Shown here: one piece after another, positions 1 to 64,000 of the stretch
How the letters are laid out: each line of letters starts with the position of its first letter
How positions within the stretch are numbered: position 1 is the stretch's first letter
Assembly: GCA_025358085.1 (NCBI GenBank)
Contig: JANYKT010000102.1
Location: 1 to 64,000, forward strand
Reading direction: 5' to 3'
DNA from: Deltaproteobacteria bacterium
GTDB lineage: Bacteria > Myxococcota > Myxococcia > Myxococcales > 40CM-4-68-19
DNA: 64,000 bases
Made by a program: the position numbers and the translations under genes
The notes under the pieces: generated by a model
Databases searched by the model: none
What the model was told of the DNA's origin: nothing
The model's input: the letters and a program-made list of their open reading frames with translations, nothing else

Positions 1-1
1 C

Positions 2-166
2 GATGCGTCGCTGATGACGCTTGAAGTCCGCCGATCGAACCTGGGCGCGCTCGATCTCTACCGCGCGTTCGACTACCGCGCCGTCGGCGTGCGGCCCAAC
101 TACTACGCGGACGAAGGCGAGGATGCGATCGTGATGGTGAAAGAGCTGCGCAAGCCGTCGCGGTAG
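2..166 (+). CDS. rimI: Ribosomal-protein-alanine N-acetyltransferase, C-terminal end (partial)
   Basis: Only the last 54 residues lie in the window; the gene begins upstream. The stretch with LEVRRSN, LYRAFDYRAVGVRPNYY and a final EDAIVMVKEL matches the end of GNAT acetyltransferases of the RimI type, where VRxSN and the Y-F/Y-x-x-G-x-R-x-x-YY segment close the acetyl-CoA fold. RimI acetylates the N-terminal alanine of ribosomal protein S18; other GNAT relatives share these residues, so the substrate is inferred. It converges on the histidine operon. Confidence 0.7.
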   Translation, partial: DASLMTLEVRRSNLGALDLYRAFDYRAVGVRPNYYADEGEDAIVMVKELRKPSR

Positions 167-265
167 GTCGTTGTTGCGCGCGAGGTGTCTTTTCGTAGCG
201 GGCGGCCGCGGCCTTGCTGGACTAATGGGAACGCCTGCAAGGAGACTCATCTCTCCTCGCAGTGG

Positions 266-958
266 TCAAGGCGCGCGGCGCTTGCCCTCGCGGGTGCGCA
301 GCGCCGCGGCGATGTCCGAAAGGCCCATGCCGTGCGCCTGGAGCAGCACCAGCGCGTGGTAGACGAGATCGGCTGCCTCGTGGGCGATCTCGTCGCGGCT
401 GCCGCGCAGGGACGCGACAATCAGCTCGGCCGACTCCTCGCCGATTTTCTTGTGCCGCAGTGCCTCGTCGGCGAAGAGCTTCGCCGTGTACGATCCGGTC
501 GCCAGGGCCTGCGGGTCCGCGCGGCGGCCCTCGAGCGTCTTCTCCAGCTGGCCGAGCGTGACAAAGGCGCTCTCGGGAGCCACGGGCGCGCCGTCGATCG
601 GCTCGAAGAAGCAGGAGCGCGCTCCAGTGTGGCAAGCGGGGCCAGCCGGATCTACGCGGACCAGCACCGCGTCCTGGTCGCAGTCCGTCGTCAGCGCTCG
701 GACCGCCTGCGTGTTGCCCGAGGTCGCGCCCTTGACCCAGAGCTCCTTGCGGCTGCGGCTCCAGAACGTGGTCTGTCCGCTGGCGAGCGTCGCGGCCAGG
801 CTCTCGCGCGACATCCACGCGAGCGTCAGCACTTCGCCGGTGCGCGCGTCCTGCACCACGGCGGGGATGAGGCCTTGCGCGTCCCAGCTCAGCTCGTCGG
901 GCTTCAACTGATTCTCCACGCACCACTCGCGCTTAGTCGCTCGAGCAGCGAGAGGCAC
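266..958 (-). CDS. hisIE: Bifunctional phosphoribosyl-AMP cyclohydrolase / phosphoribosyl-ATP pyrophosphatase
   Basis: Catalyses the second and third steps of histidine synthesis: hydrolysis of PR-ATP to PR-AMP, then opening of the adenine ring. The first ~125 residues are the HisI domain, with the metal and substrate motif [11 protein letters not shown] followed by CHTGARSC. The last ~100 residues are the HisE MazG-like domain, with the acidic [10 protein letters not shown] motif and an EAADLVYH helix. At 230 residues it has the usual length of a fused HisIE. It is the last gene of the his operon, 64 bases after hisF. The start is a GTG at 958; a GTG at 919 ([10 protein letters not shown]) fits the family N-terminus equally well. 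Neither has a clear Shine-Dalgarno sequence. Confidence 0.95.
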
Positions 959-1022
959 ACGGGAGGGTGAGGGCTGGATTGATTCATCGAGATCGCTAGT
1001 TGAAAGATCGCTAGTTGAGAGA

Positions 1023-1784
1023 TCATAAAGTGTCGATCCGCATCGGAAAGCCGCGCTCGGCGCAGCATTGCTTCACCGCGGCGATCGTCAGGGTGCCAAA
1101 GTGGAACACACTTGCGGCCAGGGCCGCCGCGGCGCCCGCCTCGAAGGCGTCGGCGAAGTGCCCGGGCGTGCCGGCGCCGCCACTCGCGATCACCGGCACC
1201 GGCACCGCGGCACAAACGGCGCGGAGGAGCTCCAGCGCGAACCCGCGGCCGACCCCGTCGTGATCCATCGAGGTGAGCAGGATCTCCCCGGCGCCGCGAT
1301 CGACCGCCTCGCGCGCCCAGTCGATGGCGTCGAGCCCGGTCTTGCGCGTGCCGCCGTGCGAGCGCACTTCCCAGCCCGGACCGCGGGCCCGCACGTCGAT
1401 GGCGACCAGCACGCTCTGGCTGCCGGCAAGGCGCGCCACGGCGGTGATCAGCGCCGGATCGTTGATGGCCGCGCTGTTCATCGAGACCTTGTCGGCGCCG
1501 CAGCGCAGGAGCTTCTCGGCGTCGGCCACGCTGCGGACGCCGCCGCCCACTGCGAACGGAATCGACAGCTCCAAAGCGACCTGCTCGACCAGCTGCGCGA
1601 GGGTGCCGCGGCTCTCGAGCGAGGCCGCGATATCGAGAAAGCACAGCTCGTCCGCGCCCGCCGCGCCGTACGCCTTGGCCTGCTCGACCGGGTCGCCCGC
1701 GTCGCGCAGCGCGGCGAACTGCACGCCCTTGACCACGCGGGCGTCCTTGACGTCGAGGCAGTGAATGATCCGGCGCGTCAGCAT
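1023..1784 (-). CDS. hisF: Imidazole glycerol phosphate synthase, cyclase subunit
   Basis: Cyclase half of IGP synthase. It uses ammonia made by HisH to turn PRFAR into imidazole glycerol phosphate and AICAR, on a (beta-alpha)8 barrel. The N-terminus [17 protein letters not shown] carries the first catalytic Asp, and VLVAIDVRA carries the second. The phosphate-binding loops VGGGVRS and ASGGAGT are intact. Its 253 residues are standard for HisF. It overlaps the end of hisA by 7 bases, and its partner hisH is two genes upstream in the same operon. Confidence 0.97.
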
Positions 1785-2521
1785 GGACCGTCCAGCGCGC
1801 GCTGGCCCTCACGCACCGAGAAGCGGTTCTCGTAGAGCGCGGTTCCGGCGATGGCGCCTGCCAGTGTGGACAGCCCGGCAGCGGCCAGCACGCGCAGATG
1901 CGAGAGCTCACCGGCGCCGCCAGAAGCGATCAGCCGGCAGTCGGGCGCGGCCTCGCTGACGGCGCGCAGCAGCAAAAGGTCAAAGCCTTCGAGCGTGCCG
2001 TCACGGGCCACGGCGGTGACCACCATCCAGCGAACGCCGAGACCCGAGAGTTCTCTCGCCAGGTCCGGGGCGGCCGGTCCCCGCGCTTCGGTCCAGCCGC
2101 GGGTGGCGGCGCGGCCGTCCTTGATGTCGATGCCGCAGGCAACACGGTCCGGGCCGAATTTCGCCACCGCTTCGCCTGCGAGGGCCGGCCGCTCAATCAT
2201 CGCGGTCCCGAAGATGACCCGCTGCGCACCGGCGTCGAGCGTCGCCTGCGCGGAGGCCAGGTCGCGAATGCCTCCGCCTACCTGGACCAGCGCTGGCGCG
2301 GCCGCGCGCGCGATCGCAGCGATGAGCGAGAGCTGCCGCGCGCCGCCGAAAGCCGCGTCGAGGTCGACCACGTGCACCACGCTCGCGCCTTGCTGGACGA
2401 ACGCTCGCGCCTGCGCGGCAGGGTCTTCGCTGTAGACGCGCGCCGTCTTGCGGTCGCCTTTGTGCAGCCGCACCGCGCGGCCTTCGAGCAGGTCGATGGC
2501 GGGAAAGAGGAGGGGCGTCAT
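1778..2521 (-). CDS. hisA: ProFAR isomerase (HisA)
   Basis: Phosphoribosylformimino-5-aminoimidazole carboxamide ribotide isomerase, the Amadori rearrangement between HisIE and HisF. It is a (beta-alpha)8 barrel paralogous to HisF. The general-base Asp is in PAIDLLEGRAVRL and the second catalytic Asp in ACGIDIKDGR. VGGGIRD and ASGGAGEL are the phosphate loops. At 247 residues it has normal length. The start overlaps the hisH stop as ATGA, suggesting translational coupling. Confidence 0.97.
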   Translation of the reverse strand: MTPLLFPAIDLLEGRAVRLHKGDRKTARVYSEDPAAQARAFVQQGASVVHVVDLDAAFGGARQLSLIAAIARAAAPALVQVGGGIRDLASAQATLDAGAQRVIFGTAMIERPALAGEAVAKFGPDRVACGIDIKDGRAATRGWTEARGPAAPDLARELSGLGVRWMVVTAVARDGTLEGFDLLLLRAVSEAAPDCRLIASGGAGELSHLRVLAAAGLSTLAGAIAGTALYENRFSVREGQRALDGPC

Positions 2522-3135
2522 TGCGCGAGGAATCGTCGCAGCAGCGCTTCACCGTCACGGGCGCTCTTTTCAGGGTGGTGCTGCACGCCGAAGAGCGTCC
2601 CTCGCTGGACCAGCGCGGCGATGGGAACGCTGCCGTGGTGGACGACGGCCCGGACGATCTCGGCCGGCGCCTCGCAGCGGTAGGAGTTGGCGAAATAGGC
2701 CCAGCCGGCGAGCGGCTCCGGAAGCAGCGGTGAAGGCGCGGTTCTCTCCAGCTTCTGCCAGCCGATGTGTGGCACCTGCACGCTCGCCGGCAGCCGCGTC
2801 ACCCGGCCAGGGAGAAAACCGAGCCCGGGTCGCGTGCCGTCCTCGTCGCCCTCTTCGAAAAGGATCTGCATGCCGAGGCAGATGCCCAGCACCGGGACGC
2901 TGCGCGACAGCGCCTGGGCCAGCGCCTCGCGAAAGCGCGCCGCCCGCTCCATTCCGAGGCCGAAGGCGGCGACTCCCGGCAGCACGATGCGCCGCGCGGT
3001 CGCGAGCTCCGCGGGATCGCTCGTCAGCTCAGGCTCGCCACCGGCGCGCCTCAGCGCCTGCAGCACCGAGCCCAGGTTGCCGAGCCCGAGGTCGATCACG
3101 CTGGTCCGCGCAGCGGTGAGACCGGCCGTGATCAC
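2518..3135 (-). CDS. hisH: Imidazole glycerol phosphate synthase, glutaminase subunit
   Basis: Class I glutamine amidotransferase that feeds ammonia to HisF. The nucleophile Cys is in GICLGMQILFE and the His/Glu pair in GVQHHPEKS, so the catalytic triad is complete. The N-terminal IDLGLGNLGSV and the 205-residue length are typical. It overlaps hisB upstream and hisA downstream by 4 bases each. Confidence 0.97.
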   Translation of the reverse strand: MITAGLTAARTSVIDLGLGNLGSVLQALRRAGGEPELTSDPAELATARRIVLPGVAAFGLGMERAARFREALAQALSRSVPVLGICLGMQILFEEGDEDGTRPGLGFLPGRVTRLPASVQVPHIGWQKLERTAPSPLLPEPLAGWAYFANSYRCEAPAEIVRAVVHHGSVPIAALVQRGTLFGVQHHPEKSARDGEALLRRFLAQ

Positions 3136-3725
3136 AGCACGCCTTTGGTGCTGGGGATGCCGGTGATGCGCGGGTCGCGCAAAGCTGCCTGCCGCAGCGC
3201 TCGAGCGAACGACTTGAAGACCGCCTCGGCGGCGTGATGAAAGTCGCGGCCGGTCAAAAGATCGATATGAATGTTGCAGCGCGCGTTGTCGGCGATGGCT
3301 TTGAAGAAGCCCTCGAGGACGCTCAGGTCCATCGCGCTGCGCGGGCCCTGGCCTTGCTCTACGGCGACGTTCCAGTGCAGGAAGCTGCGGCCCGAGAGGT
3401 CGACCACACTGCGCGCCAGCGCCTCGTCGAGCGGGAAATAGAAGTGGCCCGCGCGCGCGATGCCCTTGCGGTCGCCGAGCGCTTGGTCAATGGCGGTGCC
3501 AAGAGCGATGCCGGTGTCTTCGACGGTGTGATGCTGGTCAATGTGCAGGTCACCCTTGCAGTGGATCTTCGCGTCGAGCGCGCCGTGCTTGCAGAGCGTC
3601 TCGAGCATGTGATCGAAGAAGGGGATACCGGTCGAGACGTCCGCCTGTCCGGTGCCGTCGAGGTCCAGAGTGATCTCGAGCTGGGTTTCCTTGGTTGCGC
3701 GTTCGATTTTGCCGGTGCGGTTCAT
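3132..3725 (-). CDS. hisB: Imidazoleglycerol-phosphate dehydratase
   Basis: Dehydrates imidazole glycerol phosphate to imidazole acetol phosphate. Paired His-rich metal motifs are visible: DHMLETLCKH with DLHIDQHHTVED, then the second set NIHIDLLTGRDFHHAAEAVFK. At 197 residues it is the monofunctional form and lacks the N-terminal HAD histidinol-phosphatase domain of the E. coli enzyme. The operon therefore needs a separate phosphatase, which the adjacent HAD gene could supply. Confidence 0.97.
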   Translation of the reverse strand: MNRTGKIERATKETQLEITLDLDGTGQADVSTGIPFFDHMLETLCKHGALDAKIHCKGDLHIDQHHTVEDTGIALGTAIDQALGDRKGIARAGHFYFPLDEALARSVVDLSGRSFLHWNVAVEQGQGPRSAMDLSVLEGFFKAIADNARCNIHIDLLTGRDFHHAAEAVFKSFARALRQAALRDPRITGIPSTKGVL

Positions 3726-4576
3726 GACTTCTCTCCCAACAATTGGCCGAGTACGCGCGAGGTGTCCCCGGGGGCCGCGATGTGAGCGTAGATGATCGGT
3801 GTTGCGCCGCGCGCCTGCGCCGCCCGCGCCGCGGTCTGGTCATCGGCCGTATCGCCGATGAAGAGGACTTGTGCGCCTGGGGGCGCGCCCTTGAGCAGCG
3901 TCTGCGTCAGCCAGATCAGGCCCGCCGGGTCGGGCTTGCGCGGCCGGCCATCGGCGACCCAGCTGAGCGCTTCCGGAATACCGAGGCCAGTGCGCTCGAG
4001 CGCCAGCTTTGCTTCGCCCGGATTGCGGCCAGTGAAGAGCGCCAGCGGGAACCTTTCTGCGCACTGTTGCAACAGTGTTGCATCGGCGAGGAGCGTTTCG
4101 CGCTGCCAGTAGCCTTCGCCGGTCCAGTCGAAGCCGAAGAGTTGCCGGCAGCGATCGCCGCCGTACAGCTCATTGCAGGTGCGCGTGATTGCCGGGGCGT
4201 CGAGGGCTGCGTGCACTTCCTGGCTGAAGGCGCGGCGATAGAGGCCCTCGACGCCTTCGCCGTCCGCGCTCCCGAGAAAGTGCGTCAGCGAAGGGGCCGC
4301 GCCGAGTGCGCGCAGGTAAAGGAGGAGGGCGATGCCCCGCGCCATCTCCCAGTCGTCGTTGAAGCCTCCCGCGGCCTTGAACGCAGCAACTTCGAGCGCG
4401 CGATTGAACGGCACCGCGCGTGCTTGGTCCTCACCAACGAGGCTGGCGATGGCCCGGCGCGCGGCCTCCTCCGCGACGGCGTGGTAGCTCGCGGTCGCGT
4501 CCAGCAGCACGCCATCGATGTCGAGGATGACAGCGCATACGGCGGTCAGATCCGGGAACGAAAGTCCGGCGGTCAC
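3722..4576 (-). CDS. HAD-superfamily phosphatase inside the his operon, candidate histidinol-phosphatase
   Basis: HAD subfamily IA hydrolase of 284 residues. Motif I is ILDIDGVLLD (nucleophile Asp19, acid/base Asp21), motif II is LFTGRNPGEA, the motif III Lys is in GRPRKPDP, and motif IV is FIGDTADD. It overlaps hisC upstream and hisB downstream by 4 bases each. The operon has every other his step, hisB lacks a phosphatase domain, and no PHP-type or inositol-monophosphatase-type HisN lies in the window. The natural inference is dephosphorylation of L-histidinol phosphate. Sequence alone does not prove the substrate. Confidence 0.7.
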   Translation of the reverse strand: MTAGLSFPDLTAVCAVILDIDGVLLDATASYHAVAEEAARRAIASLVGEDQARAVPFNRALEVAAFKAAGGFNDDWEMARGIALLLYLRALGAAPSLTHFLGSADGEGVEGLYRRAFSQEVHAALDAPAITRTCNELYGGDRCRQLFGFDWTGEGYWQRETLLADATLLQQCAERFPLALFTGRNPGEAKLALERTGLGIPEALSWVADGRPRKPDPAGLIWLTQTLLKGAPPGAQVLFIGDTADDQTAARAAQARGATPIIYAHIAAPGDTSRVLGQLLGEKS

Positions 4577-5643
4577 GTTTCGGCCCGCAGCGCGGCGAGG
4601 AAGGCGTCGTTGGCCGCAGGCGCGCCGATGCTGACCCGCAAGGCTCGCGAGAGGTCGGGCGCGGTCGAGACGTTCCGAATCAGCACGCCGTGCTTGAAGA
4701 GCGCCGCATGCAGCTCGGTCGGCGGCCGCTTTTCCTGCTCGAAGAGGAGAAAGTTCGCGCCGCTCGGATGCACGGTCATCCCCAGATCCGTGAGCCCGCG
4801 CGCGACCCGCTCGCGCTCGCGCTGCACCAGTCCCGCGCGCTCGGTGACGAGGTCCGGCCGCGCAATCAGCTCGCGCGCCACCAGACAGGTCACCGCGCTC
4901 AGGTTGTAGGGCAGCTGGACTTTGCGCAGCTCGGCGCAGAGCCTGGAGTCGGCCAGCATGCAGCCGCAGCGCAGCGCCGCCGCTGCCAGCGCCTTGGAGA
5001 AAGTGCGGAACAACACCAGCCGCGGATTGCGCGCGAGCAGCGGCGCGAAGTCCTGGCGGCTGAAATCGCGATAGGCCTCGTCCACGCCCACCAGACAGTC
5101 GGTGCCGTCGAGTAGCAGGCGCAGGTCTTCGGTCGCAAGCGTGGTCCCGGTCGGGTTGTTGGGCGAGCCGATCAGCACCAGCTTCGCGCCGCGCGCCGCT
5201 TGCACGAGCGCAGGGATATCGAAGTGGAACTCAGCTCCACGGCGCAGCGGGACCTCGCGCAAGTCCGCGCCCAGGGCTCTCGCCTGCAGCGCGTAGAGCG
5301 AGAAGGACGGCTGCGCGATCACCACGGCGTCCCCCGGAGAGAGGCAGGAGAACAGCAACAACTGGAGCAACTCGTTGGACCCGTTGCCGACCAGCACGCT
5401 CGCCGCGCCCAGGCCGTAGGCGCGCGCGAGGTCCTGCGCCAGCGCGGCGCCGTCGGCGATGGGGTACTTGGACCAGTCGGTCGCGAGCACGCGTTCCGTC
5501 AGCTCGCGCTTGAGCTCCTCGGGCAGGTCGTACGGGCTCTCATTGAGGTGCAGCGGCACCGGGGCGGGATCGCGCGGCGGGCCGTAGGCTGCGAGCGGGC
5601 GGATGGTTTCGCGGACAAAGCTCTCGGGCGTGCGCGGGCTCAT
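4573..5643 (-). CDS. hisC: Histidinol-phosphate aminotransferase
   Basis: Class I/II PLP aminotransferase converting imidazole acetol phosphate and glutamate to histidinol phosphate. The N-terminus LHLNESPYDLPEEL is the HisC signature. VGNGSNELLQLL binds the cofactor phosphate, SPNNPTGTT and VDEAYRDF are the PLP ring contacts, and FSKALAAAALRCG holds the Schiff-base lysine. At 356 residues it has normal length. It lies between hisD and the HAD phosphatase with 4-base overlaps on both sides. Confidence 0.96.
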   Translation of the reverse strand: MSPRTPESFVRETIRPLAAYGPPRDPAPVPLHLNESPYDLPEELKRELTERVLATDWSKYPIADGAALAQDLARAYGLGAASVLVGNGSNELLQLLLFSCLSPGDAVVIAQPSFSLYALQARALGADLREVPLRRGAEFHFDIPALVQAARGAKLVLIGSPNNPTGTTLATEDLRLLLDGTDCLVGVDEAYRDFSRQDFAPLLARNPRLVLFRTFSKALAAAALRCGCMLADSRLCAELRKVQLPYNLSAVTCLVARELIARPDLVTERAGLVQRERERVARGLTDLGMTVHPSGANFLLFEQEKRPPTELHAALFKHGVLIRNVSTAPDLSRALRVSIGAPAANDAFLAALRAET

Positions 5644-6932
5644 TGGTCCTGACTTCCTGAAGCGCCCGGCGTTGCGCTGTGTGCGACGCGGAATTCGATG
5701 GCGCGTGCGTGCGCGTGCAGCCCCTCGGCGTGCGCCAGCGCGGCGATGGCCCGGCCGTCTTTCGCGAGCTGCTCCTTGCCATATTCGATGACGTTCTGCC
5801 GGCGCACGAAGTCCGACGCGCTCAGCGGAGAAGCAAAGCGCGCCGTGCCCGAGGTCGGCAGCGTGTGATTCGGGCCCGCGAGATAGTCGCCGACCGGCAC
5901 CGGCGCGTGCGGGCCGACGAACACCGCCGCCGCGCGCGGGACTTTTGCAACCGCGGCAGCAGCGTCTTCGAGCAGCAATTCCAGGTGTTCGGGCGCGAGC
6001 TCATTCGCGAGCGCGAGCGCCTCTTCGAGCGTTCGCGTGACGATGGCTGCGCCGCGCGCCTGCAGAGCCTCGGCCGCGACCGCGCCGATCTTTTCCTGCC
6101 CCAGCGCCGCGACCACCGCCCGCGCGAGCGCCGCATCGGGCGTAATCAAGATAGCCAGCGCGAGCGGGTCGTGTTCGGCCTGCGCGATCAGATCGACCGC
6201 GACCAGCGCGGGGTCGGCGCTGTGGTCAGCGACGATGACCACTTCGGTCGGACCCGCCAGGGAGTCGATGCGCACCTCTCCCGAGAGCTGCCGCTTCGCT
6301 TCGGTCACGTAAGCGTTGCCGGGTCCGACGATGACGTCGACGCGCGGGATGCGTTCGGTGCCGAGGGCGAGAGCGGCCACCGCCTGCGCGCCGCCAGCCC
6401 GCAGGATCCGGGTAGCGCCGGCGATGCGCGCGGCCGCCGCGACCTCGGGCAGGATCGATCCGTCTCTTCGCGGAGGCGTGACGACGATGACGTCCTGCAC
6501 CCCCGCGAGCCGCGCAACCGCGGCGGTCATGATCACCGTCGAGGGATACGCCGCGCGGCCGCCCGGGACGTAGCAGCCCGCGCGATCGAGCGGCAGGGTC
6601 AGGCAGCGCACCGTGCCGCCCGCATCGAGCGACTGCGAATAGCTGGGCGGAACCTGCGGCGCGTGAAAAGCGCGCACCCGTGCGGCAGCGACCTCAAGTG
6701 CGGCGCGGACTTCCGCGGGACAGGCGGCGGCGAGTGCGTCCCACGACGAGTCGTCGAGGAAGGGATCGGTCAGGGTGGGCCCGTCGAAGCGTGCGGTCAG
6801 CTCGCGCACGGCCGCATCGCCGCGCGCCCGCACGTCGGCAATGATAGCGGCGACAGCGGGCGCGACCGTTGCAGGCGTGACGCCGGCTGCGCGCAAGGAC
6901 CCGGCTTCCCGGGCGTCGAGAATTCGGATCAA
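5640..6932 (-). CDS. hisD: Histidinol dehydrogenase
   Basis: NAD-dependent, zinc enzyme that oxidises histidinol twice to histidine. YVPGGRAAYPSTV, GAQAVAALALGTERIP, VGPGNAYVTEAKR, DSLAGPTEV, AQAEHDP and ANELAPEHLEL are signature segments with the zinc and catalytic residues. The start chosen is a TTG at 6932 that overlaps the hisG stop as TTGA. It gives 430 residues, the family norm, and GGAGG lies 4 bases upstream. The same frame stays open far upstream into hisG, but that part is a shadow. Confidence 0.95.
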   Translation of the reverse strand: MIRILDAREAGSLRAAGVTPATVAPAVAAIIADVRARGDAAVRELTARFDGPTLTDPFLDDSSWDALAAACPAEVRAALEVAAARVRAFHAPQVPPSYSQSLDAGGTVRCLTLPLDRAGCYVPGGRAAYPSTVIMTAAVARLAGVQDVIVVTPPRRDGSILPEVAAAARIAGATRILRAGGAQAVAALALGTERIPRVDVIVGPGNAYVTEAKRQLSGEVRIDSLAGPTEVVIVADHSADPALVAVDLIAQAEHDPLALAILITPDAALARAVVAALGQEKIGAVAAEALQARGAAIVTRTLEEALALANELAPEHLELLLEDAAAAVAKVPRAAAVFVGPHAPVPVGDYLAGPNHTLPTSGTARFASPLSASDFVRRQNVIEYGKEQLAKDGRAIAALAHAEGLHAHARAIEFRVAHSATPGASGSQDQ

Positions 6933-7567
6933 GGAGCCTCCAGCTTGTCGAGGAGCGGCAACAGCGTCGTCAGCTTCAGCCGGTAAGAAGCGCGATTGAC
7001 CACCAGACGCGCGGTGATCTGGTGCAAATCCTCGACGACGATGAGGCCGTTCTCCTCCAGCGTCCGCCCGCTCTCCACCAGATCGACGATAGCGTCGGCG
7101 AGTCCCGAGACCGCCGCCAGCTCGACCGAGCCCGACAGCTTGACCAGGTCGACCGGCACTCCCTTGCGGGCAAAAAACTGGGCCGCCAGTCGCGGATACT
7201 TGCTCGCGATCCGCAACGATCTCCCCAGCTCCCCTGCGTCGGCGAGCGCGTCGCGCGCGATGCGGCTGTCTCGTGGTGCGGCCAGGCTGAGGCGGCAACG
7301 GCCAAAGCCGAAGTCGATGGGGCTCAATAGATCTGCCGCGGATTCCAGCACCTGATCGAGCCCGCAGACGCCGATATCGGCTGCCCCGCGCTCGACATAA
7401 AGCGGGACGTCCCCATCCTTGAGCACCAGGAAGCGCGCGCTCACGCCGGCCGGAACGATGAGCTTGCGCGAGCTGCCCGGCTCTTCATCGGGCACGATTC
7501 CCGCCGCGGCGAAGCGCTCGAGCGCGGGCTTCTGCAGCCGGCCCTTGGGCAAGGCGATGGTCAACAT
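6929..7567 (-). CDS. hisG: ATP phosphoribosyltransferase, short-form catalytic subunit
   Basis: Commits ATP and PRPP to histidine synthesis. At 212 residues it is the short HisG form, lacking the C-terminal histidine-binding domain, and so needs HisZ for activity and feedback inhibition. ALPKGRL at the start, VERGAADIGVCG, IASKYPRLAAQFF and SGSVELA.SGLADAIVDLV are conserved substrate-binding segments. The obligate partner hisZ overlaps it by 7 bases upstream, and hisD follows through the TTGA overlap. Confidence 0.97.
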   Translation of the reverse strand: MLTIALPKGRLQKPALERFAAAGIVPDEEPGSSRKLIVPAGVSARFLVLKDGDVPLYVERGAADIGVCGLDQVLESAADLLSPIDFGFGRCRLSLAAPRDSRIARDALADAGELGRSLRIASKYPRLAAQFFARKGVPVDLVKLSGSVELAAVSGLADAIVDLVESGRTLEENGLIVVEDLHQITARLVVNRASYRLKLTTLLPLLDKLEAP

Positions 7568-8526
7568 ACGGCCGCCAGCGGGACCAACGCGTCGAGCTCC
7601 AGCGAAAAGCCGACCGCCGGTCGCGGGTCGCCAAAGCGGCCGAGCAGGGTGTCGTAGCGCCCGCCGCCGCCGACGGGCCGCGGTGCACCCGCCGCGTAGA
7701 GATTGAAGACCAGGCCGGTGTAGTAGCCGAGCCCTCGGACCTCGCCGAGATCGACTTCAAGCTCGGCGCCAAGACTCTTCGCCTGGGCGAGCGTGGCGGC
7801 GAGCCTCTCTACCGCTTGCAGCGCGTCGGCGGACGGGGCGAGCTGGGCGGCCTTCTGCAACAGCGACTGCGCGTCCTCCTGCGAGCGTGGCGGCCGCGCC
7901 AGCAGCAGCAAGGCGTCGCGCGCTTTGCCCGGCGCGACTTCCTTCTCGCAGAGGCCTCTCAACGTCGGCAGGTCCTTGCGGTCGATGGCGTCGCTCAACG
8001 CCCTGGTGAGCCGCTCGCCCGCCTTGGATGCTGAAATGAGCGCCGCGAAGTAGCCGACCGTGCCCACCGAGACGCGCGTGTCGGCCAAGCCGAGCGCATG
8101 CAGGGATCGCGTGGCAAGCGAGAGGATCTCCGCGTCGGCTTCGGGCCCCGCGGCCCCGACCAGCTCGCAGCCGGCCTGCAGCCGCTCCCGCGGAATGCCG
8201 CTTTCGGCCGCGCCCTCACGCACCACGCTGCCGCGATAGTACAGCCGCAGCGGCGAGACGCCGGCGAGCCGGGTGGCCGCGATGCGCGCGACTTGCGCGG
8301 TGAAGTCGGCCCTCAGGGCCAGCAGATGTCCGCTGCGGTCGAGCGCGCGGAAGGCCTCGGGGCCGAAGACATCGGCGCTCTCGATGGACGGCGGGATGAC
8401 CTCCCCGAAGCCCGCGGCTTCGAACAGCTGCGCCAGCGTGGCCTCGCAACGGCGCAGCCGGCGCGCCGCCTCGAAGAGGAGATCCTGCGTGCCCTGGGGG
8501 GGCGCTTTAGTCGAGGGGAGGAGCAT
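7561..8526 (-). CDS. hisZ: ATP phosphoribosyltransferase regulatory subunit
   Basis: Paralogue of histidyl-tRNA synthetase that lacks aminoacylation and forms the hetero-octamer with short HisG, providing allosteric control. PPSIESADVFGPEAFRALD and LALRADFTAQVAR are the class II synthetase-like motifs, and GLGYYTGLVFNLYA plus GGGGRYDTLL form the histidine pocket. At 321 residues it fits the family. It is the first gene of the his operon; the start is an ATG at 8526 with no obvious ribosome-binding site. No leader peptide rich in His codons was seen in the 146 bases upstream. Confidence 0.95.
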   Translation of the reverse strand: MLLPSTKAPPQGTQDLLFEAARRLRRCEATLAQLFEAAGFGEVIPPSIESADVFGPEAFRALDRSGHLLALRADFTAQVARIAATRLAGVSPLRLYYRGSVVREGAAESGIPRERLQAGCELVGAAGPEADAEILSLATRSLHALGLADTRVSVGTVGYFAALISASKAGERLTRALSDAIDRKDLPTLRGLCEKEVAPGKARDALLLLARPPRSQEDAQSLLQKAAQLAPSADALQAVERLAATLAQAKSLGAELEVDLGEVRGLGYYTGLVFNLYAAGAPRPVGGGGRYDTLLGRFGDPRPAVGFSLELDALVPLAAVC

Positions 8527-8672
8527 GAGGGCGGCGCATTGTGCGTGGCGGCGACCCGCTGCGCAAGAGAGAGAATTGCCCTGCCGCGACTGAGGTCCTG
8601 ACCCGAAGGTCCAGGTGCAGGGGCTCGCCCATTGGAGCTGGACGCGCGCCCGCCACGCGGTAGGTTGCGCCC

Positions 8673-9737
8673 GTGCGTACGCTTTACCAGCTTGCCCGCC
8701 CGCTGCTCTTTTCCCTCGAGGCAGAGCGCGCGCACTCGCTCGCGGGCGCCTGGCTGCGAGTCTCCGCGCGGCTGCGCCCGCGACCTGTGCTGCCGCCGTG
8801 GCCGTCTTTGCGCCAGACTGTTTTCGGGCTCGACTTTCCCTCTCCGGTGGGTCTCGCCGCGGGGATGGATAAAGGCGAGGTCGTCGCTCCCGCCTGGTTC
8901 GGACTGGGCTTCGGCTTTGTCGAGATCGGGTCCATCACCCCGCGCCCGCAGCCCGGCAATCCGCGGCCGCGGCTCTTTCGTTTGATTGAGCAGCGCGCGG
9001 TGATCAATCGAATGGGCTTCAATAACGCCGGTGCCGACGCGGTGGCTTCCCGGTTGCGCGCGCTACCCCGTCAGCCGGGGCCCATCGGTATCAATCTGGG
9101 CAAGAACAAGGACACTCCCAATGAGCGGGCCGCGGAGGACTACGTCTCGGCCTTTCGCACGCTCGCGCCCCTCGCCGATTACGCGGCCATCAATGTATCC
9201 AGTCCCAACACGCCGGGCTTGCGCGCGCTGCAGCAGGATCTCGGCGCACTTGTTCGCGCCGTCGCTGTCGAGCGCGACGCGCTGCCGCGCCGGATCCCAT
9301 TGCTGGTCAAGTTGTCTCCCGACGAGACCTCCATTGAAAGGATCGCCGCGGCTGCCGTCGAAGCCGGAGCCGACGGAATCATTGCGACCAATACGACTCT
9401 CGAGCGTTCGGACGTTGCTGGTCACCCGCGCGCGGGCGAGGCGGGCGGGCTCTCGGGCGCGCCGCTTCGCCTGGCCGCGCAGCGGGCCTGCGCCCGGCTG
9501 CATCTGGCATTGGGCCCTCGCGTGCCATTGATTGGAGTGGGCGGAATCTTTACCGCCGAGGATGCTTATGCACGCATTCGTGCCGGAGCTTCTTTGATTC
9601 AGCTCTATACAGCACTGATCTATGAAGGCCCCGGCGTTGCCCGCGCCGTCGCGTCCGGCCTCGCGCGCCTGCTGGAGCGCGACCAACTCACGCTCTCGCA
9701 GGCCATTGGACTCGACGCAAAGGAACTTGCCTTATGA
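8673..9737 (+). CDS. pyrD: Dihydroorotate dehydrogenase (quinone), class 2
   Basis: Oxidises dihydroorotate to orotate in pyrimidine synthesis and passes electrons to the quinone pool at the inner membrane. The N-terminal amphipathic segment (PLLFSLEAERAHSLAG), which docks class 2 enzymes on the membrane, is present. GLAAGMDKG, GFVEIGSITP, NRMGFNN, INLGKNKDTP and GVGGIFTAEDAYARI bind FMN and substrate, and the catalytic Ser lies in NVSSPNTPGLR. GTG start at 8673. Its stop overlaps the next start as ATGA. It diverges from hisZ across 146 bases in which no clear promoter was seen. Confidence 0.96.
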   Translation: MRTLYQLARPLLFSLEAERAHSLAGAWLRVSARLRPRPVLPPWPSLRQTVFGLDFPSPVGLAAGMDKGEVVAPAWFGLGFGFVEIGSITPRPQPGNPRPRLFRLIEQRAVINRMGFNNAGADAVASRLRALPRQPGPIGINLGKNKDTPNERAAEDYVSAFRTLAPLADYAAINVSSPNTPGLRALQQDLGALVRAVAVERDALPRRIPLLVKLSPDETSIERIAAAAVEAGADGIIATNTTLERSDVAGHPRAGEAGGLSGAPLRLAAQRACARLHLALGPRVPLIGVGGIFTAEDAYARIRAGASLIQLYTALIYEGPGVARAVASGLARLLERDQLTLSQAIGLDAKELAL

Positions 9738-9997
9738 GCCGCCATCTTTTCACCGTCGAAGACTCTTCCCCTCTCGCCGGCCAGGGCCTCGTCCTGCTCC
9801 CCGGTGTTCCTCCCGATATCCAGTTGGGCGGCGCGACCTCCGTGGAACTCAAGCTCCCCAACGGCGTCTGCGTGGTCGCCCGCGTCGCCGGCATGGCCCA
9901 TTTTGGCCGCAAGCCCGGCGCGCCAACTCCGCTCCTCATCGCCCGCAGCCCGCTCGACCTCGAAGTCCCCCGCGGCACCGAAGTCTGGACGGCCTGA
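9734..9997 (+). CDS. Small EF-Tu-domain-II-like protein coupled to pyrD
   Basis: An 87-residue protein overlapping pyrD by ATGA, so probably translated with it. The spacing of conserved residues (HLFTVED, GQGLVLLPGV, VELKLPNG, RVAGMAHF, then PLLIA and VPRGTEVW) resembles the second beta-barrel domain of translational GTPases, but no GTPase domain is attached. Such a barrel usually binds RNA or protein. The function is unknown and the fold is an inference by eye. No signal peptide or transmembrane segment. Confidence 0.7.
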   Translation: MSRHLFTVEDSSPLAGQGLVLLPGVPPDIQLGGATSVELKLPNGVCVVARVAGMAHFGRKPGAPTPLLIARSPLDLEVPRGTEVWTA

Positions 9998-10029
9998 GAC
10001 CAAAAAGTCTTGCTACGCGATGCGCCAAG

Positions 10030-10983
10030 TCAGGCGGGTTCGCCAGCGGGGATCGTCCCCGCGGCGGCGACAGGATTGGGCGCGCCGAGGGGGCCGAAGG
10101 CGGCGCGGAAGGCGAGCGATACCGTGATGGCGATGGCGAGTCCGGCGAAGAGGTCGAGTACATAGTGGTGATTGAGATAGACGGCGCTGAAGCAGACCAA
10201 CAACCAATACGCCAGCGCGACGATACGGAAGCGGCGGAGCTGGATTGAATAGACCAGCGCAAGGAATGGGTAGACGATGTGTAGTGAGGGAATGGCGCCG
10301 AAGACGTCGGCGCTCTTGCTGTAGAAGCCTTGCATGATGGGCATTCCCACCAGTTGATCAAAGCGAACGGTGCCGGCGGGGGAAGCGCGAACACTCAAAT
10401 CGAGGAGAAAGCCATGTTCAGCCACATACCAGGGCGGGGCGGCGGGATAGATGTAATAGAAACTGAAACCGACGAAGTTCGCGATGACGAAGACCCAGGC
10501 GAAGCGCTGGGCGCGGCGTTCCATGCCGTGGAATTGCATCCAGATGGCGAGCAGGATGGACTCGCCGACGAAGAAGAATGGCGTGTAGGAGAGGCCGCAG
10601 ACGAAGTCGAGCACGTTCGCGGTGTGCTTCTGCAGCCATTCATTCGGGGTCTGGCCGGCAATCCCGAAGAACCGCAAGTCGAAGTCGTACGGTTCGTGGA
10701 TGTGAATCAAAGGTGATCGGATGGCGTCGGCGTACCAGCGCATTGAATCGTAGACGCTGACCCAGAGGATGAAGGGCAGGCCAACCCGCGCGAGTTTGCG
10801 GGAACCGTCGCTGAAGAAGCCAAGGCCGAATGCCAGTCCGGCGGCGAGCAGGTGCTCGGGCCGAAGGTCGTGCGCGGCGAAGCGGGCGAGGAAAAGATAG
10901 ATCAGGCAAAGCAACGGCAACTCGCGCCGGTAGACGACGGGCGCGCGGCGATAGGCAGCGACCCGCTCAGATAGAGACAACAT
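10030..10983 (-). CDS. PAP2 / AUR1-like integral membrane phosphotransferase
   Basis: A 317-residue protein with about six hydrophobic helices. The lipid-phosphatase core is visible: YPAAPPWYV before a hydrophobic stretch, GAIPSLHIVYPFL with the Ser-His pair, and YLNHHYVLDLFAGL with the second catalytic His and Asp. The PSLH and HHYxxD pattern preceded by P-P-W-Y is that of the PAP2_3 group, which includes fungal inositol-phosphorylceramide synthase Aur1. It could move a phosphoinositol headgroup between lipids or remove a lipid phosphate at the outer face of the inner membrane. The ATG overlaps the stop of the MMPL gene by one base (TGATG); it is the last gene of the four-gene lipid cluster. 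Confidence 0.85.
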   Translation of the reverse strand: MLSLSERVAAYRRAPVVYRRELPLLCLIYLFLARFAAHDLRPEHLLAAGLAFGLGFFSDGSRKLARVGLPFILWVSVYDSMRWYADAIRSPLIHIHEPYDFDLRFFGIAGQTPNEWLQKHTANVLDFVCGLSYTPFFFVGESILLAIWMQFHGMERRAQRFAWVFVIANFVGFSFYYIYPAAPPWYVAEHGFLLDLSVRASPAGTVRFDQLVGMPIMQGFYSKSADVFGAIPSLHIVYPFLALVYSIQLRRFRIVALAYWLLVCFSAVYLNHHYVLDLFAGLAIAITVSLAFRAAFGPLGAPNPVAAAGTIPAGEPA

Positions 10984-13454
10984 CAGGCTCCCTGGTGCTG
11001 CGCGGTGTCCACCAGCACGGGGGCCTTCCGGTCGCGCAGGCTGAGGAGCGCGGGCAGAGCGAAGAGCGCCGCCGAGAGGCAGGTGACTTCGCCGAGTACG
11101 GCAGTGAGGCCGAAGCTCTGGATGGCCTGGTTGTCGGCGGCGATCAGCGTTGCGTAACCGATGATGGTGGTCAGAGAGCAGAGCGCCACCGCCCCGCCCG
11201 AGGTGCCGAGTGCGTCTTCGACGCTTCTCGTCTGCTTGTAGCGCTGGTAGAGATTGACCGCGTAATCGACGCCGATACCGAAGGTGATTGGCAAGACTGC
11301 GAAATTAACGAAGTTGAGCTTGAGAGACAAGAGGCTCATCAAACCGGCCATCCAGAGCATTCCGAGCGTCAACGAGCCGATGACCCAGGCTGCGTCGCGA
11401 AGTGAGCGCAACACCAACAAAGTCAGCAGGGACACCGCGAGAAAACTCAAGAGTGCCGTCAGGCCACCCTCGCTGGTGATGGCGCCGACGATATCAGTCG
11501 TGAGCACAATCTGGCCGGCGACACGCGCGCGCTTGTCGACCCTCCAGGAGGCCTCGCGCACGGCCCGCGAATGGGCGATTTGCGCCAGGCCATTGGCCGA
11601 ATCGGTCGACAAAGTCGGGAATACCAGGACGAGTCTTCCGCTGTGGCCGTCTTTTTCGAAGAACGGCTCGGTGAGGCGCGCGGGAATATCGGCAATGCCG
11701 ACCGGCGTCAGCTTGGTGCTCTGGCGCAGGCGGGCGATTTCGGGCGGCATCGCCGAGGGCTTCTGATCGAGAATGGCGAAGATTTCGCTCAAGAGCGCAA
11801 GCTTGCGCGGCTGATCAACCGGGAGGAGTTTCTGCAGACTCGTGACCGACTCGATGGTGCCCTGGGGGCCCTCGAACTCGCGTTCCTTGTCGACCGACGC
11901 AGCCACGGCTTCCGCGCTCTCGGCCGAGTCGGTGAGCACCACGGTGGGCGTCTGGTAGCTCTGCAAGACTGCGTCGACGTGCTTGTCCCAGTAGCCGGCG
12001 CCGCTGTCGATTCCCGAGCGGCTCCCGAGCTTGCGAAAGTCATATTGAATGGGATCTTCGAGGAATCGCACCATGGCAAAGCCCGAGCCGACGGCGAGCA
12101 CCGCGGTCAAGGCCACGGCCCACGCCGGCCGCCGGACGACCAGCGCTGCGAAGCGCCCGGCGATCCAGCCAACCGCCGCGGGGTGTTTGCGGGTGGAGAG
12201 TTCGTGGAAGGGCCAGAGTCGCTCGACCAGCACGATGAGCGCAGGCATCAACGAATAGGTGGAAAGCCAGCAGAACAGCATTCCAAAGAAGCCCATGAAG
12301 GCGAATTGATTGAACCCGCGGAAGCTGACGAATCCCAGGGACCCATAGCTCGCGGCCGCTGCGGCGCTGGCGACGAAGGTGCCTGTCCAGGTCCCGCGCA
12401 ATGCGAGCGGAAGAGCGTCGGGCAGCGCCTTGCCGCGGCGCCGCTCCTCCAGATAGCGCGCCAACAAGATGATACCGGCGTTGATTCCATTGCCAACGAT
12501 GATGCTGCCGAGAAAAGCGGTATTGGGATTCAGATAGTGAATGACCGCGCGCGAGAGAGCGAAAGTCAGCGAGACTCCGGTAAAAAGCGGCAATACCAGC
12601 AAGGGCAGGGCGCGCAGGGTCTGGTAGTACAGCACCAGCGCGAGGCCGACCGCCAGCAGCACCAGCACGCCTGTGATCTGCAGGTCCCTGACCAATGCCT
12701 CCTGCGCCTCGATGACGCTGCGGATCTCCCCGCCGTAGCCGACCTTGATATGGCCGCCATACTTCGATGGATCGACCTCCCGCACCACCTGCTCGACCGC
12801 GCGGAAGATGATTTGATCGTCGTCGAGGCTGACCGCGGCGCCTGGGGGAAAGACGGAAACCACCAACGTGTGGCCGCCTTCGCCGGCGAGGTAGCCGTCC
12901 GGGTATCGGTCGATCCGCGCAAAGGCCCCGCGCAGCCGAGCGAGCGCGGCATCGGTGCTTGCGGAACTCTTTGCCTGCCCGGTGGCGGCGTGGTCGTCGT
13001 CGAGATCCACCAGGAGCGGATTGACGCGGGCGACCTGCGCTTTCAATGAGTCCCGGATTTGAAGCAGGTCCTTTGTGTCGGCGAAGAGCGCACCGTGCGA
13101 CTCGAAGAAGGCGCGCTCGGCGTCCACGCGCCAGAAGATGCGAGCCACCGTAGAGGGCGGGAGCTGCTGGAGCTTCGCCACCAGCGCGTCGACGAAGCGT
13201 TCGCCGGATTTGAGGTCATCGGTGCGCACCACGATGGCAAGCGACGAGAAGCCGCCAACGCGCTTCTCCAGCTCTTCGAGTCCGACCGCGGCCGGCGCGC
13301 CGTGCGGCAGGAGTTCGCGCAGATCGGTGCGCAGGTCTCCGTAGAGCCGCGCTGTCGCGGGCACGCAGAGGCCGAACGCGAGCAGTCCCGCGATGGCGAT
13401 GGTTCCCGGCCTGCGCATTGAAAGCAAGGTCCAGCGATTCCAGAACGCGTTCAC
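10983..13454 (-). CDS. MMPL/RND-family lipid exporter
   Basis: An 823-residue RND-superfamily protein with the classic duplicated plan. There is one N-terminal transmembrane helix, a large periplasmic loop, a block of helices around residues 255-430, a second periplasmic loop and a final helix block. GVDYAVNLYQRYKQTRS and VGNGINAGIILLARYLEERR are the two copies of the RND motif after helix 4 of each half. It resembles hopanoid-type (HpnN) and MmpL lipid transporters more than drug pumps, and no periplasmic adaptor gene lies beside it. It sits between the aminotransferase and the PAP2 gene, so export of the lipid made by this cluster is a reasonable inference. Confidence 0.85.
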   Translation of the reverse strand: MNAFWNRWTLLSMRRPGTIAIAGLLAFGLCVPATARLYGDLRTDLRELLPHGAPAAVGLEELEKRVGGFSSLAIVVRTDDLKSGERFVDALVAKLQQLPPSTVARIFWRVDAERAFFESHGALFADTKDLLQIRDSLKAQVARVNPLLVDLDDDHAATGQAKSSASTDAALARLRGAFARIDRYPDGYLAGEGGHTLVVSVFPPGAAVSLDDDQIIFRAVEQVVREVDPSKYGGHIKVGYGGEIRSVIEAQEALVRDLQITGVLVLLAVGLALVLYYQTLRALPLLVLPLFTGVSLTFALSRAVIHYLNPNTAFLGSIIVGNGINAGIILLARYLEERRRGKALPDALPLALRGTWTGTFVASAAAAASYGSLGFVSFRGFNQFAFMGFFGMLFCWLSTYSLMPALIVLVERLWPFHELSTRKHPAAVGWIAGRFAALVVRRPAWAVALTAVLAVGSGFAMVRFLEDPIQYDFRKLGSRSGIDSGAGYWDKHVDAVLQSYQTPTVVLTDSAESAEAVAASVDKEREFEGPQGTIESVTSLQKLLPVDQPRKLALLSEIFAILDQKPSAMPPEIARLRQSTKLTPVGIADIPARLTEPFFEKDGHSGRLVLVFPTLSTDSANGLAQIAHSRAVREASWRVDKRARVAGQIVLTTDIVGAITSEGGLTALLSFLAVSLLTLLVLRSLRDAAWVIGSLTLGMLWMAGLMSLLSLKLNFVNFAVLPITFGIGVDYAVNLYQRYKQTRSVEDALGTSGGAVALCSLTTIIGYATLIAADNQAIQSFGLTAVLGEVTCLSAALFALPALLSLRDRKAPVLVDTAQHQGA

Positions 13455-13463
13455 TAGGGGCCT

Positions 13464-14804
13464 TTAGGCCGCGCCGTGGCGGCGGGCGACGGCGGCGATG
13501 GATTCGCGCAGGAGCGAGAGGCCCGACAGCGCCGTGTCGCGATCGATGGTGAGCGCCGGCTGCAAGCGGATGGCGTGCGTGTAGCTCATGGCCAAAAGAC
13601 CGCGTTGCAAGCCGTCCTGGAAGATCTCGTCGCAGATCTTCTTTGCCAGCGGCTCCTTGGTCTTCCGGTCGGAGACCAGCTCGACCGCGAGGAAGAGTCC
13701 TTCGCCGCGGACGTCACCGACCCAGCGCAGCTGATCCGGCCAGGTGCGCAGCTCGGCCAGCATCGCGGCCCCCACCTCGAGCACGTTCTGCAGGACGTTC
13801 TCGTTTTGCAGGATGCGCAGGGACGCCAGCGCCGCCGTGGCGGCCAGCGGATTGCCGCCATAGGAGGACGAGGATCCGCTTGGGTTGGACCACGGTTTCG
13901 CCTGCGCAATTTCTTTGCGCGCGACCACGCCGCTGATAGGGAAGCCGCCGCCGAAGGCCTTGCCGAGCGTGATGATGTCCGGCGTGACGTCACTGCGCTC
14001 GCTCGCAAACCAGCGGCCGGTGCGGCCGAAGCCGGTAATCATCTCGTCGGCGATGAAGAGCGCGCCGTGGTCGTGAGCCATCTCGGCCATGGCCTTCATG
14101 AAGTCGGGCGGGGGAATGACGTTGCCGGCGGTCCCTTGCAGCGGCTCCATGATCACCGCCGCGAGGGAGCCCGTGGTGGCATGCTTGAGCTGGTCGCGCG
14201 CAAGGTCTGCGCAGGCGAGGCCGCAATGGGTCGGCTCAAGCTTGAGCGGGCACCGGTAGCAGTTGGCGAACGGCAGGACATGGCCGCCCGCGGGGAGCGG
14301 GCCATAGGACTTCGCATTGCCGGCGCCGTTGACCGCGAGGGTACCGAGCGTCTTGCCGTGGAAGCCTCCCCAGAAACCCGCGACCTCATGGTGGCCGGTT
14401 GCATTCTTGGCCAGGCGGAGAGCGCTTTCCACCGCTTCGGCGCCGCTCGAGTAGAGCTGGACGCGGTCGACGCCCTTCGGCGTGAGCCTGGCCACCTCAT
14501 TGATCAACTCCGCGCGGGGCGCGCTGGTGAAGGAGCCGACGGAAACCTTATCGAGCTGCGCGTGCATGGCCTTGCGATACTCAGGGTGCGAATGGCCCAG
14601 GGCGTTGACGCCGATGCCGCCAATGAGATCGACGAAGCGGTTGCCGTCGACGTCCTCGATGACGCTGCCTTCCGCGCGCTCCACCGCGATACCGCTCGAG
14701 AGCGCGAAGCCCTGCATCCCGGGCGCAAGGTGCTGTTGCTCGTGGCGCACCAGCGCCTGCGATTTGGGGCCGGGGATGGCGGTCTGGATGTGCGGAGCTT
14801 TCAC
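13464..14804 (-). CDS. Class III PLP-dependent aminotransferase
   Basis: Fold-type I aminotransferase of 446 residues in the 4-aminobutyrate/acetylornithine/racemase group. SSGAEAVESALRLAK binds the cofactor phosphate, DEMITGFGRTG holds the ring-contacting Asp, and TLGKAFGGGFP has the Schiff-base Lys282. A four-Cys segment (NCYRCPLKLEPTHCGLACAD, residues 181-200) is seen in some archaeal and bacterial members of this group. GTG start at 14804. The amine acceptor is unknown. Its place between a CDP-alcohol phosphatidyltransferase fusion and a lipid exporter suggests an amino group on a lipid precursor rather than GABA catabolism, but that is inference. Confidence 0.85.
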   Translation of the reverse strand: MKAPHIQTAIPGPKSQALVRHEQQHLAPGMQGFALSSGIAVERAEGSVIEDVDGNRFVDLIGGIGVNALGHSHPEYRKAMHAQLDKVSVGSFTSAPRAELINEVARLTPKGVDRVQLYSSGAEAVESALRLAKNATGHHEVAGFWGGFHGKTLGTLAVNGAGNAKSYGPLPAGGHVLPFANCYRCPLKLEPTHCGLACADLARDQLKHATTGSLAAVIMEPLQGTAGNVIPPPDFMKAMAEMAHDHGALFIADEMITGFGRTGRWFASERSDVTPDIITLGKAFGGGFPISGVVARKEIAQAKPWSNPSGSSSSYGGNPLAATAALASLRILQNENVLQNVLEVGAAMLAELRTWPDQLRWVGDVRGEGLFLAVELVSDRKTKEPLAKKICDEIFQDGLQRGLLAMSYTHAIRLQPALTIDRDTALSGLSLLRESIAAVARRHGAA

Positions 14805-14890
14805 TCTGGAATGACCTCTCTCTGCTGGCTATGATTCCGGACCGCGGGATTCGTCGCGCGGGCACCGTCGAACGCAAAAACTAAAGCTTT

Positions 14891-17263
14891 TTAGAAAGCG
14901 GGCAGGGAGGCAGGCTTGTTCGCATAAGCGAACTCGCTGAGAGCCTGGCCGCTGCGCTCTTCCGTTTTCTGGCCGGGGCGCTCGATCTTCAGCGAGTAGT
15001 GGTCTTCATACGTGTAGGTCATCGGCGCGGCGACGGTGCTGACCAGGAGGCGCGAGAGGGGGCCCATCTCGCTGAGTACGTCCTGCTTGTACAGCAGCCT
15101 TTTCGCGTCGATGCGGGCGGTCAGCGTCTCGCCCTGCGAGCCCCTCGCAACCACCACGATGCCCTGCGGCACGTCGTACTCGAAGTGGCCGCCGACCTCG
15201 TGGCGCGGGCTTTCGAAGGCGAGCTTCACGTCGGTGGAGCGCACCTCGGTGTGGCCGTCTTTGGAAGTATAGAGCCAGCCCTGCGGGGGGAGCCGCGAGC
15301 CCACTGGGGGAAAGAGCACCGCGAGAGCGGCGGTGGTTCCCGCATGGTCGTCGAACGCTTCCATCTTGAACCAGAGCGAGGCGCTCTTGTAAGCCGGCAT
15401 GGTCGAGTAAGACGTGTCGGCGTAGCAAAAGCCTTTCATGCGCTTGGAGCCCTGGGTCACGCTCCACATGGTGCCGTCGAAGCGCGAGCGCAGCGCGAAG
15501 ATGGTCTGGTCGAAGACCGCGTGCCCTCCGGCGTCGAAGACAACCCGGCCGCCGCCCGGACGGACTGCTTGCGTTTCCGGCAGCACTGTTGCGTCCACCA
15601 CCAGCTTCTTGCCGGCGAAATGCACATGGTGGCTGGCATCGGGACCCATGGTAAGGCGCGAGCCGCCCATCTCGATCGCTCCCTCGGGGATGACGCTCCA
15701 CTGGCCCGATTCGAAGGTGTCCGAGTCTTCGGTGCTCTTGCCGTCGGCGCTGACCACCACCGCGCGGACAGCAGCCTTGCCGTGTCCAGCGAGACCAGCG
15801 TTGGAGACGAGGAACTGGACGCGCGCGAATGAGCCGTCCTCGCCGGAGAAGAGAAATGAGTAGCTCTCGGAGTAGTACGCCTCGGGCCGGAGCTTGGGCA
15901 GAAAGCTCGTCTGCGTGACGTTGCCGTCGTCGGGGGCGGCGACACTGAAACCGTGGACCTGCTCGGCGGCGAAGGGGTCACCGTAGGACACGAAGAGGAC
16001 CGCCATGGCTGCGAGACCGGACGCAACGGCACCGAAGATGGCGAGGCCTGGGCGCGGCTTTCCGGTCTGCTCGCTAAAGACGAAGATGCGGTGCAGCGGC
16101 AGGTTCCAGCCCAGCGAGACCACGACCCCGACCAGCGGGGCGGCGGCGAGCGCATTCCAGCGCAGGCCTTCGGTCAAGAGAATGACGCCGACCGTGTTGA
16201 GGAGCAGCGAGGTCAGCGAAATGGCGGCGTAACGCGGCAGCTCCACCCAGAGCGAGTTTTCGCGCGTCTTGAAAGTCCACAGCTTGTTGACGGTAAAGTT
16301 GGTGGCGGCGCCGATCAGCGCGCCCAGCGCTCGCGCGGTGCCGGTGTAGATCCCGATCACCTCCAGCAAGATCGCGAAGGTGCCGTAGTCGATGACGGTG
16401 GCGATGGCCGAGGCGACCCAAGCTCGCTGGAACCACCCCGAAAGCTCCTCCTCGCGAGTGGCTGGCGCCGTCTGGACAGGCAGCGGATCGCGCTTGCGAA
16501 GCTCGGCGTGGATGAAGATGAAGCGCCGCAGCGCCGTCACATTGGCCATGACGGCGATCAGGCCGAGCGCAACCAGTAACAGGTGGAACAGGGGGTGTAA
16601 CGATCCCGGTTCGTACCAGCTGGCGAGCGAAGGTGCGAAGACGCCGGCGATGCCGATGTAGACAGCGCGCTCGCCGCGGTTCATGGAGCCCATCCGGGCG
16701 TCGATGCCGCTGATTTCTCCCTTGGCGCGGGCGTACGAGACGAGCAGGGCGCCGCCCAGGGACAAGAGCGCCATCCAGAAGCCGGGCGGAAAGTCGCGAT
16801 AATAAGCGGCGATACCAGCGAAAGTAGCGACCTCGGCGTAGCGGTCGACCGCGGCATCGAAGAGTTCGCCTGCATCGGACGAGATGCCGCGCGCGCGTGC
16901 CACCATGCCGTCGAGCGCGTCGAGGATTGCGCACACAAGGACGCCGGCCCCGCCCAGTGCTGGCTTGCCCAGCGCAAAAGCGACCGCTCCCGCGAACGCC
17001 GCCAGGAGAGAAGCCACCGTCAACTGATTGGGAGTGATGCTCGTTCTGAGGAGAGCAGCCTCGACGGGGTCGAAGCACCAGTAGGCGAATTCAATGAGCA
17101 CCCGGCTCATGAAGATGCTTCCCGGCTCCTTCTTGGCGCGCGCGGACTCGTACCGCCCATAAAGGCGAACGCGGACGGCATAGCCCACGAGCAGGCAGGC
17201 GAAGGAAGCAGTGATCGGTAGAAGCAGCAGGGTCTCTCCTCTCTCTGCTACGGTCACGCTCAC
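14891..17263 (-). CDS. Fusion of CDP-alcohol phosphatidyltransferase, GtrA-like domain and Svf1-like lipid-binding domain
   Basis: A 790-residue protein in three parts. Residues ~50-250 are a membrane CDP-alcohol phosphatidyltransferase with the full metal motif (Asp115, Asp118-Gly119, Ala122-Arg123, Gly132, Asp136, Asp140). The later MGSMNRGERAVY segment recalls phosphatidylinositol-phosphate synthases. Residues ~280-400 are a GtrA-like four-helix membrane domain with NFTVNKLWTF. After one more hydrophobic helix (~405-426), the last ~360 residues are soluble, beta-rich and probably periplasmic. SFARVQFLVSNAG, SASLWFKMEAF and DVLSEMGPLSRLLVSTV recall Svf1, the yeast ceramide-binding survival factor, and the wider lipocalin-like CrtC/AttH clan. 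GTG start at 17263; a later ATG at 17110 would drop the first helix. It is the first gene of the cluster. Confidence 0.8.
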   Translation of the reverse strand: MSVTVAERGETLLLLPITASFACLLVGYAVRVRLYGRYESARAKKEPGSIFMSRVLIEFAYWCFDPVEAALLRTSITPNQLTVASLLAAFAGAVAFALGKPALGGAGVLVCAILDALDGMVARARGISSDAGELFDAAVDRYAEVATFAGIAAYYRDFPPGFWMALLSLGGALLVSYARAKGEISGIDARMGSMNRGERAVYIGIAGVFAPSLASWYEPGSLHPLFHLLLVALGLIAVMANVTALRRFIFIHAELRKRDPLPVQTAPATREEELSGWFQRAWVASAIATVIDYGTFAILLEVIGIYTGTARALGALIGAATNFTVNKLWTFKTRENSLWVELPRYAAISLTSLLLNTVGVILLTEGLRWNALAAAPLVGVVVSLGWNLPLHRIFVFSEQTGKPRPGLAIFGAVASGLAAMAVLFVSYGDPFAAEQVHGFSVAAPDDGNVTQTSFLPKLRPEAYYSESYSFLFSGEDGSFARVQFLVSNAGLAGHGKAAVRAVVVSADGKSTEDSDTFESGQWSVIPEGAIEMGGSRLTMGPDASHHVHFAGKKLVVDATVLPETQAVRPGGGRVVFDAGGHAVFDQTIFALRSRFDGTMWSVTQGSKRMKGFCYADTSYSTMPAYKSASLWFKMEAFDDHAGTTAALAVLFPPVGSRLPPQGWLYTSKDGHTEVRSTDVKLAFESPRHEVGGHFEYDVPQGIVVVARGSQGETLTARIDAKRLLYKQDVLSEMGPLSRLLVSTVAAPMTYTYEDHYSLKIERPGQKTEERSGQALSEFAYANKPASLPAF

Positions 17264-17391
17264 GAATTGGATCGGTCCGCAATTCCATTGCTGACAAGGG
17301 CTTGGCTCACCGTTCGGCGCTCAACTACCCCCAGATGAGCGGGTTTGCAATCGGCTTGCCAATTGTCTGATGCACGATGGCCGCAGTCGGA

Positions 17392-18216
17392 CTACCGGCC
17401 ACCGGCCAGCGGCAACAGAACGATGACCATCGGGAGCCCGACGCCCTGGCTGCCGATGCTGTCTTCGAGCGGCTCTCCGCGCAGCGAGAGCGTTGCTTCC
17501 GGACCGCCGTCCAGGTTGAGCGCCTCGACCGCGCCCAGTTCGTCGGCGAGCCACTTGCCGACCTCGCGCCGCACCGCTGGCCACTGCGAGGCGAACAGCA
17601 GGATGCGGCCGTCGCGCAGCTGCGCAACGGCTGCAGTGCGCGAGGATTCGGCGCAGTAATGGACGCCGCTACAGGTCGCGGTGCTGCCGTGGACCAGCGC
17701 GGGGAAGCTCTTGAGCGCTTCAGCCCAGTCCGCGGCGTGGAAGTCGGCCGGAGCGAGGATCTGCGGCCCCGCTTTCACCGTGCTAGCCGGCGGCGACGAC
17801 TTCGATGTTGCGGCGCTGGCCGCGAAGAACAGCGCATCCTGCCGATGACAGCCAGCGCCGCGCACCTGCCGTCCGGCGGAGATCACGTCGCAGGTGGGTC
17901 GGACCTCGGCGCCGGGTGGGCCGTCGGTCGAATAAAAGGAGCCGTTCGCGATGGCGAGAGCGTTCGGGTAGCGGGCGCGCCAGGCAGCGAGGGTCGGCCG
18001 CGAAGGGTCGTACCGAACCGCGAACGTCGCGCGCTGCGGGTCCGCGAGTACGACCTTGGCGGCCCAGTTGGCGTCACCGCCGAGGTCCGCCACGGTTGCC
18101 GTCACCACGCCGGGCGCCAGCTCCTTCCACGGCGGACCGAGCGACCTCGCCACCGCATCAGTCGGCAGGGGAGGCTGCGCGACGGCGAGGGCGAAGCCGA
18201 GCAGCCAGAGCGTCAT
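17392..18216 (-). CDS. Secreted phosphodiester glycosidase (NAGPA-like domain)
   Basis: A 274-residue protein with a short signal peptide (TLWLLGFALAVAQP) and a phosphodiester glycosidase domain, the family of the mammalian uncovering enzyme that removes GlcNAc from GlcNAc-1-phospho-mannose. IANGSFYST and ALNLDGGPEATLSL are the two conserved turns (usual forms NGGFF and LDGGGSSTL). The start is chosen at 18216 because its ATG overlaps the ppk1 stop as TGATG. The same frame stays open upstream, but there it only shadows ppk1. The substrate is unknown; a periplasmic or cell-surface sugar phosphodiester is likely. Confidence 0.85.
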   Translation of the reverse strand: MTLWLLGFALAVAQPPLPTDAVARSLGPPWKELAPGVVTATVADLGGDANWAAKVVLADPQRATFAVRYDPSRPTLAAWRARYPNALAIANGSFYSTDGPPGAEVRPTCDVISAGRQVRGAGCHRQDALFFAASAATSKSSPPASTVKAGPQILAPADFHAADWAEALKSFPALVHGSTATCSGVHYCAESSRTAAVAQLRDGRILLFASQWPAVRREVGKWLADELGAVEALNLDGGPEATLSLRGEPLEDSIGSQGVGLPMVIVLLPLAGGR

Positions 18217-20507
18217 CAGATTCGCTTCTTGCGACGTCGTGACGGGGGCCGCTGGCCGGTCGTGAAGATCTCGTGCGTCGAGACGGGAGACGGCTCGGCG
18301 ACTACGCTTGCGCGCCGAGCCAGGGCCATGTAGCGCTCCTGGCTCCGCAATGGCGCGAGGCCGGTTCCGCCGGTCCCGGGCTGCACACGCTCGTAGGTGC
18401 CGTCCGACTTCAAGACGCGCGCCTTGACGTTGTCCGCGAGGGCGATGCCAAGGATCTCGTCCACGATGCGATCGCGCAGCGCCGGGTCCTCCACAGGGAA
18501 GGCCAGCTCCACCCGGCGGATGAAGTTGCGCGGCATCCAGTCGGCCGAGGCCAGGTAGACCTCGCGCTTGCCGCCTGCCTCGAAGAACCAGATGCGCGTG
18601 TGCTCGAGGAACCGGTCGACGATGGAGACAACGCGGATGCGCTCGGAGACCCCCGGCACCCCCGGCCGCAGGCAGCAGATGCCGCGGATGAGCAGTTCTA
18701 CCTGCACGCCCGCTTGCGAGGCGCGGTAGAGCGCCTTGATGACGTCGCTGTCGGCGAGCGAGTTCATCTTGGCAACAATGCGCCCCTTGCCGGTCGCCAG
18801 CGCGATGGCCGTCTCGCGTTCGATCAACTCCAGCACGCCGGCTTTGAGACCGAGCGGCGCAACCCGGAACTTCTTCCACTGCGCGGGCTTGGAGTAGCCG
18901 GTCAGGAGGTTGAAGAGCGCGGTGGCGTCGAAGCCAAACTCTTCCCGTGCGGTGAAGAGGGACAGGTCGCTGTAATACTTGGCGGTGGTAGGGTTGTAGT
19001 TGCCGGTGCCAAGGTGGACGTAGCGCTTGAGGCCGCCTGCCTCCTTCCGCACCACCAGCGAAACCTTGCAGTGGGTCTTGTAGCCGATGAGGCCATAGAC
19101 GACGTGCACGCCGGATTGCTCCAGCGCGCGCGCCCAAAGGATGTTGGCCTCCTCATCCATGCGGGCTTTGAGTTCAACCAGCGCGGTGACCTGCTTGCCG
19201 TTTTCGGCGGCACGCTGGAGGGCGCGGACGATAGGCGAGTCCTTGCCGGTGCGGTACAGCGTCTGCTTGATGGCGAGCACGGCGGGGTCTTCAGCGGCTG
19301 CCTCGACGAAGCTCACAACAGGATCGAACGACTCGTAGGGGTGGTGGAGCAGCACGTCCTTCTCGCGGATGAGGCGGAAGAAGTCGCGCTCGCCATCCCC
19401 GACGGCAGGAGGAATGACCGGCAGGAACGGCTCGTCGTGCAATTCTTTGGAGTCAATGCGACCGAGCAGGGGCAGCAGGTCCGGGATATTCAGTGGACCG
19501 TCGATGCGGTAGACGTCGCTGCTGCCCAGCTTGAGCGCGCGGACCAGATAATCAGAGAGGTTCTGCTCGGCGGCAGCAGAGATCTCCAGCCGGACGGCGC
19601 TGCCCCGATCTCGGCGGCGGACCTCCCGCTCGATGGTGACGAGCAGGTCCTCCGCTTCCTCCTCGTCGATGCTGAGGTCCCAGTTGCGGGTGACCCGGAA
19701 CGCCCAGCAGCCTTCGATGGGCATGCCCGGAAAGAGCTGCGCTACGTAGCGGCCGATGACGTCTTCCAGCAGGACGTAACATTTCTTTCCCTGCTGGGGG
19801 ATCTCAACCAGGCGCGGCAGCACCGACGGCACTGGCACGACGCCGTACCGCAGCCGCGCGCCGGGTGCGGGCGGCGCGAAGCGGACGGCCAGGTTGAGCG
19901 ACTTGTTGCGCAGGTGCGGGAAGGGATGGCCAGGGTCAAGGGCGATGGGCGTCAACACCGGGAAAACTTCGCGGGCGAAGTAGTCAGCGACGAAATGATC
20001 GCCTTCCGCAGAAAGCTGGCTGGTGGGCAGCAGGCGGACGCCGGCGCGGTCCAGGTTGGGGAGCACGTCGCCGAGCAGGGCACGGTAGCAGCGGGCCACC
20101 ATCTCGTGGCAGCGCGCGGAAATGGCGGCTAGCTGCTCGCCGGGACTCATGGCGTCAGGCCCGCTCTCCTCGACATGGCCGGAGGCCTGAGATTTGAGGC
20201 CGGCGACCCGAATCATGAAAAATTCATCGAGGTTCGAACTGGTGATGGCGAGGAACTTGAGGCGCTCGAGAGCCGGGACCTGGGGGTCGTTGGCCTCCTC
20301 GAGCACGCGCTCGTTGAAGGCAAGCCACGAGAGTTCGCGATTGATGAACCAGCGCGCGTCGTTCAACGATGGCCCAACTGACGCCAAGGGCTCGGGGGGC
20401 GGCACCACGGTCAGCGAGATGGGCGCGGCCACGACCATCGGGGTTCCCGATGAGGGGGTGGGGTTCGCGGGGAGCGGCGAGCCGCCCGTGGTCGTGCCGG
20501 AGTCCAT
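18216..20507 (-). CDS. ppk1: Polyphosphate kinase 1
   Basis: Makes inorganic polyphosphate from ATP. The N-terminal domain begins FINRELSWLAFNERVL. The two catalytic histidines of the phospholipase-D-like core are present in GYKTHCKVSLV (phosphohistidine) and FLEHTRIWFF. HLGTGNYNPTTAKYYSDLSL and ELKARMDEEANI are signature segments. The start at the ATG 20507 gives 763 residues with a Pro/Ser-rich N-terminus of about 65 residues; an in-frame TTG at 20567 would add 20. A phosphodiester glycosidase is coupled to its end by a one-base overlap. Confidence 0.95.
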   Translation of the reverse strand: MDSGTTTGGSPLPANPTPSSGTPMVVAAPISLTVVPPPEPLASVGPSLNDARWFINRELSWLAFNERVLEEANDPQVPALERLKFLAITSSNLDEFFMIRVAGLKSQASGHVEESGPDAMSPGEQLAAISARCHEMVARCYRALLGDVLPNLDRAGVRLLPTSQLSAEGDHFVADYFAREVFPVLTPIALDPGHPFPHLRNKSLNLAVRFAPPAPGARLRYGVVPVPSVLPRLVEIPQQGKKCYVLLEDVIGRYVAQLFPGMPIEGCWAFRVTRNWDLSIDEEEAEDLLVTIEREVRRRDRGSAVRLEISAAAEQNLSDYLVRALKLGSSDVYRIDGPLNIPDLLPLLGRIDSKELHDEPFLPVIPPAVGDGERDFFRLIREKDVLLHHPYESFDPVVSFVEAAAEDPAVLAIKQTLYRTGKDSPIVRALQRAAENGKQVTALVELKARMDEEANILWARALEQSGVHVVYGLIGYKTHCKVSLVVRKEAGGLKRYVHLGTGNYNPTTAKYYSDLSLFTAREEFGFDATALFNLLTGYSKPAQWKKFRVAPLGLKAGVLELIERETAIALATGKGRIVAKMNSLADSDVIKALYRASQAGVQVELLIRGICCLRPGVPGVSERIRVVSIVDRFLEHTRIWFFEAGGKREVYLASADWMPRNFIRRVELAFPVEDPALRDRIVDEILGIALADNVKARVLKSDGTYERVQPGTGGTGLAPLRSQERYMALARRASVVAEPSPVSTHEIFTTGQRPPSRRRKKRI

Positions 20508-20555
20508 GGTGCGCGGACATAACACGCTGGCCCGCGGACCTGCCAGCGCTGTCGC

Positions 20556-20584
20556 TTGACATCGCAACGCGATGCGTTATTGGT
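20556..20584 (+). promoter_or_regulatory. Putative sigma-70-type promoter with an operator-like palindrome
   Basis: A perfect -35 hexamer TTGACA at 20556-20561 is followed after 16-17 bases by TATTGG or ATTGGT as a weak -10. Two overlapping inverted repeats lie in the spacer: ATCGC-AAC-GCGAT and AACGC-GAT-GCGTT, with stems of five and loops of three. It sits 38 bases before the small coiled-coil gene, whose ribosome-binding site (GAGGAGA) is strong, and overlaps the alternative 5' end of ppk1 on the other strand. Confidence 0.5.
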
Positions 20585-20621
20585 TTATTCGGTTCGATAA
20601 AGCTCGGCGAGGAGAGAAAAT

Positions 20622-20891
20622 ATGTTCACGAATGAGCAAATGAAGGAAGTTCAGGGGAAGTTGCATGACGCACTCCAATCAACACAGAAGTTGCTCGAGA
20701 CGCTAGGCGACCGCGCACAAGCAGAACTCAAGCTGCGCGTGGTGCAGGCCCAGGTTTCCTCGAAAGACCAGCTTGCACAGCTCGGGCGGGAGCTTGTTCG
20801 CGCTGGTCAAAAACTCCAAGGGCTCGTCCAGGATCATGCTCCCGTGAAAAAAGAGGCCGCGGACTCGGGAGTGCAGCCGCCCGCGAACTAG
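20622..20891 (+). CDS. Small coiled-coil protein of unknown function
   Basis: An 89-residue, highly charged and mostly helical protein. Residues ~5-70 show heptad-like spacing of Leu, Val and Ala with many Gln, Glu and Lys, and the tail is Pro/Ala-rich. No signal peptide, membrane helix or enzyme motif. Size and helicity recall phasin-like or small DNA/membrane-associated proteins, but no family was recognised. A good ribosome-binding site (GGAGAG, 8 bases before ATG) and a TTGACA promoter make it a convincing expressed gene. Its DNA is less GC-rich than its neighbours. Confidence 0.8.
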   Translation: MFTNEQMKEVQGKLHDALQSTQKLLETLGDRAQAELKLRVVQAQVSSKDQLAQLGRELVRAGQKLQGLVQDHAPVKKEAADSGVQPPAN

Positions 20892-20978
20892 AGCTGTAGG
20901 TGGACGTAGGTGATTGTGCCGGACCCTCCGGCGGTTGGACACTTGTTCGCTCGCCGGAGGGGCTGTTAGCCTGCTCTC

Positions 20979-21062
20979 ATGAACCTTCCCTCAAGAGACC
21001 TGCAGGTGCTTGACCGCATGACCCGCCAGCGTTTCTTTCGTGAGGAGAAGCTCAAACGATGA
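20979..21062 (+). CDS. Possible 27-residue leader ORF coupled to the lytic transglycosylase
   Basis: ATG at 20979 opens a 27-codon frame rich in Arg and Lys (ending FFREEKLKR) whose TGA overlaps the next ATG as ATGA. The ribosome-binding-like GGAGGGG lies about 18 bases upstream, too far for normal use, so expression is doubtful. If translated, it would couple to the transglycosylase gene. It could equally be untranslated leader. Confidence 0.3.
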   Translation: MNLPSRDLQVLDRMTRQRFFREEKLKR

Positions 21063-21730
21063 AGGTGCGGCGGCGCGTTATCGTGGGCTCTTGTCTGGCC
21101 TTGATCGTCGCTGGCGCCGCCGCCGAAGTGACTCTGCTTCCGCGCGCGGTTCCCAAGCCGTCGGAGCAGCTGAAGGAATCCATCCGGCAGACCCTGTCCC
21201 AGCCGGACCTTGAAGTCCTGCTGGCCCGGGTCGGCAAGGGGCTCGATCCGGGCCTGCGCAAGCAGTTGGCCGACACCGTGTTGACCGAATCCGCGCGCGC
21301 GGGCTACGACCCGCTCTTCGTACTGGCGCTGGTCGCAGTGGAGAGCCGCTTTCGCCTGAGTGTCAGCAGTGAACGCGGGGCGAGCGGGCTGATGCAGCTC
21401 AAGCCCAGCACCTTTGCCTGGATTTCGGCGCGCGAGCCCGACGCCGGCGGCGAGGACTCCGCGACCGGCGAGGATCCGGTGGTGGATGTCCGCCTGGCTG
21501 TCCGATATTTCCGCTGGCTGGAGCGCCGCTTTCACAGCCGCGATGAAGCCTTGATGGCTTACAACGCCGGGCCCAGGCGAGTGCGAGAGTACAAGCGTGC
21601 GGGAGGCGAGGTCCCCGACCGCCTGCGTGAGTATCCGCGCCGCGTGATGAAGGAGTATCGCCGGTTTGTCCGCATGTCGAATGGCGGCCGCGATACCCAG
21701 GGCGAGCTGCTGCTTGCGCGGGTGAACTAG
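21059..21730 (+). CDS. Lytic transglycosylase, SLT family
   Basis: A 223-residue exported murein hydrolase. The N-terminal basic and hydrophobic segment (RRRVIVGSCLALIVAGAAA) is a signal peptide or anchor. The transglycosylase SLT domain spans ~75-200, with catalytic Glu in ALVAVESRFR, then GLMQLKPSTF and MAYNAGPRRVREYK. It cleaves peptidoglycan between MurNAc and GlcNAc with 1,6-anhydro ring formation. Unlike many family members it has no LysM or TPR part. The ATG overlaps a short upstream frame. Confidence 0.9.
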   Translation: MKVRRRVIVGSCLALIVAGAAAEVTLLPRAVPKPSEQLKESIRQTLSQPDLEVLLARVGKGLDPGLRKQLADTVLTESARAGYDPLFVLALVAVESRFRLSVSSERGASGLMQLKPSTFAWISAREPDAGGEDSATGEDPVVDVRLAVRYFRWLERRFHSRDEALMAYNAGPRRVREYKRAGGEVPDRLREYPRRVMKEYRRFVRMSNGGRDTQGELLLARVN

Positions 21731-21816
21731 GCCCTTTCGGTCCAGCCGCCCGGGCCGGGCGGGTCAAGTACTAGTAGAGGCGCCGCTGGACTGCGTGGCA
21801 TAGAGTCCAAGGTCGC

Positions 21817-23589
21817 ATGTCTACTGCCTATACGCTCCGCATTCCGCAGCCGGAGGCCCGCCGGATCGAGGTCGAGATCGCCGTCGACGCGCGCGGCCAG
21901 CGCGACCTCGAACTGCGCCTGCCGGTGTGGACGCCGGGCAGTTATCTGGTCCGCGAACACCAGCGTCATGTGGACGGCCTCGGCGCGACCGACCCGCAGG
22001 GCCAGGCACTCCCGGTCGAGAAGATCGACAAGAACACCTGGCGGATCACCACCGGCGGCGCCGAGCGGGTCATCATTGGATATCGCCTGCACTGCTTCGA
22101 GCTGACCGTCCGCACGAATCACGTCGACGCGACGCACGCGTTCCTGAACCCCAGCGCCGCCTGCGCCTTCGTGGTCGGCCGCGAGCGCGAGCCCTGCACC
22201 GTTCGGCTCGAGCTGCGACCCGGCTGGCGCGCCTGGGTCGCATTGCCGCAAGAGGGCGGAACCTTCCGCGCGCACGACTACGACGAGTTCGCCGACAGCC
22301 CGTTCGAGCTCGGCACCGAGGGCTCGCACAGCGCTCACAAGTTCCAGGCCCAGGGCGTCGAGCACGAACTGGTGGTCTGGGGTCGCGGCGACTTCGACGC
22401 CCGCCGCGTGGTCCCGGACATCGTGAAGATCATCGATGCCGAGGCAGCCATCTTCGGGGGCCTGCCCTACAGCGAGCCGTACCTGTTCATCCTGCACCTC
22501 AACGATCGCGGCCGCGGTGGCCTCGAGCATCGGCGCTCCTGTTCGCTTTTGGTGCCGCGCTTCTCCTTCGTGCAGAAGCTCGCCTATGAGGACTTCCTCC
22601 TGCTCGTCGCGCACGAGTTTTTCCACCTCTGGAACGTCAAGCGCCTGCGCCCCGCCGCCTTCACCCCATACGACTGGGCCCGCGAAAACCACACGCGCCT
22701 GCTCTGGGCGATGGAGGGCTTGACCAGCACCTATGAAGTGATGGCGCTGCGCCGCGCGGGGCTGATCACGGCCCAGCGCTTTCTCGAGATCTGGGCCGAG
22801 CGGCTGACGCAGCTGCTCCGCACGCCGGGCCGGCTGCGCACCTCGCTCGCGCAGGCCTCGTACGACGCCTGGATCAAGCACTACCGCCCCGACGAGAGCA
22901 CCGCCAACACCACGGTGAGTTACTACCTCAAAGGAAGCGTGGTGGGCTTCCTGCTCGACCTGGAGTTGCGGCGTCGCAGCGACGGTGCGCGCTCGCTGGA
23001 CGACCTGGTCAAGGCGCTCTTCGAGAAGCACGGCACGGCGCCGGGGCTGCCGGAGGACGGCGTCGAAAAGGCGGCTGTCGCGCTCATTGGTGGCGATGGC
23101 CTGCACGCGTGGTTCGAGCGCGCCATCCGCTCGACCGACGAACTCGACTACGAGACAGCGCTGGCCGGCGTGGGAATGCAGGCCGCACTCCTGCCGGCAG
23201 AAGGGCCCGACGACAAGGGCAGCGTCGATCAGGAGCTGACTGCGCCCGGCCAGTCGCGCTCGTGGTTGGGCGCGCAACTGCGCGAGAAGAGCGGGGCGCT
23301 CGAGGTCGCTTCTGTGGTCGAGGGTTCGCCCGCGCAGGTCGGCGGCGTCGCGGCCGGCGACGAGGTGGTCGCGCTGGATGGCTTCCGGGGCGAGCTCAAG
23401 CAGCGACTCGCGCGCGCGGCGCCGGGACAGACCGTCCGCCTCACCCTCTTCCGGATGGACGAGCTCTTCGAAACGCAGGTCCAGCTGGCTTTTGCGCCGA
23501 GCGACACGGTCACGCTTTTCCCGGACCCGCAGCCGACGCCCTCGCAAAAGGCGCTTCGCGAGCGCTGGCTGTTCGCACAGTGGCCTTGA
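21817..23589 (+). CDS. M61-family metallopeptidase with PDZ domain
   Basis: A 590-residue peptidase of the glycyl-aminopeptidase M61 family. The N-terminal beta domain begins YTLRIPQPEARRIEVEI and contains LPVWTPGSYLVREH, a family hallmark. The thermolysin-like domain carries the zinc motif HEFFHLWNVKRLRP (two His and the catalytic Glu) with the third ligand probably in AMEGLTSTYE. The last ~110 residues form a PDZ domain (SWLGAQLRE with VVEGSPAQ and AAGDEVVALDGF). No signal peptide is apparent, so it may be cytoplasmic. It is followed by queE after 31 bases. Confidence 0.93.
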   Translation: MSTAYTLRIPQPEARRIEVEIAVDARGQRDLELRLPVWTPGSYLVREHQRHVDGLGATDPQGQALPVEKIDKNTWRITTGGAERVIIGYRLHCFELTVRTNHVDATHAFLNPSAACAFVVGREREPCTVRLELRPGWRAWVALPQEGGTFRAHDYDEFADSPFELGTEGSHSAHKFQAQGVEHELVVWGRGDFDARRVVPDIVKIIDAEAAIFGGLPYSEPYLFILHLNDRGRGGLEHRRSCSLLVPRFSFVQKLAYEDFLLLVAHEFFHLWNVKRLRPAAFTPYDWARENHTRLLWAMEGLTSTYEVMALRRAGLITAQRFLEIWAERLTQLLRTPGRLRTSLAQASYDAWIKHYRPDESTANTTVSYYLKGSVVGFLLDLELRRRSDGARSLDDLVKALFEKHGTAPGLPEDGVEKAAVALIGGDGLHAWFERAIRSTDELDYETALAGVGMQAALLPAEGPDDKGSVDQELTAPGQSRSWLGAQLREKSGALEVASVVEGSPAQVGGVAAGDEVVALDGFRGELKQRLARAAPGQTVRLTLFRMDELFETQVQLAFAPSDTVTLFPDPQPTPSQKALRERWLFAQWP

Positions 23590-23620
23590 TGTCCGGCCTC
23601 TTGCCGACTAGAACCCGCGC

Positions 23621-24253
23621 GTGCGCGTCACCGAGATCTTCTTCAGCATCCAGGGCGAGTCCACCCACGCGGGCAAGCCTTGTGTCTTCGTGCGCTTCAC
23701 CGGCTGCGATCTGCGCTGCCAATACTGCGACACCGAGTACGCCTTCTATGGCGGCCGCAAGATGAGCCGCGCCGAGATCCTGACTGACATCCAGCAGCAC
23801 CCCGCGCGCTTCGTTTGCCTCACGGGCGGCGAGCCGCTGTTGCAAAAAGAATTGCCCGAGCTGGCGCAGGATCTGCTCGATCGCGGGTATGAGGTTTCTG
23901 TCGAAACGCACGGCCAGCGGCCGCTCGACCGCGTCCCGCGCGGCGTCCGCAAGATCGTTGACCTCAAGACGCCGGGTTCGCGCGAGCCGCACACCGATTT
24001 TACCGAACTATCGAAGTTGCAGCCGGGCGACGAACTCAAGGTCGTGGTCTGCGACGAAGCCGACTTCCACTGGGCCGTGCAGGTGATTGACCGATTGGAC
24101 CTCTGGAATCGCGTGCCGGTGCTCTTCTCGCCCTCGTCGGGGCAGGTCGAGCCGGTGGACCTCGCGCGCTGGGTGCTGACGAGCGGAAAGCCGGCGCGGC
24201 TGCAGCTCCAGCTGCACAAGCTCATCTGGGGCGCGTCCGCGCGCGGAGTGTAG
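23621..24253 (+). CDS. queE: 7-carboxy-7-deazaguanine synthase (radical SAM)
   Basis: Radical SAM enzyme converting 6-carboxytetrahydropterin to 7-carboxy-7-deazaguanine in queuosine synthesis. The N-terminus VTEIFFSIQGEST is typical, the cluster motif is in FTGCDLRCQYCDTEYAF (CxxxCxxC), and CLTGGEPLLQ is the SAM-binding GGE. GTG start at 23621 and 210 residues, standard for the family. It is followed with no gap by a phzF homologue and then folE2; the preceding pathway enzyme queD is at 32686. Confidence 0.95.
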   Translation: MRVTEIFFSIQGESTHAGKPCVFVRFTGCDLRCQYCDTEYAFYGGRKMSRAEILTDIQQHPARFVCLTGGEPLLQKELPELAQDLLDRGYEVSVETHGQRPLDRVPRGVRKIVDLKTPGSREPHTDFTELSKLQPGDELKVVVCDEADFHWAVQVIDRLDLWNRVPVLFSPSSGQVEPVDLARWVLTSGKPARLQLQLHKLIWGASARGV

Positions 24254-25153
24254 ATGCGCAAGCCTTGCTTCATCGTGGACTCGTTCAGCGGGCATGCTTT
24301 CGCAGGCAATCCTGCGGGCGTGGTGCTCGACGGGGCCGACCTGACCTCCGAGCAGATGCGCCGCATCGCCAGGGAGCTCAAGCACAGCGAGACCGCCTTC
24401 CCTCTGCCTGCGCGCGATCCGACCGCGCAGCTGCACCTGCGCTGGTTCTCGCCCACCGTGGAGGTCGCCTTTTGCGGCCACGCCACGCTGGCGGCGCTGC
24501 AGGTGCTGATCGAGGCGCAGCGCCTGCGCGTGCACGAGGGAAAGACTACGCACCTCGCCTTCACCTGCAAGGCAGGCAAGCTGCGCGCGGAGCTTTCAAT
24601 GGTGGACGGCACCTCGCGCATTCTCATCGAGACCCCGCGCTGCTCCTTCGAGCCGCAGCCGGTCGACTCGGCCGTGTTGGCCGCGCTGGGCCTCGTCGCC
24701 GAGGTGCTCGACCCCACGCTTGCGCCGCGACGGAGCCAGAGCGCGGAGAGCAATCTCTGGCTGGCGGTGCGCGACCGGGAGGCTCTGGCGCGCATCCGCC
24801 CCGATGAAGCGGCGCTGATCCAGGCGGGCCGCGCGCTGAATGTCTTTGGCTTCTGCGTGTTCGTCGCGAGGCCCGCGCCGGGCGTCGACGCGGCCATGCG
24901 CTGCTTCTTCCCGGCGCAGGGGATCCCTGAAGATCCGGTCACCGGCATGGCGGCGGGACAGCTCGGCTTGCTGCTCCAGGATCTGCTCCCCGAGGAACTC
25001 CCGCGCCGGCTGGTCTTCACCCAGGGGGACGAGGTCGCGCGGCCGGGCCGGGTCGAGGTCGAGCTGCGCCCCGAGGCCACCCCCGGCGATGTGCGCGCAT
25101 GGATTGGCGGCCGTGCGACCACGGTGCTGCGCGGCGAGCTGGAGCTGCGATGA
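24254..25153 (+). CDS. PhzF-family isomerase/epimerase-like protein
   Basis: A 299-residue protein of the PhzF family, related in fold to diaminopimelate epimerase. VDSFSGHAFAGNPAGVVLD opens the first lobe, LKHSETAFPLPA holds the catalytic Glu, FCGHATLAAL is the first conserved turn, and EDPVTGMAAGQLG the second. Members act on phenazine precursors and unidentified small molecules. The start is immediately after the queE stop and the end overlaps folE2 as ATGA, so it is inside a pterin/deazaguanine operon. The substrate is unknown. Confidence 0.9.
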   Translation: MRKPCFIVDSFSGHAFAGNPAGVVLDGADLTSEQMRRIARELKHSETAFPLPARDPTAQLHLRWFSPTVEVAFCGHATLAALQVLIEAQRLRVHEGKTTHLAFTCKAGKLRAELSMVDGTSRILIETPRCSFEPQPVDSAVLAALGLVAEVLDPTLAPRRSQSAESNLWLAVRDREALARIRPDEAALIQAGRALNVFGFCVFVARPAPGVDAAMRCFFPAQGIPEDPVTGMAAGQLGLLLQDLLPEELPRRLVFTQGDEVARPGRVEVELRPEATPGDVRAWIGGRATTVLRGELELR

Positions 25154-26022
25154 AGCGCGCGGGACTCGCCGCCGGAGCCACCATCGCAGCGGCGCGCCCG
25201 AGTGCTGCGCTGTTGCGCACTGCGCGTCCGCGCAAGGAAGACCTGCTGCAGGACGTCCACGCCGAGCGCGACAAGCGCAAGATGGCGCTCGACCGCGCGG
25301 GCGTGAAGGGACTTCGCTACCCCATCTGCGTGCTCGATCGGCAGCGCGGCCAGCAGCACACCATCGCCGAAATCGACATGAGCGTGTCGCTGCCGCAGAA
25401 GCGCAAGGGCGCGCACATGAGCCGCTTCGTCGAGCTGCTCAATCGGCACCGGCGCGAAATCGACATCCGGAAATTTCGTGCGCTCGCCGACGAGCTGCGA
25501 CAGGACCTCGACGCCCGCGCCGCGCATGTCGAAGTGAAGTTCCCCTACTTCATCGAGAAAGCCGCCCCGGTCACCAGGTCCGTGGGACTCATCGACTACT
25601 CGTGCACCTTCGGCGCCAGCGTCTTTGAGAAAGGCGCGTCGGACCTGTGGGTCGCGGTCAACGTGCCGGTGACGAGCCTCTGCCCTTGCTCCAAGGCCAT
25701 CAGCCGGCACGGTGCGCACAACCAGCGCTCGCTCATCTCGGTGCGGGTCTGGTTCAAGAAGTTCTTCTGGCTCGAAGACTTGATTGCGCTGGTCGAGGAC
25801 GCCGCCTCCTGCGAGCTCTATTCGCTGCTCAAGCGCCCCGATGAGAAGTTCGTCACCGAGCGGGCTTATGAGCGGCCGCGCTTCGTGGAAGATCTGGTGC
25901 GCGAGGCGGGCACGCGGCTCAGGGCGGACAAGAATTTCACCCGGTGGAACGTCGAGGCCGAGAGCTTCGAGAGCATCCACGCACACAGCGCGTACGCCGC
26001 GGTCAGCTTCGGAAAACCTTGA
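25150..26022 (+). CDS. folE2: GTP cyclohydrolase I type B
   Basis: Makes dihydroneopterin triphosphate from GTP for folate and for the queuosine precursor, as the non-zinc-restricted type IB enzyme. GLRYPICVLDR, EIDMSVSLPQKRKGAHMSRF, CTFGASVFEKG and PVTSLCPCSKAIS (the metal Cys) with HGAHNQRS are family signatures. The start is the ATG at 25150, overlapping the phzF stop as ATGA, and gives 290 residues. An ATG at 25099 in the same frame would run inside phzF. Its product leads via QueD (32686) to QueE. Confidence 0.95.
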   Translation: MKRAGLAAGATIAAARPSAALLRTARPRKEDLLQDVHAERDKRKMALDRAGVKGLRYPICVLDRQRGQQHTIAEIDMSVSLPQKRKGAHMSRFVELLNRHRREIDIRKFRALADELRQDLDARAAHVEVKFPYFIEKAAPVTRSVGLIDYSCTFGASVFEKGASDLWVAVNVPVTSLCPCSKAISRHGAHNQRSLISVRVWFKKFFWLEDLIALVEDAASCELYSLLKRPDEKFVTERAYERPRFVEDLVREAGTRLRADKNFTRWNVEAESFESIHAHSAYAAVSFGKP

Positions 26023-26050
26023 CCGCACTGACCATTCGGACGACGCTTCG

Positions 26051-26605
26051 ATGATGCTGCCTTTGTTGATCGCGTCGGTCTTCCTGAATGGCGTCAACAT
26101 CGACGGCCTGCGCGGTCAGAGCTTCGAGAAGTGCAAGACCGTCCGCATCGACGACAAGGGTGACGTGCACCTCGACTGCTCCGGCTACCAGGTTGAGGCG
26201 CCGGTCGGGGTACCGGCAGCTCCCGCGGCGCAGGCAGCCCCCGCTGCCATCACCAAGCATTACTGGCTGGTGACCGAGCAGACCGAGGCTGGCGCCGCGC
26301 AGTACGATCTCGACGTCTTCATCAATTCCAAATGGATTCGAAAGCTGAAGGCGGGCGAGGAGCAGATCGTCCTCGAGATCACCAAGTATTTGGCGCCGGG
26401 CCCGAACAAGATCCTCTTCGCGGCCACCAAGCACGTCGAGGCGGGGCGCAAGAGCACGGCGGCCAGCGCGTATCTCAAGGTCATCGTCGGCGAGGGCGAG
26501 TCGGGCGGCAACAACGTCCTGATCGACAACCCGCTGGTCGAGTGCAAACGGACAGCGGCCGAGACCGAAAACGTGAACGAGGAATTCACCATCCAGGGGC
26601 GGTGA
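26051..26605 (+). CDS. Exported protein of unknown function
   Basis: A 184-residue protein with a short N-terminal hydrophobic stretch (MMLPLLIASVFLNGVN), probably a signal peptide. An Ala/Pro-rich linker follows, then a beta-rich domain from about residue 75 (HYWLVTEQTEAG, QYDLDVFINSKWIRKLK, QIVLEITKYLAPGPNKILFAATK). That part reads like a beta-sandwich for ligand or protein contact, but no family was recognised. Its stop overlaps the Tgl-like gene start as TGATG, suggesting they work together, perhaps in pilus or envelope assembly. Confidence 0.75.
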   Translation: MMLPLLIASVFLNGVNIDGLRGQSFEKCKTVRIDDKGDVHLDCSGYQVEAPVGVPAAPAAQAAPAAITKHYWLVTEQTEAGAAQYDLDVFINSKWIRKLKAGEEQIVLEITKYLAPGPNKILFAATKHVEAGRKSTAASAYLKVIVGEGESGGNNVLIDNPLVECKRTAAETENVNEEFTIQGR

Positions 26606-27807
26606 TGCTGCAAGAAGATCCACGTCGCACCCATGTCGAAGCGGAGCCGAATCGCATCATCGCGCTCTACGAGTCCGTCAACCAGCCTTCGGTCCAGCCC
26701 GCCGGCCGCGGCGCGCAGGCCGCGCAGGCCGTCGTGGTCGGGCTGTCTGGTCCCGCGGGCTACGAGGTCCTGGTCGCGCTCACGCTCACGCAGACCGGCG
26801 AGAATGTCGTCTACGTGCTCGACGCGCCGCAGGGCGAGGCGGACCTGCCGCACGCGCTCGAGGGAGCGCTCGACTTTGCCGAGAGCATGGGCTTCATGCT
26901 CGATTCGACCGGCTGGTCCAATCTGGATCAGGACCGCCGCGGCGAGTTGCTGAACCGCCTGCCCGCGTTCCGTCCGGGAGAGGCGCGCGCGGCCGCGGCG
27001 CCACCCGAGCGCGCGAAAGCCACCGATCCCATCGGCGCGGTGGCCCGACTCTTCGCCGCGTTTACGATTTTCTTATCGATTTCGATAACCGCCTGCACGG
27101 GGATGTCCGCCGAGCAGCGCTCGAAAGCAGCTGAGATCCACTACGACCTCGGCACCAACCTCCTCAACGCGGGCGACGCGCAGGGCGCGCTGAAAGAATA
27201 TCGCGAGGCGGTCGAGAACGACCCCGACTTGCCCGACACCCACAACGGCCTGGGGCTGATCTACGCCTACTCCTTCGGCCAGCCGGACGAGGGGCAGCGC
27301 GAATTTCAGCAGGCGCTGAAGCTCAAGCCTGACTTCAGCGAGGCGCGCACCAATCTCGGTGCGCTCTACATCTCGCGCGGGCGCTTTGCCGAGGCGGTCC
27401 CGCTGCTGGAGGCGTCGGCGGCCGACACGCTGTACAAGAACCGGGTCATCGCGCAGACCGATCTGGGCTGGGCTCTTTACAAGACCGGCGCCTCCGAGCG
27501 GGGCATTCGCGAGCTGAAAGGCGCGCTGGCCCTGGCGCCGAAGTTTTGCATCGGCTGGCGGCAACTCGGGAGCATCTACGCCGAGGAAAACCAGCTCGAG
27601 GATGCGCGCGCGGCCTTCGCGCACTACGCCGAGTCCTGCCCCGAAGTGGCCGATTCCCATCTGCAGAGCGGAAAAGTGCTGGTGCGGCTCTCTCGTGCGT
27701 CCGACGCGCAGGCCGAGTTCAAGCAGTGCTCAGTCGCTCACACGGACCGCGACAAGCCGGTGGCGGCCGAGTGCGCGAGGATGCTCAAGGACCTGGGTTC
27801 GCCCTGA
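26605..27807 (+). CDS. Tgl/PilF-like TPR protein with an unusual N-terminal domain
   Basis: One open frame of 400 residues. Residues 1-130 form an unrecognised soluble domain (ESVNQPSVQPA, VLVALTLTQTGENVVYVLD). Around residues 146-164 is a complete lipoprotein signal (VARLFAAFTIFLSISITAC with Cys164). Residues 175-400 contain about six TPR units beginning AEIHYDLGTNLLNAGDAQ, close in pattern to PilF/PilW and Myxococcus Tgl, the outer-membrane lipoproteins that pilot PilQ secretin assembly. A lipoprotein signal in mid-protein is odd. Either the N-terminal domain stays cytoplasmic, or the lipoprotein is made from an internal GTG at 27040. Confidence 0.75.
   Translation: MLQEDPRRTHVEAEPNRIIALYESVNQPSVQPAGRGAQAAQAVVVGLSGPAGYEVLVALTLTQTGENVVYVLDAPQGEADLPHALEGALDFAESMGFMLDSTGWSNLDQDRRGELLNRLPAFRPGEARAAAAPPERAKATDPIGAVARLFAAFTIFLSISITACTGMSAEQRSKAAEIHYDLGTNLLNAGDAQGALKEYREAVENDPDLPDTHNGLGLIYAYSFGQPDEGQREFQQALKLKPDFSEARTNLGALYISRGRFAEAVPLLEASAADTLYKNRVIAQTDLGWALYKTGASERGIRELKGALALAPKFCIGWRQLGSIYAEENQLEDARAAFAHYAESCPEVADSHLQSGKVLVRLSRASDAQAEFKQCSVAHTDRDKPVAAECARMLKDLGSP
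27040..27807 (+). other. Alternative internal start giving a stand-alone TPR lipoprotein
   Basis: The in-frame GTG at 27040 begins Val-Ala-Arg followed by a hydrophobic run and the lipobox ITAC, then TPR repeats. Translation from here would give a normal 255-residue Tgl/PilF-size lipoprotein. No clear Shine-Dalgarno sequence precedes it. This is an interpretation of the frame above, not a second independent gene. Confidence 0.45.
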
Positions 27808-27843
27808 ACAGCGCAGACCGCGAAGAGACGGTCCGGAGCCAGG

Positions 27844-28647
27844 ATGGCCAAAGTGGATACGCGTGCGGAAGCGGTGCAGGGGGTCGTGCTCCGGACCATC
27901 GCTTATGGCGAGTCGGATCTGGTGGCGCACCTGCTCGTGCGCGGGAAGGGCCGGGTGTCCGCGTTCGCGCGCGGGGCGCGGAACAGCCAGCGAAGGTTCG
28001 GCGGCGCGCTGGAGCCGTTTCACCTGATCGAAATGCTGCTCGCCGAGCGCCCGGGCCAGGATCTTTCCCAACTGCGCGAGGCGCGCGTGGTCGAGCCACA
28101 CTCGGCGCTGCGCGAGGATTTGCCGCGCATCGCCCACGCCGGTTACGCCTGCGAACTCGTCCATGACCTGACCCGCGCCGGCGAGCCGGCCGATGCGATG
28201 CTCGACCTGCTGCTCGGCTTTCTCGCGCGGCTCTCACGCGGGGCCGCCACCTCTGCGCGGCTGCGCGCATTCGAGCTGCTGGCGCTCGGAAATGGAGGCC
28301 TTGCGCCCGAGCTCTCGGCCTGCGCGCGCTGCGCCGACCCGCTCGCTCCCGGCCGCGCCGCGTTCGACCCCGACGCGGGCGGCATCGTCTGCGCTCGCTG
28401 CGCGCAGCCATCCGCGCTGCTGCTCACGCATGCCGCGCGAGCCGCGCTCCGGCAGCTGCAAAGAGGAGGGCTCGCGGCGGCCGACGCACCGCTGTCGGCC
28501 GACGGCTCTGGCCGGCCCGCCGACGCGCGCGCGTTCGAGGACGCGGCCTCCCAGGCTGCGCGCCCGCTGGGCGAATTCGTGGCGCACCATCTGGGCCACC
28601 GGCTGCGCTCGGCCGCGTTCCTCGAGCAGGTGGGCGCGAGTCGATAA
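27844..28647 (+). CDS. recO: DNA repair protein RecO
   Basis: A 267-residue RecO, which with RecR loads RecA on SSB-coated gaps and anneals strands. The N-terminal OB fold begins AVQGVVLRTIAYGESDLVAHLL. The C-terminal helical part contains a four-Cys zinc knuckle: CARCADPL, then CARCAQPS after a VC-containing turn. HHLGHRLRSAAFLEQ closes the protein as in other RecO. ATG at 27844 follows CAGG. It converges with the outer-membrane protein gene after 15 bases. Confidence 0.93.
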   Translation: MAKVDTRAEAVQGVVLRTIAYGESDLVAHLLVRGKGRVSAFARGARNSQRRFGGALEPFHLIEMLLAERPGQDLSQLREARVVEPHSALREDLPRIAHAGYACELVHDLTRAGEPADAMLDLLLGFLARLSRGAATSARLRAFELLALGNGGLAPELSACARCADPLAPGRAAFDPDAGGIVCARCAQPSALLLTHAARAALRQLQRGGLAAADAPLSADGSGRPADARAFEDAASQAARPLGEFVAHHLGHRLRSAAFLEQVGASR

Positions 28648-28662
28648 GTTTCGCTGAGCGAT

Positions 28663-30069
28663 TCAGTAGCGAAAAGTCGAGGCGAGGAAGAAGTAGAGGA
28701 AGAGCTGCTTGACCACCACGCGCCGGTAGCCCTCCGGGTCGATGATGCCGGTGGGGTCGTTCGGCACCGCATCGTCGCCGGAGCCGTACGCGACCGAGAC
28801 TCCGAGCCGCGAGATGGAGTGGCTGCCGATGAGGCCCAGCGTGGCCGTGCCGCCATAGAGCGAAACGTTTGATTGCCGGCTGGTGCCGGCTACGAGCTCG
28901 TTGGTGCTCTTCACCTGGAAGTCGGGGGCGCCGCTCCGGTCGGTGAAAAAGCCCAGCGCCGCCGAGACATCCGGGCTGACCAGATATTCGCCGCCGATGT
29001 TCAAATCGATCACCGGCAACCGCTCGATGTGGTTCTGCACGCGCAGCCGCGAGGCGATGCCGGGGTCCACGTTGAAGCGGTTGTAGCTGGTCCCAAGGTG
29101 ACCGGTGAGCTGGCCCGTGACCGTCCAGTGGTGGGCCAGGATCCAGGCGGCGCCGGCCCGCGCCATCGCCGGCACGGTAGTGCTGCTGTTGACGTTCGTG
29201 GTGTCGCTGAGCGTGGCCGAAGTGTGCCCGGTATTGTCGGCGGTGACGTCCTGCACGTGCACCGAGCCTGCCGAGTAGAGCGGGACGCCTGGCAGGCCGA
29301 GCGAGAGCCCGAACACCCACTGCTCGCCATACCGGTACTTGGCCCCGAGCAGCCCCACCAGGTTCGCGTTCTGGAAGGAGGCATTCGCGTGATAGACGCC
29401 GAGCGCCGGATTGAGCGGCCCGCCTTGCACGGAGAGCGCGTCCTCCGAGGTCTCGAAGAGCCGCAGGACGTAGTGCAGCGCGAAGCCGAGGTTGAGCTCG
29501 TCGTTGAAGCGGAAGCCCACCCCCGCGCCAAGGTCGAAAGTGCGATCGCTGACGCGTGTGTGCGTCTCGAAAGGCGCGGTCGCGTCGGAGCCGTAGGAGC
29601 GGAACGCCGGCACCGTGACGTCGAAGCCGTAAGCGAAGGGAGTGCCCCGCGCGTCGAGCTTGCCCACGCCCTTGATCAGGCCTGCCTCGCCGGGGATGAC
29701 ATTGAGTGTATCCAGCGTGGCCAGGGAGATCGTCCCGCGGCCGAGCTGGATGGCACCCTGGCTCTGGCGTTCGATGCCGTAGAGACTGGCCGAGACATTC
29801 ACGTTGAGACGGCGCGCGTCGCAGATGCCGGCGGGGTTGTAGTAGAGGCCGCTCGGGTCGTCGCTCAGGGCGACGAAGGAGCCGCCGAGCGCGCTGGCTC
29901 GCGAGCCGACCGGGAAATCCTGGTAGCGCGAATCGTCCGCCCGCGCGGCCGCGGCGCCCAGGATTCCCAGGCCCAGCAGGCCCACCAGGCCCACCAGGCC
30001 CACCAGGCTCAGAATTGCGAGCGGCGGGCCACGAGTAGAGCCGGCATACGCGCACGACCACCGGCTCAC
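28663..30069 (-). CDS. FadL/PorV-type outer-membrane beta-barrel protein
   Basis: A 468-residue outer-membrane protein with a long signal peptide. The mature N-terminus (DFPVGSRASALGGSFVALSDDPSGLYYNPAG) has the G-R-A-x-A-L-G-G and Y-Y-N-P-A-G pattern of the FadL/TodX and PorV groups, which pass hydrophobic compounds or act in surface secretion. Alternating beta strands follow to a C-terminal Tyr (LASTFRY). The GTG start at 30069 overlaps the thiE stop (GTGA); the frame is open further upstream but only shadows thiE. The signal peptide contains a Leu-Val-Gly repeat encoded by a tandem 9-base repeat. Cargo unknown. Confidence 0.85.
   Translation of the reverse strand: MSRWSCAYAGSTRGPPLAILSLVGLVGLVGLLGLGILGAAAARADDSRYQDFPVGSRASALGGSFVALSDDPSGLYYNPAGICDARRLNVNVSASLYGIERQSQGAIQLGRGTISLATLDTLNVIPGEAGLIKGVGKLDARGTPFAYGFDVTVPAFRSYGSDATAPFETHTRVSDRTFDLGAGVGFRFNDELNLGFALHYVLRLFETSEDALSVQGGPLNPALGVYHANASFQNANLVGLLGAKYRYGEQWVFGLSLGLPGVPLYSAGSVHVQDVTADNTGHTSATLSDTTNVNSSTTVPAMARAGAAWILAHHWTVTGQLTGHLGTSYNRFNVDPGIASRLRVQNHIERLPVIDLNIGGEYLVSPDVSAALGFFTDRSGAPDFQVKSTNELVAGTSRQSNVSLYGGTATLGLIGSHSISRLGVSVAYGSGDDAVPNDPTGIIDPEGYRRVVVKQLFLYFFLASTFRY
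29972..30007. repeat. Tandem 9-base repeat in a signal peptide
   Basis: Four head-to-tail copies of CCCACCAGG (the first is CCCAGCAGG) on the plus strand, encoding Leu-Val-Gly units in the hydrophobic core of the outer-membrane protein's signal peptide. Because 9 is a multiple of 3, gain or loss of copies keeps the frame and only changes the length of the hydrophobic core. Confidence 0.9.
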
Positions 30070-30695
30070 GCCTGCACCGACTTCCAGAGAGCGACGGCGG
30101 CCGCTGCGGGATCGCGTGCCGTGAGCACAGCGCGGATGCAAGCGGCGCCGCGCGCCCCCGCGTCGATGCAAGTCGTCGCGTTGGTCGCATCGACACCGCC
30201 GAGCGCGAGGACGGGCAGTGCGGTCGCGCGCGCGGCCCGGGTCAGAGCGGCGAGGCCCTGCGCCTGTTTCCCCGGCGTTTCGAAGACCGGGCCGAAGACA
30301 CAGAAATCGGCGCCGTTCGCCCGGCCCATGTCCTCGGCCGAGTGGCAGGAAATCCCGATGAGCGCCTGCGGTCCCAGCAGCGCGCGCGCGTCGCGTAGCG
30401 ACAAACCGTGCGCGGGCAGGTGAACTCCATCGGCGCCGGCCGCGAGCGCTACGTCGACGCGGTCGTTGATCAGCACGGGGATGCCGAGCGGCCGCGCGAA
30501 GGAGATCAAGGGGCCCGCAGCCGCGAGCAGCGTACGCGCCGAGACCGACTTGTCCCGCAGTTGGATGGCCGCTGCTCCTCGTGGCAAGGAGGAGAGCGCG
30601 GCTCGGGCCGCCGGCAGCTGCGCGATCTCCGCGATGAGATAGATCCGCACCACGACGTCTCGTCTACCACGAGCCTCTTTTTCGACGATTGTCAC
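30066..30695 (-). CDS. thiE: Thiamine-phosphate synthase
   Basis: Joins HMP pyrophosphate and thiazole phosphate to give thiamine phosphate. A (beta-alpha)8 barrel of 209 residues with IQLRDKSVSARTL, VLINDRVDVALAAGADGVHLP, IGISCHSAEDMGRANGADF and the phosphate loop ALGGVDATN. The final C-terminal segment varies from the E. coli enzyme, as in many bacteria. The annotated start is a GTG at 30695; a GTG at 30650 would remove 15 residues and is also possible. It lies 184 bases after thiG, separated by a long inverted repeat. Confidence 0.92.
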   Translation of the reverse strand: MTIVEKEARGRRDVVVRIYLIAEIAQLPAARAALSSLPRGAAAIQLRDKSVSARTLLAAAGPLISFARPLGIPVLINDRVDVALAAGADGVHLPAHGLSLRDARALLGPQALIGISCHSAEDMGRANGADFCVFGPVFETPGKQAQGLAALTRAARATALPVLALGGVDATNATTCIDAGARGAACIRAVLTARDPAAAAVALWKSVQA

Positions 30696-30743
30696 GATTG
30701 TCTGCGTGCTTGCCGCCGGGGGCGGGTGGAGCCTCTGGCGGCG

Positions 30744-30825
30744 GTCGTACGAATCGTACGAACTGAGCGGTTTGACCGGTCGAAAACGGGCCGTTTGACG
30801 AGCCGTTTCGTACGAACCGTACGAC
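30744..30825. repeat. Long imperfect inverted repeat built from TCGTACGA palindromes
   Basis: Two 19-base arms at 30744-30762 and 30807-30825 match as inverted copies at 17 of 19 positions across a 44-base loop. Each arm itself holds two TCGTACGA-like palindromes (one is CCGTACGA) spaced 9 bases apart. The loop contains two similar CGGTTTGAC / CCGTTTGAC segments and GACCGGTC. It lies between thiG and thiE in a 184-base gap with no gene. It could be a multi-site operator, an attenuator-like hairpin or a repeat element. No T-tract follows. Confidence 0.8.
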
Positions 30826-30879
30826 CCCCGTGCGAGGGGCCCAGCCCCAGCGGCGGAGAGTGGGCGAGGCGAGACGAGG

Positions 30880-31683
30880 TCAAGCGCTGCCGATCACTCC
30901 GCCGATGGGGCTCGAGGCGCTGCCGTAGAGTTTGCGCGGGATCCGTCCTGCGAGGAACGCAAGCCGCCCCGCCTCGGTGGCGAGCTTCATCGCGGTGGCC
31001 ATCAGGACCGGATCGCGCGCGCCGCTGATGGCAGTGTTGACCAACAGGCCCGCCACGCCGAGCTCCATGCAGAGGGCGCAGTCGCTGGCCGTGCCCACGC
31101 CCGCATCGACGATGACCGGCACCTTCGCCTGCTCCAGGATCATCATCAGATTGTAGGGATTGCGCAGCCCGAGTCCGCTGCCGATGGGCGCTCCGAGCGG
31201 CATTACCGCAGCGCAGCCAGCGTCCTCAAGCTTGCGCGCCGCCACCGGATCGTCGCTGGTGTACGGCAGCACCTGAAAACCTTCACCGACCAGCTGTCGC
31301 GCGGCTTTGATGGTCTCCTCGGTGTCCGGCAGCAGCGTCTTCGGATCGGACAGCACTTCCAGCTTGACCAGCGGATTCTCACCGCCGAGCTGCAGCTCGC
31401 GCGCGAGCCGGCAGGTGCGCACCGCGTCTTCGGCGGTGAAGCAGCCAGCGGTGTTGGGCAGCAGCACCATGCCTGCCGGGATCCAGTGCAGCAGCGACGC
31501 CTCACCGCGCGCGGTGAGGTCGAGCCGCCGCACAGCGACGGTGACCATGTCCGCACCGGACGCGATCAGCGCCGCTTTCATGCCGGCAAAGTCGCGATAC
31601 TTGCCGGTACCCACGATGAGCCGTGACTTGAGCGTCCGTCCGCCGAGAACCAGTCCGTCCATTGCTTCTCCCGAGTTGTTCAT
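30880..31683 (-). CDS. thiG: Thiazole synthase
   Basis: Builds the thiazole phosphate of thiamine from deoxyxylulose phosphate, dehydroglycine/glycine imine and the ThiS thiocarboxylate. [54 protein letters not shown] (Schiff-base Lys), [16 protein letters not shown] and DAGVGTASD are the signature segments. At 267 residues it has normal length. It follows thiS by 3 bases. No thiO, thiH or thiF is present in the window. Confidence 0.97.
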
Positions 31684-31686
31684 CGC

Positions 31687-31887
31687 CTATCCGCCGCCCA
31701 CGAACGAGACAATTTCCAGCACGTCGCCAGGCGCGAGGCGCTCGTCGCCGTGCTGGGCCCGCTTGACCACCGCGCCGTTTCGCTCCACCGCCACGCGTTC
31801 CCGCCGCAGCGCCAGATGATCGAGCAGCGCGGCGACGGTCAGCCCGTCCGGCAACTCCTGCTCGACCCCATTCACCGTCGCGCGCAT
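31687..31887 (-). CDS. thiS: Sulfur carrier protein ThiS
   Basis: A 66-residue ubiquitin-like sulfur carrier ending in Gly-Gly-Gly, the C-terminus that is adenylated and thiocarboxylated. GDVLEIVSFVGGG and LPDGLTVAALLDHL are family segments. It leads the thiSG pair. A promoter-like sequence lies only 8 bases before its ATG, implying a leaderless or nearly leaderless mRNA. No TPP riboswitch elements were seen upstream. Confidence 0.95.
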   Translation of the reverse strand: MRATVNGVEQELPDGLTVAALLDHLALRRERVAVERNGAVVKRAQHGDERLAPGDVLEIVSFVGGG

Positions 31888-31895
31888 CGTGCTGT

Positions 31896-31924
31896 CTGAT
31901 AGGCGCGAGTACCCTTGCGGTCAA
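31896..31924 (-). promoter_or_regulatory. Putative promoter of thiSG
   Basis: On the minus strand TTGACC (31924-31919) and TATCAG (31901-31896) are separated by exactly 17 bases. The -10 ends 8 bases before the thiS ATG, so transcription would begin within about two bases of the start codon. Match to the sigma-70 consensus: 5/6 and 4/6. Confidence 0.5.
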
Positions 31925-31960
31925 GCGAGCCGTACGCCAGAGTGAGGGCGGAGGTGCTTC

Positions 31961-32644
31961 TTGGATACGATTGCGCTGCTGCGCCAGGTCTCTATCTTTC
32001 GGGAGCTGCCGGAAGAGACGCTCGCCGATCTGAGCAAGCGAGTCTGGCAGCGCACCGCCGAAGCGGGCTCGGTCATCGTCAACCACGAAGAGCCTGGCGA
32101 CGCGCTCTTCATCATCTCTTCCGGCAAGGTCAAGGTGGTCCTGTACGGGGAGACCGGCCGCGAGATCATTCTCAGCATCCTGCGCAGCGGGGCCTTCTTC
32201 GGCGAGATGTCGCTGCTCGACCGGCAGCCGCGCTCGGCCAACGTGGTCGCGGTCGAAGAGTCGCAGCTGCTGGGGCTGAACCGCGACGCCTTCCAGACTC
32301 ATCTGACCGCGCATCCTTCCACCGCGCTCGCTATCCTCGCCGAGATGTCGCGCCGCCTGCGCCACGCCGACGAGGTGATCGGCAACCTCGCGCTGCTCGA
32401 TGTCTACGCCCGGGTGGCGCGCACCATCCGCGACCTGGCGCAGACGCAGGGCGAGCCCGCGGACGGCGGGCTGCTCATCCGCGAACGACCGACGCAGCAA
32501 GAGATGGCGGGGCTCATCGGCACCTCGCGCGAGACAGTCTCCCGCGCGCTGAACGACTTTACCCGGCGCGGGCTGCTGGAAATGAATGGCAAGCAGATCC
32601 TGGTGCGCTGGGGCTTCCTCCGGCAATTGGACGAGGCCGCGTAA
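31961..32644 (+). CDS. Crp/Fnr-family transcriptional regulator
   Basis: A 227-residue regulator with an N-terminal cyclic-nucleotide-type beta-barrel (residues ~10-120; GEMSLLDRQPRSANVVA at the phosphate-binding-cassette position) and a C-terminal winged helix (TQQEMAGLIGTSRETVSRAL). The cassette has Gly-Glu-Met-Ser-Leu-Leu and Arg-Ser-Ala, compatible with cyclic nucleotide binding. No Cys cluster for an Fnr-type iron-sulfur centre is seen. The TTG start at 31961 has GGAGGTG 5 bases upstream. Divergent from thiS across 73 bases. Target genes unknown. Confidence 0.9.
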   Translation: MDTIALLRQVSIFRELPEETLADLSKRVWQRTAEAGSVIVNHEEPGDALFIISSGKVKVVLYGETGREIILSILRSGAFFGEMSLLDRQPRSANVVAVEESQLLGLNRDAFQTHLTAHPSTALAILAEMSRRLRHADEVIGNLALLDVYARVARTIRDLAQTQGEPADGGLLIRERPTQQEMAGLIGTSRETVSRALNDFTRRGLLEMNGKQILVRWGFLRQLDEAA

Positions 32645-32685
32645 AGCCTTGCAGCCGGCGCCGCGGGGCGCTACCAAGCGCTGCG

Positions 32686-33060
32686 ATGTATCGAGTCTCC
32701 AAACAGCTCTGGTTTTGCGCGGCGCACCAGGTCCGGCTCTCCGAGACCGAGTGCGAAAAGCTGCACGGCCACAACTATCGAGTGCTGGTGCATGCCGAGG
32801 CCAAAGAACTCGACCCCACCAGCTATGTCATCGATTTTGCCGCGCTGAAAAAAGCGGCTGTCGAGGAGTGCGAGCGCTTCGATCACCACAACATCAATGA
32901 GGTTGTTCCATTCATTGAAGGTGGACTCAATCCCACCGCCGAGGAACTGGCACGCTTTCTTTGCGAGAAGCTGGCGGCCCGCTTCGACGACGCGCGCGTG
33001 CGCATCTGCAAGGTCGAAGTCTTCGAGACCGACAACAACCGCGCCGAGTTCGTTCCTTGA
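32686..33060 (+). CDS. queD: 6-carboxy-5,6,7,8-tetrahydropterin synthase
   Basis: A 124-residue protein of the PTPS family that makes 6-carboxytetrahydropterin for queuosine. Zinc ligands are His14 (CAAHQV), His27 and His29 (KLHGHNY), and the catalytic Cys23 is in ETECEK. DHHNINEVVPF and NPTAEELARFLCEKL are conserved. The start at 32686 is the first in-frame ATG after the Crp-type regulator; a longer frame shadows that gene. Its end overlaps the next start as TTGA. FolE2 and QueE are 7-9 kb upstream. Confidence 0.95.
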   Translation: MYRVSKQLWFCAAHQVRLSETECEKLHGHNYRVLVHAEAKELDPTSYVIDFAALKKAAVEECERFDHHNINEVVPFIEGGLNPTAEELARFLCEKLAARFDDARVRICKVEVFETDNNRAEFVP

Positions 33061-33839
33061 GGAGCACGCGAGTTCCGCAACGCCCGCAGAAGTTTACGCC
33101 CTGGTTCTGGAGCGGACGCTGGATTGCAAAGATTGAAGCGGCCATCGTCATCATCGTCTTTGCCGGCGTGCTCTCCATCATGGTGATTCTGGTGCAGATG
33201 CCCGGTCCTCTGGTTGTCCACGTCAACGACGACTTGCACGAGCCCATCAAAGAGGCGCGCGTGGGCTGCACCTCGCCGGATGGCAAGACTCACTATGCCG
33301 GGCAGACCGACTATTTCGGCGAGGCGAAGTGGCCGGGTCTCGCCAAGGGCCCGTGGCGCTGCGAGGTGACGCCGCCCGAGCGCTTTCACGCTGGGCAATC
33401 GCGCGGCATCGCGACGGTCGTCTCGCGACATCCAGCTGTCTGGCTCGCGACCATCGAGCGGCCGGGCCGGTTGAACGTGCGCGTGGTGCGACCCGCTGGC
33501 TCCCCGCGCGCGTCGGTCGCGGTCCGCGCGGTCTGCCCTGGGGAGCCGGTCGAGTCGTGGGAATCCCGCGCGGGCCTGCTCGACGGCCGCGCCGTTCTCT
33601 GGCTGCCGCACGGCCGCGCCTGCCGCGCCGGCCTCGTGCGCCCCGAGGTCGAGTATGAAGGCTCCGTAGCGAACCCCGTGCTCGACTGCGCTGCTGAGCC
33701 TTGCACCCAGGAACTGACTGCCGGCGTGGGAGAGCAGGTAGACGCCGTTCTCTCTCCGACGGCTGCCCAGTGGGATTTCGTCCGGCCGCCACCCGAGCCC
33801 GACGCTCCCGAGCCTGCCGACGCCGGTTCCCCGCAATGA
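33057..33839 (+). CDS. Single-span membrane protein of unknown function
   Basis: A 260-residue protein starting with a TTG that overlaps the queD stop (TTGA). After a basic N-terminus, one transmembrane helix (residues ~22-46, AIVIIVFAGVLSIMVILVQM) leads to an extracytoplasmic part. This has beta-rich repeats reminiscent of carboxypeptidase-regulatory or Ig-like folds (PLVVHVNDDLHEPIKEARV), several Cys, and a Pro-rich end. It has no recognised enzymatic motif. Coupling to queD is likely fortuitous operon packing. Confidence is in the gene, not the function. Confidence 0.7.
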   Translation: MRSTRVPQRPQKFTPWFWSGRWIAKIEAAIVIIVFAGVLSIMVILVQMPGPLVVHVNDDLHEPIKEARVGCTSPDGKTHYAGQTDYFGEAKWPGLAKGPWRCEVTPPERFHAGQSRGIATVVSRHPAVWLATIERPGRLNVRVVRPAGSPRASVAVRAVCPGEPVESWESRAGLLDGRAVLWLPHGRACRAGLVRPEVEYEGSVANPVLDCAAEPCTQELTAGVGEQVDAVLSPTAAQWDFVRPPPEPDAPEPADAGSPQ

Positions 33840-33869
33840 GACTACCGCCGTCCGGCAGCAGAGTTCGGG

Positions 33870-34799
33870 TTAGTTCTTGCTGGCGAAGATGTCCATCACG
33901 TCACGCAGCAGCTTGACTGCCTCGTCGTGCGGGCGCTGGAAAGAGTTGCGACCCATGATGGAGCCGAAGGCGCCGCCGTCGCGGAGGCCGCGGACCTCTT
34001 GCAGGATGTCCTCGGTGCCCTTGGCCTCGCCGCCCGAGAAGATGACCACGCGCTTGCCGGCGAAGCAGGCCTGGACGACGTGGCGGACGCGGTCGGCCAT
34101 GGTCTTGATCGGGATGTTGAACTTTTCGAAAACCTTCTTGTTCTCGGCTTGGTAGAGCGCCTCGGCGGGCGGCTTCACCTTGACGATATGAGCGCCCAAT
34201 TGGCAGGCGATGTGCGCGGCATAACCAGCGACGTCGACGGCGGTCTCGCCGGCCTTGTCGGTGATGCCCTCGCCGCGCGGATAGCTCCAGACCACGCTGG
34301 CGAGGCCGGCATCTTTGGCCTCGGCGATCAGCTCGCGGAGGTCTTCGTACATGTGATTGCGCGCTGCCGACCCAGGATAGATGGTGTAGCCGATGGCCGA
34401 GCAGCCCAGCCGGACGGCGTCTTTCACAGAGCCGGTTACGGCCGACTCGGGCGAGGCCCCCTTCGAGAGCGTGTCGCTGTTGTTGAGCTTCAGGATCAAC
34501 GGCATCTGACCGGCGAAGTTCCCGGCCACCGATTCGAGCGCGCCGAGCGGCGCCGCGTACGCGTTGCACCCCGCGTCGATGGCGAGCTGGATGTGATAGG
34601 CGGGATCGTATCCCGCCGGATTGGGCTGGAATGATCGCACCGGACCGTGCTCGAAGCCCTGATCGACGGGGAGGATCACCATCTTCCCGGTGCCCGCCAG
34701 CCGCCCATGATTCAGCATGCGCGCGAGGTTGGTCTTCACCCCCGGGGTGTCGGACGGATACCAACTCAGAATCTCGCGGATACGCGACGTCATCTCCAT
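33870..34799 (-). CDS. fbaB: Class I fructose-bisphosphate aldolase, DhnA/FbaB type
   Basis: A 309-residue Schiff-base aldolase of the bacterial/archaeal DhnA group. MVILPVDQGFEHGP near the N-terminus, GCSAIGYTIYPGSA, VVWSYPRGEG, AHIVKVKPP with the Schiff-base Lys, VVIFSGGEAKG and SIMGRNSFQRP at the phosphate site are all conserved. It cleaves fructose 1,6-bisphosphate in glycolysis or forms it in gluconeogenesis. ATG at 34799 with GGAG-like sequence upstream. Monocistronic as far as seen. Confidence 0.95.
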   Translation of the reverse strand: MEMTSRIREILSWYPSDTPGVKTNLARMLNHGRLAGTGKMVILPVDQGFEHGPVRSFQPNPAGYDPAYHIQLAIDAGCNAYAAPLGALESVAGNFAGQMPLILKLNNSDTLSKGASPESAVTGSVKDAVRLGCSAIGYTIYPGSAARNHMYEDLRELIAEAKDAGLASVVWSYPRGEGITDKAGETAVDVAGYAAHIACQLGAHIVKVKPPAEALYQAENKKVFEKFNIPIKTMADRVRHVVQACFAGKRVVIFSGGEAKGTEDILQEVRGLRDGGAFGSIMGRNSFQRPHDEAVKLLRDVMDIFASKN

Positions 34800-34957
34800 G
34801 GTGCTTCTCCTGTCAAGGTCGGGTGCGCAGCCTAGCCCCCGGCCCCGATGGCTTCAAGAAAATCGCGAGGTCATGTTGACGAGCGGGCGCTTGAAACTGC
34901 ACCGGGTGGCCATGCGCCACGATTAAGCGTAGACTCGTGCCTCATCCGAAGGAGGAC

Positions 34958-35170
34958 ATGATGCGACGCTCCATTCCGTTTGTGCTTGCCCTGGCGGCTT
35001 TGTGCGCTTGCGCTACTGCCAAACCCCTTCCCACCATCGACTGCAACCCGCAGCAGAAGCAGTTGTACCTCGAGGCTGTCGACCTGACGACGCTCGACCC
35101 CAGCCTGACCTTCGGTCCCTCCCAGGTCATCATCGTGCACCGACAGGCTCTCGCTCTCGCCTGTCGCTGA
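34958..35170 (+). CDS. Small lipoprotein of unknown function
   Basis: A 70-residue protein with a lipoprotein signal: MMRRSIPFVLALAALCACA, with two possible lipid-modified Cys at the end of the hydrophobic run. The ribosome-binding site AAGGAGG at 34949-34955 is perfect for the ATG at 34958 or 34961. The mature part is short and without known motifs (PTIDCNPQQKQLYLEAV). Confidence 0.75.
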   Translation: MMRRSIPFVLALAALCACATAKPLPTIDCNPQQKQLYLEAVDLTTLDPSLTFGPSQVIIVHRQALALACR

Positions 35171-35174
35171 CGAA

Positions 35175-37811
35175 TCACCGCAAGAACAGATCGACCTCGT
35201 CGGCCAGCGCCGACAGTTTCGCCGGCTCGCGGAAGCCGGGCGCGAGCTCTAGCGTTTTGGAGCCGGAGTCGGTCTGCGGCAGCAGCACTGCGCGGTCGCG
35301 TAGCATCGCGACCGCGTTCTCGAACGTCGCCTTGGAGAGCGATTCGTTGCGCAGGATCCGGCCCGCCAGGTAAGCAGCGCGGCCGCGGTCGAGCGCCTTC
35401 CGCAGCCAATCGTTCGGTTCGAGCGGCCCCGCTTCGAGCAGCGAAAGCGAATCCATCGCCGTCCACACTCCTTCGCCGAAAGGGCGCAGGAGTTCGCTCA
35501 GGAGCTGGATCATCCGCACTCCCGCAGGGGTGGGCAGGATGAAATCCTCCCTCTTCTCCGCGACGCCCCACTGCAGCATCCGTGCGAAGGTTTCGTCCAC
35601 GGTCACCTCGAAGCTGCGTCCGGGCTCGTAGATGAACTCGTACTTGAAGAGTCGCGAGAGTTCTTTGGCGCGGCGCATGAGCTCGAAAAGAGGCGCGGGC
35701 TGGCCGTGAAAGGACCGCAGCGCGTCGGCAAGGATGGCCGGCGCGACCAGGAAATGGAGAATCGAATTCTTGTGGTAGTCGAGCGCGATGCGACGCTCTT
35801 CCGGCACGGCGTAGAAGCGCTCGCCGCCTGCCTCGTGGCGCTTGAGGGATCCGTCCGCGCAGAGAGAGTCCAGGGCGCGCAAACCCAGCCCGCGAGTCCA
35901 CGGCGTCGCGTGCGCGCCCAGGTCGAGCGCCGCTCCGTGCAGGAACTCGGCGCGATCAAAGAGGTCGTCCTCCGACAGCGCGCGCAGATCGTGCGAGAGC
36001 AGCACCGCGCAGACGAGCCCCATGGGCGCGAGCGGCGTGGCCCGATTGATGCCCGCGGCGATGCGCAGCCCCAACGCCTGGACCAGCTTGCGCTTGTCCT
36101 CGGCGGTGGCCTTCAGAGGCTCGACGCCGCGCTCGCGGAAGAGCTGCAACAGTGAGATCGGCTCGTCGGCGCGGATGGTGATGCGGCCGTAGCGGCTGCG
36201 CAAAACCTTGGTCGCCGAGAGCAATGCCTTGGCGTCCTCCTTCTGCTTCTCGCCGCCGAGCAACTCGCGCTGGTAGCTCGCTCCTTCAGCGATCTTTTCG
36301 TACGAGATGGAGACGGGAGCGAAGAAGACGTCGGGCCGCACGCCGGTGAGCCAGGCATCGACCTCGAGCGCCAGCATTCCAAACTTGGGCGGCAACAGCT
36401 TGCCGGTGCGCGAGCGGCCGCCCTCGACGAAGAACTCCTGGGTGAAGCCGTCGCGCAGCAGCTTCTTCACGTAGGCCGCCATGGTGGCCTGGTAGACGCG
36501 GTCGCCCTTGAAGCTGCGCCGGATGAAGAACGCGCCGCCTGCGCGCAGCAGCCGGCCTAGCGGAAAAAAGTTGAGGTTGTCTCCCGCGGCGACATGCGGC
36601 GGCTGCAGGCCGTAATCGTCGCAGATGTACGAGAGCACCATGTAATCGATGTGGCTCTTGTGGCACGGGCAGAGGATGATCGGCGCCTTCGCGCTCGCCT
36701 CGACGATGCGCCTCATGCCGCCTTCATCCACATCGATGCCGTCGTAGATGCGGTTGAAGATGATGTGGAGAAGCCGCTTGAGGAAATCGATCGCGAACGG
36801 GCTGTAGCGCGCCGCGATCTCACGAAGGTCGCGGCGGGCCTCGCGCTCCACCGACCGCAGAGACTCAGGATTGGCGGCAGCGCCGCCGCGCTCGCGAGCG
36901 ATCTCGGCCAGCGTGCGCCGCAGCTGCAGGTCGCGCAGCGTCTCCGCGATGACGCGGTCCGGCGGCTTCAGCGGGGGGCCGGTCACCACGCGAGTCTCGC
37001 GCGCGAGGAGTTGGTGAATAAACCCGCGCACGCGGCGCGCCACCTTGGCGGACTCGGCGAGAGGCTGCATGGCGTTGACGCCGTGAAGCTCGACCGGCTC
37101 GCCCACCTTGACGAACGCGCTCTTGCGGTTGAGCAGAAAACCAATCGCCGAGCGGATGGCGCCGGGCTCCTCGGGATCGCCAAAGAGCAAGTCGCGCACG
37201 CCGCCGCGCAGCTGGCGCGGACGCTTGCGCCAGAGGAAGGTCAGCGGTACCAGCACGATGGGCCGGTCGGGCTGCTCGCGTTGCAACTCCACCAACGCGG
37301 GAAACGGATCGGCGAGCCTGGCAACCGCCGACGGCAGCGTGCGCGGCATGCGCAGGAAGACCAGCGCCGCCTCTCCTTGCCGCACTGCCTTGATGACCTG
37401 GACCGTCGCTCCCGCCGGCGCCTTCACTTGCGAGCCGCCCAGATACCAGCGCGCGAAGGGCGCGAAGATTCGGTAGCCGAGCCCGGTGGCCGCGCGCGCG
37501 AGCGGGAGGCCGAGCCGCGAAAACGTCCAATTGAAAAAGAGCAAATGCAAGAGGGCCGATGAGCGCAACACATAGACAAGCGTGGCGCGCTTTGAGAGTT
37601 CGCGGAGCGGCTCAATGGCCTCGTGCGGGAACGCGACCGGATGGAAGAGCGCATGCAACACGAATCGCGCAAAGGGCCCATAGGTCCCGCTGTACGCGGG
37701 GTCGGGCCGGGGGGGCGTCGTCGCGGAGACCCTTTCCGGCGCAGCAGGCTCGCCCGGCTGGCCAGACGCGGCGGGGTCGCTCGGCTCGGTAGAAAAGGGC
37801 TCACTCATCAT
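35175..37811 (-). CDS. plsB: Glycerol-3-phosphate 1-O-acyltransferase
   Basis: An 878-residue membrane acyltransferase that starts phospholipid synthesis. The acyltransferase blocks are present in order: CHKSHIDYM (HX4D catalytic motif), GAFFIRRSF, FFVEGGRSRTGK (glycerol-3-phosphate binding) and FAPVSISYEKI. An N-terminal duplicated-like region and a C-terminal helical region flank the core, as in PlsB of Gammaproteobacteria and Myxococcota. The first ~40 residues are Pro/Glu-rich and disordered. ATG at 37811, or 37808. It is the last of three genes in a row. Confidence 0.95.
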   Translation of the reverse strand: MMSEPFSTEPSDPAASGQPGEPAAPERVSATTPPRPDPAYSGTYGPFARFVLHALFHPVAFPHEAIEPLRELSKRATLVYVLRSSALLHLLFFNWTFSRLGLPLARAATGLGYRIFAPFARWYLGGSQVKAPAGATVQVIKAVRQGEAALVFLRMPRTLPSAVARLADPFPALVELQREQPDRPIVLVPLTFLWRKRPRQLRGGVRDLLFGDPEEPGAIRSAIGFLLNRKSAFVKVGEPVELHGVNAMQPLAESAKVARRVRGFIHQLLARETRVVTGPPLKPPDRVIAETLRDLQLRRTLAEIARERGGAAANPESLRSVEREARRDLREIAARYSPFAIDFLKRLLHIIFNRIYDGIDVDEGGMRRIVEASAKAPIILCPCHKSHIDYMVLSYICDDYGLQPPHVAAGDNLNFFPLGRLLRAGGAFFIRRSFKGDRVYQATMAAYVKKLLRDGFTQEFFVEGGRSRTGKLLPPKFGMLALEVDAWLTGVRPDVFFAPVSISYEKIAEGASYQRELLGGEKQKEDAKALLSATKVLRSRYGRITIRADEPISLLQLFRERGVEPLKATAEDKRKLVQALGLRIAAGINRATPLAPMGLVCAVLLSHDLRALSEDDLFDRAEFLHGAALDLGAHATPWTRGLGLRALDSLCADGSLKRHEAGGERFYAVPEERRIALDYHKNSILHFLVAPAILADALRSFHGQPAPLFELMRRAKELSRLFKYEFIYEPGRSFEVTVDETFARMLQWGVAEKREDFILPTPAGVRMIQLLSELLRPFGEGVWTAMDSLSLLEAGPLEPNDWLRKALDRGRAAYLAGRILRNESLSKATFENAVAMLRDRAVLLPQTDSGSKTLELAPGFREPAKLSALADEVDLFLR

Positions 37812-37884
37812 GCAAGTAGTCTACCGCGTCGCCCGCAGGAGCAGCGGCATTGATCAGCGGGCCGTGCCGCTCCCCGTGGACCGG

Positions 37885-38292
37885 TCAGCGGGTCGAGCAG
37901 CCAGGGGTCCCGCCCAGCACCGTGAACTCCGCGACGGTCTTGCCGGGGTCGCGCTGCAAGGCTTCGGCGAGCTGGGCGAGCCGGACGGACGCGCCGGGCG
38001 TGGCCCGCAAGAAAGCGATGCACGAGGGACCAGCCTTCTCCAGCCGCTCGCTGTGCCCGCGCGCCTCGCGCACCTCGGCGAGCCAGAGATCGCCCACCGC
38101 GGTCTCCAGCGCGTTGAGCAGTCCGCGCCGCTCGGCAAGTTGGCCGGCGACATCGAGCTGCGCCTCTTCTTCGTCGAGCCCGTCCTGCAGCGCGCGCGCC
38201 GCGAGCGCATTCATGACCGGCTCTTCGCCCGCGGCGGCAAGCTCGGCGCGTACCCAGGCGACGAGGAAATTCGGCTCGAGCTGCGCCGCCAT
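37885..38292 (-). CDS. Hypothetical helical protein upstream of plsB
   Basis: A 135-residue protein, mostly helical and acidic at first (LAARALQDGLDEEEAQLDVA), without recognised domain, signal or membrane segment. Its start overlaps the stop of the cupredoxin-like gene as TGATG, and plsB begins 73 bases later. GC and codon use match its neighbours. Function unknown. Confidence 0.65.
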   Translation of the reverse strand: MAAQLEPNFLVAWVRAELAAAGEEPVMNALAARALQDGLDEEEAQLDVAGQLAERRGLLNALETAVGDLWLAEVREARGHSERLEKAGPSCIAFLRATPGASVRLAQLAEALQRDPGKTVAEFTVLGGTPGCSTR

Positions 38293-38993
38293 CAGCGCGG
38301 CGTGAGCGCGACGTCGTGCTGCGTGGTCTGTCCGGACGAAACGTCGACCTCCTCGTCGCGTTCACCCAGGCGTTCGCTCCAGAGATGCAACTTCCAGTGG
38401 CCAGGCGGGACGCCGTCGATGAGGTAGCTGCCATCCTCGCCGCTGACCGAGAAGGCGCTGGTCGGCAGCACCTGCACCGTGGCGCGCATCCAGGGATGCA
38501 CGTCGCATTTGAGCTTGAGCACGCCGACGGTCTTGAGTTTTGTCGGCACCACCTGACCCTTGATCGGCATCGCGTAATTGAACGCCTTGGCCTCCTTCTC
38601 TGTGGCGTGGACGTTGTGCAGGACCGAATCGCTGTTGATGACGTCCAGGGTAGATCCGACCTCGGCAGCGAGGACGTGCGGCACGAACTGGCAGGCTTGC
38701 TGGTCCAGCTTCAACTTCTTATGCGCAGCCTCGTGAGCGAGCGGCTTCGGTCCCTCGGGCAGCCAGAGGACGACGTTCTTCACCCCTCCGCCACTGCCGA
38801 CCTCGAGCGCTTCCTCAGGCTTGCTGGTCCCGCAGATCTTGAAATCTCTGGTCACCGGCAGGTCGGCGAGCTTGGGCGGCAAACCTCCCAGCGTGATCCG
38901 ACCACCGATCTTTCCCGCCGGCGCGTTGTCTGCTGCGGCAACCAGGGCCAGCAAGGCTGCGACAAGAGCTGTCATGGCGTCTTGGTAGAACAT
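38292..38993 (-). CDS. Exported cupredoxin-like protein
   Basis: A 233-residue exported protein. The signal peptide (TALVAALLALVAAADNAPAG) could start at Met1 or Met7. The plastocyanin-like domain has the expected type 1 copper ligands: His126 or His129 in SVLHNVHATE and Cys163, His166, Met169 in KCDVHPWM. The last ~50 residues form a short carboxypeptidase-regulatory-like beta domain (GEDGSYLIDGVPPGHWKLHL). This arrangement occurs in periplasmic proteins linked to electron transfer. No redox partner gene is adjacent. First gene of the run leading to plsB. Confidence 0.8.
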   Translation of the reverse strand: MFYQDAMTALVAALLALVAAADNAPAGKIGGRITLGGLPPKLADLPVTRDFKICGTSKPEEALEVGSGGGVKNVVLWLPEGPKPLAHEAAHKKLKLDQQACQFVPHVLAAEVGSTLDVINSDSVLHNVHATEKEAKAFNYAMPIKGQVVPTKLKTVGVLKLKCDVHPWMRATVQVLPTSAFSVSGEDGSYLIDGVPPGHWKLHLWSERLGERDEEVDVSSGQTTQHDVALTPR

Positions 38994-38999
38994 GCGCCC

Positions 39000-40773
<1,774 letters not shown>

Positions 40774-40854
40774 CCAGCGCCCTCCGTCCGGGAAACTTGC
40801 CTCTGCCTTTCTGACCCTGTACAGCTTGGGCCGCTTTTAGGAGGCGGCTCTCGC

Positions 40855-42246
40855 ATGCCCAAGTCTCTGCTCCTCGCCGACGACTCCGTCACCATCCAGC
40901 AGGTCGTCAGCATGATCCTCGCGCGGGAGGACGTCTCTCTGTCGACGGTCGACAACGGCGAGGAAGCGCTCTCACGGGCGCGGGAACTCAAGCCGGACCT
41001 CATCCTCGCCGACGTCAGCATGCCCGGAATCGGCGGCTACGAGCTCTGCCAGAAGATCCGCGCCGACGCCGGGCTGAGGCACACTCCGGTGCTGCTGCTC
41101 GGAGGTGGTGCTCCGGTCGATCTGGCCAAGGCGATTGCCGTAGGGGCGAACGGTCAGATGTCAAAGCCGTTCGACTCCACCAAGTTTATCGATCAGGTGA
41201 AGCATATCCTGGCCAATCCGCAAGCCGTCCCGGCGGCCGCGGCCGGTCCAACACCGGTAGCCGCGCCGAAACCGGCTGCACCGGCAATGCCTCCGCAGGC
41301 TGCGCGGGTACCCTCACCTGCTCCGGCGGTCTCCAAACCTCCAGCGCCAGTTGCACCCCGCCCGGTTGCTGCTCCCGGTGCGAGCGGCGGCACCTTGATG
41401 ATGCCGCGCCTTCCTCCAGCTGCTCCCCCCGGAGGCCCTTCTCGCGCGGCTTCATCCACCGTGCCGGCTGGCGGCCCGCCTCGTCCCCCGCCGTCAACGA
41501 TACCGGCGGGAGCGATCCGTCACGCGCCCTCCGCCGGACCGGCCGGTGCTCCGCGTCCCGCGTCGTTCGCGCCGGCGTCCGGCGGTCCGCCTCGGCCCGC
41601 GACCTCGATGCCCCCGATGGCGCGCCCGCCTGCACCGGCTCCAGCTCCAACCCGGCCTTCGATGCCGCCGGTCCCACGGCCTTCGGTACCCGGTGCTCCT
41701 GCCTCTGCTCCCCCAGGAGCCAGGTTGCCGGCTCCCGCCGCTGCCCCGCGTCCTCCAGCTCCGGGCCTGACTTCTCCCGCTGGGTTGCGACCGTCAATTC
41801 CGGGTGCGCCGCGTCCATCGGTGCCCCCGCCGGCCGCTGCCCGGCCTCCTGCCGCTGCCGCCCCGGGGCCGGCTGCTCCTCCTGTAGCGGCAAGGCCAGC
41901 GGCTCCCGCGCCGAGGCCGCCGCCGGCCAGGCCCGCGGCTCCGCCCGTGGAAGATCTCGAAGACGAGATCATCATGGACGACGAGCCGGTCGAGACACCG
42001 GCTCCGCCGCCCACGCTGCGCTCGGTGCCGCCTCAAGCATCAAAGCCCCCTCCCAGCCTCTCGGTGGTTCCTTCGACCGCCGCGAAGGCTCCGAGCGCCG
42101 ATGGCGGCGAAGCCGTGCTGCGCGAGGCGCTCTCCAGGGCCAGCCGCGAAGTGATCGAGCGCATCGCCTGGGAGGTCGTTCCCGAGCTCGCCGAGACCAT
42201 CATTCGTGAGGAACTCGAGCGGCTGATTAAAGAGCGCGGCGCGTAA
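40855..42246 (+). CDS. Response regulator with a long Pro/Ala linker and a C-terminal helix
   Basis: A 463-residue protein. Residues 1-125 are a receiver: acidic pair Asp9-Asp10, phosphorylatable Asp53 (DLILADVSMPGIGGYELC) and conserved Lys in MSKPF. The usual Thr/Ser after strand 4 is replaced by Gly (VLLLGGGAP). Residues ~125-395 are almost wholly Pro, Ala, Arg and Gly and likely disordered. The last ~45 residues form a conserved amphipathic helix (EALSRASREVIERIAWEVV, then PELAETIIREELERLI). It has no DNA-binding or enzyme domain, so it probably acts by protein-protein contact. RBS GGAGG before ATG. Confidence 0.8.
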   Translation: MPKSLLLADDSVTIQQVVSMILAREDVSLSTVDNGEEALSRARELKPDLILADVSMPGIGGYELCQKIRADAGLRHTPVLLLGGGAPVDLAKAIAVGANGQMSKPFDSTKFIDQVKHILANPQAVPAAAAGPTPVAAPKPAAPAMPPQAARVPSPAPAVSKPPAPVAPRPVAAPGASGGTLMMPRLPPAAPPGGPSRAASSTVPAGGPPRPPPSTIPAGAIRHAPSAGPAGAPRPASFAPASGGPPRPATSMPPMARPPAPAPAPTRPSMPPVPRPSVPGAPASAPPGARLPAPAAAPRPPAPGLTSPAGLRPSIPGAPRPSVPPPAAARPPAAAAPGPAAPPVAARPAAPAPRPPPARPAAPPVEDLEDEIIMDDEPVETPAPPPTLRSVPPQASKPPPSLSVVPSTAAKAPSADGGEAVLREALSRASREVIERIAWEVVPELAETIIREELERLIKERGA

Positions 42247-42336
42247 CCCGCGCGCACTTGCTTTTCGATTATGGTATCTAGCCCGGCGCGTTCCCTAGAG
42301 GGACGCAACGCGCTTTTGCGCTCGCTGGTAAGGGAA

Positions 42337-45300
42337 ATGACCGAGTCAGCTTTTCCGACCGCGGTGGTAACTGGAGGAGAGCCGGCGGCGGCCGCGCCCG
42401 AGCTCGACAAGGGCTACGAGCCAGCCCAGGTCGAAGCTCGCTGGGCACGCTTTTGGGAAGAGCAGGGGCTTTTTCGCGCCGCGGATCAAAGCGACAAGCC
42501 CGCCTACTCAATTGTCCTGCCGCCCCCCAACGTGACAGGCTCGCTGCACCTCGGCCACGCACTCATCGTCGCCCTGCAGGACGTGCTCATCCGCTTCAAG
42601 CGCATGAGCGGCTACAACGCCTGCTGGCTGCCGGGCATCGACCACGCCGGCATTGCCACGCAGATGGTGGTCGAGCGCGATGTGCAAAAGAAGGAAGGCA
42701 AGTCGCGCCACGACCTCGGGCGCGAGGAGTTCCTCAAGCGCGTCTGGGCCTGGAAGGAAGAGCAGGGTTCACGCATCGCGCTGCAGCACCGTGTGCTCGG
42801 CGCCTCGCTGGACTGGGACCGCGAGCGTTTCACCATGGACGAGCAGTCGTCGCGGGCCGTGCGCGAGGCCTTCGTCCGCCTCTATGAGGATGGCCTGCTC
42901 TACCGGGCCGAACGGCTGATCAACTGGTGCGTGCAGGACGGCACCGCGCTCTCCGATCTCGAGGTCGATCACGAAGAGGGCGCGAAGAGCGAGCTCTACA
43001 AGTTCGCTTATCCGCTCGTCGATGGGCAGGGCGAGATCATCGTCGCCACTACCCGCCCCGAAACGATGCTGGGCGACACGGCCATCGCGGTGCATCCGGA
43101 CGACCCCCGCTATAAAGATTTGATCGGCAAGCGCGTCATGCACCCGATCCTGCACCGCACTTTTCCAATCATCGCCGACGCCGATTTGGTCGATCCGACC
43201 TTTGGAACCGGCGCGGTCAAGGTCACGCCCGCGCACAGCTTCGAAGACTTCGAGGTCGGCAAGCGCCACGGGCTGCCCCTGATCAATATCCTCAACCCCG
43301 ACGGCACGCTCAATGGCAACGCGGGCGAGTTCGCGGGGCAGGATCGCATCAAGGTGCGCGCGGCACTGAAGGCGAGGCTCGCCGGGTTGGGCCTCGAACG
43401 CGGCACCGAGCCGCACGTGATGGCGCTGGGCAAGTGCCAGCGGTGCGGCAGCGTGATCGAGCCGCTTCTCAGCAAGCAGTGGTTCGTCAAGACCGCACCG
43501 CTCGCAGCCAAAGTGATCGACGCCACCGAGGCGGGCCGCATCCAGTTCGTGACCGAGAATTGGCGCGACGAGTTCTTTCGCTGGATGCGCAACATTCATG
43601 ACTGGTGCGTCTCGCGCCAGCTCTGGTGGGGCCACCAGATTCCGGCGTGGTTCTGCGACCAGGGTCATGTGACCGTGGCGCGGTCGGCTCCCGCGGCCTG
43701 TGCCGAGTGCGGCAGCGCCCAACTCCAGCAGGACCCCGACGTCCTCGACACCTGGTTTTCCTCGGGCCTGTGGCCGTTTTCGACCTTCGGCTGGCCGGAG
43801 CAGACCCAGGCCTTGCGGACCTTCTATCCGAACTCCGTGCTGGAGACGGGCTTCGACATTCTCTTTTTCTGGGTCGCCCGGATGGCCATGCTCGGCCTCC
43901 ACCTGGTGGGCGAGGTGCCTTTCAGGACCGTCTTTCTCCACGCCATGGTGCGCGACGAGAAGGGCGAGAAGATGTCGAAGTCGCGCGGCAACGTCATCGA
44001 CCCGCTGGACCTGACCGCTACCTACGGCGCCGACGCGCTGCGCTTCACTCTGGCCGCCATGGCCGGGCAGGGCCGCGATATTAAATTGTCGAAAGACCGC
44101 ATCGGCGGTTATCGATCGTTTGCCAACAAGATCTGGAACGCCGCCCGGTTCGTCCTGATGAACGCCGCCGGCCACGACCCCGCGCACCCGGCGCCGCCCG
44201 TCTCTGTCTACGACCGCTGGATCCTGAGCCGCTACCAACGCTGCGCCGACGAGACGCGGCAGGCGCTCGACGAGCTGCGGCTGAGCGATGCGGCGCAGGT
44301 CATTTATCGATTCGTCTGGAATGAGCTGTGCGACTGGGGAATCGAATTGTCGAAACCGGCGCTTTACAATGGCGCTCCCGAAGGCGCGGCGGCGCGGGCC
44401 GGTGCGGTCTCCTCGCTGCTGCAGGCGCTCGAGGGCGCGCTGCGGCTGTTGCACCCGTTCATGCCGTTCGTGACCGAGGAGATCTGGCAGAGGCTTCCGA
44501 AGCAGGACGGCTCTCCAATCTCGATCATGATCGCGCCGTTCCCTCAAGCGAATCCGGAGTTGCTCGATCCGCAGGCCGAAGCTGAGATGGACCTGGTCGC
44601 GCGCGCCATCGACGGCGCCCGCTCGGTGCGCGGAGAAGTGAACCTGCCGCCCAACATGCGAGTGCCCATCGTGCTGATTCCGCGCGATCCGGTGGCGCGG
44701 GCGTTGCTCGAGAAGCACGCGCAGGCCTTCGGTCACCTCGCCAACGCCGAGCCGGTGCGGCTCGAGCAGCCCGGAGCGCCGCGGCCGGCGCAGGCGGCCG
44801 TGCATGTCGAGCCCGAGGTCGAGGTGCATTTGCCGCTCGCGGGCCTGATCGACTTCGCGACCGAGAAGGCGCGCGTCGAGAAGGAGCTGCTCAAGCTCGA
44901 AGGCGAACTCGCCGGCATCGCGAGGCGGCTCGGCAATGCCGGTTTCGTCGAGCGGGCGCCGAAGGAAGTCGTAGAAAAGGATCGCGCTCGCGCGGACGAA
45001 CTCGCAGCGAAGCGGGAAAAGCTTGCGCGCCATCTGGCGCGCGTCACCAGCCGGGAGGGTGCAATGCAGGAAGACAAGAACCCGCAGAACAAGCAGGCCA
45101 GCGACACCGCAGGCCAGACGCCAGAGCAGGGCCATCGCAGCCTGGACCAGATGGGCACCCACGGAGGCCCCGCGGGCCAGACCGGCGGCGCGCAACCGGG
45201 CGGTCAGGAGCAGAAGCCGGCCGAGGCGGCTCCGACCCACGATCATGGCGACGACCATGAGCACGGCGACGAGGAGGGCGAAGAAGGTTTCGCGTCGAAG

Positions 45301-45921
45301 GCCATCAGCAAGGTCAAGTCGATCGCGCGTGCGGTGATGTCCAGGGAACCAGAGGAGGCGAGCGCGGCCTCGGACGATGAGGGTGATGAGCCCGGGAAGG
45401 CGTCTGCCGTTGAGCCGAAGCCTGCGGCCAGGATCGCGGCGGCAAAGGTGGCAGCTGCGAAGATCGTGGCGGCGAAGCCTGCGCCCAAGGCGGCGGTGCC
45501 TCCGAAGGCGACGGCGGCCGTCAAGCCCGCTGCAGCAAAGTCTTCAAAGCCCGGTGCCAGGCCCGTGGCCGCGAAGCTTGCTGCGGCCAAGTCTGCGAAG
45601 CCCGCGGCGAAGTCCGCGCCGGCGAAGTCCTCGAAGAAGCCCGCGAAAGCCGCCGCAGCGAAGTCTTCGAAGCCGGCCCAAAAGTCAGCCTCCAGCAAGG
45701 CGGCCGCGAAGCCCGCGGCGAAGAACCGCCCGACGGGCAAGGGAAAGCCTGGGCCCAAGGCGAAGGCGGCGCCAAAGTCGAAGGTGGCGGCAAAGAAGCC
45801 CGGCCCCAAGGGCAGCGCGAAAACTGGCAAGAAGGCCAAGGGACCAGCCAGGAAGGCCGGCAAGGCGACCAAGGGCGCAGCGAAGAAATCGAAGCCCGCA
45901 CCGCGCAAGGGCAAGCGGTAG
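42337..45921 (+). CDS. valS: Valyl-tRNA synthetase with a histone-H1-like C-terminal extension
   Basis: Charges tRNA-Val. Residues 1-~905 are a normal class I ValRS. The HIGH motif appears as SLHLGHA near residue 70 and KMSKS in GEKMSKSRGN near 545, with the CP1 editing domain (TTRPETMLGDTA), a zinc-like CQRCGSV and CAECGSA, anticodon domain and C-terminal coiled-coil arm (EKELLKLEGELAGIARRL). Where ValRS usually stops, the frame continues for ~285 residues. There is a Gln/Gly-rich linker, an acidic His-rich patch (HDHGDDHEHGDEEGEE), then a Lys/Ala/Pro-rich tail of histone-H1 style. The start at 42337 was chosen for AAGGG upstream; 42271 is an alternative. Confidence 0.95.
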   Translation: MTESAFPTAVVTGGEPAAAAPELDKGYEPAQVEARWARFWEEQGLFRAADQSDKPAYSIVLPPPNVTGSLHLGHALIVALQDVLIRFKRMSGYNACWLPGIDHAGIATQMVVERDVQKKEGKSRHDLGREEFLKRVWAWKEEQGSRIALQHRVLGASLDWDRERFTMDEQSSRAVREAFVRLYEDGLLYRAERLINWCVQDGTALSDLEVDHEEGAKSELYKFAYPLVDGQGEIIVATTRPETMLGDTAIAVHPDDPRYKDLIGKRVMHPILHRTFPIIADADLVDPTFGTGAVKVTPAHSFEDFEVGKRHGLPLINILNPDGTLNGNAGEFAGQDRIKVRAALKARLAGLGLERGTEPHVMALGKCQRCGSVIEPLLSKQWFVKTAPLAAKVIDATEAGRIQFVTENWRDEFFRWMRNIHDWCVSRQLWWGHQIPAWFCDQGHVTVARSAPAACAECGSAQLQQDPDVLDTWFSSGLWPFSTFGWPEQTQALRTFYPNSVLETGFDILFFWVARMAMLGLHLVGEVPFRTVFLHAMVRDEKGEKMSKSRGNVIDPLDLTATYGADALRFTLAAMAGQGRDIKLSKDRIGGYRSFANKIWNAARFVLMNAAGHDPAHPAPPVSVYDRWILSRYQRCADETRQALDELRLSDAAQVIYRFVWNELCDWGIELSKPALYNGAPEGAAARAGAVSSLLQALEGALRLLHPFMPFVTEEIWQRLPKQDGSPISIMIAPFPQANPELLDPQAEAEMDLVARAIDGARSVRGEVNLPPNMRVPIVLIPRDPVARALLEKHAQAFGHLANAEPVRLEQPGAPRPAQAAVHVEPEVEVHLPLAGLIDFATEKARVEKELLKLEGELAGIARRLGNAGFVERAPKEVVEKDRARADELAAKREKLARHLARVTSREGAMQEDKNPQNKQASDTAGQTPEQGHRSLDQMGTHGGPAGQTGGAQPGGQEQKPAEAAPTHDHGDDHEHGDEEGEEGFASKAISKVKSIARAVMSREPEEASAASDDEGDEPGKASAVEPKPAARIAAAKVAAAKIVAAKPAPKAAVPPKATAAVKPAAAKSSKPGARPVAAKLAAAKSAKPAAKSAPAKSSKKPAKAAAAKSSKPAQKSASSKAAAKPAAKNRPTGKGKPGPKAKAAPKSKVAAKKPGPKGSAKTGKKAKGPARKAGKATKGAAKKSKPAPRKGKR
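45064..45921 (+). other. Possible separately translated histone-H1-like protein inside valS frame
   Basis: An in-frame ATG at 45064 has a strong ribosome-binding site GGGAGGG ending 4 bases before it, at the very point where ValRS ends. It would give a 285-residue protein with an acidic His-rich region and a ~160-residue Lys/Ala/Pro tail, like H1-type DNA-binding proteins (AlgP, Hc1 and myxobacterial H1-like proteins). There is no stop between ValRS and this start, so both fused and free forms are possible. Confidence 0.6.
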
Positions 45922-45923
45922 CC

Positions 45924-46781
45924 GTGGCGCTCGACCTGGGGCGGCCTGACGACGCTGTCGGCCGCCTCATCGCGCTTGCGCTCGAGGAAGACGTCGGCCC
46001 GGGCGATCGCACTGCCGAGGCTTGCGTCGCCGAGAATGCGCGCGGCACGGCGCGCATCGTCGTCAAGGAATCGCTGGTGCTCTCGGGCCTCGCGGCGGCA
46101 GCGCGCGTCTTCCGTGCGCTTGACCCGGAGTGCGAACTCGAGCCGCTCGCGGCAGAGGGAGACTCGCTCGATCCCGGCGCCGGGGTCCTGCGCGTGCGCG
46201 GCAGCCTGCGGGCGCTGCTCACCGCTGAGCGCACCGCGCTCAATTTGCTGCAGCGCCTCTCCGGAATCGCCACCAAGACGCGGCTCTTCGCCGACGCGCT
46301 TCGCGGAACAAGAACGCGGCTGCTTGACACGCGCAAGACCACGCCGGGCCTGCGCCAGCTGGAGAAGGCCGCGGTGCGCGCGGGGGGCGGTTTCAATCAC
46401 CGCGGCGCGCTCTTCGACGGCATTCTGGTCAAGGACAACCACGCGGCGGCTGCCGGCAGCATCGGCGAGGCGGTGCGGCGCGCGAGGGCCCACGCCTCGC
46501 CGCTCTTGCTGGTCGAGGCCGAGGTCTCAACGCCTGCACAGATCGAAGAAGCGCTCGTGGCCGGCGCGCAGATGCTCCTGCTCGACAACCTGGGTGACGA
46601 GGAGCTCGCCGCGGCGGTGAGGCAGGTCGCGGGCCGGGTACCCACCGAGGCGAGCGGAGGCATGACGCTGACCCGCCTCCCCCTCGTCGCGGCCTGCGGG
46701 GTAGACTACGTCTCCGTGGGCGCTCTCACTCATTCAGCAGTCGCCGTCGACTTGAGCCTTCTCATCGAGACGAACGCTTGA
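45924..46781 (+). CDS. nadC: Nicotinate-nucleotide pyrophosphorylase (quinolinate phosphoribosyltransferase)
   Basis: Converts quinolinate and PRPP to nicotinate mononucleotide in NAD synthesis. EEDVGPGDRTAEA, LNLLQRLSGIATKT, LDTRKTTPGLRQLEKAAVRAG, NHRGALFDGILVKDNH and EASGGMTL are the signature segments with the substrate Arg, Lys and His. GTG start at 45924, 2 bases after the valS stop; 285 residues is typical. Its end overlaps birA as TTGA. No nadA or nadB is in the window. Confidence 0.96.
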   Translation: MALDLGRPDDAVGRLIALALEEDVGPGDRTAEACVAENARGTARIVVKESLVLSGLAAAARVFRALDPECELEPLAAEGDSLDPGAGVLRVRGSLRALLTAERTALNLLQRLSGIATKTRLFADALRGTRTRLLDTRKTTPGLRQLEKAAVRAGGGFNHRGALFDGILVKDNHAAAAGSIGEAVRRARAHASPLLLVEAEVSTPAQIEEALVAGAQMLLLDNLGDEELAAAVRQVAGRVPTEASGGMTLTRLPLVAACGVDYVSVGALTHSAVAVDLSLLIETNA

Positions 46782-47806
46782 GCCCGCGGCTTCTGCCTCG
46801 CCCAGCAGAGAGCCACTGGACGGACGTCAACCAGGACTCCATCGTGTTAGGGCTTCTGCTCGAGTCCGACGACGACTTCGTCGCGGGCCAGGTGCTCTGC
46901 GACAAGCTCGACGTTCCGCGCAACGAATTGCTGAAGCGCATCGATTCCCTGCGCACGCGCGGCTATGTAATCGACGCGAGCGGCGGTCGTGGCTACCGGC
47001 TGGGGCCGCTGCCGGACGGCATCTCCGAGGCCGAGATCGCGCCGCTCCTCTCCACCAGCGATTTGGGCCGCCGCATCCACTCCTTTGCAGAAGTGGCCTC
47101 TACCAACGACGAGGCGCACCGGCTCGCCGACCACGCCGAGGCAGAGCACGGCGAGGTGGTCATCGCCGACCGGCAGACGCACGGGCGCGGGCGACGCGGC
47201 CGAAGCTGGGTGGCGCCGAAGGGGAGTTCGCTCACTTTCTCCATCATCCTGCGGCCGTCTCTCTCTCCCGCGCGCGCGCCGGAGATCACGCTGGTCGCCG
47301 CGGTCGCGCTGTGCGAGGCGGCCCGCGAACTGGGCGCCGAAGATGCACGCATCAAATGGCCCAACGACATCGAGTGCGGCGGCCGCAAGATTGCGGGGCT
47401 GCTCACCGAGCTTCGCGCCGACGCCGAGCGGGTCCGCTACGCCATTCTCGGGGTGGGACTGAACGTGTCGACGGAAGCCGGCGAATTTCCGCAAGGGCTC
47501 GCGGCCACCAGCCTGCGCATCGAGCGCGGCGGCTCGAGCGTGGCGCGGCCGCTCGCGTGCGCCCGCGTGCTCGAGCACCTGGAGGAGTGGCTGGTGCTGC
47601 ACGAGACGGAAGGCTTTGCTCCGGTGCGCGAGCGCTGGCGTGCCCTGTCGAGCACGCTCGGCCGCCGGGTGCGAGTCGAGGGCGCGGCTGCAGTGGAGGG
47701 AGAAGCGGTCGATCTCGCCGACGACGGCGCGCTCCTGGTCCGCACCGACGCCGGCGCGGTTTTTCGCGTGGTAGCCGGCGACATCGAGCACTGCATCGTC
47801 CTGTAA
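46778..47806 (+). CDS. birA: Biotin-[acetyl-CoA-carboxylase] ligase with N-terminal repressor-like domain
   Basis: Attaches biotin to BCCP. Residues ~18-80 form a winged helix (CDKLDVPRNELLKRIDSLRTR), so it may also repress biotin genes. The ligase core has STNDEAHRLA, the biotinyl-adenylate loop THGRGRRGRSW, KWPNDI and GRKIAGLLTE, with the SH3-like C-terminal domain after ~290. TTG start at 46778 overlapping the nadC stop (TTGA). 342 residues, slightly longer than the E. coli enzyme. Confidence 0.95.
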   Translation: MSPRLLPRPAESHWTDVNQDSIVLGLLLESDDDFVAGQVLCDKLDVPRNELLKRIDSLRTRGYVIDASGGRGYRLGPLPDGISEAEIAPLLSTSDLGRRIHSFAEVASTNDEAHRLADHAEAEHGEVVIADRQTHGRGRRGRSWVAPKGSSLTFSIILRPSLSPARAPEITLVAAVALCEAARELGAEDARIKWPNDIECGGRKIAGLLTELRADAERVRYAILGVGLNVSTEAGEFPQGLAATSLRIERGGSSVARPLACARVLEHLEEWLVLHETEGFAPVRERWRALSSTLGRRVRVEGAAAVEGEAVDLADDGALLVRTDAGAVFRVVAGDIEHCIVL

Positions 47807-47862
47807 AGCTGCCGCCGGGCTGAAATGATCACGCTGTGGGTCAAGCTTAACCTGCTGAAAGA

Positions 47863-47892
47863 TTGACGCGCGGTGGCTGCCGTCTCGATAAT
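47863..47892 (+). promoter_or_regulatory. Putative promoter of coaX
   Basis: TTGACG at 47863-47868 and GATAAT at 47887-47892 with an 18-base spacer. Both match the sigma-70 consensus at 5 of 6 positions. The -10 ends 10 bases before the coaX ATG, so the 5' leader would be only a few bases long. It lies in the 96-base gap after birA. Confidence 0.5.
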
Positions 47893-47902
47893 TGCAACCG
47901 CC

Positions 47903-48670
47903 ATGCTCCTTGCCATCGACGTCGGTAATACGAACACGGTGCTCGGGCTCTTCGACGACCAGGGCACGCTGCGCGATTCGTTCCGGGTGCAGACAGAGAA
48001 GGATCGCACCGGCGACGAGTATGGTCTGCAGATCAAGGCGCTCTTCGACTTCGCTGGATTGAAGATCAAAGACGTGCAGGACGTGATCGTTTCCAGCGTC
48101 GTTCCGCCGATGGTCTTTCCGCTGGAGCAGATGAGCAAGCGGTTCTTCGGGAAGAAGCCGCTCTTCGTCGGCCCCGGCGTCAAGACGGGCATGCCGGTGC
48201 TCTACGACAACCCGCGCGAGGTCGGTGCCGACCGGATCGTCAATGCCGTGGCGGCCTACGAGAAGTGGCCGCGGGGGCTGATCATCGTGGACTTCGGCAC
48301 GGCGACTACCTTCGACGCGGTCACGCCCGACGGCGAGTACCTGGGCGGAGCCATCTGCCCCGGCATTGCCATCTCCATGGAGGCCCTCTTCCACCGCGCC
48401 TCGAAGCTGCCGCGCGTCGCCTTCGATCCGCCCGAACGCGTGGTCGGCCGCAACACCGTCACCTCGATGCAGAGCGGCCTCGTCTACGGTTACGTAGGAC
48501 TGACCGACGGCCTCTGCGTGCGTATGAAGGAGGAGCTCGGTTTCCCGGTGAAAGTCGTCGCTACTGGCGGACTCGCACCGCTCATCGGCAGCGTCTCGAA
48601 ACAGATCGAACTGGTGGACGACCAGCTCACCCTCGACGGACTGCGCATCATCTGGCAGCGAAACCAATGA
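47903..48670 (+). CDS. coaX: Type III pantothenate kinase
   Basis: First step of CoA synthesis, phosphorylating pantothenate; CoaX is insensitive to CoA feedback and needs a monovalent cation. The ASKHA-fold motifs are [16 protein letters not shown] (phosphate 1), [23 protein letters not shown] and GGAICPGI, then [11 protein letters not shown] (adenosine). Start at 47903, which begins with the family N-terminus; the frame opens 10 codons earlier. 255 residues. The birA-coaX neighbourhood is common in bacteria. Its stop overlaps the TPR gene as ATGA. Confidence 0.96.
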
Positions 48671-49302
48671 GCGACAAGGACCCGAAAGATCCGGAGTTGC
48701 CGCGCGGCGCCTCGGGTGCGGAGCGCGATCAGTTGCGCGCGTCGCTGCGCGTATCGGAGAAACCGTCCGAGCCGGCGAAGCGGCTGCCGGTGGCGACCGC
48801 GCCGTTCCTGCCGCAGGCGAAGTCGGTGATCGCGAAGCCCGAGACCGACCGCATGGTGGACGAGGGGCGCGCGTTGCTGGAGGCCGACCCGAAGGCAGCG
48901 CACGTGTTCTTCGAGAAGGCCTATCGGCGCAACCCGAACGACACGCGGGTGCTGGCGAACTTCGGGCTCACGCTGGTGCTGGTCGAGCGCGATCGGCAGC
49001 GCGGTATCCGCTTCTGCGAAGAGGCCGCCCGGCGCGGACCGCCCACCACCGAGGTGCTCGTCAACCTCGCGCGGGCTCTGGTGCAGACGCGCAACAAGGA
49101 GCAGGCGGTGCGAGCGCTGCGCCGGGCACAAGAGCTCTCGCCGGACGACCCCCGCGTCGGTGTCGAGTTTGTTGCTCTCGGTCTTCGCCGGTTGCCGCCG
49201 ATCCGCTTCCTGCCGCGCGAGTTCATCCTCAACAAGTGGATTGGCAAGCTGACCTGGAAGCTCACGCGCAAGCGTTGGAGCCCATCCGGATTTCCCTCAT
49301 GA
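48667..49302 (+). CDS. TPR-repeat protein
   Basis: A 211-residue cytoplasmic protein. A disordered, charged N-terminus (~1-65) precedes about three TPR units ([56 protein letters not shown]). The C-terminal end is basic and aromatic ([14 protein letters not shown]), possibly membrane-touching. It overlaps coaX by ATGA. Role unknown; TPRs suggest a scaffold. Confidence 0.75.
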
Positions 49303-49330
49303 GCGAAGCGTCACGGTCTACACTTGCTCG

Positions 49331-50470
49331 ATGAGCGAAGCCGCGATCCAGACTTGCCCGCTGCCGCTCACGATCCTTCCGATCAATTTCCAGAAGCACG
49401 TCGACCCCAAGGCGCCCGTCCCGCTGCGGATGATGGGCGCCAAGGCGCTGGTCCCAATGGGGCCGAAGGAGATGGTCACCGCGCTGTTCATGTTGACCTT
49501 CGATGGCGACGGAACCATTTGCGAGACCGCAAGCAAGAGCGCGATGTCGCTGCCGGACCGCATCCTCGCCGTCGCGCTGCGGGACGAGTCCATGCCGGGG
49601 CCGGTGCTCGAGTTCTACGCGCAGTTGCTGGCGGCAAAGGACGAATACGTCGAGATGATCGTGCTCAATGGCGCCGCGGCCGACGAGACCATCGCGCACA
49701 TCGCGCAGCGGGCAAACCAGCGCATCGCCGAGATCATCGCCGGCAACCAGCTGCGCATCCTTCGCTACGCAAACATCGTGCGGTCGCTGGTGGTGAACCC
49801 GGCCGTAAAGGCTTCCACCATCGACAGCGTGACCGACTTCTGCGTGCGCTCTGGCCTGGTGCTCGAAGACCTGCCGGCGTTCAGGGCGGCCCGGCGGCGT
49901 ATCCACGGCGGGGCGGCGGAAGACGAAGCCAAAGCGATCGAGGTGGCGGCCCAGCAGGAGCTTGCGCAGGCGGAGGCCGAGGCGGCGCTGGAGGCCGCGG
50001 GCCTGGTCGCGTCCGAGCAGGGCGATGAGCCGGAGCCGGTCGAGGAGGGAAAGCGGCTCTCGATCACGCAGCAGATCATGCGGCTGACCGTTGCGAAGAA
50101 GGTGGAGTGGGCGAACAAGAAGGGCAACCGCGAGGTGCGTACGATGCTGCTGCGCGACCCCAACAAGCTGGTGCAGCTCGCGGTCATCCAGAGCCCGCGC
50201 ATCACCGAGGGGGAGATCGCCAAGGTGGCGCTCTCGCGCACGGCGCCGAACGAGGTGCTTTCGCATATCTACAACAACCGGCAGTTAACGAAAAATTATC
50301 AAATCCGGGTCGGATTGGTAAACAATCCCAAGGTGCCGGTGGCGGTGTCGATGCGTTTTCTCTCCACGCTTCGCGCGGCCGAGGTCAAAGCACTGGCGAA
50401 AAACAAGAACATTCCGCATGGCCTCGCCACCGCCGCCAAGAAGCTGGCCGAGAAGAAGGGCAGCGGCTAG
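49331..50470 (+). CDS. Conserved hypothetical protein with HEAT-like C-terminal repeats
   Basis: A 379-residue soluble protein. The N-terminal half is helical with LPILPINFQK-like opening segments (PLPLTILPINFQKHVD) and no recognised motif. An acidic Ala/Glu-rich linker (residues ~195-240) joins it to a C-terminal half of short helical repeats (RDPNKLVQLAVIQSPRITEG, VALSRTAPNEVLSHIYNN, VGLVNNPKVPVAVSMRFL), whose N-P-x-V and R-D-P-N turns recall HEAT-like repeats. No membrane segment. GATCGAAG region aside, a start at 49331 is the first in-frame ATG. Function unknown. Confidence 0.7.
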   Translation: MSEAAIQTCPLPLTILPINFQKHVDPKAPVPLRMMGAKALVPMGPKEMVTALFMLTFDGDGTICETASKSAMSLPDRILAVALRDESMPGPVLEFYAQLLAAKDEYVEMIVLNGAAADETIAHIAQRANQRIAEIIAGNQLRILRYANIVRSLVVNPAVKASTIDSVTDFCVRSGLVLEDLPAFRAARRRIHGGAAEDEAKAIEVAAQQELAQAEAEAALEAAGLVASEQGDEPEPVEEGKRLSITQQIMRLTVAKKVEWANKKGNREVRTMLLRDPNKLVQLAVIQSPRITEGEIAKVALSRTAPNEVLSHIYNNRQLTKNYQIRVGLVNNPKVPVAVSMRFLSTLRAAEVKALAKNKNIPHGLATAAKKLAEKKGSG

Positions 50471-50471
50471 C

Positions 50472-52385
50472 TCAAGCGGACTGCTTCTCCGGGTGGGCGG
50501 AGCCCTCGGTACCGTCTTCGTCAAGGAGCTGGAGCGCGATCTGCAAAGCCTTGCGGGTCTTTTCGCGCAGCTTCTCGTCACCCTTGATCTTCTGGTACGC
50601 CTTGACCGCCCGGTCCTCGTTCTGGGCCGCCTGCGCTTGCGCCGCCTCCACCTGCTTGCGCAGCTCCTCGCGCTCATCCCCGAGCAGCTCTTTTTCGCCG
50701 GTCAGCGCCGCGATGTCGGTGCGCAGCGTATCCTGTTCGGCGCGCAGGGCCTCGAGTTCCTGCTGTCCCGTCGCCAGCTCGCCGCGCGCCGCGTCCAACT
50801 CGGCGCGAGCGTCTTGCAAGTCATTGACGTGCCTCGACAAGTCGACCTGGACCGCGGCATGACTCTTCTTCGCCTGGTCTGTTTCGGCCTGTGCCACGGC
50901 GTAATTTTTCTTGGCCTCTTCCGCCTCGGCCTGCGCCGCGGAGTGGCCCTTCCTGGCCTCGTCCGCTTCGACCCGCGCCGCCGCGAGCTGCTCGCCGTGC
51001 ACATCGCGCGCGCCTTCGAGCTCGGTCTCCAGGTCCCCCGCCCGAGCTCTGTGCTTCTCTGCGTCGGCCTCGATTTTTGCATGTTCTTTCTGCAGCAGAC
51101 CGTGCGCCGCGTGCACCTTCTCCAGCTCACTCGCTTTGCCCTTGAGCCCCGCGACCTGCTTGAGCTCCTCGCGCGAGGAGACCAACTCGCGCTCGAACTT
51201 CTTAGCCGCGGCAGCCAGCGCATCGGCGCGCTGCTGCAGCGCCTTGGCCGCTGCTTCACGCTTGACCGAGTCGTCCTTCAGCTGCTGCGCCTGGCCCTCG
51301 AGCGAGGTCTGCTGCTCCTGCAGCTCGACCAGCTCCTTCTCCTTGACGTGCAGCTCTTCCTTCAGCCGCAAAAGTTCCTTGTCGGACCGGTTCTTCGCTT
51401 CCTTGAGCTTGAGCGTTTCGCCCGAAGAGGCGGAGCTGCGCTTGGCATTCTCCAGCTCCGCGTCGCGCGAAGCCAGCAAGCCCTCCAGCTCCGCAACGCG
51501 GGCCTCGAGCGCTGTCTGCGCCTCGTAGGCCCCCGCGACCTGCTCGTCATGGACCTCGGGAGCGGTTTCGTCGTGCAGCAGGCCGTGCAGGACCGCGTCG
51601 TCGTCCGGCGCGGTGAGTTCGGTATGCTGGGGAGGTGCGTGCTCGTCTTCAAACGAGTCCTGTGAAGGCTGCGCGTGCGCCTCTTCTTGCTCGGGCACGG
51701 CGTGCAGACCCGCAAAACGCTCGGTGTCGCGAGCATTCCCCGACGCAGCCATGGCGGGGCCCCCCAGCGAGTCGAAGGCTTGGTCGAACATCTTCAGGTC
51801 GTCGTCGCCGGAGTCGTCCGCCGGCTGCTCGGTCAAGTCCTCGACCTCTTCCACCACGACGGAGTCCTCGAGGCCGGAGTGCGCCTGCGCGACCTCGTGC
51901 TCGCTCAGGTGAATGGGCTCGTCCTCGCCAGCGACCAGATCGCCAAGGCCCAGCGACTCATCCTCGATGGAGACGATCTCCTCGGCATCGGCCGGCGATT
52001 CGGGCGGTAGGGATACGCCGAGCAGGGCCGAGGCCTTCTCCAGCATCACCCGCGGCTCGAACGGCTTGATCAGATATTCTTCGGCACGCGTCTTCAGCTT
52101 CTTGTGCTTCTCGAACGAATCGGCCGTGGCGTTGGCGCTGGTGAGAATGACCGGGATGCGCTTGAGGTGTTCATCCTTTTTCAGCCGGGTGCAGAGCATG
52201 TAGCCGTTGGTCGGCTGCGCCTCGACGCAGACGATGATGAGATCGGGGCTCTCCTGCCGGGCCAGTGTCATGCCCTGCTCGCTGTTGGTCGCCAGCGTGG
52301 CGGCGAAGCCGCGCGCGTTCATGGCCGCAGACAGCCCCTGCGCGAAAGATTCGTCCGAATCAATGAGGAGAATTCTCTTCGTCAC
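50472..52385 (-). CDS. FrzS/AglZ-like pseudo-receiver with coiled coil
   Basis: A 637-residue protein. Residues 1-130 are a receiver-like domain (TKRILLIDSDESFAQGL) with the conserved Lys (LIKPFEP), but the phosphorylated Asp is Cys (LIIVCVEAQPTNGYMLC). Residues ~130-285 are acidic and disordered. Residues ~290-600 form a long coiled coil rich in Glu, Ala, Lys and Gln. The plan matches FrzS and AglZ, polarity and motility proteins of Myxococcus. The GTG start at 52385 matches the family N-terminus; a GTG at 52430 in the same frame would add 15 residues. It converges with the preceding unknown gene by one base. Confidence 0.8.
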   Translation of the reverse strand: MTKRILLIDSDESFAQGLSAAMNARGFAATLATNSEQGMTLARQESPDLIIVCVEAQPTNGYMLCTRLKKDEHLKRIPVILTSANATADSFEKHKKLKTRAEEYLIKPFEPRVMLEKASALLGVSLPPESPADAEEIVSIEDESLGLGDLVAGEDEPIHLSEHEVAQAHSGLEDSVVVEEVEDLTEQPADDSGDDDLKMFDQAFDSLGGPAMAASGNARDTERFAGLHAVPEQEEAHAQPSQDSFEDEHAPPQHTELTAPDDDAVLHGLLHDETAPEVHDEQVAGAYEAQTALEARVAELEGLLASRDAELENAKRSSASSGETLKLKEAKNRSDKELLRLKEELHVKEKELVELQEQQTSLEGQAQQLKDDSVKREAAAKALQQRADALAAAAKKFERELVSSREELKQVAGLKGKASELEKVHAAHGLLQKEHAKIEADAEKHRARAGDLETELEGARDVHGEQLAAARVEADEARKGHSAAQAEAEEAKKNYAVAQAETDQAKKSHAAVQVDLSRHVNDLQDARAELDAARGELATGQQELEALRAEQDTLRTDIAALTGEKELLGDEREELRKQVEAAQAQAAQNEDRAVKAYQKIKGDEKLREKTRKALQIALQLLDEDGTEGSAHPEKQSA

Positions 52386-52459
52386 CTGGAGCGTCCGGGG
52401 CTGAAAGGAGGTCAAAAGCTTAGGTGCCACTCGAACGCACTGTCAACGAAACGACGCAA

Positions 52460-53275
52460 TCAGCGCAGCTCTGCGGCTTGAACGAGCGCCAGCACGTCGC
52501 GCTCGTCCAGGTCGGAAATCAGCGAGTAGACGATTTCGTGATTCCGCCACGACGCGACATTGAACCCGCGCGACTGCGACAGCCAAACCTCACGGTTCGC
52601 GATGTGACGGGCAACGCCGGGCAAGGTGGGCTCGGGATCGTCGGTGATCAGCAGCGACACGCGGCGGTTGTCGCCATCGGGAAGCAGATACGTCACCACC
52701 GCGGCCTGGCGCGAATGCACGCTTCCCAGTCGCACGCCCTGCAGGACGGGGCCGGTCTGGAATCGCGGCAGGTGGACGCCGAAGTCAAGCTTGCCCTCAA
52801 GCCAGCGCTGCGCGGAGCCGACGTCGGTTCCGGCATAGTCGAGCGGAAGCTGGCGCGCGTGCAGCGCGACACCATCTTCCAGCAATGGCGAGTGCTGGGC
52901 GCTCGACGGATTCCACCAGTTCGAAAGAATGGGATGCGTCAGTCCGCCCGCAAGAAACCAGACTGCTGCGCCCGCGGCTGCCGCAGCGACACCGATGGAC
53001 CGCGGCTCGCGGAAGGCGCGCGTCCAGCGGCCGGCGCCGGGGAGTGGTTCGTCCAGAAGCGCCGCCCGCACTTCGTCGCGGAAGGCGTGGGTCGCGGGCA
53101 CGGCAGAGCGCCGCATCAAACCTTTGTAGCTTTGCTGGATCCGCACCACATGCGTGCACGCAGCGCAGCTCTCGAGGTGAGCTTTCACCTCGGCGCACTC
53201 TTCGAACGAGAACTCTCCATCAACGTACGCGTGGAGGAAGGACTCTTCGAGATCGCGACAAGCGAGCGGGGTCAT
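52460..53275 (-). CDS. Transmembrane anti-sigma factor, zinc-finger type
   Basis: A 271-residue anti-sigma factor paired with the ECF sigma factor upstream. The N-terminal zinc anti-sigma domain has His33, Cys37 and Cys40 (HLESCAAC), the HxxxCxxC motif. A single transmembrane helix lies at ~88-108 (GVAAAAAGAAVWFLAGGL). The periplasmic part (~110-271) is beta-rich with no recognised domain. It should hold the sigma factor inactive until an envelope signal. ATG at 53275, 5 bases after the sigma gene. Confidence 0.88.
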   Translation of the reverse strand: MTPLACRDLEESFLHAYVDGEFSFEECAEVKAHLESCAACTHVVRIQQSYKGLMRRSAVPATHAFRDEVRAALLDEPLPGAGRWTRAFREPRSIGVAAAAAGAAVWFLAGGLTHPILSNWWNPSSAQHSPLLEDGVALHARQLPLDYAGTDVGSAQRWLEGKLDFGVHLPRFQTGPVLQGVRLGSVHSRQAAVVTYLLPDGDNRRVSLLITDDPEPTLPGVARHIANREVWLSQSRGFNVASWRNHEIVYSLISDLDERDVLALVQAAELR

Positions 53276-53280
53276 GGCGC

Positions 53281-53949
53281 TCACTCCTCGGACGAGATGC
53301 GGCGCTGCTTGAACTCCAGCACGTTCTCGGCCTCCTCGGCTTCGGCGCCGATCTCCATGGCCAGCGTGCCGTGGACCACGCCCGACTCGACGGCATAGCC
53401 CAGCAGGTTCTTCTGCAACAGCTTCCGCCCGCGGAAGAGCCGACTCATTACGGTGCCGACCGGACAATCGAGGATTTCAGCGATCTCCTTGTAGGAAAAC
53501 TCCTGCAGGTCGGCCAGGATCACCACCAGCCGGAAGTCGATGGGCAGCCCGTCGATGCTGCGAATGACGTCGTCCGAAAGGAGCTTGTCGAAGAAATACT
53601 GCTCCGGGTTCGAGGCGCTTTCGGTGGGCTCCCGGGTGACGAAATTCTCGCTGGTGGCCTCGCGGGCGGCGCCTTCGACCACCGAGCGCTCCTTCACCTT
53701 GCGGCGATATTTATTGATGAAGGTGTTGGTCAGAATCTTGAACAGCCAGGCCTTCATGTTGGTGCCGCGTTCGAACTTGTCGAAGAAGCGGAACGCGCGC
53801 AGGAACGTGTCCTGGACCAGGTCCTCGGCGTCGCGCTCGTTCTTCGTCAGTCGGAGCCCTGCCGAGTAGAGCGCATCAAGGTGGTCGAGCGAGAGGGTCT
53901 CGAAGTCTCGCCGGGTCCTGTCGGTGTGCTTGAAGTCGAGCATCCCCAT
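53281..53949 (-). CDS. ECF-family RNA polymerase sigma factor
   Basis: A 222-residue sigma-70 group 4 factor. Region 2 spans ~20-90 (LYSAGLRLTKNERDAEDLVQ, DTFLRAFRFF, NMKAWLFKILTNTFINKYRR) and region 4 spans ~135-190 (YKEIAEILDCPVGTVMSRLF). It ends in an acidic extension of ~30 residues. The start at 53949 is preceded by GGG; the frame is open further upstream to 54099 but without family similarity. The membrane anti-sigma gene follows at once. Its own promoter was not identified. Confidence 0.92.
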   Translation of the reverse strand: MGMLDFKHTDRTRRDFETLSLDHLDALYSAGLRLTKNERDAEDLVQDTFLRAFRFFDKFERGTNMKAWLFKILTNTFINKYRRKVKERSVVEGAAREATSENFVTREPTESASNPEQYFFDKLLSDDVIRSIDGLPIDFRLVVILADLQEFSYKEIAEILDCPVGTVMSRLFRGRKLLQKNLLGYAVESGVVHGTLAMEIGAEAEEAENVLEFKQRRISSEE

Positions 53950-54071
53950 CCCGCGTCGGAGGTGAAACCGCTGCGACTCCTGGCCCGGTCGAAATCTAGC
54001 CTGCCCAAGTCGAGATGGAAACCCGGGACCACCAAGATGTATTCCGACAGCGGTAGCGGTTGCCTGGTTGC

Positions 54072-54090
54072 CGGTTGCCTGGAGCAACCG
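54072..54090. terminator. Stem-loop between alanine dehydrogenase and the ECF sigma gene
   Basis: CGGTTGC and GCAACCG pair across a 5-base loop, followed on the plus strand by TTT. It is just downstream of the ald stop (minus strand). Copies of GGTTGCCTG at about 54058-54080 precede it. It may end ald transcription or be part of the sigma gene's control region; the T-tract on the minus strand is missing, so the terminator call is weak. Confidence 0.35.
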
Positions 54091-54115
54091 TTTCGTCATG
54101 CCGCAACCGGCGATT

Positions 54116-55240
54116 CTAATGCCGGGAACTCATCGCCTTGTCGATTGGCGTGTACTCGAATTCCAGCGCCTCGGCAACCGCCTTGTAGGTGCAGTGGCCG
54201 CCGTAGGTGTTCATCCCGAGCGAAAGCGCCTTGTCGCGCCTGACGGCCTCGACAACGCCGAGATTGGCGAGCCTGACGCCGTACTGGATGGTGGTGTTGT
54301 TGAGCGCGAAGGTGGAGGTCTGCGCCACCGCCCCGGGCATATTGGCGACGCAGTAGTGAACCACTCCGTGCACGATATAAGTCGGGTTGTCGTGCGTGGT
54401 CGGCTTGCAGGTCTCGATGCAGCCGCCCTGGTCGACTGCGACATCCACCACCACGGAACCCTCACTCATCTCGCTGATCAACTTCTCGCTGACCAACCGG
54501 GGGGCCTTGGCGCCCGGCACCAGAACGCCGCCGATGACCAGGTCTGCGTCCCGGACATGTCGCTCGATGTTGGCTTTGTCGGAGTAGAGCGGGGTCAGCC
54601 GCGAGCCGAAGATGTCGTCGAGCGCCGCCAGCCGGTTGACCGAGATGTCGAGGATGACCACCTCGGCACCCATGCCGGAGGCGACCTTGGCGGCGTTGGT
54701 GCCGACCACGCCGCCGCCGAGGATGACCACCTTGCCGCGCCGCACACCGGGCACGCCCGGGAGCAGGATCCCCTTGCCGCCGTGCTCCTTCTGCAGCGAG
54801 ACCGCGCCGACCTGCACCGCCATGCGACCCGCGACCTCGCTCATGGGCTTCAGCAGCGGGAGCTGCCCGTCCTCGGTCTGGATGGTCTCGTAGGCGACCG
54901 CCGAGATCTTGCGGTCGAGCAGCGCCTGCGCCAGCGGCTTGTCCGCGGCGAGATGGAAGTACGTGTAGATCGTCTGCCCTTCCTGCATCAGCGCGTACTC
55001 AAGCTTGATGGGCTCCTTCACCTTCACGATCATCTGCGATTTCGACCAGACGTCGGCCGCCTTCTCGACGATTTGAGCGCCGGCGGCGACGTAGAGCTCG
55101 TCGGGGATGCCGCTGCCGAGGCCCGCGCCCTTCTCCAGCAGCACGGTGTGGCCGTGAGAAACGAGCGTCGCGACGCCGCCGGGAACCAGGCCGACGCGGT
55201 ACTCACGGATCTTGATCTCTTTGGGGCAGCCGACGATCAT
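54116..55240 (-). CDS. ald: Alanine dehydrogenase
   Basis: NAD-dependent enzyme interconverting alanine and pyruvate plus ammonia. [20 protein letters not shown] at the start, [13 protein letters not shown] (Lys), TYFHLAADK (catalytic His), [20 protein letters not shown] (NAD fold) and [11 protein letters not shown] are typical. A start at 55240 gives 374 residues, close to the family's 371, with GGAGC 6 bases upstream; an ATG at 55255 would add 5. Divergent from the radical SAM gene. Confidence 0.95.
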
Positions 55241-55309
55241 TTCGAGCTCCAGCATGTTGTGAAAAAGGGGCGCGCAAGATAACAGGCATGGTCCGAGGGT
55301 CAAGTCGCC

Positions 55310-56617
55310 ATGAGTCAGAAGTCGCTGGGACTCCACAAGCTTCTCTTTGCCGACGAGGGCGGCCGGGTCTTCGAGCATCCGGAGCTGCTGGCGCTGGTCC
55401 GCGCGGGCGATTCGGGCGCGCTTCCCGCGGACCGGCCCGAGCCGTTGCCGCCGTTCGGGCAGCTGGCCTCGCTGCCGGGGCGGCGGCCGCTCGGGCTCGA
55501 TCCAGGAACTGGCCAGATCGTCGAGCTCCGCGAGATGAAGCTGGGCTGCAAAAGCGTGAGAGTCACCGCGGTGGCGGCGGTGCTGCCTCCGGGCTGGACC
55601 CGAACGGCGCTGCCCGCGTATCGCAAGAGCGCCATCGCGCCCATCCTTCCGCAGTGGGCGTATACGGCGGCCGCCTGGGACGAAGGCCTGCAGGGCCACG
55701 TGGCCTGGGCCATGCACACCGACGCGCGGAAGCACTGGGACCCGGCGACACACTCGACAAAGGAGCTGTCACGGCTGGTCGCAGATCGTCTCGCGCGCGA
55801 ACCGCAAAATCACTTGCTGAAACAGATCGCGCGTTGCGCTCTGGAGTGGCGCTGCTTCACCGCGCAGAACACTTTCTATGGCCGCGACGAAGGCGCCATC
55901 CCCGCCAGCGTGGGCTGCAACGCGCGCTGCGTCGGCTGCATCTCGGAGCAGCCCGAAGACGGCCCGCCCTCGTCGCACGAGCGCATGAGCGACGCTCCCG
56001 AAGCCGAGCTGATGGCGGCGCTGGGAATCCCCCACCTCCTGAACGCCTCGGGCCGCACCATGATGTCGTTCGGCCAGGGCTGCGAAGGCGAGCCGCTGAC
56101 GCGCGCCACGGTGATCGCCGAAGCCATCCGCAAGATGCGCGCGGCCACCGGGCGCGGCTCCATCAACATCAACACCAACGGCTCGCTGCCGGAGAACTTG
56201 TCGCTGCTCATCGACGCCGGCCTCGACGCCTGCCGCATCAGTCTGAACAGCGCGCACGCGCCGCTCTACGAGGCGTACTACCAGCCGGTGAAGTACGGCT
56301 TTGCGGACGTCGAGGAGTCGGTGCACCTGGCGAAGCGGCGCGGGCTATACACTGCGCTCAACCTGCTCACCTTCCCGGGCATCACCGACAGCGAAATCGA
56401 AGTCGACAAGCTCTGCGCGCTGGTCGCGGCGGCTGGCGTCGATCAAGTGCAGGTGCGCAGCCTCGCCATCGACCCCGAGCAGTACCTGCCCATCGCCCAG
56501 CGGCACGGCGCGGGGGGGCGGCCCCTGGGGATGCGCGAGCTGTTCCGGCGCTTGCAGGCTGCGCGCAAGGGTCTGGTGATCGGGAACTTCGCGCGGGGGC
56601 TGAACGAGCGTGGCTAA
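55310..56617 (+). CDS. Radical SAM protein of unknown function
   Basis: A 435-residue radical SAM enzyme. The first ~190 residues are a non-canonical N-terminal domain (HPELLALVRAGDSG, KLGCKSVRVTAVAAVLPPGW, CALEWRCFTAQNTF). The cluster motif is in SVGCNARCVGCISEQ (CxxxCxxC), and SFGQGCEGEPL replaces the usual GGEP segment. SININTNGSLPENLSLLIDA, CRISLNSA and LNLLTFPGITDSE continue the barrel. There is no SPASM-like Cys cluster at the C-terminus. The substrate cannot be told from sequence; there is no peptide or cofactor gene beside it. Start at 55310, 69 bases from ald. Confidence 0.85.
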   Translation: MSQKSLGLHKLLFADEGGRVFEHPELLALVRAGDSGALPADRPEPLPPFGQLASLPGRRPLGLDPGTGQIVELREMKLGCKSVRVTAVAAVLPPGWTRTALPAYRKSAIAPILPQWAYTAAAWDEGLQGHVAWAMHTDARKHWDPATHSTKELSRLVADRLAREPQNHLLKQIARCALEWRCFTAQNTFYGRDEGAIPASVGCNARCVGCISEQPEDGPPSSHERMSDAPEAELMAALGIPHLLNASGRTMMSFGQGCEGEPLTRATVIAEAIRKMRAATGRGSININTNGSLPENLSLLIDAGLDACRISLNSAHAPLYEAYYQPVKYGFADVEESVHLAKRRGLYTALNLLTFPGITDSEIEVDKLCALVAAAGVDQVQVRSLAIDPEQYLPIAQRHGAGGRPLGMRELFRRLQAARKGLVIGNFARGLNERG

Positions 56618-56739
56618 AAGTGGCTGCGCCGCGACATGCGTGACGCGATCCGCGCGTGATGGAGCGCACTGAATTGTGGTAGCCCCGCGGCCGCACGGTA
56701 CTTTCCTTGTCGGCACACCGGTTGCGTAGTCATGGGGGC

Positions 56740-57624
56740 ATGAACTTGAGCTTTGGATTCTTCCGCCTGCTGGCCTTCCGCAGCGCGCTGGTGCTCTCGC
56801 TGTTGCCCCTGGCCGCGCTGGCAGACGACCGCGCCATCGTCATCGTGGCCGACGATGGCGGCCTTGATCGATCCACCGTGCACGCGCTGAAGTCGATCGC
56901 GACCGCCCAGCTTCGCAAGCGCGGACTCGCCGCCACCGATCAGGAGTCGCCGGGTGCGCGTACCTTCAACTTGCGCGTCGGCGGGCGGCTCGGCGCCAAG
57001 GTCCCGCTCACGTTCGAGGAAGTGTCCGGGGACCGTCTGATCGCCTCGGCCTCGCTCAATGCCGCGCGCATCGAAGACGCCGACGTGGTGATGGAGCGGC
57101 TGGTCAACGCGGTGCTGGATCGGCGCGCGCCCGAGAACAACGGGACCATGGCGACAGTCACCGAGCAGGAGGGACGCAAGCTGCAGAAGAAGCAGGGCGA
57201 GCGGTTCATCCTCGTCGGCCTGCCGCTGCCGCTCTATGGCACAGGGACCGTGGGCGGCTTCTCACTCGGCTACGGCTACGAGGCCGACGTCTGGCGCATC
57301 GAAGTCTTCGGCGAATACACCTACCGCGGCGGTGTTGGCGCGGGCTTGCTCGGATTCGGCGCCGACTACATCCCGTTCACCAGCGAGTTCTCCCCGTACG
57401 TCGGCGGCGGCGTCGGCTACGGCGGCGCGACCGGCTACACCAGCACCAGCAACAGCTCGAGCAACTCGGGACTCGCCTTCAAAGTCGATGCCGGGCTGGA
57501 AGCCTTCCGGCTCTACGGCATTCGCGTGCTGGCAGGGCTCGATCTTTTGATCCCGCTCAGCTCGAGCAACGGCGTCGGGGCAAAGTCTGTCTACCCGATT
57601 GGACATCTCCGCTTTGCTTTCTAG
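56740..57624 (+). CDS. Exported protein, probable outer-membrane beta-barrel
   Basis: A 294-residue protein with a cleavable signal peptide (FRLLAFRSALVLSLLPLAALAD). The N-terminal ~110 residues (AIVIVADDGGLDRSTVHALK) are alpha/beta and could bind a partner. The C-terminal ~150 residues alternate Gly-rich beta strands (YGTGTVGGFSLGYGYEADVW, SPYVGGGVGYGGAT) and end in Phe (HLRFAF), as outer-membrane barrels do. No named family. The start at 56740 follows GGGGG. Confidence 0.75.
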   Translation: MNLSFGFFRLLAFRSALVLSLLPLAALADDRAIVIVADDGGLDRSTVHALKSIATAQLRKRGLAATDQESPGARTFNLRVGGRLGAKVPLTFEEVSGDRLIASASLNAARIEDADVVMERLVNAVLDRRAPENNGTMATVTEQEGRKLQKKQGERFILVGLPLPLYGTGTVGGFSLGYGYEADVWRIEVFGEYTYRGGVGAGLLGFGADYIPFTSEFSPYVGGGVGYGGATGYTSTSNSSSNSGLAFKVDAGLEAFRLYGIRVLAGLDLLIPLSSSNGVGAKSVYPIGHLRFAF

Positions 57625-57628
57625 ATAG

Positions 57629-57664
57629 AAAAAAGGGGACCCGGAGCAGTCGCTCCAGGCCCCC
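57629..57664 (-). terminator. Intrinsic terminator for the outer-membrane protein at 57692-58294
   Basis: On the minus strand GGGGCCTGGAGC pairs with GCTCCGGGTCCCC across GACT, followed by six T. The stem is long and GC-rich. It serves the minus-strand gene; for the converging plus-strand gene at 56740 the hairpin lies just after the stop, but the T run is on the wrong side. Confidence 0.8.
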
Positions 57665-57691
57665 GCGATTCAAGCGAGACTGCGTGAGCGC

Positions 57692-58294
57692 CTAGCGGAA
57701 GCTGGCGCCGAGGTCGAGGCTGACCGCGTAGAAGTCCGCGTTACCTCCCTTGTCGATCGAAGCGGTGCCGTTCGACGCGCTGCTGCCCGTGTAGATGTGG
57801 TTGAACAGGTAGTTGTACTGGAAGCGCCCGCCAACCTTGAACGCGCCGATGTTCGCCTCGAGGCCGCCGCCGAAGGGGATGGTCGAGGTGGTGGTGCTGG
57901 TCAGCGAACTGAGGCTGGTGGAGTCGCCCGGGGCGTCGAAGTGGGTCAGCCCATAGCCGCCGAAGACGTACGGGGTGACCACGCCCGGAAGCACGTTGAC
58001 GCGGAGGTCGGCATAGCCGCCATTGGTGCGCAGCGTGCCGACGTTGTGGCCGGCGTTGAATGACTGGCTGACGTTGTTCTGCGAGCCCAGGTAGCCGATC
58101 TCCACGCCGACGATGGGCGTCGGCATGATGCCCAGGCGCGCTCCGTAGTTGCCGCCGAGGTCGGTGCCGCTGGACAGGCCTTGGTTGTAATGGGTGGCGC
58201 CCCCCTCGAGAACCACCGAAAACTCGCTGTCGGCCCTGGCCGCGAGAGGCGCGAGAAGCAAAGCTGCTGCGAAGCCTGCGAAGAGTTTATTCAT
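57692..58294 (-). CDS. Small outer-membrane beta-barrel protein
   Basis: A 200-residue protein with signal peptide (KLFAGFAAALLLAPLAARAD) and an eight-strand-like barrel pattern (TPYVFGGYGLTHFD, FKVGGRFQYNYLFN), ending LDLGASFR with the terminal aromatic at the next-to-last residue. Similar to OmpW/OprF-type small barrels in plan, without a specific family. Followed by a strong terminator, so probably transcribed alone. The 99 bases upstream separate it from the divergent methyltransferase. Confidence 0.8.
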   Translation of the reverse strand: MNKLFAGFAAALLLAPLAARADSEFSVVLEGGATHYNQGLSSGTDLGGNYGARLGIMPTPIVGVEIGYLGSQNNVSQSFNAGHNVGTLRTNGGYADLRVNVLPGVVTPYVFGGYGLTHFDAPGDSTSLSSLTSTTTSTIPFGGGLEANIGAFKVGGRFQYNYLFNHIYTGSSASNGTASIDKGGNADFYAVSLDLGASFR

Positions 58295-58393
58295 AGTGAC
58301 TTCCTCCCTTGGTGTGAGTGCGTCCGGTGATAAGAACGGTAGGTCGGTCAGAGGCAGTTGGCCTGCTCGGCAGGCCGGGGGGCAGGAGTGAGC

Positions 58394-59632
58394 GTGGTGA
58401 AATTAGAGCTGCAGAAAGATCTGGCGCGGCACCTGCGCGGCGGGCACCCGTGGGTGTACTCGCGCGCCATCGAAAAGCCGCCGCAGAAGCTGGAAGCGGG
58501 CGAGATCGTCGACGTGGTCGAGCGCGGGAAGTTCGTCGCGCGCGGCTACTACGATCCGCATAGCGCCATCGCCGTCCGGGTGCTGACGCGGGACCCGGCC
58601 GACGCCATCGGTGCGAACTTCTGGCGGCGACGCATCGCCAAGGCCATTGCGCTGCGCCGCGCTTACGTGCCGTTCGACGGCGACACCACCTGCGTCCGCC
58701 TGGTGCATGGCGAAGGCGACGGGTTGCCGGGCGTGGTGATCGACCTGTACGGCAAGTTCGCGGTGCTCAAGCTGTACAGCGCAGGCCTCGCTCCCCACCG
58801 CTCGTTCATCCTCGATGCACTGCGGGGCGAAGTGGCGCTCGACGGCATCTATGGCCGAGACCAGGAGTCCGCTGTCAGCCTGGCTGGCGGTGGCTCAAGC
58901 TCGGGCGAGGACGACAGCTCCGATGACGACGAGCGGCCATCGAAAGGACAGCTTCTCTGGGGCCAGGAACCGCCCGATCCCATCGTGGTGAAGGAGCACG
59001 GCGTGCAGCTCGCCGTCGACGTGCGACGCGGGCAGAAGACCGGATTCTTCCTCGACCAGCGCGACAACCGGCTCGCGCTGCGCAAGTACGCCAAGGGCCG
59101 CGGGCGCGCGGTCAACTGCTTCTCGTACACCGGCGGCTTCTCGCTGCAGGCCGCGCTGGGCGGCGCGCGGGAGGTGATCTCGATCGACCGCGACGCCTCG
59201 GCGCTTTCGCTCGCGCGGAAGAACTTCGAGCTCAACGGGCTCGACCCGGCGAAGCATGGTTTCGTCGCCGCGGATGTGCTCGAGTGGCTCTCGGATCGCA
59301 AGGATGAAAAGACCCGCTTCGACCTCATCGTTCTCGATCCGCCCGCGTATGCGAAGACGCAGAAGGCCGTGCCCGCCGCCATCGACGGATACGCTTCGCT
59401 GCACCGGGCCGCGCTAAATGTCCTGGCGCCGGGCGGCATCCTTGCTACCGCGTCGTGCTCGGCGCGCGTGTCGCCCGAGGAGTTTCTTGGCGCGGTCCGC
59501 GAGGCGGCAGGGAAGACGCACGCGGATCTCCAGCTGCTCGAGGAGCGTCGCCAGCCCGTCGATCACCCGATGCAGTTGGCCTTTCCCGAGGGGCGCTACC
59601 TGAAGTTCTTCGTTTTCCGCCGGGGGGACTGA
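58394..59632 (+). CDS. Class I SAM-dependent rRNA methyltransferase, RlmI-like
   Basis: A 412-residue methyltransferase with an N-terminal PUA-like domain (VKLELQKDLARHLRGGHPWV), a middle domain (LPGVVIDLYGKFAVLKLYS) and the SAM fold (NCFSYTGGFSLQAALGGA, VISIDRDASAL, LDPPAYAKT). RlmI methylates C1962 of 23S rRNA; other 5-methylcytosine targets are possible. An insertion of ~30 residues rich in Ser, Asp and Glu (residues ~170-200) is unusual. The start was placed at the GTG 58394, 5 bases after AGGAG; GTG codons at 58388 and 58397 are alternatives. Confidence 0.88.
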   Translation: MVKLELQKDLARHLRGGHPWVYSRAIEKPPQKLEAGEIVDVVERGKFVARGYYDPHSAIAVRVLTRDPADAIGANFWRRRIAKAIALRRAYVPFDGDTTCVRLVHGEGDGLPGVVIDLYGKFAVLKLYSAGLAPHRSFILDALRGEVALDGIYGRDQESAVSLAGGGSSSGEDDSSDDDERPSKGQLLWGQEPPDPIVVKEHGVQLAVDVRRGQKTGFFLDQRDNRLALRKYAKGRGRAVNCFSYTGGFSLQAALGGAREVISIDRDASALSLARKNFELNGLDPAKHGFVAADVLEWLSDRKDEKTRFDLIVLDPPAYAKTQKAVPAAIDGYASLHRAALNVLAPGGILATASCSARVSPEEFLGAVREAAGKTHADLQLLEERRQPVDHPMQLAFPEGRYLKFFVFRRGD

Positions 59633-59650
59633 TTGGCAAGGGGTCCTTAG

Positions 59651-60427
59651 GTGGTGACAGCCGGGCAGTACCTCGAGCGCGCGGTGACGGTATCGAGTGG
59701 CGAGGTCTCGCTCGATGCGCTTTATCACCGCGGCCTGGTCGACCCGCCGTGCGTGATCGCCTCGCCCCATCCGGCGCTGGGCGGCAGCATGACCGCACCG
59801 GTGATCGCCGAGCTCGCCTGGGCGTTGACGCGCGCGGGGCACGCAACCTTGCGCTTTGACTATCGCGGCGTGGGCGCGTCGCAGGGGCAGACGCGGCACG
59901 CGCCGGGCTCGCTGCAAATCTCCGCGCTCGACGACGAGCTTGCGGACTTCTTCGCCGCCACCGATCAGCTGCGCGCCACCGCGAGCGCAACGGCCGGTGC
60001 GGGGCCGTGCGCGGGCCTCTGCGCGGTCGGGTACTCTTTCGGCGCGGCGGTGGTGATGGCGGCCGCGGAGGACCCGCGCCTCTCGCGGATCATCCTGATC
60101 GCGCCGCCCACCGCGCTGGCCGACTTCTCCGCGCTGCGCACGCTGACCAAGCCCGCGCTGGTGGTCTGTGCGCACCACGATCCACTCTGCGATCGGGCCC
60201 TGTTGCAGCCTGGCCCGCAGGGGGCGCTCGAGATCATCCCGCACTCGGACCCGTCCTTCCGCCGCGGCCTGACGCAGCTGGGCAAGCTGTGTGCGGACTG
60301 GCTGCGGAGCGGAGGCCCCGGATCGGCAGTGCGGGTATTTGAAGGCAGAGAAGAAGAGCCAAGCACGATCCGCGAACTGACGTTGGATCCGGGGGACGAC
60401 GCGCCGCTCGAGCTTGACACCGACTAG
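59651..60427 (+). CDS. Alpha/beta hydrolase
   Basis: A 258-residue hydrolase of the dienelactone-hydrolase/OsmC-neighbour type (SPHPALGGSM near the oxyanion loop, FDYRGVGASQG, nucleophile Ser in GYSFGAAVV, acid Asp near HHDPLCD, base His in IPHSDPSF). It has no signal peptide. The start is GTG at 59651 (a second GTG at 59654 is equivalent). It follows the methyltransferase by 18 bases. Substrate unknown. Confidence 0.85.
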   Translation: MVTAGQYLERAVTVSSGEVSLDALYHRGLVDPPCVIASPHPALGGSMTAPVIAELAWALTRAGHATLRFDYRGVGASQGQTRHAPGSLQISALDDELADFFAATDQLRATASATAGAGPCAGLCAVGYSFGAAVVMAAAEDPRLSRIILIAPPTALADFSALRTLTKPALVVCAHHDPLCDRALLQPGPQGALEIIPHSDPSFRRGLTQLGKLCADWLRSGGPGSAVRVFEGREEEPSTIRELTLDPGDDAPLELDTD

Positions 60428-60532
60428 GAAGATCGTCTGGCCTCACCGCTCGTTCTGCTCTGAAATAGGCGCTGCGCCCCTCGCGTATGTCAGGGGAGGG
60501 CGCTATGCTTTGCATGCTTGGGGGACCGTCTG

Positions 60533-62326
60533 ATGGCAGGCACTCTTTCGACGCGGCCCGCAGCCGGTGAGCGCTTGTTCGCCTTTGCCGGCGCAACGCT
60601 CCTGGCGCTGTTCTTCGGCGCCGCCGGATGCGGCCGCGCGCCGCTGCCTGCGTCGCCGGATCCAGCCGATGTAGTGCCTGGGCTCATCGACGTTGAGTGG
60701 CGGGGGAGCGCGCCGGAGCACAGGGCGCTGGCTGCGAAGCTTGGCGCCATCGTCGACGATGAGTTGATCGACGAGTCACCCTGGGAAAGCGATGAGCGCA
60801 TCGAGCTGCGCGTCGACCCGCGGCAGGAGGAACATGACCTGGCTGCGCTGCGCGAGAGCGCGAGCGTGATCTTCGCCGAGCCAGTCACGCGGGTCCAGGC
60901 GCTCTGGCTCCCCGACGATCCGGACTTTTCGAAACAGTGGCACCTGAAGGCGGCCGGCGCGTCCGCGGCCTGGGACTCGGCGCGCGGAGAGGGCGTGACG
61001 GTGGCGGTCATCGACACCGGAATTTATCCAGTAGACGATCTCGACGCGAGCCGCATCGTCGCCGGCTTCAACTTCATTGCGCACTCAGCCGACGCGCGCG
61101 ATGACCACGGCCACGGAACTCACGTCGCAGGCACCATCGCGCAGAGCACCGGCAACGGGAAGGGCGTTGCTGGCATGGCGCCACTCGCGCGGTTGATGCC
61201 GGTCAAGGTCTTGAGCGCTTTCGGCGGAGGCACCTCGGCGGGCATCGCCGATGGCATCCGTTTCGCGGTCGACCACGGCGCCCGTGTGCTCAACCTCTCG
61301 CTCGGCGGCGGCGGTCGCTCCATCGACATGGAGCGTGCCGTTGCTTACGCCAAACGCAAGGGCGCGGTCGTCATCTGCGCCGCTGGCAATTCGGGTTCAC
61401 GCGGCGTCTCTTTCCCTGCCGCCTATCCAGGCGCATTCGCAGTCAGCGCGGTGGGGCCCACGGCGAAGCCGGCGCCCTATACGTCGTTCGGGCCGGAGGT
61501 CGCCATTGCGGCGCCGGGCGGCGACAAGTCGCAGGGAGAAGAGGGCGGCGTGCTGCAGGAGACGCTCGCGGAAGGGTCTGCTAGCCAAAGCGCGTACCGC
61601 TGGTTTCAGGGAACCAGCATGGCAACACCGCATGTGGCGGGCGCTGCGGCGCTGCTCGAATCGCTGGGCGTCAGCGATCCCGACGCGGTCGAACGCCTGA
61701 TCACGGGCAACGCGCGGGCTCCCGAGGTGAGCGACCCGGAGAAGTACGGCAAAGGTCTCCTCGACGCAGCGGCCGCGGTGCGAGACGCGACGGTCTGGTG
61801 GGGCGCCTTCCGCTTCGCGCTGGCACTGCTCGGTGCTGTCGTAGCGCTGAAGCACGCACGTCGTCTGAGGCAGCTTTCATCGGCCGATGCGCCCGGCCCT
61901 GCCTTCTGGGGCGGCCTCGCATTGGGCGCCGGCGCGCTCACCATGCTGGCGCCGCTCGGTCTCGCGCGCATCCAGGTGTTCTCGTTCCTGGCGCTGCCTC
62001 CTGCGGGAATGGCTGCGCATTGGCTCGGCCTTCCCGGGACCTCTACGCTGGCCACGGCCGCGGCCTACGCCGGCTGGAGTCCCTTGCTTCCTCTCCTCTT
62101 CGCGCTACCGGCACGGCTGGCCAAGAAGCCCATGAGCCAACCTTTCGGCGCCTTCGCGGCGGGGCTCGCGTTCGGCTGGGCGGGTCTCCTGCTGCAAGCC
62201 GCGCTCTGGAGATCGGTCTTGCTGCCCTGGCTGCCGTCGCTGTTGACGCCGGCCTTTCTTGTCGGCGGCGCAGTCATCGCCTGGTCAGCCGGCCGCGGGC
62301 TGCTGTCCCGGGAGGCGCTGCGATGA
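60533..62326 (+). CDS. Subtilisin-family lipoprotein protease with a C-terminal membrane domain
   Basis: A 597-residue S8 peptidase. A lipoprotein-type signal ends at Cys33 (LLALFFGAAGC). A propeptide-like region (~40-125) precedes the catalytic domain. This has Asp161 (VAVIDTGI), His194 (GHGTHVAG), oxyanion Asn286 (AAGNSG) and Ser362 (GTSMATPHVAG). Unusually, about five hydrophobic segments follow (residues ~425-590), which would anchor the protease in the membrane. ATG at 60533 with GGGGGA 7 bases upstream; a TTG at 60518 would add 5 residues. A small protein gene is coupled to its end. Confidence 0.9.
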   Translation: MAGTLSTRPAAGERLFAFAGATLLALFFGAAGCGRAPLPASPDPADVVPGLIDVEWRGSAPEHRALAAKLGAIVDDELIDESPWESDERIELRVDPRQEEHDLAALRESASVIFAEPVTRVQALWLPDDPDFSKQWHLKAAGASAAWDSARGEGVTVAVIDTGIYPVDDLDASRIVAGFNFIAHSADARDDHGHGTHVAGTIAQSTGNGKGVAGMAPLARLMPVKVLSAFGGGTSAGIADGIRFAVDHGARVLNLSLGGGGRSIDMERAVAYAKRKGAVVICAAGNSGSRGVSFPAAYPGAFAVSAVGPTAKPAPYTSFGPEVAIAAPGGDKSQGEEGGVLQETLAEGSASQSAYRWFQGTSMATPHVAGAAALLESLGVSDPDAVERLITGNARAPEVSDPEKYGKGLLDAAAAVRDATVWWGAFRFALALLGAVVALKHARRLRQLSSADAPGPAFWGGLALGAGALTMLAPLGLARIQVFSFLALPPAGMAAHWLGLPGTSTLATAAAYAGWSPLLPLLFALPARLAKKPMSQPFGAFAAGLAFGWAGLLLQAALWRSVLLPWLPSLLTPAFLVGGAVIAWSAGRGLLSREALR

Positions 62327-62538
62327 AGCTCACCGGAACGGTCCAGCACAGTGACCTTGAAGGCGGGACCTGGCAGCTCATCACCGACGATGGCCGCCGC
62401 ACCACGCTCCTCGGCGCGAGGTCCGAACTCAAGGCCGCGCTGGGAGCGCGCGTCGAAGTCGAGGGCAACCTGGACGAAGGCTTCGGCATCGCAATGGCTG
62501 GGCCACAGCTGCAAGTCCGGAAGGTCAAGAAGCTGTGA
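62323..62538 (+). CDS. Small OB-fold-like protein coupled to the subtilase
   Basis: A 71-residue protein overlapping the subtilase stop as ATGA. Its beta-rich pattern (KLTGTVQHSDLEGGTWQLIT, then ARVEVEGNLDEG) is like small OB-fold or SH3-like modules. No signal peptide. Function unknown; coupling suggests a link to the protease or simply operon packing. Confidence 0.75.
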   Translation: MKLTGTVQHSDLEGGTWQLITDDGRRTTLLGARSELKAALGARVEVEGNLDEGFGIAMAGPQLQVRKVKKL

Positions 62539-62583
62539 TCCGGCGCGGCCGGTCCAACTGCGCTGCATCGGCGACACTTGCTT

Positions 62584-63474
62584 CTAGTGGTGCCTGAGAA
62601 GCTGGAGCGCGCCCAGCACCGCAGAGACGGCCCAGACGGCTGAGAGGGCCCACGCCCAGCGCTGGCGGCCCGAGGCCTCTTTCTCGACCAGAGGCTCCTC
62701 GCGCCGCGGCCAAAGCACCCGCGCGGCCAGCACAACAAAGGCGATGAGCAGCACAAAGCCGAGCAGCAGCACCCAGCGAGGGGGCGGCGAATCGGGGTCC
62801 TCGAACCCCATCATGAAGGCCGCACCCGCGATGCCGTTGTTCACCGCGTGGGCCACCACCGAAGGCCAGAGCGATCCCGTCCAGACGCGCAACAGCGCCA
62901 GCATCACACCGATCTCGAGCAGGCCGATGAAGCCCACCGGGTCCAGGTGCAGGGCCGAAAAGAGCACGCCAGACACCAGCACCGCGAGCAGCGGGCCGAA
63001 GCTGCGCCGGAGAGCGGGGAGCGCGAACCCGCGGAAAAAGAGCTCCTCCCCCAGCGGCGCAGCGATGGCGACCGTGAGGATCATCGGCATGGCCTGCCCG
63101 GCGAAGACACCGTCCAGCATTCGCTGCTTGGCGTCGAAATCAGCCACCAGCTTCGCCGGCAGTCCTTCGTGGGCGAGAAAGGTCAGCAGCGACACGATGG
63201 GTTGATTCATTGCGGCGACTGCGACGGCGACCAGGAGCTGCCACGCGGTCGGCGCGCCCAGCCCCAGGTAGGGCCCGAGCCGCAGTCCTGCAAACCAGAT
63301 GACAGCGACCGCCGGCAGCGCGATGGCGAGCGCCTCGGTGAGCCAGAGCCCGGCCACGATGTTGTGCTGTTGCACCGGGACGCCGATGACGATGAAGCCA
63401 AGCAGCAGCGCGCCGTAGGCGAGGAAGGCGCTGCCGGCGCCGAGACGACGTTCGGTCATGGGCCCGGTTTCCAT
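62584..63474 (-). CDS. CPBP-family intramembrane glutamic endopeptidase
   Basis: A 296-residue CAAX-protease/bacteriocin-processing (Abi) family protein with about eight hydrophobic helices. The active-site motifs are GEELFFRG (Glu-Glu-x3-Arg), FSALHLDPVGF and VVAHAVNNG, giving two Glu and two His. Targets of bacterial members are largely unknown. ATG at 63474 or 63459. It converges on the small protein across 45 bases. Confidence 0.9.
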   Translation of the reverse strand: METGPMTERRLGAGSAFLAYGALLLGFIVIGVPVQQHNIVAGLWLTEALAIALPAVAVIWFAGLRLGPYLGLGAPTAWQLLVAVAVAAMNQPIVSLLTFLAHEGLPAKLVADFDAKQRMLDGVFAGQAMPMILTVAIAAPLGEELFFRGFALPALRRSFGPLLAVLVSGVLFSALHLDPVGFIGLLEIGVMLALLRVWTGSLWPSVVAHAVNNGIAGAAFMMGFEDPDSPPPRWVLLLGFVLLIAFVVLAARVLWPRREEPLVEKEASGRQRWAWALSAVWAVSAVLGALQLLRHH

Positions 63475-63540
63475 AGCACGGGCCTTGCAGCGTCAACTGT
63501 CCGATTTCAGCAGGCAGAGGCCGCAGGTAGGGTCGCGGCC

Positions 63541-64000
63541 ATGTCGTCATTCCAGAAATCGGTTGTGGCGCTTTTCGCCGCCGCGCTCTCGCTCGTGGGT
63601 TGTTCCGACTGCAAGACGATGAAAGCCAACGGCAGCGCCCTGTCCGGCCTCGTCTGCGGAGGCGAGGGCAGCGCCGCGCTCGAGCCGCCGCCGGCGGTGC
63701 CGAGCGCGTGCCAGCCGCGCGCGGTGATGCCCAACTTCTTCAAGCTGCTCGACGGCAACGACCCGGCACTCGCCGGAGTGCGCGCGGTCGTCAAGGATCT
63801 GGGCACCCCGGTTTGCGAGGTCACGCCCGCTGCCTGCAGCAGCGACGATCAGTGTCAAGTCGGCCTCTGCACCAACGGCGCCTGCGCGTGCACGGCCGAG
63901 TACAGCCCGCTCGCGAACATTCTCGGCTTCACCTTTGGCGGCCTCGCCACCGTCACAGACCCTGTCAGGAACCCTCCCGAACCCGGCGCGGTCGGCGTGC
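63541..64000 (+). CDS. Cys-rich lipoprotein, truncated by the window end
   Basis: The first ~153 residues of a secreted lipoprotein; the gene continues past the window. The signal (KSVVALFAAALSLVGC) ends at the lipidated Cys21. The mature part has CSSDDQCQVGLCTNGACACT, a Cys-rich motif common in myxobacterial secreted proteins of dickkopf-like or EGF-like pattern. Function unknown. Confidence 0.7.
   Translation, partial: MSSFQKSVVALFAAALSLVGCSDCKTMKANGSALSGLVCGGEGSAALEPPPAVPSACQPRAVMPNFFKLLDGNDPALAGVRAVVKDLGTPVCEVTPAACSSDDQCQVGLCTNGACACTAEYSPLANILGFTFGGLATVTDPVRNPPEPGAVGV

Follow-up and report, generated by a model that had tools for sequence, protein, structure and literature searches.

A conserved four-gene operon in Myxococcota predicted to assemble and export an inositol-phosphosphingolipid-type lipid

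Background

Inositol-lipid genes have been characterised in Bacteroides thetaiotaomicron (BT_1522, BT_1523, BT_1524 and BT_1526; PMC9246714, PMC8791184), and as far as the literature surveyed goes, it is only in Bacteroidetes that bacterial inositol sphingolipid genes have been assigned. Ceramide phosphoinositol is reported from Myxococcus xanthus in work cited by PMC9246714. Other systems comparable to the one analysed here are the inositol phosphorylceramide synthase of yeast (AUR1), the HpnN/HpnM transport of hopanoids and the rhizopine/aminocyclitol route, in which a dehydrogenase and an aminotransferase (IolG and MosB) turn inositol into scyllo-inosamine in vitro (PMC6668481).

The window, that is, the whole stretch of DNA analysed, comprises 64,000 nucleotides from a soil bacterium of the order Myxococcales. 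Like BT_1522-BT_1526, it encodes an AUR1-like transferase, a phosphatidylinositol-phosphate synthase (PIPS) and a GtrA protein, and myo-inositol-phosphate synthase (MIPS) is present in the genome. It differs in that PIPS, GtrA and a lipocalin-like domain form one protein, an aminotransferase (AT) and an MMPL exporter are added to the operon, MIPS is located elsewhere with transport genes, a dedicated dehydrogenase is associated, and a linked PgpA-type PIP phosphatase (BT_1525 in B. thetaiotaomicron) is absent. Because a bacterial type of this gene set was already known, the "eukaryote-like" character ascribed to the operon in a preliminary description was overstated. The M. xanthus locus (L092) is an aminotransferase-free version, MIPS-AUR1-[PIPS-GtrA]-lipocalin; it shares with the window the same families, the fused PIPS-GtrA and an adjoining lipocalin gene, but it is without the AT or the dehydrogenase, its lipocalin is separate, and its PIPS belongs to the other of two clades. 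The present analysis supplies gene candidates for the ceramide phosphoinositol cited for M. xanthus.

Results and discussion

Gene organization and conservation

An ORF check of the window confirmed four co-directional ORFs on the minus strand at 10030-17263; their coordinates and spacing bear out the earlier account of four tightly packed genes in one direction. They are the PIPS/GtrA/lipocalin fusion gene (14891-17263, 790 aa), the class-III AT gene (13464-14804, 446 aa), the MMPL gene (10983-13454, 823 aa) and the AUR1-like PAP2 gene (10030-10983, 317 aa), with gaps of 86 bp and 9 bp followed by one 1-base overlap. This order is kept across the family of the window organism wherever the contig suffices (loci L038, L041-L045, L078, L080-L082 and L086), and the four-gene block is conserved there as a unit; the four genes do co-occur in relatives, one of the two points on which the preliminary description had made its reading depend. 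An AUR1-like gene is nearby in 55 of 80 named loci, all found through the fusion protein only.

The idea that unrelated membrane and metabolic genes lie side by side by chance has nothing but the generic family names in its favour and is extremely improbable. The block order recurs in the same taxonomic family; the same parts, together with MIPS, form clusters whose gene order varies across Myxococcota and also, in part, in Bdellovibrionota; and neighbouring genes are fused. Linkage and fusion refute the idea.

Domains of the fusion protein

The fusion protein exceeds the curated Pfam cut-offs for CDP-OH_P_transf (46 bits) and GtrA (70.4 bits), matches PIPS in the PDB at 4.7e-15, and scores 96-119 bits with the PIPS-type NCBIfam models, under their equivalog cut-offs. 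The PIPS catalytic domain, as delimited by Pfam, covers 16715..17035 on the minus strand (aa 77-183). When aligned to solved PIPS it shows the complete motif, D115-x2-D118-G119-x2-A122-R123-x8-G132-x3-D136-x3-D140, and these residues are invariant among 18 homologues. The GtrA domain (16076..16411, minus strand, aa 285-396; Pfam) is the counterpart of BT_1524, and in Anaeromyxobacter-like loci it is a gene of its own adjoining PIPS.

Hydropathy and sequence comparison revealed an extra transmembrane helix (15989..16045, minus strand, aa 407-425) at the junction of GtrA and the C-terminal domain, where stand-alone lipocalin homologues have a signal peptide. The C-terminal domain (14978..15952, minus strand) has a counterpart in Myxococcaceae, where a gene of its family lies downstream of PIPS-GtrA. 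By its AlphaFold2 model (pTM 0.66), which matches AttH, kievitone hydratase and Fsa2/CghA, it can be classed among the two-domain lipocalins of the AttH/hydratase/Diels-Alderase type, and it is predicted to be periplasmic because its relatives bear signal peptides. The fusion unites in one protein PIPS, GtrA and an exported lipocalin-like domain, which relatives encode as separate adjoining genes. A link to the ceramide-handling protein Svf1 had been proposed for this protein, but Svf1_C (PF17187) gave only 23.3 bits, below the Pfam gathering score of 25, and membership was rejected on this ground and on that of the predicted periplasmic location.

The AUR1-like transferase

The PAP2 protein passes the gathering score of PAP2_3 (PF14378; 82.4 bits against 27) and matches AUR1 structures at 5.8e-20 and phosphoinositol dihydroceramide synthase at 2e-53, so that it groups with PAP2_3/AUR1 as previously proposed, the other point on which the preliminary reading had been made to depend. 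With NF052609, the model for phosphoinositol dihydroceramide synthase, it reached 181.8 bits, short of the curated equivalog cut-off of 480. Two AUR1-type motifs on the minus strand align with AUR1: GAIPSLH at 10279..10299, in which H235 is invariant among 14 homologues, and HHYxxD at 10153..10170, in which H272, H273 and D277 are likewise invariant among 14. Yeast AUR1 shares the PAP2 fold family and the PSLH and HHYxxD motifs (6e-20 by sequence); the window protein differs in being bacterial and shorter, and in its genomic partners and possibly its head group. Judged from its sequence, the protein belongs to the AUR1/PI-dihydroceramide synthase type and retains its catalytic residues; it is a predicted phospho-inositol(-amine) transferase.

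The MMPL exporter and its partners

The MMPL protein exceeds the curated cut-off of Pfam MMPL (122 bits), and its nearest structures are those of HpnN (1.5e-15). The likeness to HpnN/HpnM hopanoid transport extends to an MlaC-like gene in the MIPS operon. However, the protein is far under the cut-offs of both HpnN models (223 bits against 752 for TIGR03480; 107 bits against 1100 for NF052374), and its partners here are inositol-lipid genes, not hopanoid genes. We could not find MIPS inside the four-gene cluster; in the window genome it occurs on a different contig, where it forms a separate operon together with transport genes (OEP and MlaC).

The acceptor lipid

The genome-wide search suggested in the preliminary description recovered MIPS as well as bCerS-like (ceramide-synthase-like) and CerR-like (reductase-like) genes, the latter two conserved in the family, but no stand-alone serine palmitoyltransferase (SPT) was found in the window genome or in the window organism's family, whereas Myxococcaceae genomes contain one. 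Instead of a stand-alone SPT, the window genome has an alpha-oxoamine-synthase (AOS) domain on a polyketide synthase (PKS) of contig C3, which scores 342 bits with the bioF model and 309 bits with SPT and putatively adjoins the CerR-like gene. The other genes flanking it (L075) appear to be of menaquinone type and unrelated, and are of no help here.

Three further candidates were rejected. The genes on C85 and C35, considered as SPT, look like two halves of bioF in a biotin operon. The AT was considered as a substitute for SPT in a new route to the sphingoid base, and was discarded because AT-bearing Anaeromyxobacter-like genomes also encode SPT, within the cluster or next to it, and because the AT tracks the dehydrogenase exactly. 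As for the PIP phosphatase, none was identified in the window genome, in which the sole PgpA is on C116, outside the cluster and beside another CDP-alcohol transferase.

The acceptor may be other than ceramide, the AUR1-like enzyme moving the head group to diacylglycerol, an ether lipid or a polyketide lipid. The missing SPT agrees with this, as do the Bdellovibrionota loci examined, which have no SPT beside the cluster, and an amino-lipid of another kind might be made by the PKS-AOS. It is nevertheless somewhat unlikely in view of the conserved bCerS-like and CerR-like genes, and SPT-bCerS-CerR genes are directly linked to the cluster in one genome (G016) and lie beside MMPL/MlaC/OEP genes in one Myxococcaceae genome. 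A ceramide-like acceptor is preferred below.

Predicted amination of the head group

The AT (Aminotran_3, 320.6 bits, over the curated Pfam cut-off) has an invariant PLP lysine, K282, and is 51-84% identical to the cluster ATs of Myxococcota and Bdellovibrionota. It had been given no specific role before, and its tie to a dehydrogenase is the new point. The dehydrogenase gene is on another contig of the window genome and, throughout the organism's own family, lies apart from the operon. Its product has the Gfo/Idh/MocA fold (Pfam) with an EKP lysine and DxxxH (K105, D192 and H196 invariant in 15 sequences); two cluster dehydrogenases gave 61 bits with TIGR04380 (IolG inositol 2-dehydrogenase), not reaching its equivalog cut-off of 355. 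Among 99 relatives, the dehydrogenase is present in all 19 genomes with the AT and in only one of the 80 without it, the exception being 61% complete. Across Myxococcota, 18 of 179 genomes have both genes, and none of the 179 has one without the other. The pair goes with one of two PIPS clades, and several clusters have it lying between MIPS and PIPS; in G016, the AT, dehydrogenase, MMPL, SPT, bCerS-like and CerR-like genes form a single run.

As in the IolG/IdhA and MosB route (PMC6668481), a Gfo/Idh/MocA-type dehydrogenase is combined with a PLP aminotransferase, and the predicted substrate is an inositol. In contrast to that route, the window aminotransferase is of class III, the substrate may be an inositol phosphate, and the product would enter a lipid; the MosB-type precedent concerns free inositol. 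From the co-occurrence, the association with one PIPS clade and this known inosamine route, we predict that the organism makes and exports a sphingolipid-like lipid bearing phospho-aminoinositol, with about an even chance that the head group is aminated. Alternatively, ordinary non-aminated inositol phosphoceramide or phosphatidylinositol may be made and exported, with the AT and the dehydrogenase serving a separate step, for instance interconverting inositol isomers or providing a sugar that is attached to the head group. The core genes do match the characterised, non-aminating BT set, and class-III aminotransferases are versatile, their nearest PDB relatives here being GABA transaminases and racemases. 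This is unlikely, however, given that the two genes are present or absent together, follow one PIPS clade and lie between MIPS and PIPS.

Inositol-lipid assembly, for its part, is well supported by homology and gene linkage. The lipid reading in the preliminary description is partly borne out, by the AUR1-like PAP2 protein and by the co-occurrence of the four genes; its Svf1 link was not supported and its eukaryote-like character was overstated. With motifs, fusion and fission, and co-occurrence added, it seems rather likely that the operon provides one half, assembly and export, of an inositol-phosphosphingolipid-type pathway, with a probably aminated head group. MIPS would make myo-inositol phosphate, the dehydrogenase would oxidise a ring hydroxyl to a ketone, and the AT would convert the ketone to an amine, yielding inosamine phosphate. 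The PIPS part of the fusion would join this to CDP-diacylglycerol, a phosphatase would remove the extra phosphate, and the AUR1-like protein would pass the phospho-cyclitol on to a ceramide-like acceptor. The base of this acceptor may come from the PKS-fused AOS, CerR-like and bCerS-like enzymes. Movement of the lipid towards the outer membrane would then fall to the MMPL pump, the lipocalin-like domain predicted to be periplasmic, and the products of the MlaC and OEP genes in the MIPS operon. We infer every one of these reactions, the order of the dehydrogenase, AT and PIPS steps, and the acceptor. Against this reading stand the separation of the dehydrogenase gene from the operon in the window family, the negative result for a stand-alone SPT and the slight lean of the AOS domain towards bioF, the negative result for a linked PIP phosphatase, the free-inositol substrate of the MosB-type precedent, and the role of ancestry in the differences between the PIPS clades.

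By its genes, the pathway reaches over Myxococcota and partly Bdellovibrionota, with synthesis tied to a candidate export route. Tentatively, with chances just short of even, clusters in both phyla that combine MIPS, a dedicated Gfo/Idh/MocA dehydrogenase, a class-III AT, the matching PIPS subfamily and an AUR1-like transferase may make an inosamine-phosphate lipid with dedicated MMPL/MlaC/OEP/lipocalin export, the sphingoid base in the window family coming from the PKS-fused synthase. Our literature search for inosamine or aminoinositol lipids gave nothing relevant; if the reading is true, the ring of this inositol phospholipid would be positively charged; lipids of that class have no report in the literature searched, and the head group would be as yet undescribed. 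The AT, dehydrogenase, PIPS, GtrA and AUR1 genes are all carried by a cultured organism, Anaeromyxobacter oryzae Red232 (L132).

Ancestry alone accounts for differences at many sites between the two PIPS clades; those near the active site (D130, E133 and A137), though suggestive, were set aside as partly common to Gemmatimonadota or due to ancestry.

The operon and its products

Four ORFs, all on the minus strand, make up a compact operon: those of the fusion protein (14891-17263), a class III aminotransferase (13464-14804), an MMPL transporter (10983-13454) and a PAP2 protein (10030-10983), spaced in gene order by 86 bp, 9 bp and a 1-base overlap. The operon is bordered by housekeeping genes, with ppk and a phosphodiester glycosidase upstream and pyrD and histidine genes downstream. 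The glycosidase gene (NAGPA; 17392-18216, minus strand), which adjoins ppk and whose place 5' of the operon is conserved in the window's family, is a possible extra member. The genome (5.4 Mb, 98% complete; the window is its contig C55) belongs to an uncultured Myxococcales family, since its same-order relatives include Myxococcus and Anaeromyxobacter.

The N-terminal part of the fusion protein is a CDP-alcohol transferase of the phosphatidylinositol-phosphate synthase (PIPS) type with a complete active-site motif, and is alignable to solved PIPS, including S132/Y133, R152 and R155; in place of K135 it has Arg. It is followed by a GtrA domain, an additional transmembrane helix and finally a C-terminal domain. 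This last domain and the gene that lies 3' of PIPS-GtrA in Myxococcus, Corallococcus and Pyxidicoccus are of one family: HMM searches from either the domain or the stand-alone gene yielded the identical 47 sequences. Because stand-alone homologues start with a signal-peptide-like stretch, a periplasmic location is probable for the domain. The fold predicted for it (pLDDT 65, pTM 0.66) is a two-domain lipocalin as in AttH, kievitone hydratase and fungal Diels-Alderases; the relation to Svf1 suggested in the preliminary description was not upheld, the Svf1 match falling below the cut-off.

The AUR1-like character proposed for the PAP2 protein was supported by a PAP2_3 (Pfam) match above cut-off. 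The only NCBIfam model matched was phosphoinositol dihydroceramide synthase (2e-53, below the equivalog cut-off), AUR1 was the sole significant match in a PDB search (5.8e-20), and the PSLH and HHYxxD motifs align with AUR1 and are invariant across 14 homologues.

A recurring cluster

Scanning with the fusion protein yielded 80 named loci, onto which ten component families were mapped. As anticipated, the operon genes co-occur in relatives, forming a recurring cluster with several gene orders: the fused PIPS-GtrA-lipocalin, then aminotransferase-MMPL-AUR1, in the window's family; myo-inositol-phosphate synthase (MIPS)-AUR1-[PIPS-GtrA]-lipocalin, often with MMPL genes near and without the aminotransferase, in Myxococcaceae; PIPS, GtrA, MlaC, OEP (outer-membrane efflux protein), aminotransferase, dehydrogenase, MMPL and AUR1, plus MIPS or lipocalin, in Anaeromyxobacter-like genomes; MIPS-dehydrogenase-PIPS-GtrA-aminotransferase-AUR1-MMPL in other Myxococcota; and dehydrogenase-PIPS-aminotransferase-AUR1 in Bdellovibrionota. 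Neighbours are also fused, as PIPS+GtrA+lipocalin and as AUR1+MMPL; the latter, found in Anaeromyxobacter-like genomes as a single ORF of about 1050 aa (L058:9388-12546, plus strand; also L056 and L061), is a synthase-exporter fusion. The varied orders of the same parts and these fusions argue for one pathway. The core gene set equals that of the characterised Bacteroides BT_1522-1526 (PMC9246714, PMC8791184), and ceramide phosphoryl-myo-inositol is reported from M. xanthus (as cited in PMC9246714).

In L095 (6955-7536, plus strand) and 11 other Myxococcaceae-type loci, a dual-specificity-phosphatase-like gene, a candidate PIP phosphatase of this group, lies immediately 3' of the lipocalin gene. 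Gemmatimonadota loci (L138, L141-L148, L151, L153) have a PIPS relative with no AUR1, MIPS or aminotransferase nearby; in several its neighbours include a serine palmitoyltransferase (SPT)-like gene, an acyltransferase and a conserved protein of 335 aa without any Pfam match (L147:2907-3914). One record titled Comamonas sp. KCTC 72670 (BNCN01000008.1, L091) holds a cluster almost the same as that of Myxococcus xanthus and is probably mislabelled or contaminated.

The aminotransferase and the dehydrogenase

Clusters with the aminotransferase normally have one Gfo/Idh/MocA dehydrogenase adjacent to it. These dehydrogenases share 46-78% identity with the sequence that heads alignment A2, and K105, D192 and H196 are invariant. 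In the window's family the dehydrogenase is unlinked to the operon (C213, 531 bits, in the window genome), which makes the co-occurrence more telling. The aminotransferase is present in 19 of 99 relatives' genomes, all 19 with the dehydrogenase; one genome (61% complete) has the dehydrogenase alone. Across 179 genomes of Myxococcota, each at least 80% complete, the two genes have the identical distribution, both being present in 18, and in each of genera g15 and g27 a single species has both, the others neither. The Fisher value for the 99 relatives is 1.9e-19, which overstates independence because the genomes are related; what is left is a handful of separate joint presences within mixed families or genera (f3, f4, g15, g27 and others).

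The PIPS tree splits, with 100/99 support, a clade without either gene (0/40 named loci) from a remainder in which 32/40 named loci have one or both; several of those lacking them are truncated contigs. The pair thus follows PIPS, the enzyme choosing the head group. Since a dehydrogenase and a PLP aminotransferase convert inositol to inosamine in vitro (IolG+MosB, PMC6668481), the simplest reading of sequence, linkage and co-occurrence, to which we give roughly even odds, is that the inositol head group is aminated; the main rival is a plain phosphoinositol lipid, with the pair carrying out some nearby step.

Other pathway genes in the window genome

The genome-wide search proposed earlier found MIPS on contig C179 (319 bits), in an operon also holding OEP and MlaC genes, both members of the inositol-lipid cluster in relatives. 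A second, divergent MIPS-like gene (L073, about 9000-10000, plus strand; G000:C153:15038-15946; 76 bits to PF07994) lies apart from the genome's other inositol-lipid genes. The bacterial ceramide synthase, likewise sought, is represented by a bCerS-like GNAT on C88 (41%), and a CerR-like epimerase lies on C136 (67% to its counterpart in the relative G002); we presume these names from family type (epimerase, GNAT), neighbourhood and the Caulobacter pathway.

On C136 the epimerase adjoins the N-terminus of a polyketide synthase (PKS) at the contig end, and C3 carries the C-terminal portion of a PKS of this kind, with an alpha-oxoamine synthase (AOS) as its terminal domain; in G002 a complete PKS-AOS and the CerR-like gene are divergent. 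This PKS (KS-AT-ACP-KR-DH, then AOS; L193:4256-11032, plus strand; in the window's own genome L075:9443-15418, minus strand, plus the end of L206), beside the epimerase, is conserved in the window's family and may supply a sphingoid base by a polyketide-type route. Assignment of the AOS domain as SPT is tentative, because its BioF score slightly exceeds its SPT score. Stand-alone SPT was not found in the window's family; it is present in Myxococcaceae and Anaeromyxobacter-like genomes, and in the relative G016 it lies immediately beside the aminotransferase, dehydrogenase and MMPL genes.

Follow-up and report, generated by a model that had tools for sequence, protein, structure and literature searches.

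We find that the window (the whole 64,000-nucleotide stretch of DNA analysed) encodes on its minus strand a protein of 790 amino acids (aa) that joins a phosphatidylinositol-phosphate-synthase-like (PIPS-like) domain, a GtrA unit and a soluble domain (SVF) of the AttH/CrtC/Svf1 superfamily. We consider it reasonably probable that this protein is a PIPS fused to a GtrA unit and to a periplasmic Svf1-like lipid-binding domain, and that it serves inositol phosphoceramide synthesis. Families of the genome set are labelled f1 to f31, f1 being the family of the window; the window's genome is G000.

An intact three-part protein

14891..17263, minus strand: fusion protein PIPS-GtrA-SVF, 790 aa (open frame, full-length conservation in relatives)

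The minus strand holds a single uninterrupted frame of 790 aa from a GTG at 17263 to the stop codon at 14891, and stop codons interrupt reading on the plus strand over the same locus. The start codon is approximate, as the minus-strand frame stays open as far as 17320. All three parts are matched by Pfam profiles: CDP-OH_P_transf (PF01066) at residues 77-183 (E 9.5e-12; 46 bits vs. a cut-off of 22), GtrA_DPMS_TM (PF04138) at residues 285-396 (E 2e-19; 70.4 bits vs. a gathering score of 26.1) and, in the full protein, Svf1_C (PF17187) at residues 689-779 (E 6.3e-5; 23.3 bits vs. a cut-off of 25). Together with the intact frame, these matches bear out the sequence-only reading, which had placed three such parts within one protein and had named their separation in close relatives as the mark of an artefact. 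A protein search of 60 relatives recovered the fusion at full length in 8 of the 11 same-family genomes, covering three other genera, at 66-76% identity: seven carry it at 68-76%, and the eighth as an 819-aa frame with an insertion, at 66%. In the remaining same-family genomes, it is cut by contig ends (2 of 11) or absent (one fragmented genome). The fusion is thus kept in close relatives, and separate adjacent genes are found only in more distant ones. An assembly or reading-frame artefact could appeal to the separate genes of distant relatives; however, with full-length fusions in eight further f1 genomes and an additional fusion in a different family, we give this explanation next to no credence and rejected it on the conservation of the full-length protein.

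The membrane domains

16490..17158, minus strand: phosphatidylinositol-phosphate-synthase-like domain, residues ~36-258, six membrane helices and a juxtamembrane helix (PF01066, NCBIfam, PDB 6h53)
16844..16921, minus strand: CDP-alcohol phosphatidyltransferase catalytic motif, residues 115-140 (regular-expression match)
16076..16411, minus strand: GtrA/DPMS transmembrane domain, residues 285-396, four helices (PF04138, E 2e-19)
15983..16051, minus strand: extra membrane helix, residues 405-427, leading into the periplasm by the positive-inside rule (topology analysis)

The catalytic motif D115-x2-D118-G119-x2-A122-R123-x8-G132-x3-D136-x3-D140 is matched exactly by a regular expression in the membrane domain, letter for letter as it had been read from the sequence, and, with PF01066 above its cut-off, this motif marks the first domain as a member of the CDP-alcohol phosphatidyltransferase superfamily. 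Its best NCBIfam matches are all phosphatidylinositol-phosphate (PIP) or archaetidylinositol-phosphate synthases, led by archaetidylinositol-phosphate synthase (E 3e-34; 118.5 bits vs. an equivalog cut-off of 180), Bacteroides PIP synthase (E 4e-28; 98.8 vs. 350) and bacterial PIP synthase (E 2e-27; 96.4 vs. 170), all below the cut-offs. The closest solved structures are likewise PIP synthases (PDB 6h53, E 9.5e-16), and alignment with these structures shows that the catalytic residues and the R-x-E-R segment are kept. By these comparisons the domain is PIPS-like, below equivalog level, and would form PIP; the earlier claim of a headgroup-lipid synthase thereby stands on the motif and is narrowed by the NCBIfam and PDB matches.

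Hydropathy and the helices of a low-confidence model give 12 membrane segments (one N-terminal helix, six in the phosphotransferase, four in the GtrA unit and one at residues 405-427), and beyond residue 427 there is no further membrane segment, the Kyte-Doolittle mean never exceeding 0.98. The positive residues of the protein sit in the loops that are cytoplasmic if the phosphotransferase active site is cytoplasmic; because these residues fall in loops that must be cytoplasmic, the C-terminus is predicted to lie in the periplasm, as the sequence-only reading had proposed and in agreement with the signal peptides with which stand-alone SVF relatives begin. Instead of flipping, GtrA-like proteins may serve for anchoring or recruitment. 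Deletion of the GtrA neighbour BT_1524 in Bacteroides left the lipids on TLC unchanged (PMC9246714), a result that, by analogy, argues against an essential flippase role for GtrA.

The C-terminal domain

14894..15982, minus strand: Svf1/CrtC/AttH-like soluble beta domain (SVF), residues 428-790, predicted periplasmic (Pfam, Foldseek, VIA-align, low-confidence model)

Searched alone, SVF reaches the Svf1_C cut-off exactly (E 1.8e-5; 25.0 bits vs. 25), so that the profile search set beforehand as a check returned a match within the Svf1/CrtC clan. Svf1_C is matched by 16 of 26 SVF relatives at E <= 0.1 (best 2.3e-11), and the relatives gathered by iterative search include stand-alone genes that match Svf1_C (E 2.3e-11) and CrtC (E 2.9e-5). 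PF08622, the N-terminal half of Svf1, gave no match in the fusion protein and weak matches in 2 of the 26 relatives (best E 0.015). The resemblance to yeast Svf1 noted from the sequence is seen at the edge of the cut-off for Svf1_C and holds for the superfamily; it fails for PF08622, and of the three segments on which it had been built only DVLSEMGPLSRLLVSTV lies inside the Svf1_C match. Because the N-terminal profile is unmatched, we do not file SVF as a member of Svf1.

Foldseek with a low-confidence model of SVF placed AttH/CrtC/Svf1 superfamily members at all ranks from 1 to 20 (best E 6e-7), namely AttH, Fsa2, Phm7, CghA and crystallised kin, kievitone hydratase and 25-phosphosteroid lyase. 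Re-alignment of the model to 2ich with VIA-align gave Z 12.2 (252 residues aligned, rmsd 7.7); an unrelated barrel scores 9.6 among the same hits. The AlphaFold model, made from a four-sequence input, is too poor for cavity assessment (pLDDT 35.9 and pTM 0.32 for SVF; 38.3 and 0.27 for the whole protein). A profile of the 26 SVF domains found nothing significant among PDB sequences, which leaves Pfam and Foldseek as the basis of the fold link; these independent lines agree that SVF is, by profile and modelled fold, a member of the AttH/CrtC/Svf1 double-lipocalin superfamily.

Across the 26 members, only Y38, G51, G64 and P321 (domain numbering) are invariant; the conserved polar residues are E40 and N62, within Y-x-E and N-x-G motifs. 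His239 and Trp241 are essential in CrtC (PMC4717167) and seem to correspond, by sequence motif only, to GYADHS-x-ST (DHSWG-like). At this position the window family has CYADTSYST, in which the His is replaced, and the Trp is absent in most members. If the motif is matched correctly, loss of both residues favours a binding role over that of a hydratase. In yeast, ceramide is bound between the two lipocalin domains of Svf1, and cells that lose Svf1 have lower levels of complex sphingolipids (review PMC10583516).

Operon and gene arrangements among relatives

13464..14804, minus strand: class III aminotransferase (AT3), operon gene (PF00202, E 1.7e-95)
10983..13454, minus strand: MMPL/HpnN-type RND lipid exporter (Pfam, NCBIfam)
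10030..10983, minus strand: PAP2_3 protein, homologue of phosphoinositol dihydroceramide synthase BT_1522 (IPCS) (NF052609, PF14378)

The fusion gene is followed by AT3, by the MMPL gene, which starts 9 bases past AT3 and shares 1 base with the gene after it, and by the IPCS homologue as the last gene. The only NCBIfam match of the latter is NF052609 (E 2e-53), at 181.8 bits vs. an equivalog cut-off of 480, and it also matches PF14378 (E 4.8e-23); with the score below the cut-off, we call it a homologue only. An AT3 homologue stays with inositol-lipid genes in f2, f3 and f6 relatives too. The fusion is immediately preceded, on its own strand, by an NAGPA-type phosphodiester glycosidase (window 17392-18216) and a polyphosphate kinase, both kept in most of the family and missing from G003.

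Among relatives, the same parts recur in other arrangements. PIPS and GtrA are fused, with an adjacent SVF gene, in f3 and f4, and in f4 the adjacent genes run inositol-phosphate synthase (MIPS), IPCS, PIPS-GtrA, SVF and a PTP-type phosphatase. In the f6 relative L041, four separate genes in a row encode PIPS, GtrA, a HAD phosphatase and SVF, beside IPCS, AT3, MMPL, MlaC, TolC and a serine palmitoyltransferase (SPT) homologue. Another f6 cluster (L039) holds an SPT (NCBIfam E 7e-140), a GNAT and a CerR-like reductase (epimerase); from position and known bacterial sphingolipid genes, the GNAT would be a ceramide synthase and the epimerase a 3-ketosphinganine reductase.

In 193 genomes of the phylum, we identified SVF in 86, strong IPCS matches in 78 and both in 69 (Fisher p 7e-26 for co-occurrence, with relatedness of the genomes ignored). 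Where both occur, the two genes are no more than 10 kb apart in 64 of the 69 genomes, and the median gap is 1.35 kb. Nine genomes have IPCS without SVF and 17 have SVF without IPCS; since some genomes hold one without the other, SVF is not indispensable for IPCS. The 17 include all eight genomes of family f11, and at the f11 loci examined SVF accompanies an NTP transferase, a CDP-alcohol transferase and MMPL, with HAD or MIPS in some. An alternative inositol-lipid route has been proposed for Bacteroides vulgatus and Prevotella (PMC9246714), and, judged by gene content, the f11 set of NTP transferase, CDP-alcohol transferase, HAD and MIPS matches the cluster described there. As it is also present in the f11 route, SVF accompanies inositol-lipid genes through two different chemistries. 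Clusters of this NTP-transferase/CDP-alcohol-transferase type, outside Bacteroidota and with SVF, a Kelch-repeat protein and an MMPL exporter, lie at L059 5226-19000, L115 2639-12915 and L114 7207-15264.

Origin of the fusion

G077, a genome of family f17 from a class other than the window's, encodes a second three-part fusion, of 736 aa, next to genes for IPCS, MIPS and MMPL; this fusion is known from that single assembly. In the SVF tree, G077 groups with stand-alone genes of f3, f4 and f6 (support 100/100) and the window family with f11, and the supported branches force two changes. The PIPS tree places G077 with the two-part proteins of f3 and f4 (95/93); there the window family joins f6 and one gene of f3 with a separate GtrA (100/99). 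Both trees are unrooted, and their best fit suggests that the three-part fusion formed twice independently; one old fusion followed by repeated splits, which unrooted trees also accommodate, is not our preferred explanation.

Other candidate pathway genes in the window's genome

Elsewhere in G000, a MIPS gene is followed by TolC and MlaC genes, and a GNAT homologue is present. Directly after the ceramide-synthase-like GNAT gene lies a metallophosphoesterase gene (L095 7021-9820, minus strand; G000:C88). Next to MIPS, PIPS or SPT-GNAT-CerR genes, MlaC-like and TolC-like genes are found repeatedly (L077, G000:C179, 6859-10937, minus strand; L041 10969-12917; L097 3727-6388), which suggests a dedicated lipid export route.

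In the window's genome we saw no stand-alone SPT, and only a fusion of a polyketide synthase to an alpha-oxoamine synthase domain (PKS-AOS) could fill the role there; for this reason, PKS-AOS may be the window family's route to the sphingoid base. The domain, which is BioF/SPT-related, ends the polyketide synthase at L076 (G000:C3:4100-19420) 9344-15319, minus strand, and a KS-AT-ACP-KR-DH polyketide synthase at L098 (G010:C136) 1084-7935, plus strand; in G010, a CerR-like reductase adjoins it. PKS-AOS is kept at 81-88% across the family.

The f4-type PTP phosphatase is absent from the window's family save for a weak match in one genome, and for this reason HAD, present in all f1 genomes tested and found in G000 on the same contig as the window but outside it (G000:C55:80718-81356), is taken as the candidate PIP phosphatase. 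The PTP type (f4; L037 11996-12586) and the MtnX-like HAD (f6, L041 8938-9612; f1, at the G000 position just given) are unrelated phosphatases that stand in place of the Bacteroides PIP phosphatase BT_1525, and both are candidate non-orthologous PIP phosphatases.

Proposed role and alternative explanations

The active site of PAP2 enzymes is expected at the periplasmic face. In the scheme that we favour, inositol phosphate, with MIPS encoded elsewhere in the genome, and CDP-diacylglycerol would be joined to PIP at the cytoplasmic face by the PIPS-like domain, whose active site is recognised by sequence, and the HAD phosphatase would turn PIP into phosphatidylinositol (PI). GtrA might then move PI to the outer leaflet, or hold it for transfer there, which is the weakest step of the scheme. 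Periplasmic SVF, for which fold and location are supported and the ligand is our proposal, would bind ceramide or a phosphoinositol lipid and present it to the PAP2-type synthase, which would transfer phosphoinositol onto ceramide; MMPL, with MlaC-like and TolC-like partners, may carry the product to the outer membrane. Inositol phosphoceramide is proposed as the product because the neighbours are an IPCS homologue and MMPL and, in relatives, MIPS, SPT, the ceramide-synthase-like GNAT and the CerR-like reductase. As these neighbours point to inositol phosphoceramide, the Svf1 resemblance gains a concrete meaning. Ceramide phosphoinositol has been reported from Myxococcus xanthus (PMC9246714). 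A bolder version, which we hold only tentatively and think rather doubtful, is that one polypeptide combines cytoplasmic headgroup-lipid synthesis, lipid passage through GtrA and a periplasmic Svf1-type ceramide chaperone feeding IPCS, as a ceramide-transfer device assembled at least twice independently.

The end product might instead be a glycerophosphoinositol lipid (PI or PIP) or another polyol phospholipid, in which case the lipid bound by SVF would be PI or diacylglycerol. Every characterised PIPS makes PI-DAG, the score of the PAP2 neighbour falls well under its curated cut-off and the window's genome has no stand-alone SPT among the genes seen; yet that neighbour's sole NCBIfam match is phosphoinositol dihydroceramide synthase, SPT, GNAT and CerR-like genes lie within the cluster of f6 relatives, and the window's genome itself has a GNAT homologue. 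We regard this product as unlikely, and about as readily, or slightly less so, would we accept that SVF is an enzyme like its AttH/CrtC relatives (hydratases, lyases, pericyclases) that modifies a lipid or headgroup in the periplasm. The nearest solved folds are indeed enzymes or putative enzymes (CghA, Fsa2, Phm7, kievitone hydratase and 25-phosphosteroid lyase), but the CrtC His is replaced and the Trp absent in most members, as mapped by motif only, and four residues alone are invariant over 26 members. Very improbable, in our judgement, is a role of GtrA and SVF in a glycolipid or surface polysaccharide, with the PIPS fusion only making an inositol-anchored glycolipid carrier: GtrA proteins generally work with polyprenyl-phosphate sugars, and glycosyltransferases lie near some relatives (L039, L058), whereas the operons of the window and of f4 have no glycosyltransferase and a GtrA protein (BT_1524) is central in the Bacteroides inositol-lipid cluster.

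Inositol phosphoceramide synthesis, the reading that we prefer, bears on how ceramide and PI, products of the cytoplasmic face or its vicinity, reach a PAP2-type synthase with an expected periplasmic active site, and the arrangement suggests a possible way in which bacteria hand over lipids for sphingolipid synthesis. The fusion, apparently assembled twice, ties GtrA and the Svf1-like domain to inositol-lipid synthesis and so bears on the GtrA gene of the Bacteroides cluster. If the proposal is true, Svf1, studied in fungi, gains a bacterial counterpart in the same pathway. A direct test is feasible in Myxococcus xanthus if SVF is a separate gene there, as in f4 genomes.

Comparison with known systems

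We found no report of a PIPS-GtrA fusion or of a bacterial Svf1 in the open-licence literature (subscription journals were outside the scope of the search). As far as our searches reach, the kind of inositol-sphingolipid pathway is known from Bacteroides, and the three-part protein, its Svf1-like partner and the phylum-wide spread are undescribed. The closest gene set is BT_1522-BT_1526 of Bacteroides thetaiotaomicron (PMC9246714), which likewise comprises MIPS, PIPS, a GtrA membrane protein, a phosphatase and phosphoinositol-dihydroceramide synthase. That cluster encodes PIPS and GtrA in separate genes and has no described Svf1-like protein, whereas in the window PIPS, GtrA and SVF form one polypeptide, the operon has an MMPL exporter and AT3, and the candidate phosphatase comes from another family. 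The alternative CDP-inositol cluster of Bacteroides vulgatus and Prevotella (PMC9246714) shares NTP transferase, CDP-alcohol transferase, HAD and MIPS with the f11 relatives, to which these add SVF, the Kelch protein and the MMPL exporter.

Domain by domain, the PIPS-like part has in common with the mycobacterial and Renibacterium PIP synthases (PDB 6h53, 5d92) the catalytic motif, the six-helix CDP-alcohol phosphotransferase core and the R-x-E-R segment, but it is distant in sequence (E 9.5e-16) and the fusion adds an N-terminal helix and the C-terminal GtrA-TM-SVF extension. With the AttH/CrtC/Diels-Alderase lipocalin superfamily (PDB 2ich, 7e5t, 6kbc, 9g2i), SVF shares the fold as judged by Foldseek and VIA-align; it differs in lacking, as mapped by motif, the essential His and Trp of CrtC and in having no carotenoid or polyketide setting. 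Yeast Svf1 (PF08622 and PF17187) resembles SVF in the Svf1_C profile match, the two-lipocalin fold type and the sphingolipid setting; in contrast to cytosolic Svf1, SVF is membrane-tethered and predicted to be periplasmic, leaves the N-terminal profile unmatched and has no Golgi-targeting helix.

Follow-up and report, generated by a model that had tools for sequence, protein, structure and literature searches.

The reading frame of a valyl-tRNA synthetase (ValRS) gene from a member of the Myxococcales runs past the usual C-terminus of the enzyme and into a histone-H1-like tail. This raises the question of whether the locus encodes one fused protein, a separate H1-like protein, or both. The analysis was based on a 64,000-nucleotide stretch of contig JANYKT010000102.1 (positions 1 to 64,000, forward strand), referred to as the window, and on comparison with related genomes. 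We consider it probable that the single open reading frame (ORF) is a merged operon pair, valS plus h1 followed by nadC, that yields a ValRS-H1 fusion as well as a free H1-like protein.

Reading frame of valS and its extension

The following features of the window define the frame:

42337..45063, + strand: ValRS core, valS; 909 aa from the ATG at 42337; matches TIGR00422, PF00133, PF08264 and PF10458
45064..45921, + strand: H1-like tail and putative nested cistron; 285 aa, 28.2 kDa, pI 10.3 (from composition)
45924..46781, + strand: nadC, following in the operon; GTG start 2 nt past the tail stop; TIGR00078 at 300 bits

A second in-frame ATG for valS is found upstream at 42271. Translation from either start (42271/42337-45921, + strand) gave a single open frame with no internal stop, ending at the stop codon at 45919-45921 and comprising 1216 aa when counted from 42271. 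In profile searches the ORF scored 1063 bits against TIGR00422 (cut-off 612), as expected of a valyl-tRNA synthetase. The catalytic domain (PF00133), the anticodon-binding domain (PF08264) and the tRNA-binding arm (PF10458) were all matched in Pfam/NCBIfam, so the ValRS is complete up to the junction. Numbered from 42271, the tRNA-binding arm occupies residues 861-924 and codon 932 is the ATG at 45064, which encodes the first residue of the tail. A preliminary description of this DNA, made from the sequence alone, had read the frame (42337-45921) as open for about 285 residues beyond the usual C-terminus and had placed the junction around 45040-45070; the coordinates, the tail length and the junction were all borne out. 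In the window's genome no stop codon separates the two parts, which share one frame, and a strong Shine-Dalgarno (SD) sequence and an ATG are present at the first residue of the second.

Directly upstream of valS, window positions 40855-42246 encode a response-regulator receiver domain, a long Pro/Ala-rich linker and a short C-terminus.

Composition of the tail

The tail was divided into the following segments:

45130..45171, + strand: short motif GHRSLDQMGTHGGP, common to most tails of the window's family (L113-L115, L117, L118, L120)
45235..45285, + strand: acidic, His-rich patch THDHGDDHEHGDEEGEE, from the translation
45289..45348, + strand: segment FASKAISKVKSIARAVMSRE; a similar KAxSxVKSIAR occurs in several tails of the family (L039, L087, L088, L004)
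45424..45918, + strand: Lys/Ala/Pro H1-like domain, tail residues 121-285; 165 aa with 43 K, 55 A, 21 P and no D/E, pI 12

The order of an acidic, His-rich patch and then a Lys/Ala/Pro-rich H1-like tail agreed with the preliminary description. The GHRSLDQMGTHGGP motif sits within a polar stretch at the start of the tail. The window's version of the KAxSxVKSIAR segment is KAISKVKSIAR, a short element that follows the acidic/His patch. The basic, Lys/Ala/Pro-rich C-terminal domain by which bacterial H1-like proteins (HC2, AlgP, PhaF) are recognized is present in the window tail. Profile searches with the tail alone returned no Pfam or NCBIfam family. PF07382 (HC2) did not reach the Pfam gathering threshold, since the window tail matched no family and a Myxococcus tail scored 22.6 bits against the required 40. 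An apolipoprotein match of the L002 tail and extensin matches were discarded as low-complexity hits under the cut-off. Within the window's own genome the tail was its sole match at E<=1, with no further copies. The tail is expected to be disordered. Judged solely from its Lys/Ala/Pro composition, it is most likely a non-specific binder of nucleic acid or other polyanions (DNA, rRNA or tRNA, polyphosphate), as free H1-like bacterial proteins are.

The GHRSLDQMGTHGGP motif was not seen in tails from families other than the window's. Many Myxococcaceae tails (L014-L027, L033, L042, L153-L181) contain a single, strongly conserved TPR-like module between ValRS and the Lys/Ala/Pro part, with the sequence ALxKLREGTKEGLSxxDHxDLGVAYMxMGLVDDAxREF; the window's tail is without it. 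This module was dropped as evidence of homology. Its TPR matches were weak and sub-cut-off, and an HMM of the Myxococcus tail module matched neither the separate genes of family f10 (described below) nor the other tails tested.

Distribution across the order and phylum

For comparison of the junction, 80 relatives of the ValRS core were retrieved, and the junction DNA was read in 117 genomes from surveys of the window's order (Myxococcales) and phylum. Among 97 junctions from the order, the tail was fused in 82, separate in 2 and absent in 12, and the frame was broken within the tail in 1. The tail gene was separate in both genomes (2/2) of family f10, a neighbour within the class, and none of 18 genomes from the rest of the phylum had a fused tail. 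ORFs from Acidobacteria, Rokubacteria, Nitrospirae and Synergistaceae stopped at the usual ValRS end. Complete fused tails ranged from 73 to 424 aa. The five nearest relatives all had a junction open into a tail, as did Myxococcus, Corallococcus, Archangium and Anaeromyxobacter. The check for the same fusion in relatives that the preliminary description had proposed was thus positive, and the ValRS-tail fusion is confirmed as a trait of the order.

These counts bear on the simplest alternative, that the open junction reflects mis-assembly or the loss of a stop codon in this assembly only. The window's genome is a draft in 217 contigs, and in a single-contig relative (G103) the frame does break inside the tail, both of which would fit such an artefact. 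However, the same open junction was found in 82 genomes, single-contig genomes and finished chromosomes included. An assembly error or lost stop at the junction was ruled out by these relatives, and we regard an artefact of this kind as exceedingly improbable. In G103 (locus L177) the break lies about 39 residues into the tail and the remainder is in another frame, through either a sequencing error or a real loss of the fusion.

Fused or separate, the tail lay between valS and nadC in every case in which the gene downstream was checked. In most tail-less members of the order for which nadC was located, this gene directly adjoins valS or overlaps it by approximately 10 nt; no separate Lys-rich ORF was found between the two. 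A ValRS tree built by a quick method required several changes of state, with the separate pair (genus g35) as sister to a fused genome. Most of the fused pairs tested showed purifying selection on the tail (dN/dS 0.2-0.41); one pair of 50 codons gave about 1.0.

Several individual loci were noted. L082 was considered as a split locus and rejected; the apparent internal stop is where the tail normally ends, and the sequence there matches L002. Two Myxococcaceae-family genomes (G080, G082) carry a second, distant ValRS without a tail (L176, L195; about 40% identity to the window's). L156 (genome G139) has no fused tail and a 358-nt gap between valS and nadC, in which a repetitive, Lys/Glu-containing reading in other frames is perhaps a decayed or frameshifted tail. 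L056 (BNCN01000007.1, 'Comamonas sp. KCTC 72670') grouped within Myxococcus in the tree by both ValRS and tail, and the public record seems to be mislabelled or contaminated.

Relatives with a separate tail gene

In the two species of g35 (G122, G123), valS ends in SRI-TGA and is followed by CCTGGAGGAACG-ATG, which retains the SD and start seen in the fused genes, and a Lys/Arg-rich gene. The start ATG of this gene is at the position homologous to the window's ATG at 45064, and its N-terminus (MSERTPEEM) is nearly identical to the corresponding sequence of the closest fused relative, G086 (RIKPEGT-MSEKTPEEM). A dN/dS of approximately 0.41 between the tail genes of the two species suggests that they are translated. 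Because the stop lies upstream, translation would begin at the gene's own start, barring read-through of the TGA.

Both f10 genomes have a separate Lys-rich gene between valS and nadC, which follows an in-frame TGA in G161 and lies in another frame with an ATGA overlap in G160. From position and composition only, we infer that these genes are homologous to the fused tails. The preliminary description had held that finding valS and the H1-like gene separate in relatives would refute a fusion. This separation exists in g35 and f10 but does not extend to the window's own lineage.

Internal Shine-Dalgarno sequence and proposed start codon

The putative initiation site of the tail comprises two features:

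45053..45059, + strand: internal SD sequence GGGAGGG, with GGAGG at 45054-45058, 5 nt before the ATG; anti-SD duplex -10.8 kcal/mol
45064..45066, + strand: internal in-frame ATG, tail codon 1 and proposed start of the free H1-like protein; the Met is conserved in relatives

Among the in-frame ATGs of the ORF, an SD-like sequence is present at 45064 only. Its anti-SD pairing (-10.8 kcal/mol) compares with -5.4 kcal/mol at the next-best in-frame ATG, -9.5 for groEL, -10.2 for the response regulator, -5.2 for nadC and a weak -3.3 for the valS start itself. Local RNA structure at this ATG is slight, the second-weakest among 21 in-frame ATGs. The preliminary description, while correct in recognizing a ValRS-H1-like fusion, had missed this start site.

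In relatives, GGAGG or AGGAG was present at the tail Met in 28/35 fused genomes with a Met close to the junction vs 6/197 other in-frame ATGs (Fisher 7e-24, a value that is indicative only, as the rows are related). A strong SD and a Met near the start of the tail were found in all ten genomes read in the window's family, in 15/17 tailed genomes of the Anaeromyxobacter-like family f2, in the one f3 genome and in 7 genomes of the Myxococcaceae (f6). Each of the three codon phases is represented among the motifs, which overlie differing residues (RR, EE, EG, GG, ED) and lie behind linkers of varied length. In nine Anaeromyxobacter-like genomes the SD is always AGG AGG, and AGG accounts for only 3/296 Arg codons in the four ValRS cores checked. 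This recurrence in varied phases, residues and linkers, together with the rare AGG AGG codons, looks like selection on a ribosome-binding site. Synonymous shuffling gave P = 0.001-0.036 for the SD in the Anaeromyxobacter-like family and a suggestive P of 0.03 in one f3 genome. In the window's own family the SD overlies a Glu codon and was not singled out (P_syn 0.24-0.96); only the Anaeromyxobacter-like family therefore offers a strong argument from selection, and the f3 genome a suggestive one. The locus does share with dual-product genes of the infB type a conserved in-frame internal SD and start codon.

Not every fused genome has such a start. A good internal start was lacking in 34/82 and the SD was weak in 15/82; these genomes would make little or no free tail, and the free form is thus not universally needed. 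Much of the Myxococcaceae would carry the tail mainly or exclusively as part of ValRS.

Two single-product explanations were weighed against these data. In one, only the fusion is made; the SD and ATG are a relic of an ancestral start, and the tail is an appended tRNA/RNA-binding or localisation domain, comparable to the Lys-rich extensions of eukaryotic synthetases. Retention of the tail in the 34 genomes without a usable internal start agrees with this, as do the purifying selection seen in most fused pairs and the binding of nucleic acid by the appended domain of human LysRS (PMC6213541). A relic does not readily explain why a strong SD persists in lineages with diverged linkers, or why the Anaeromyxobacter-like family writes it in rare AGG AGG codons; g35 and f10 possess an H1-like gene yet are unfused. 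We consider this explanation unlikely. In the other, the separate H1-like protein is the functional product and the fusion is a side effect of stop-codon loss that the cell tolerates. The internal SD is far above that of valS in strength and the tail gene stands alone in g35 and f10, as this would predict; many Myxococcaceae without an internal start nevertheless keep a fused tail, often plus the TPR-like module, and we judge it the less probable of the two.

Proposed products of the locus

We favour the production of both proteins. The reading of the gene arrangement as two cistrons merged in frame with the second start retained is well supported, and two proteins from one gene are likely. 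The ancestral layout may have been a valS-h1-nadC operon, of which the first two cistrons became joined in frame. Ribosomes initiating at valS would produce a ValRS-H1 fusion of approximately 129 kDa, and those initiating at 45064 a free H1-like protein of 28 kDa. The tail on the fused copy could keep part of the ValRS pool close to tRNA, ribosomes or the nucleoid. The proposal of the preliminary description, a fused tail holding nucleic acid near the enzyme, would then be half of the likely picture, with a free H1-like protein probably also made. In the window's organism there may be more of the free form than of the fusion, because the internal SD is much stronger than that of valS. The fusion itself appears to be tolerated or useful, since over half of the fused genomes are without a strong internal start.

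A broader reading is that, across the order, the essential valS gene doubles as the gene for a free H1-like protein. A nested, selected start would then supply this independent protein beside a ValRS tethered to nucleic acid, the pair would have switched among the fused, nested and split arrangements inside a single class, and tRNA charging would be tied to nucleoid or ribosome organisation. We hold this only tentatively and lean slightly against it.

At this locus two adjacent genes of an operon, whose products are unrelated, are joined in frame, yet the second retains its own start. Separate, nested and fully fused states coexist in one class, in cultured and uncultured members, so that gene fusion by successive steps can be tested directly. 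Annotation of the longest ORF only would conceal the short product. The arrangement also raises the question of why myxobacteria carry an H1-like polycation on ValRS, or translate one from inside valS.

Comparison with known systems

Added domains on synthetases are known. In cyanobacteria, CAAD-ValRS carries an extra lineage-specific domain for thylakoid anchoring (PMC4893482). The likeness is of a bacterial ValRS with an added lineage-specific domain, which in CAAD-ValRS changes the location of the enzyme (PMC4893482); the CAAD domain is membrane-anchoring, whereas the window tail is polycationic and its junction has a start site of its own. No Pfam match to CAAD was found in the 1216-aa ORF. 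Human LysRS has a disordered appended domain that binds nucleic acid (PMC6213541). It resembles the present case in being a disordered region appended to a tRNA synthetase, although nucleic-acid binding was observed for LysRS and is by analogy only for the window tail. The LysRS domain is N-terminal, eukaryotic and part of the enzyme; the window tail is C-terminal, bacterial and H1-like, and is elsewhere a separate gene.

AlgP and PhaF of Pseudomonas are histone-H1-like proteins with an N-terminal part and a KPAA-rich C-terminal domain (PMC9239181). In Anaeromyxobacter-like tails and those of L002 and L005, a KPAA-type domain similarly follows a stretch that is Ala-rich and probably helical. 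This likeness is one of composition, with no sequence homology shown beyond it, and AlgP and PhaF are stand-alone genes that are not merged with a synthetase.

In infB, several starts in one frame give long and short proteins that share a C-terminus (IF2-1/2/3; PMC3334882), and in-frame internal starts have been documented at genome scale (PMC11005335). The short forms from infB are still initiation factors, whereas the short form proposed here would differ in kind, as an H1-like protein, and some relatives encode ValRS and the tail in separate genes. Appended ValRS domains and in-frame internal starts are thus known kinds; their combination, and the fused/nested/split series, appear to be new.

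The preliminary description knew of no ValRS-H1 fusion. No report of one, or of a myxobacterial ValRS tail, was found in the open-access papers searched. The claim held for these papers but not for the family databases, as NCBIfam NF011492/PRK14900 (valine--tRNA ligase, 1044 positions) already spans such a tail, its last ~140 positions matching the Anaeromyxobacter type. The window scored 1429 bits against this model (aligned 43-1132 / 7-1041), below the cut-off of 1783. PRK14900 is a naming model only and assigns the tail no function; by this model, tailed ValRS had already been catalogued.
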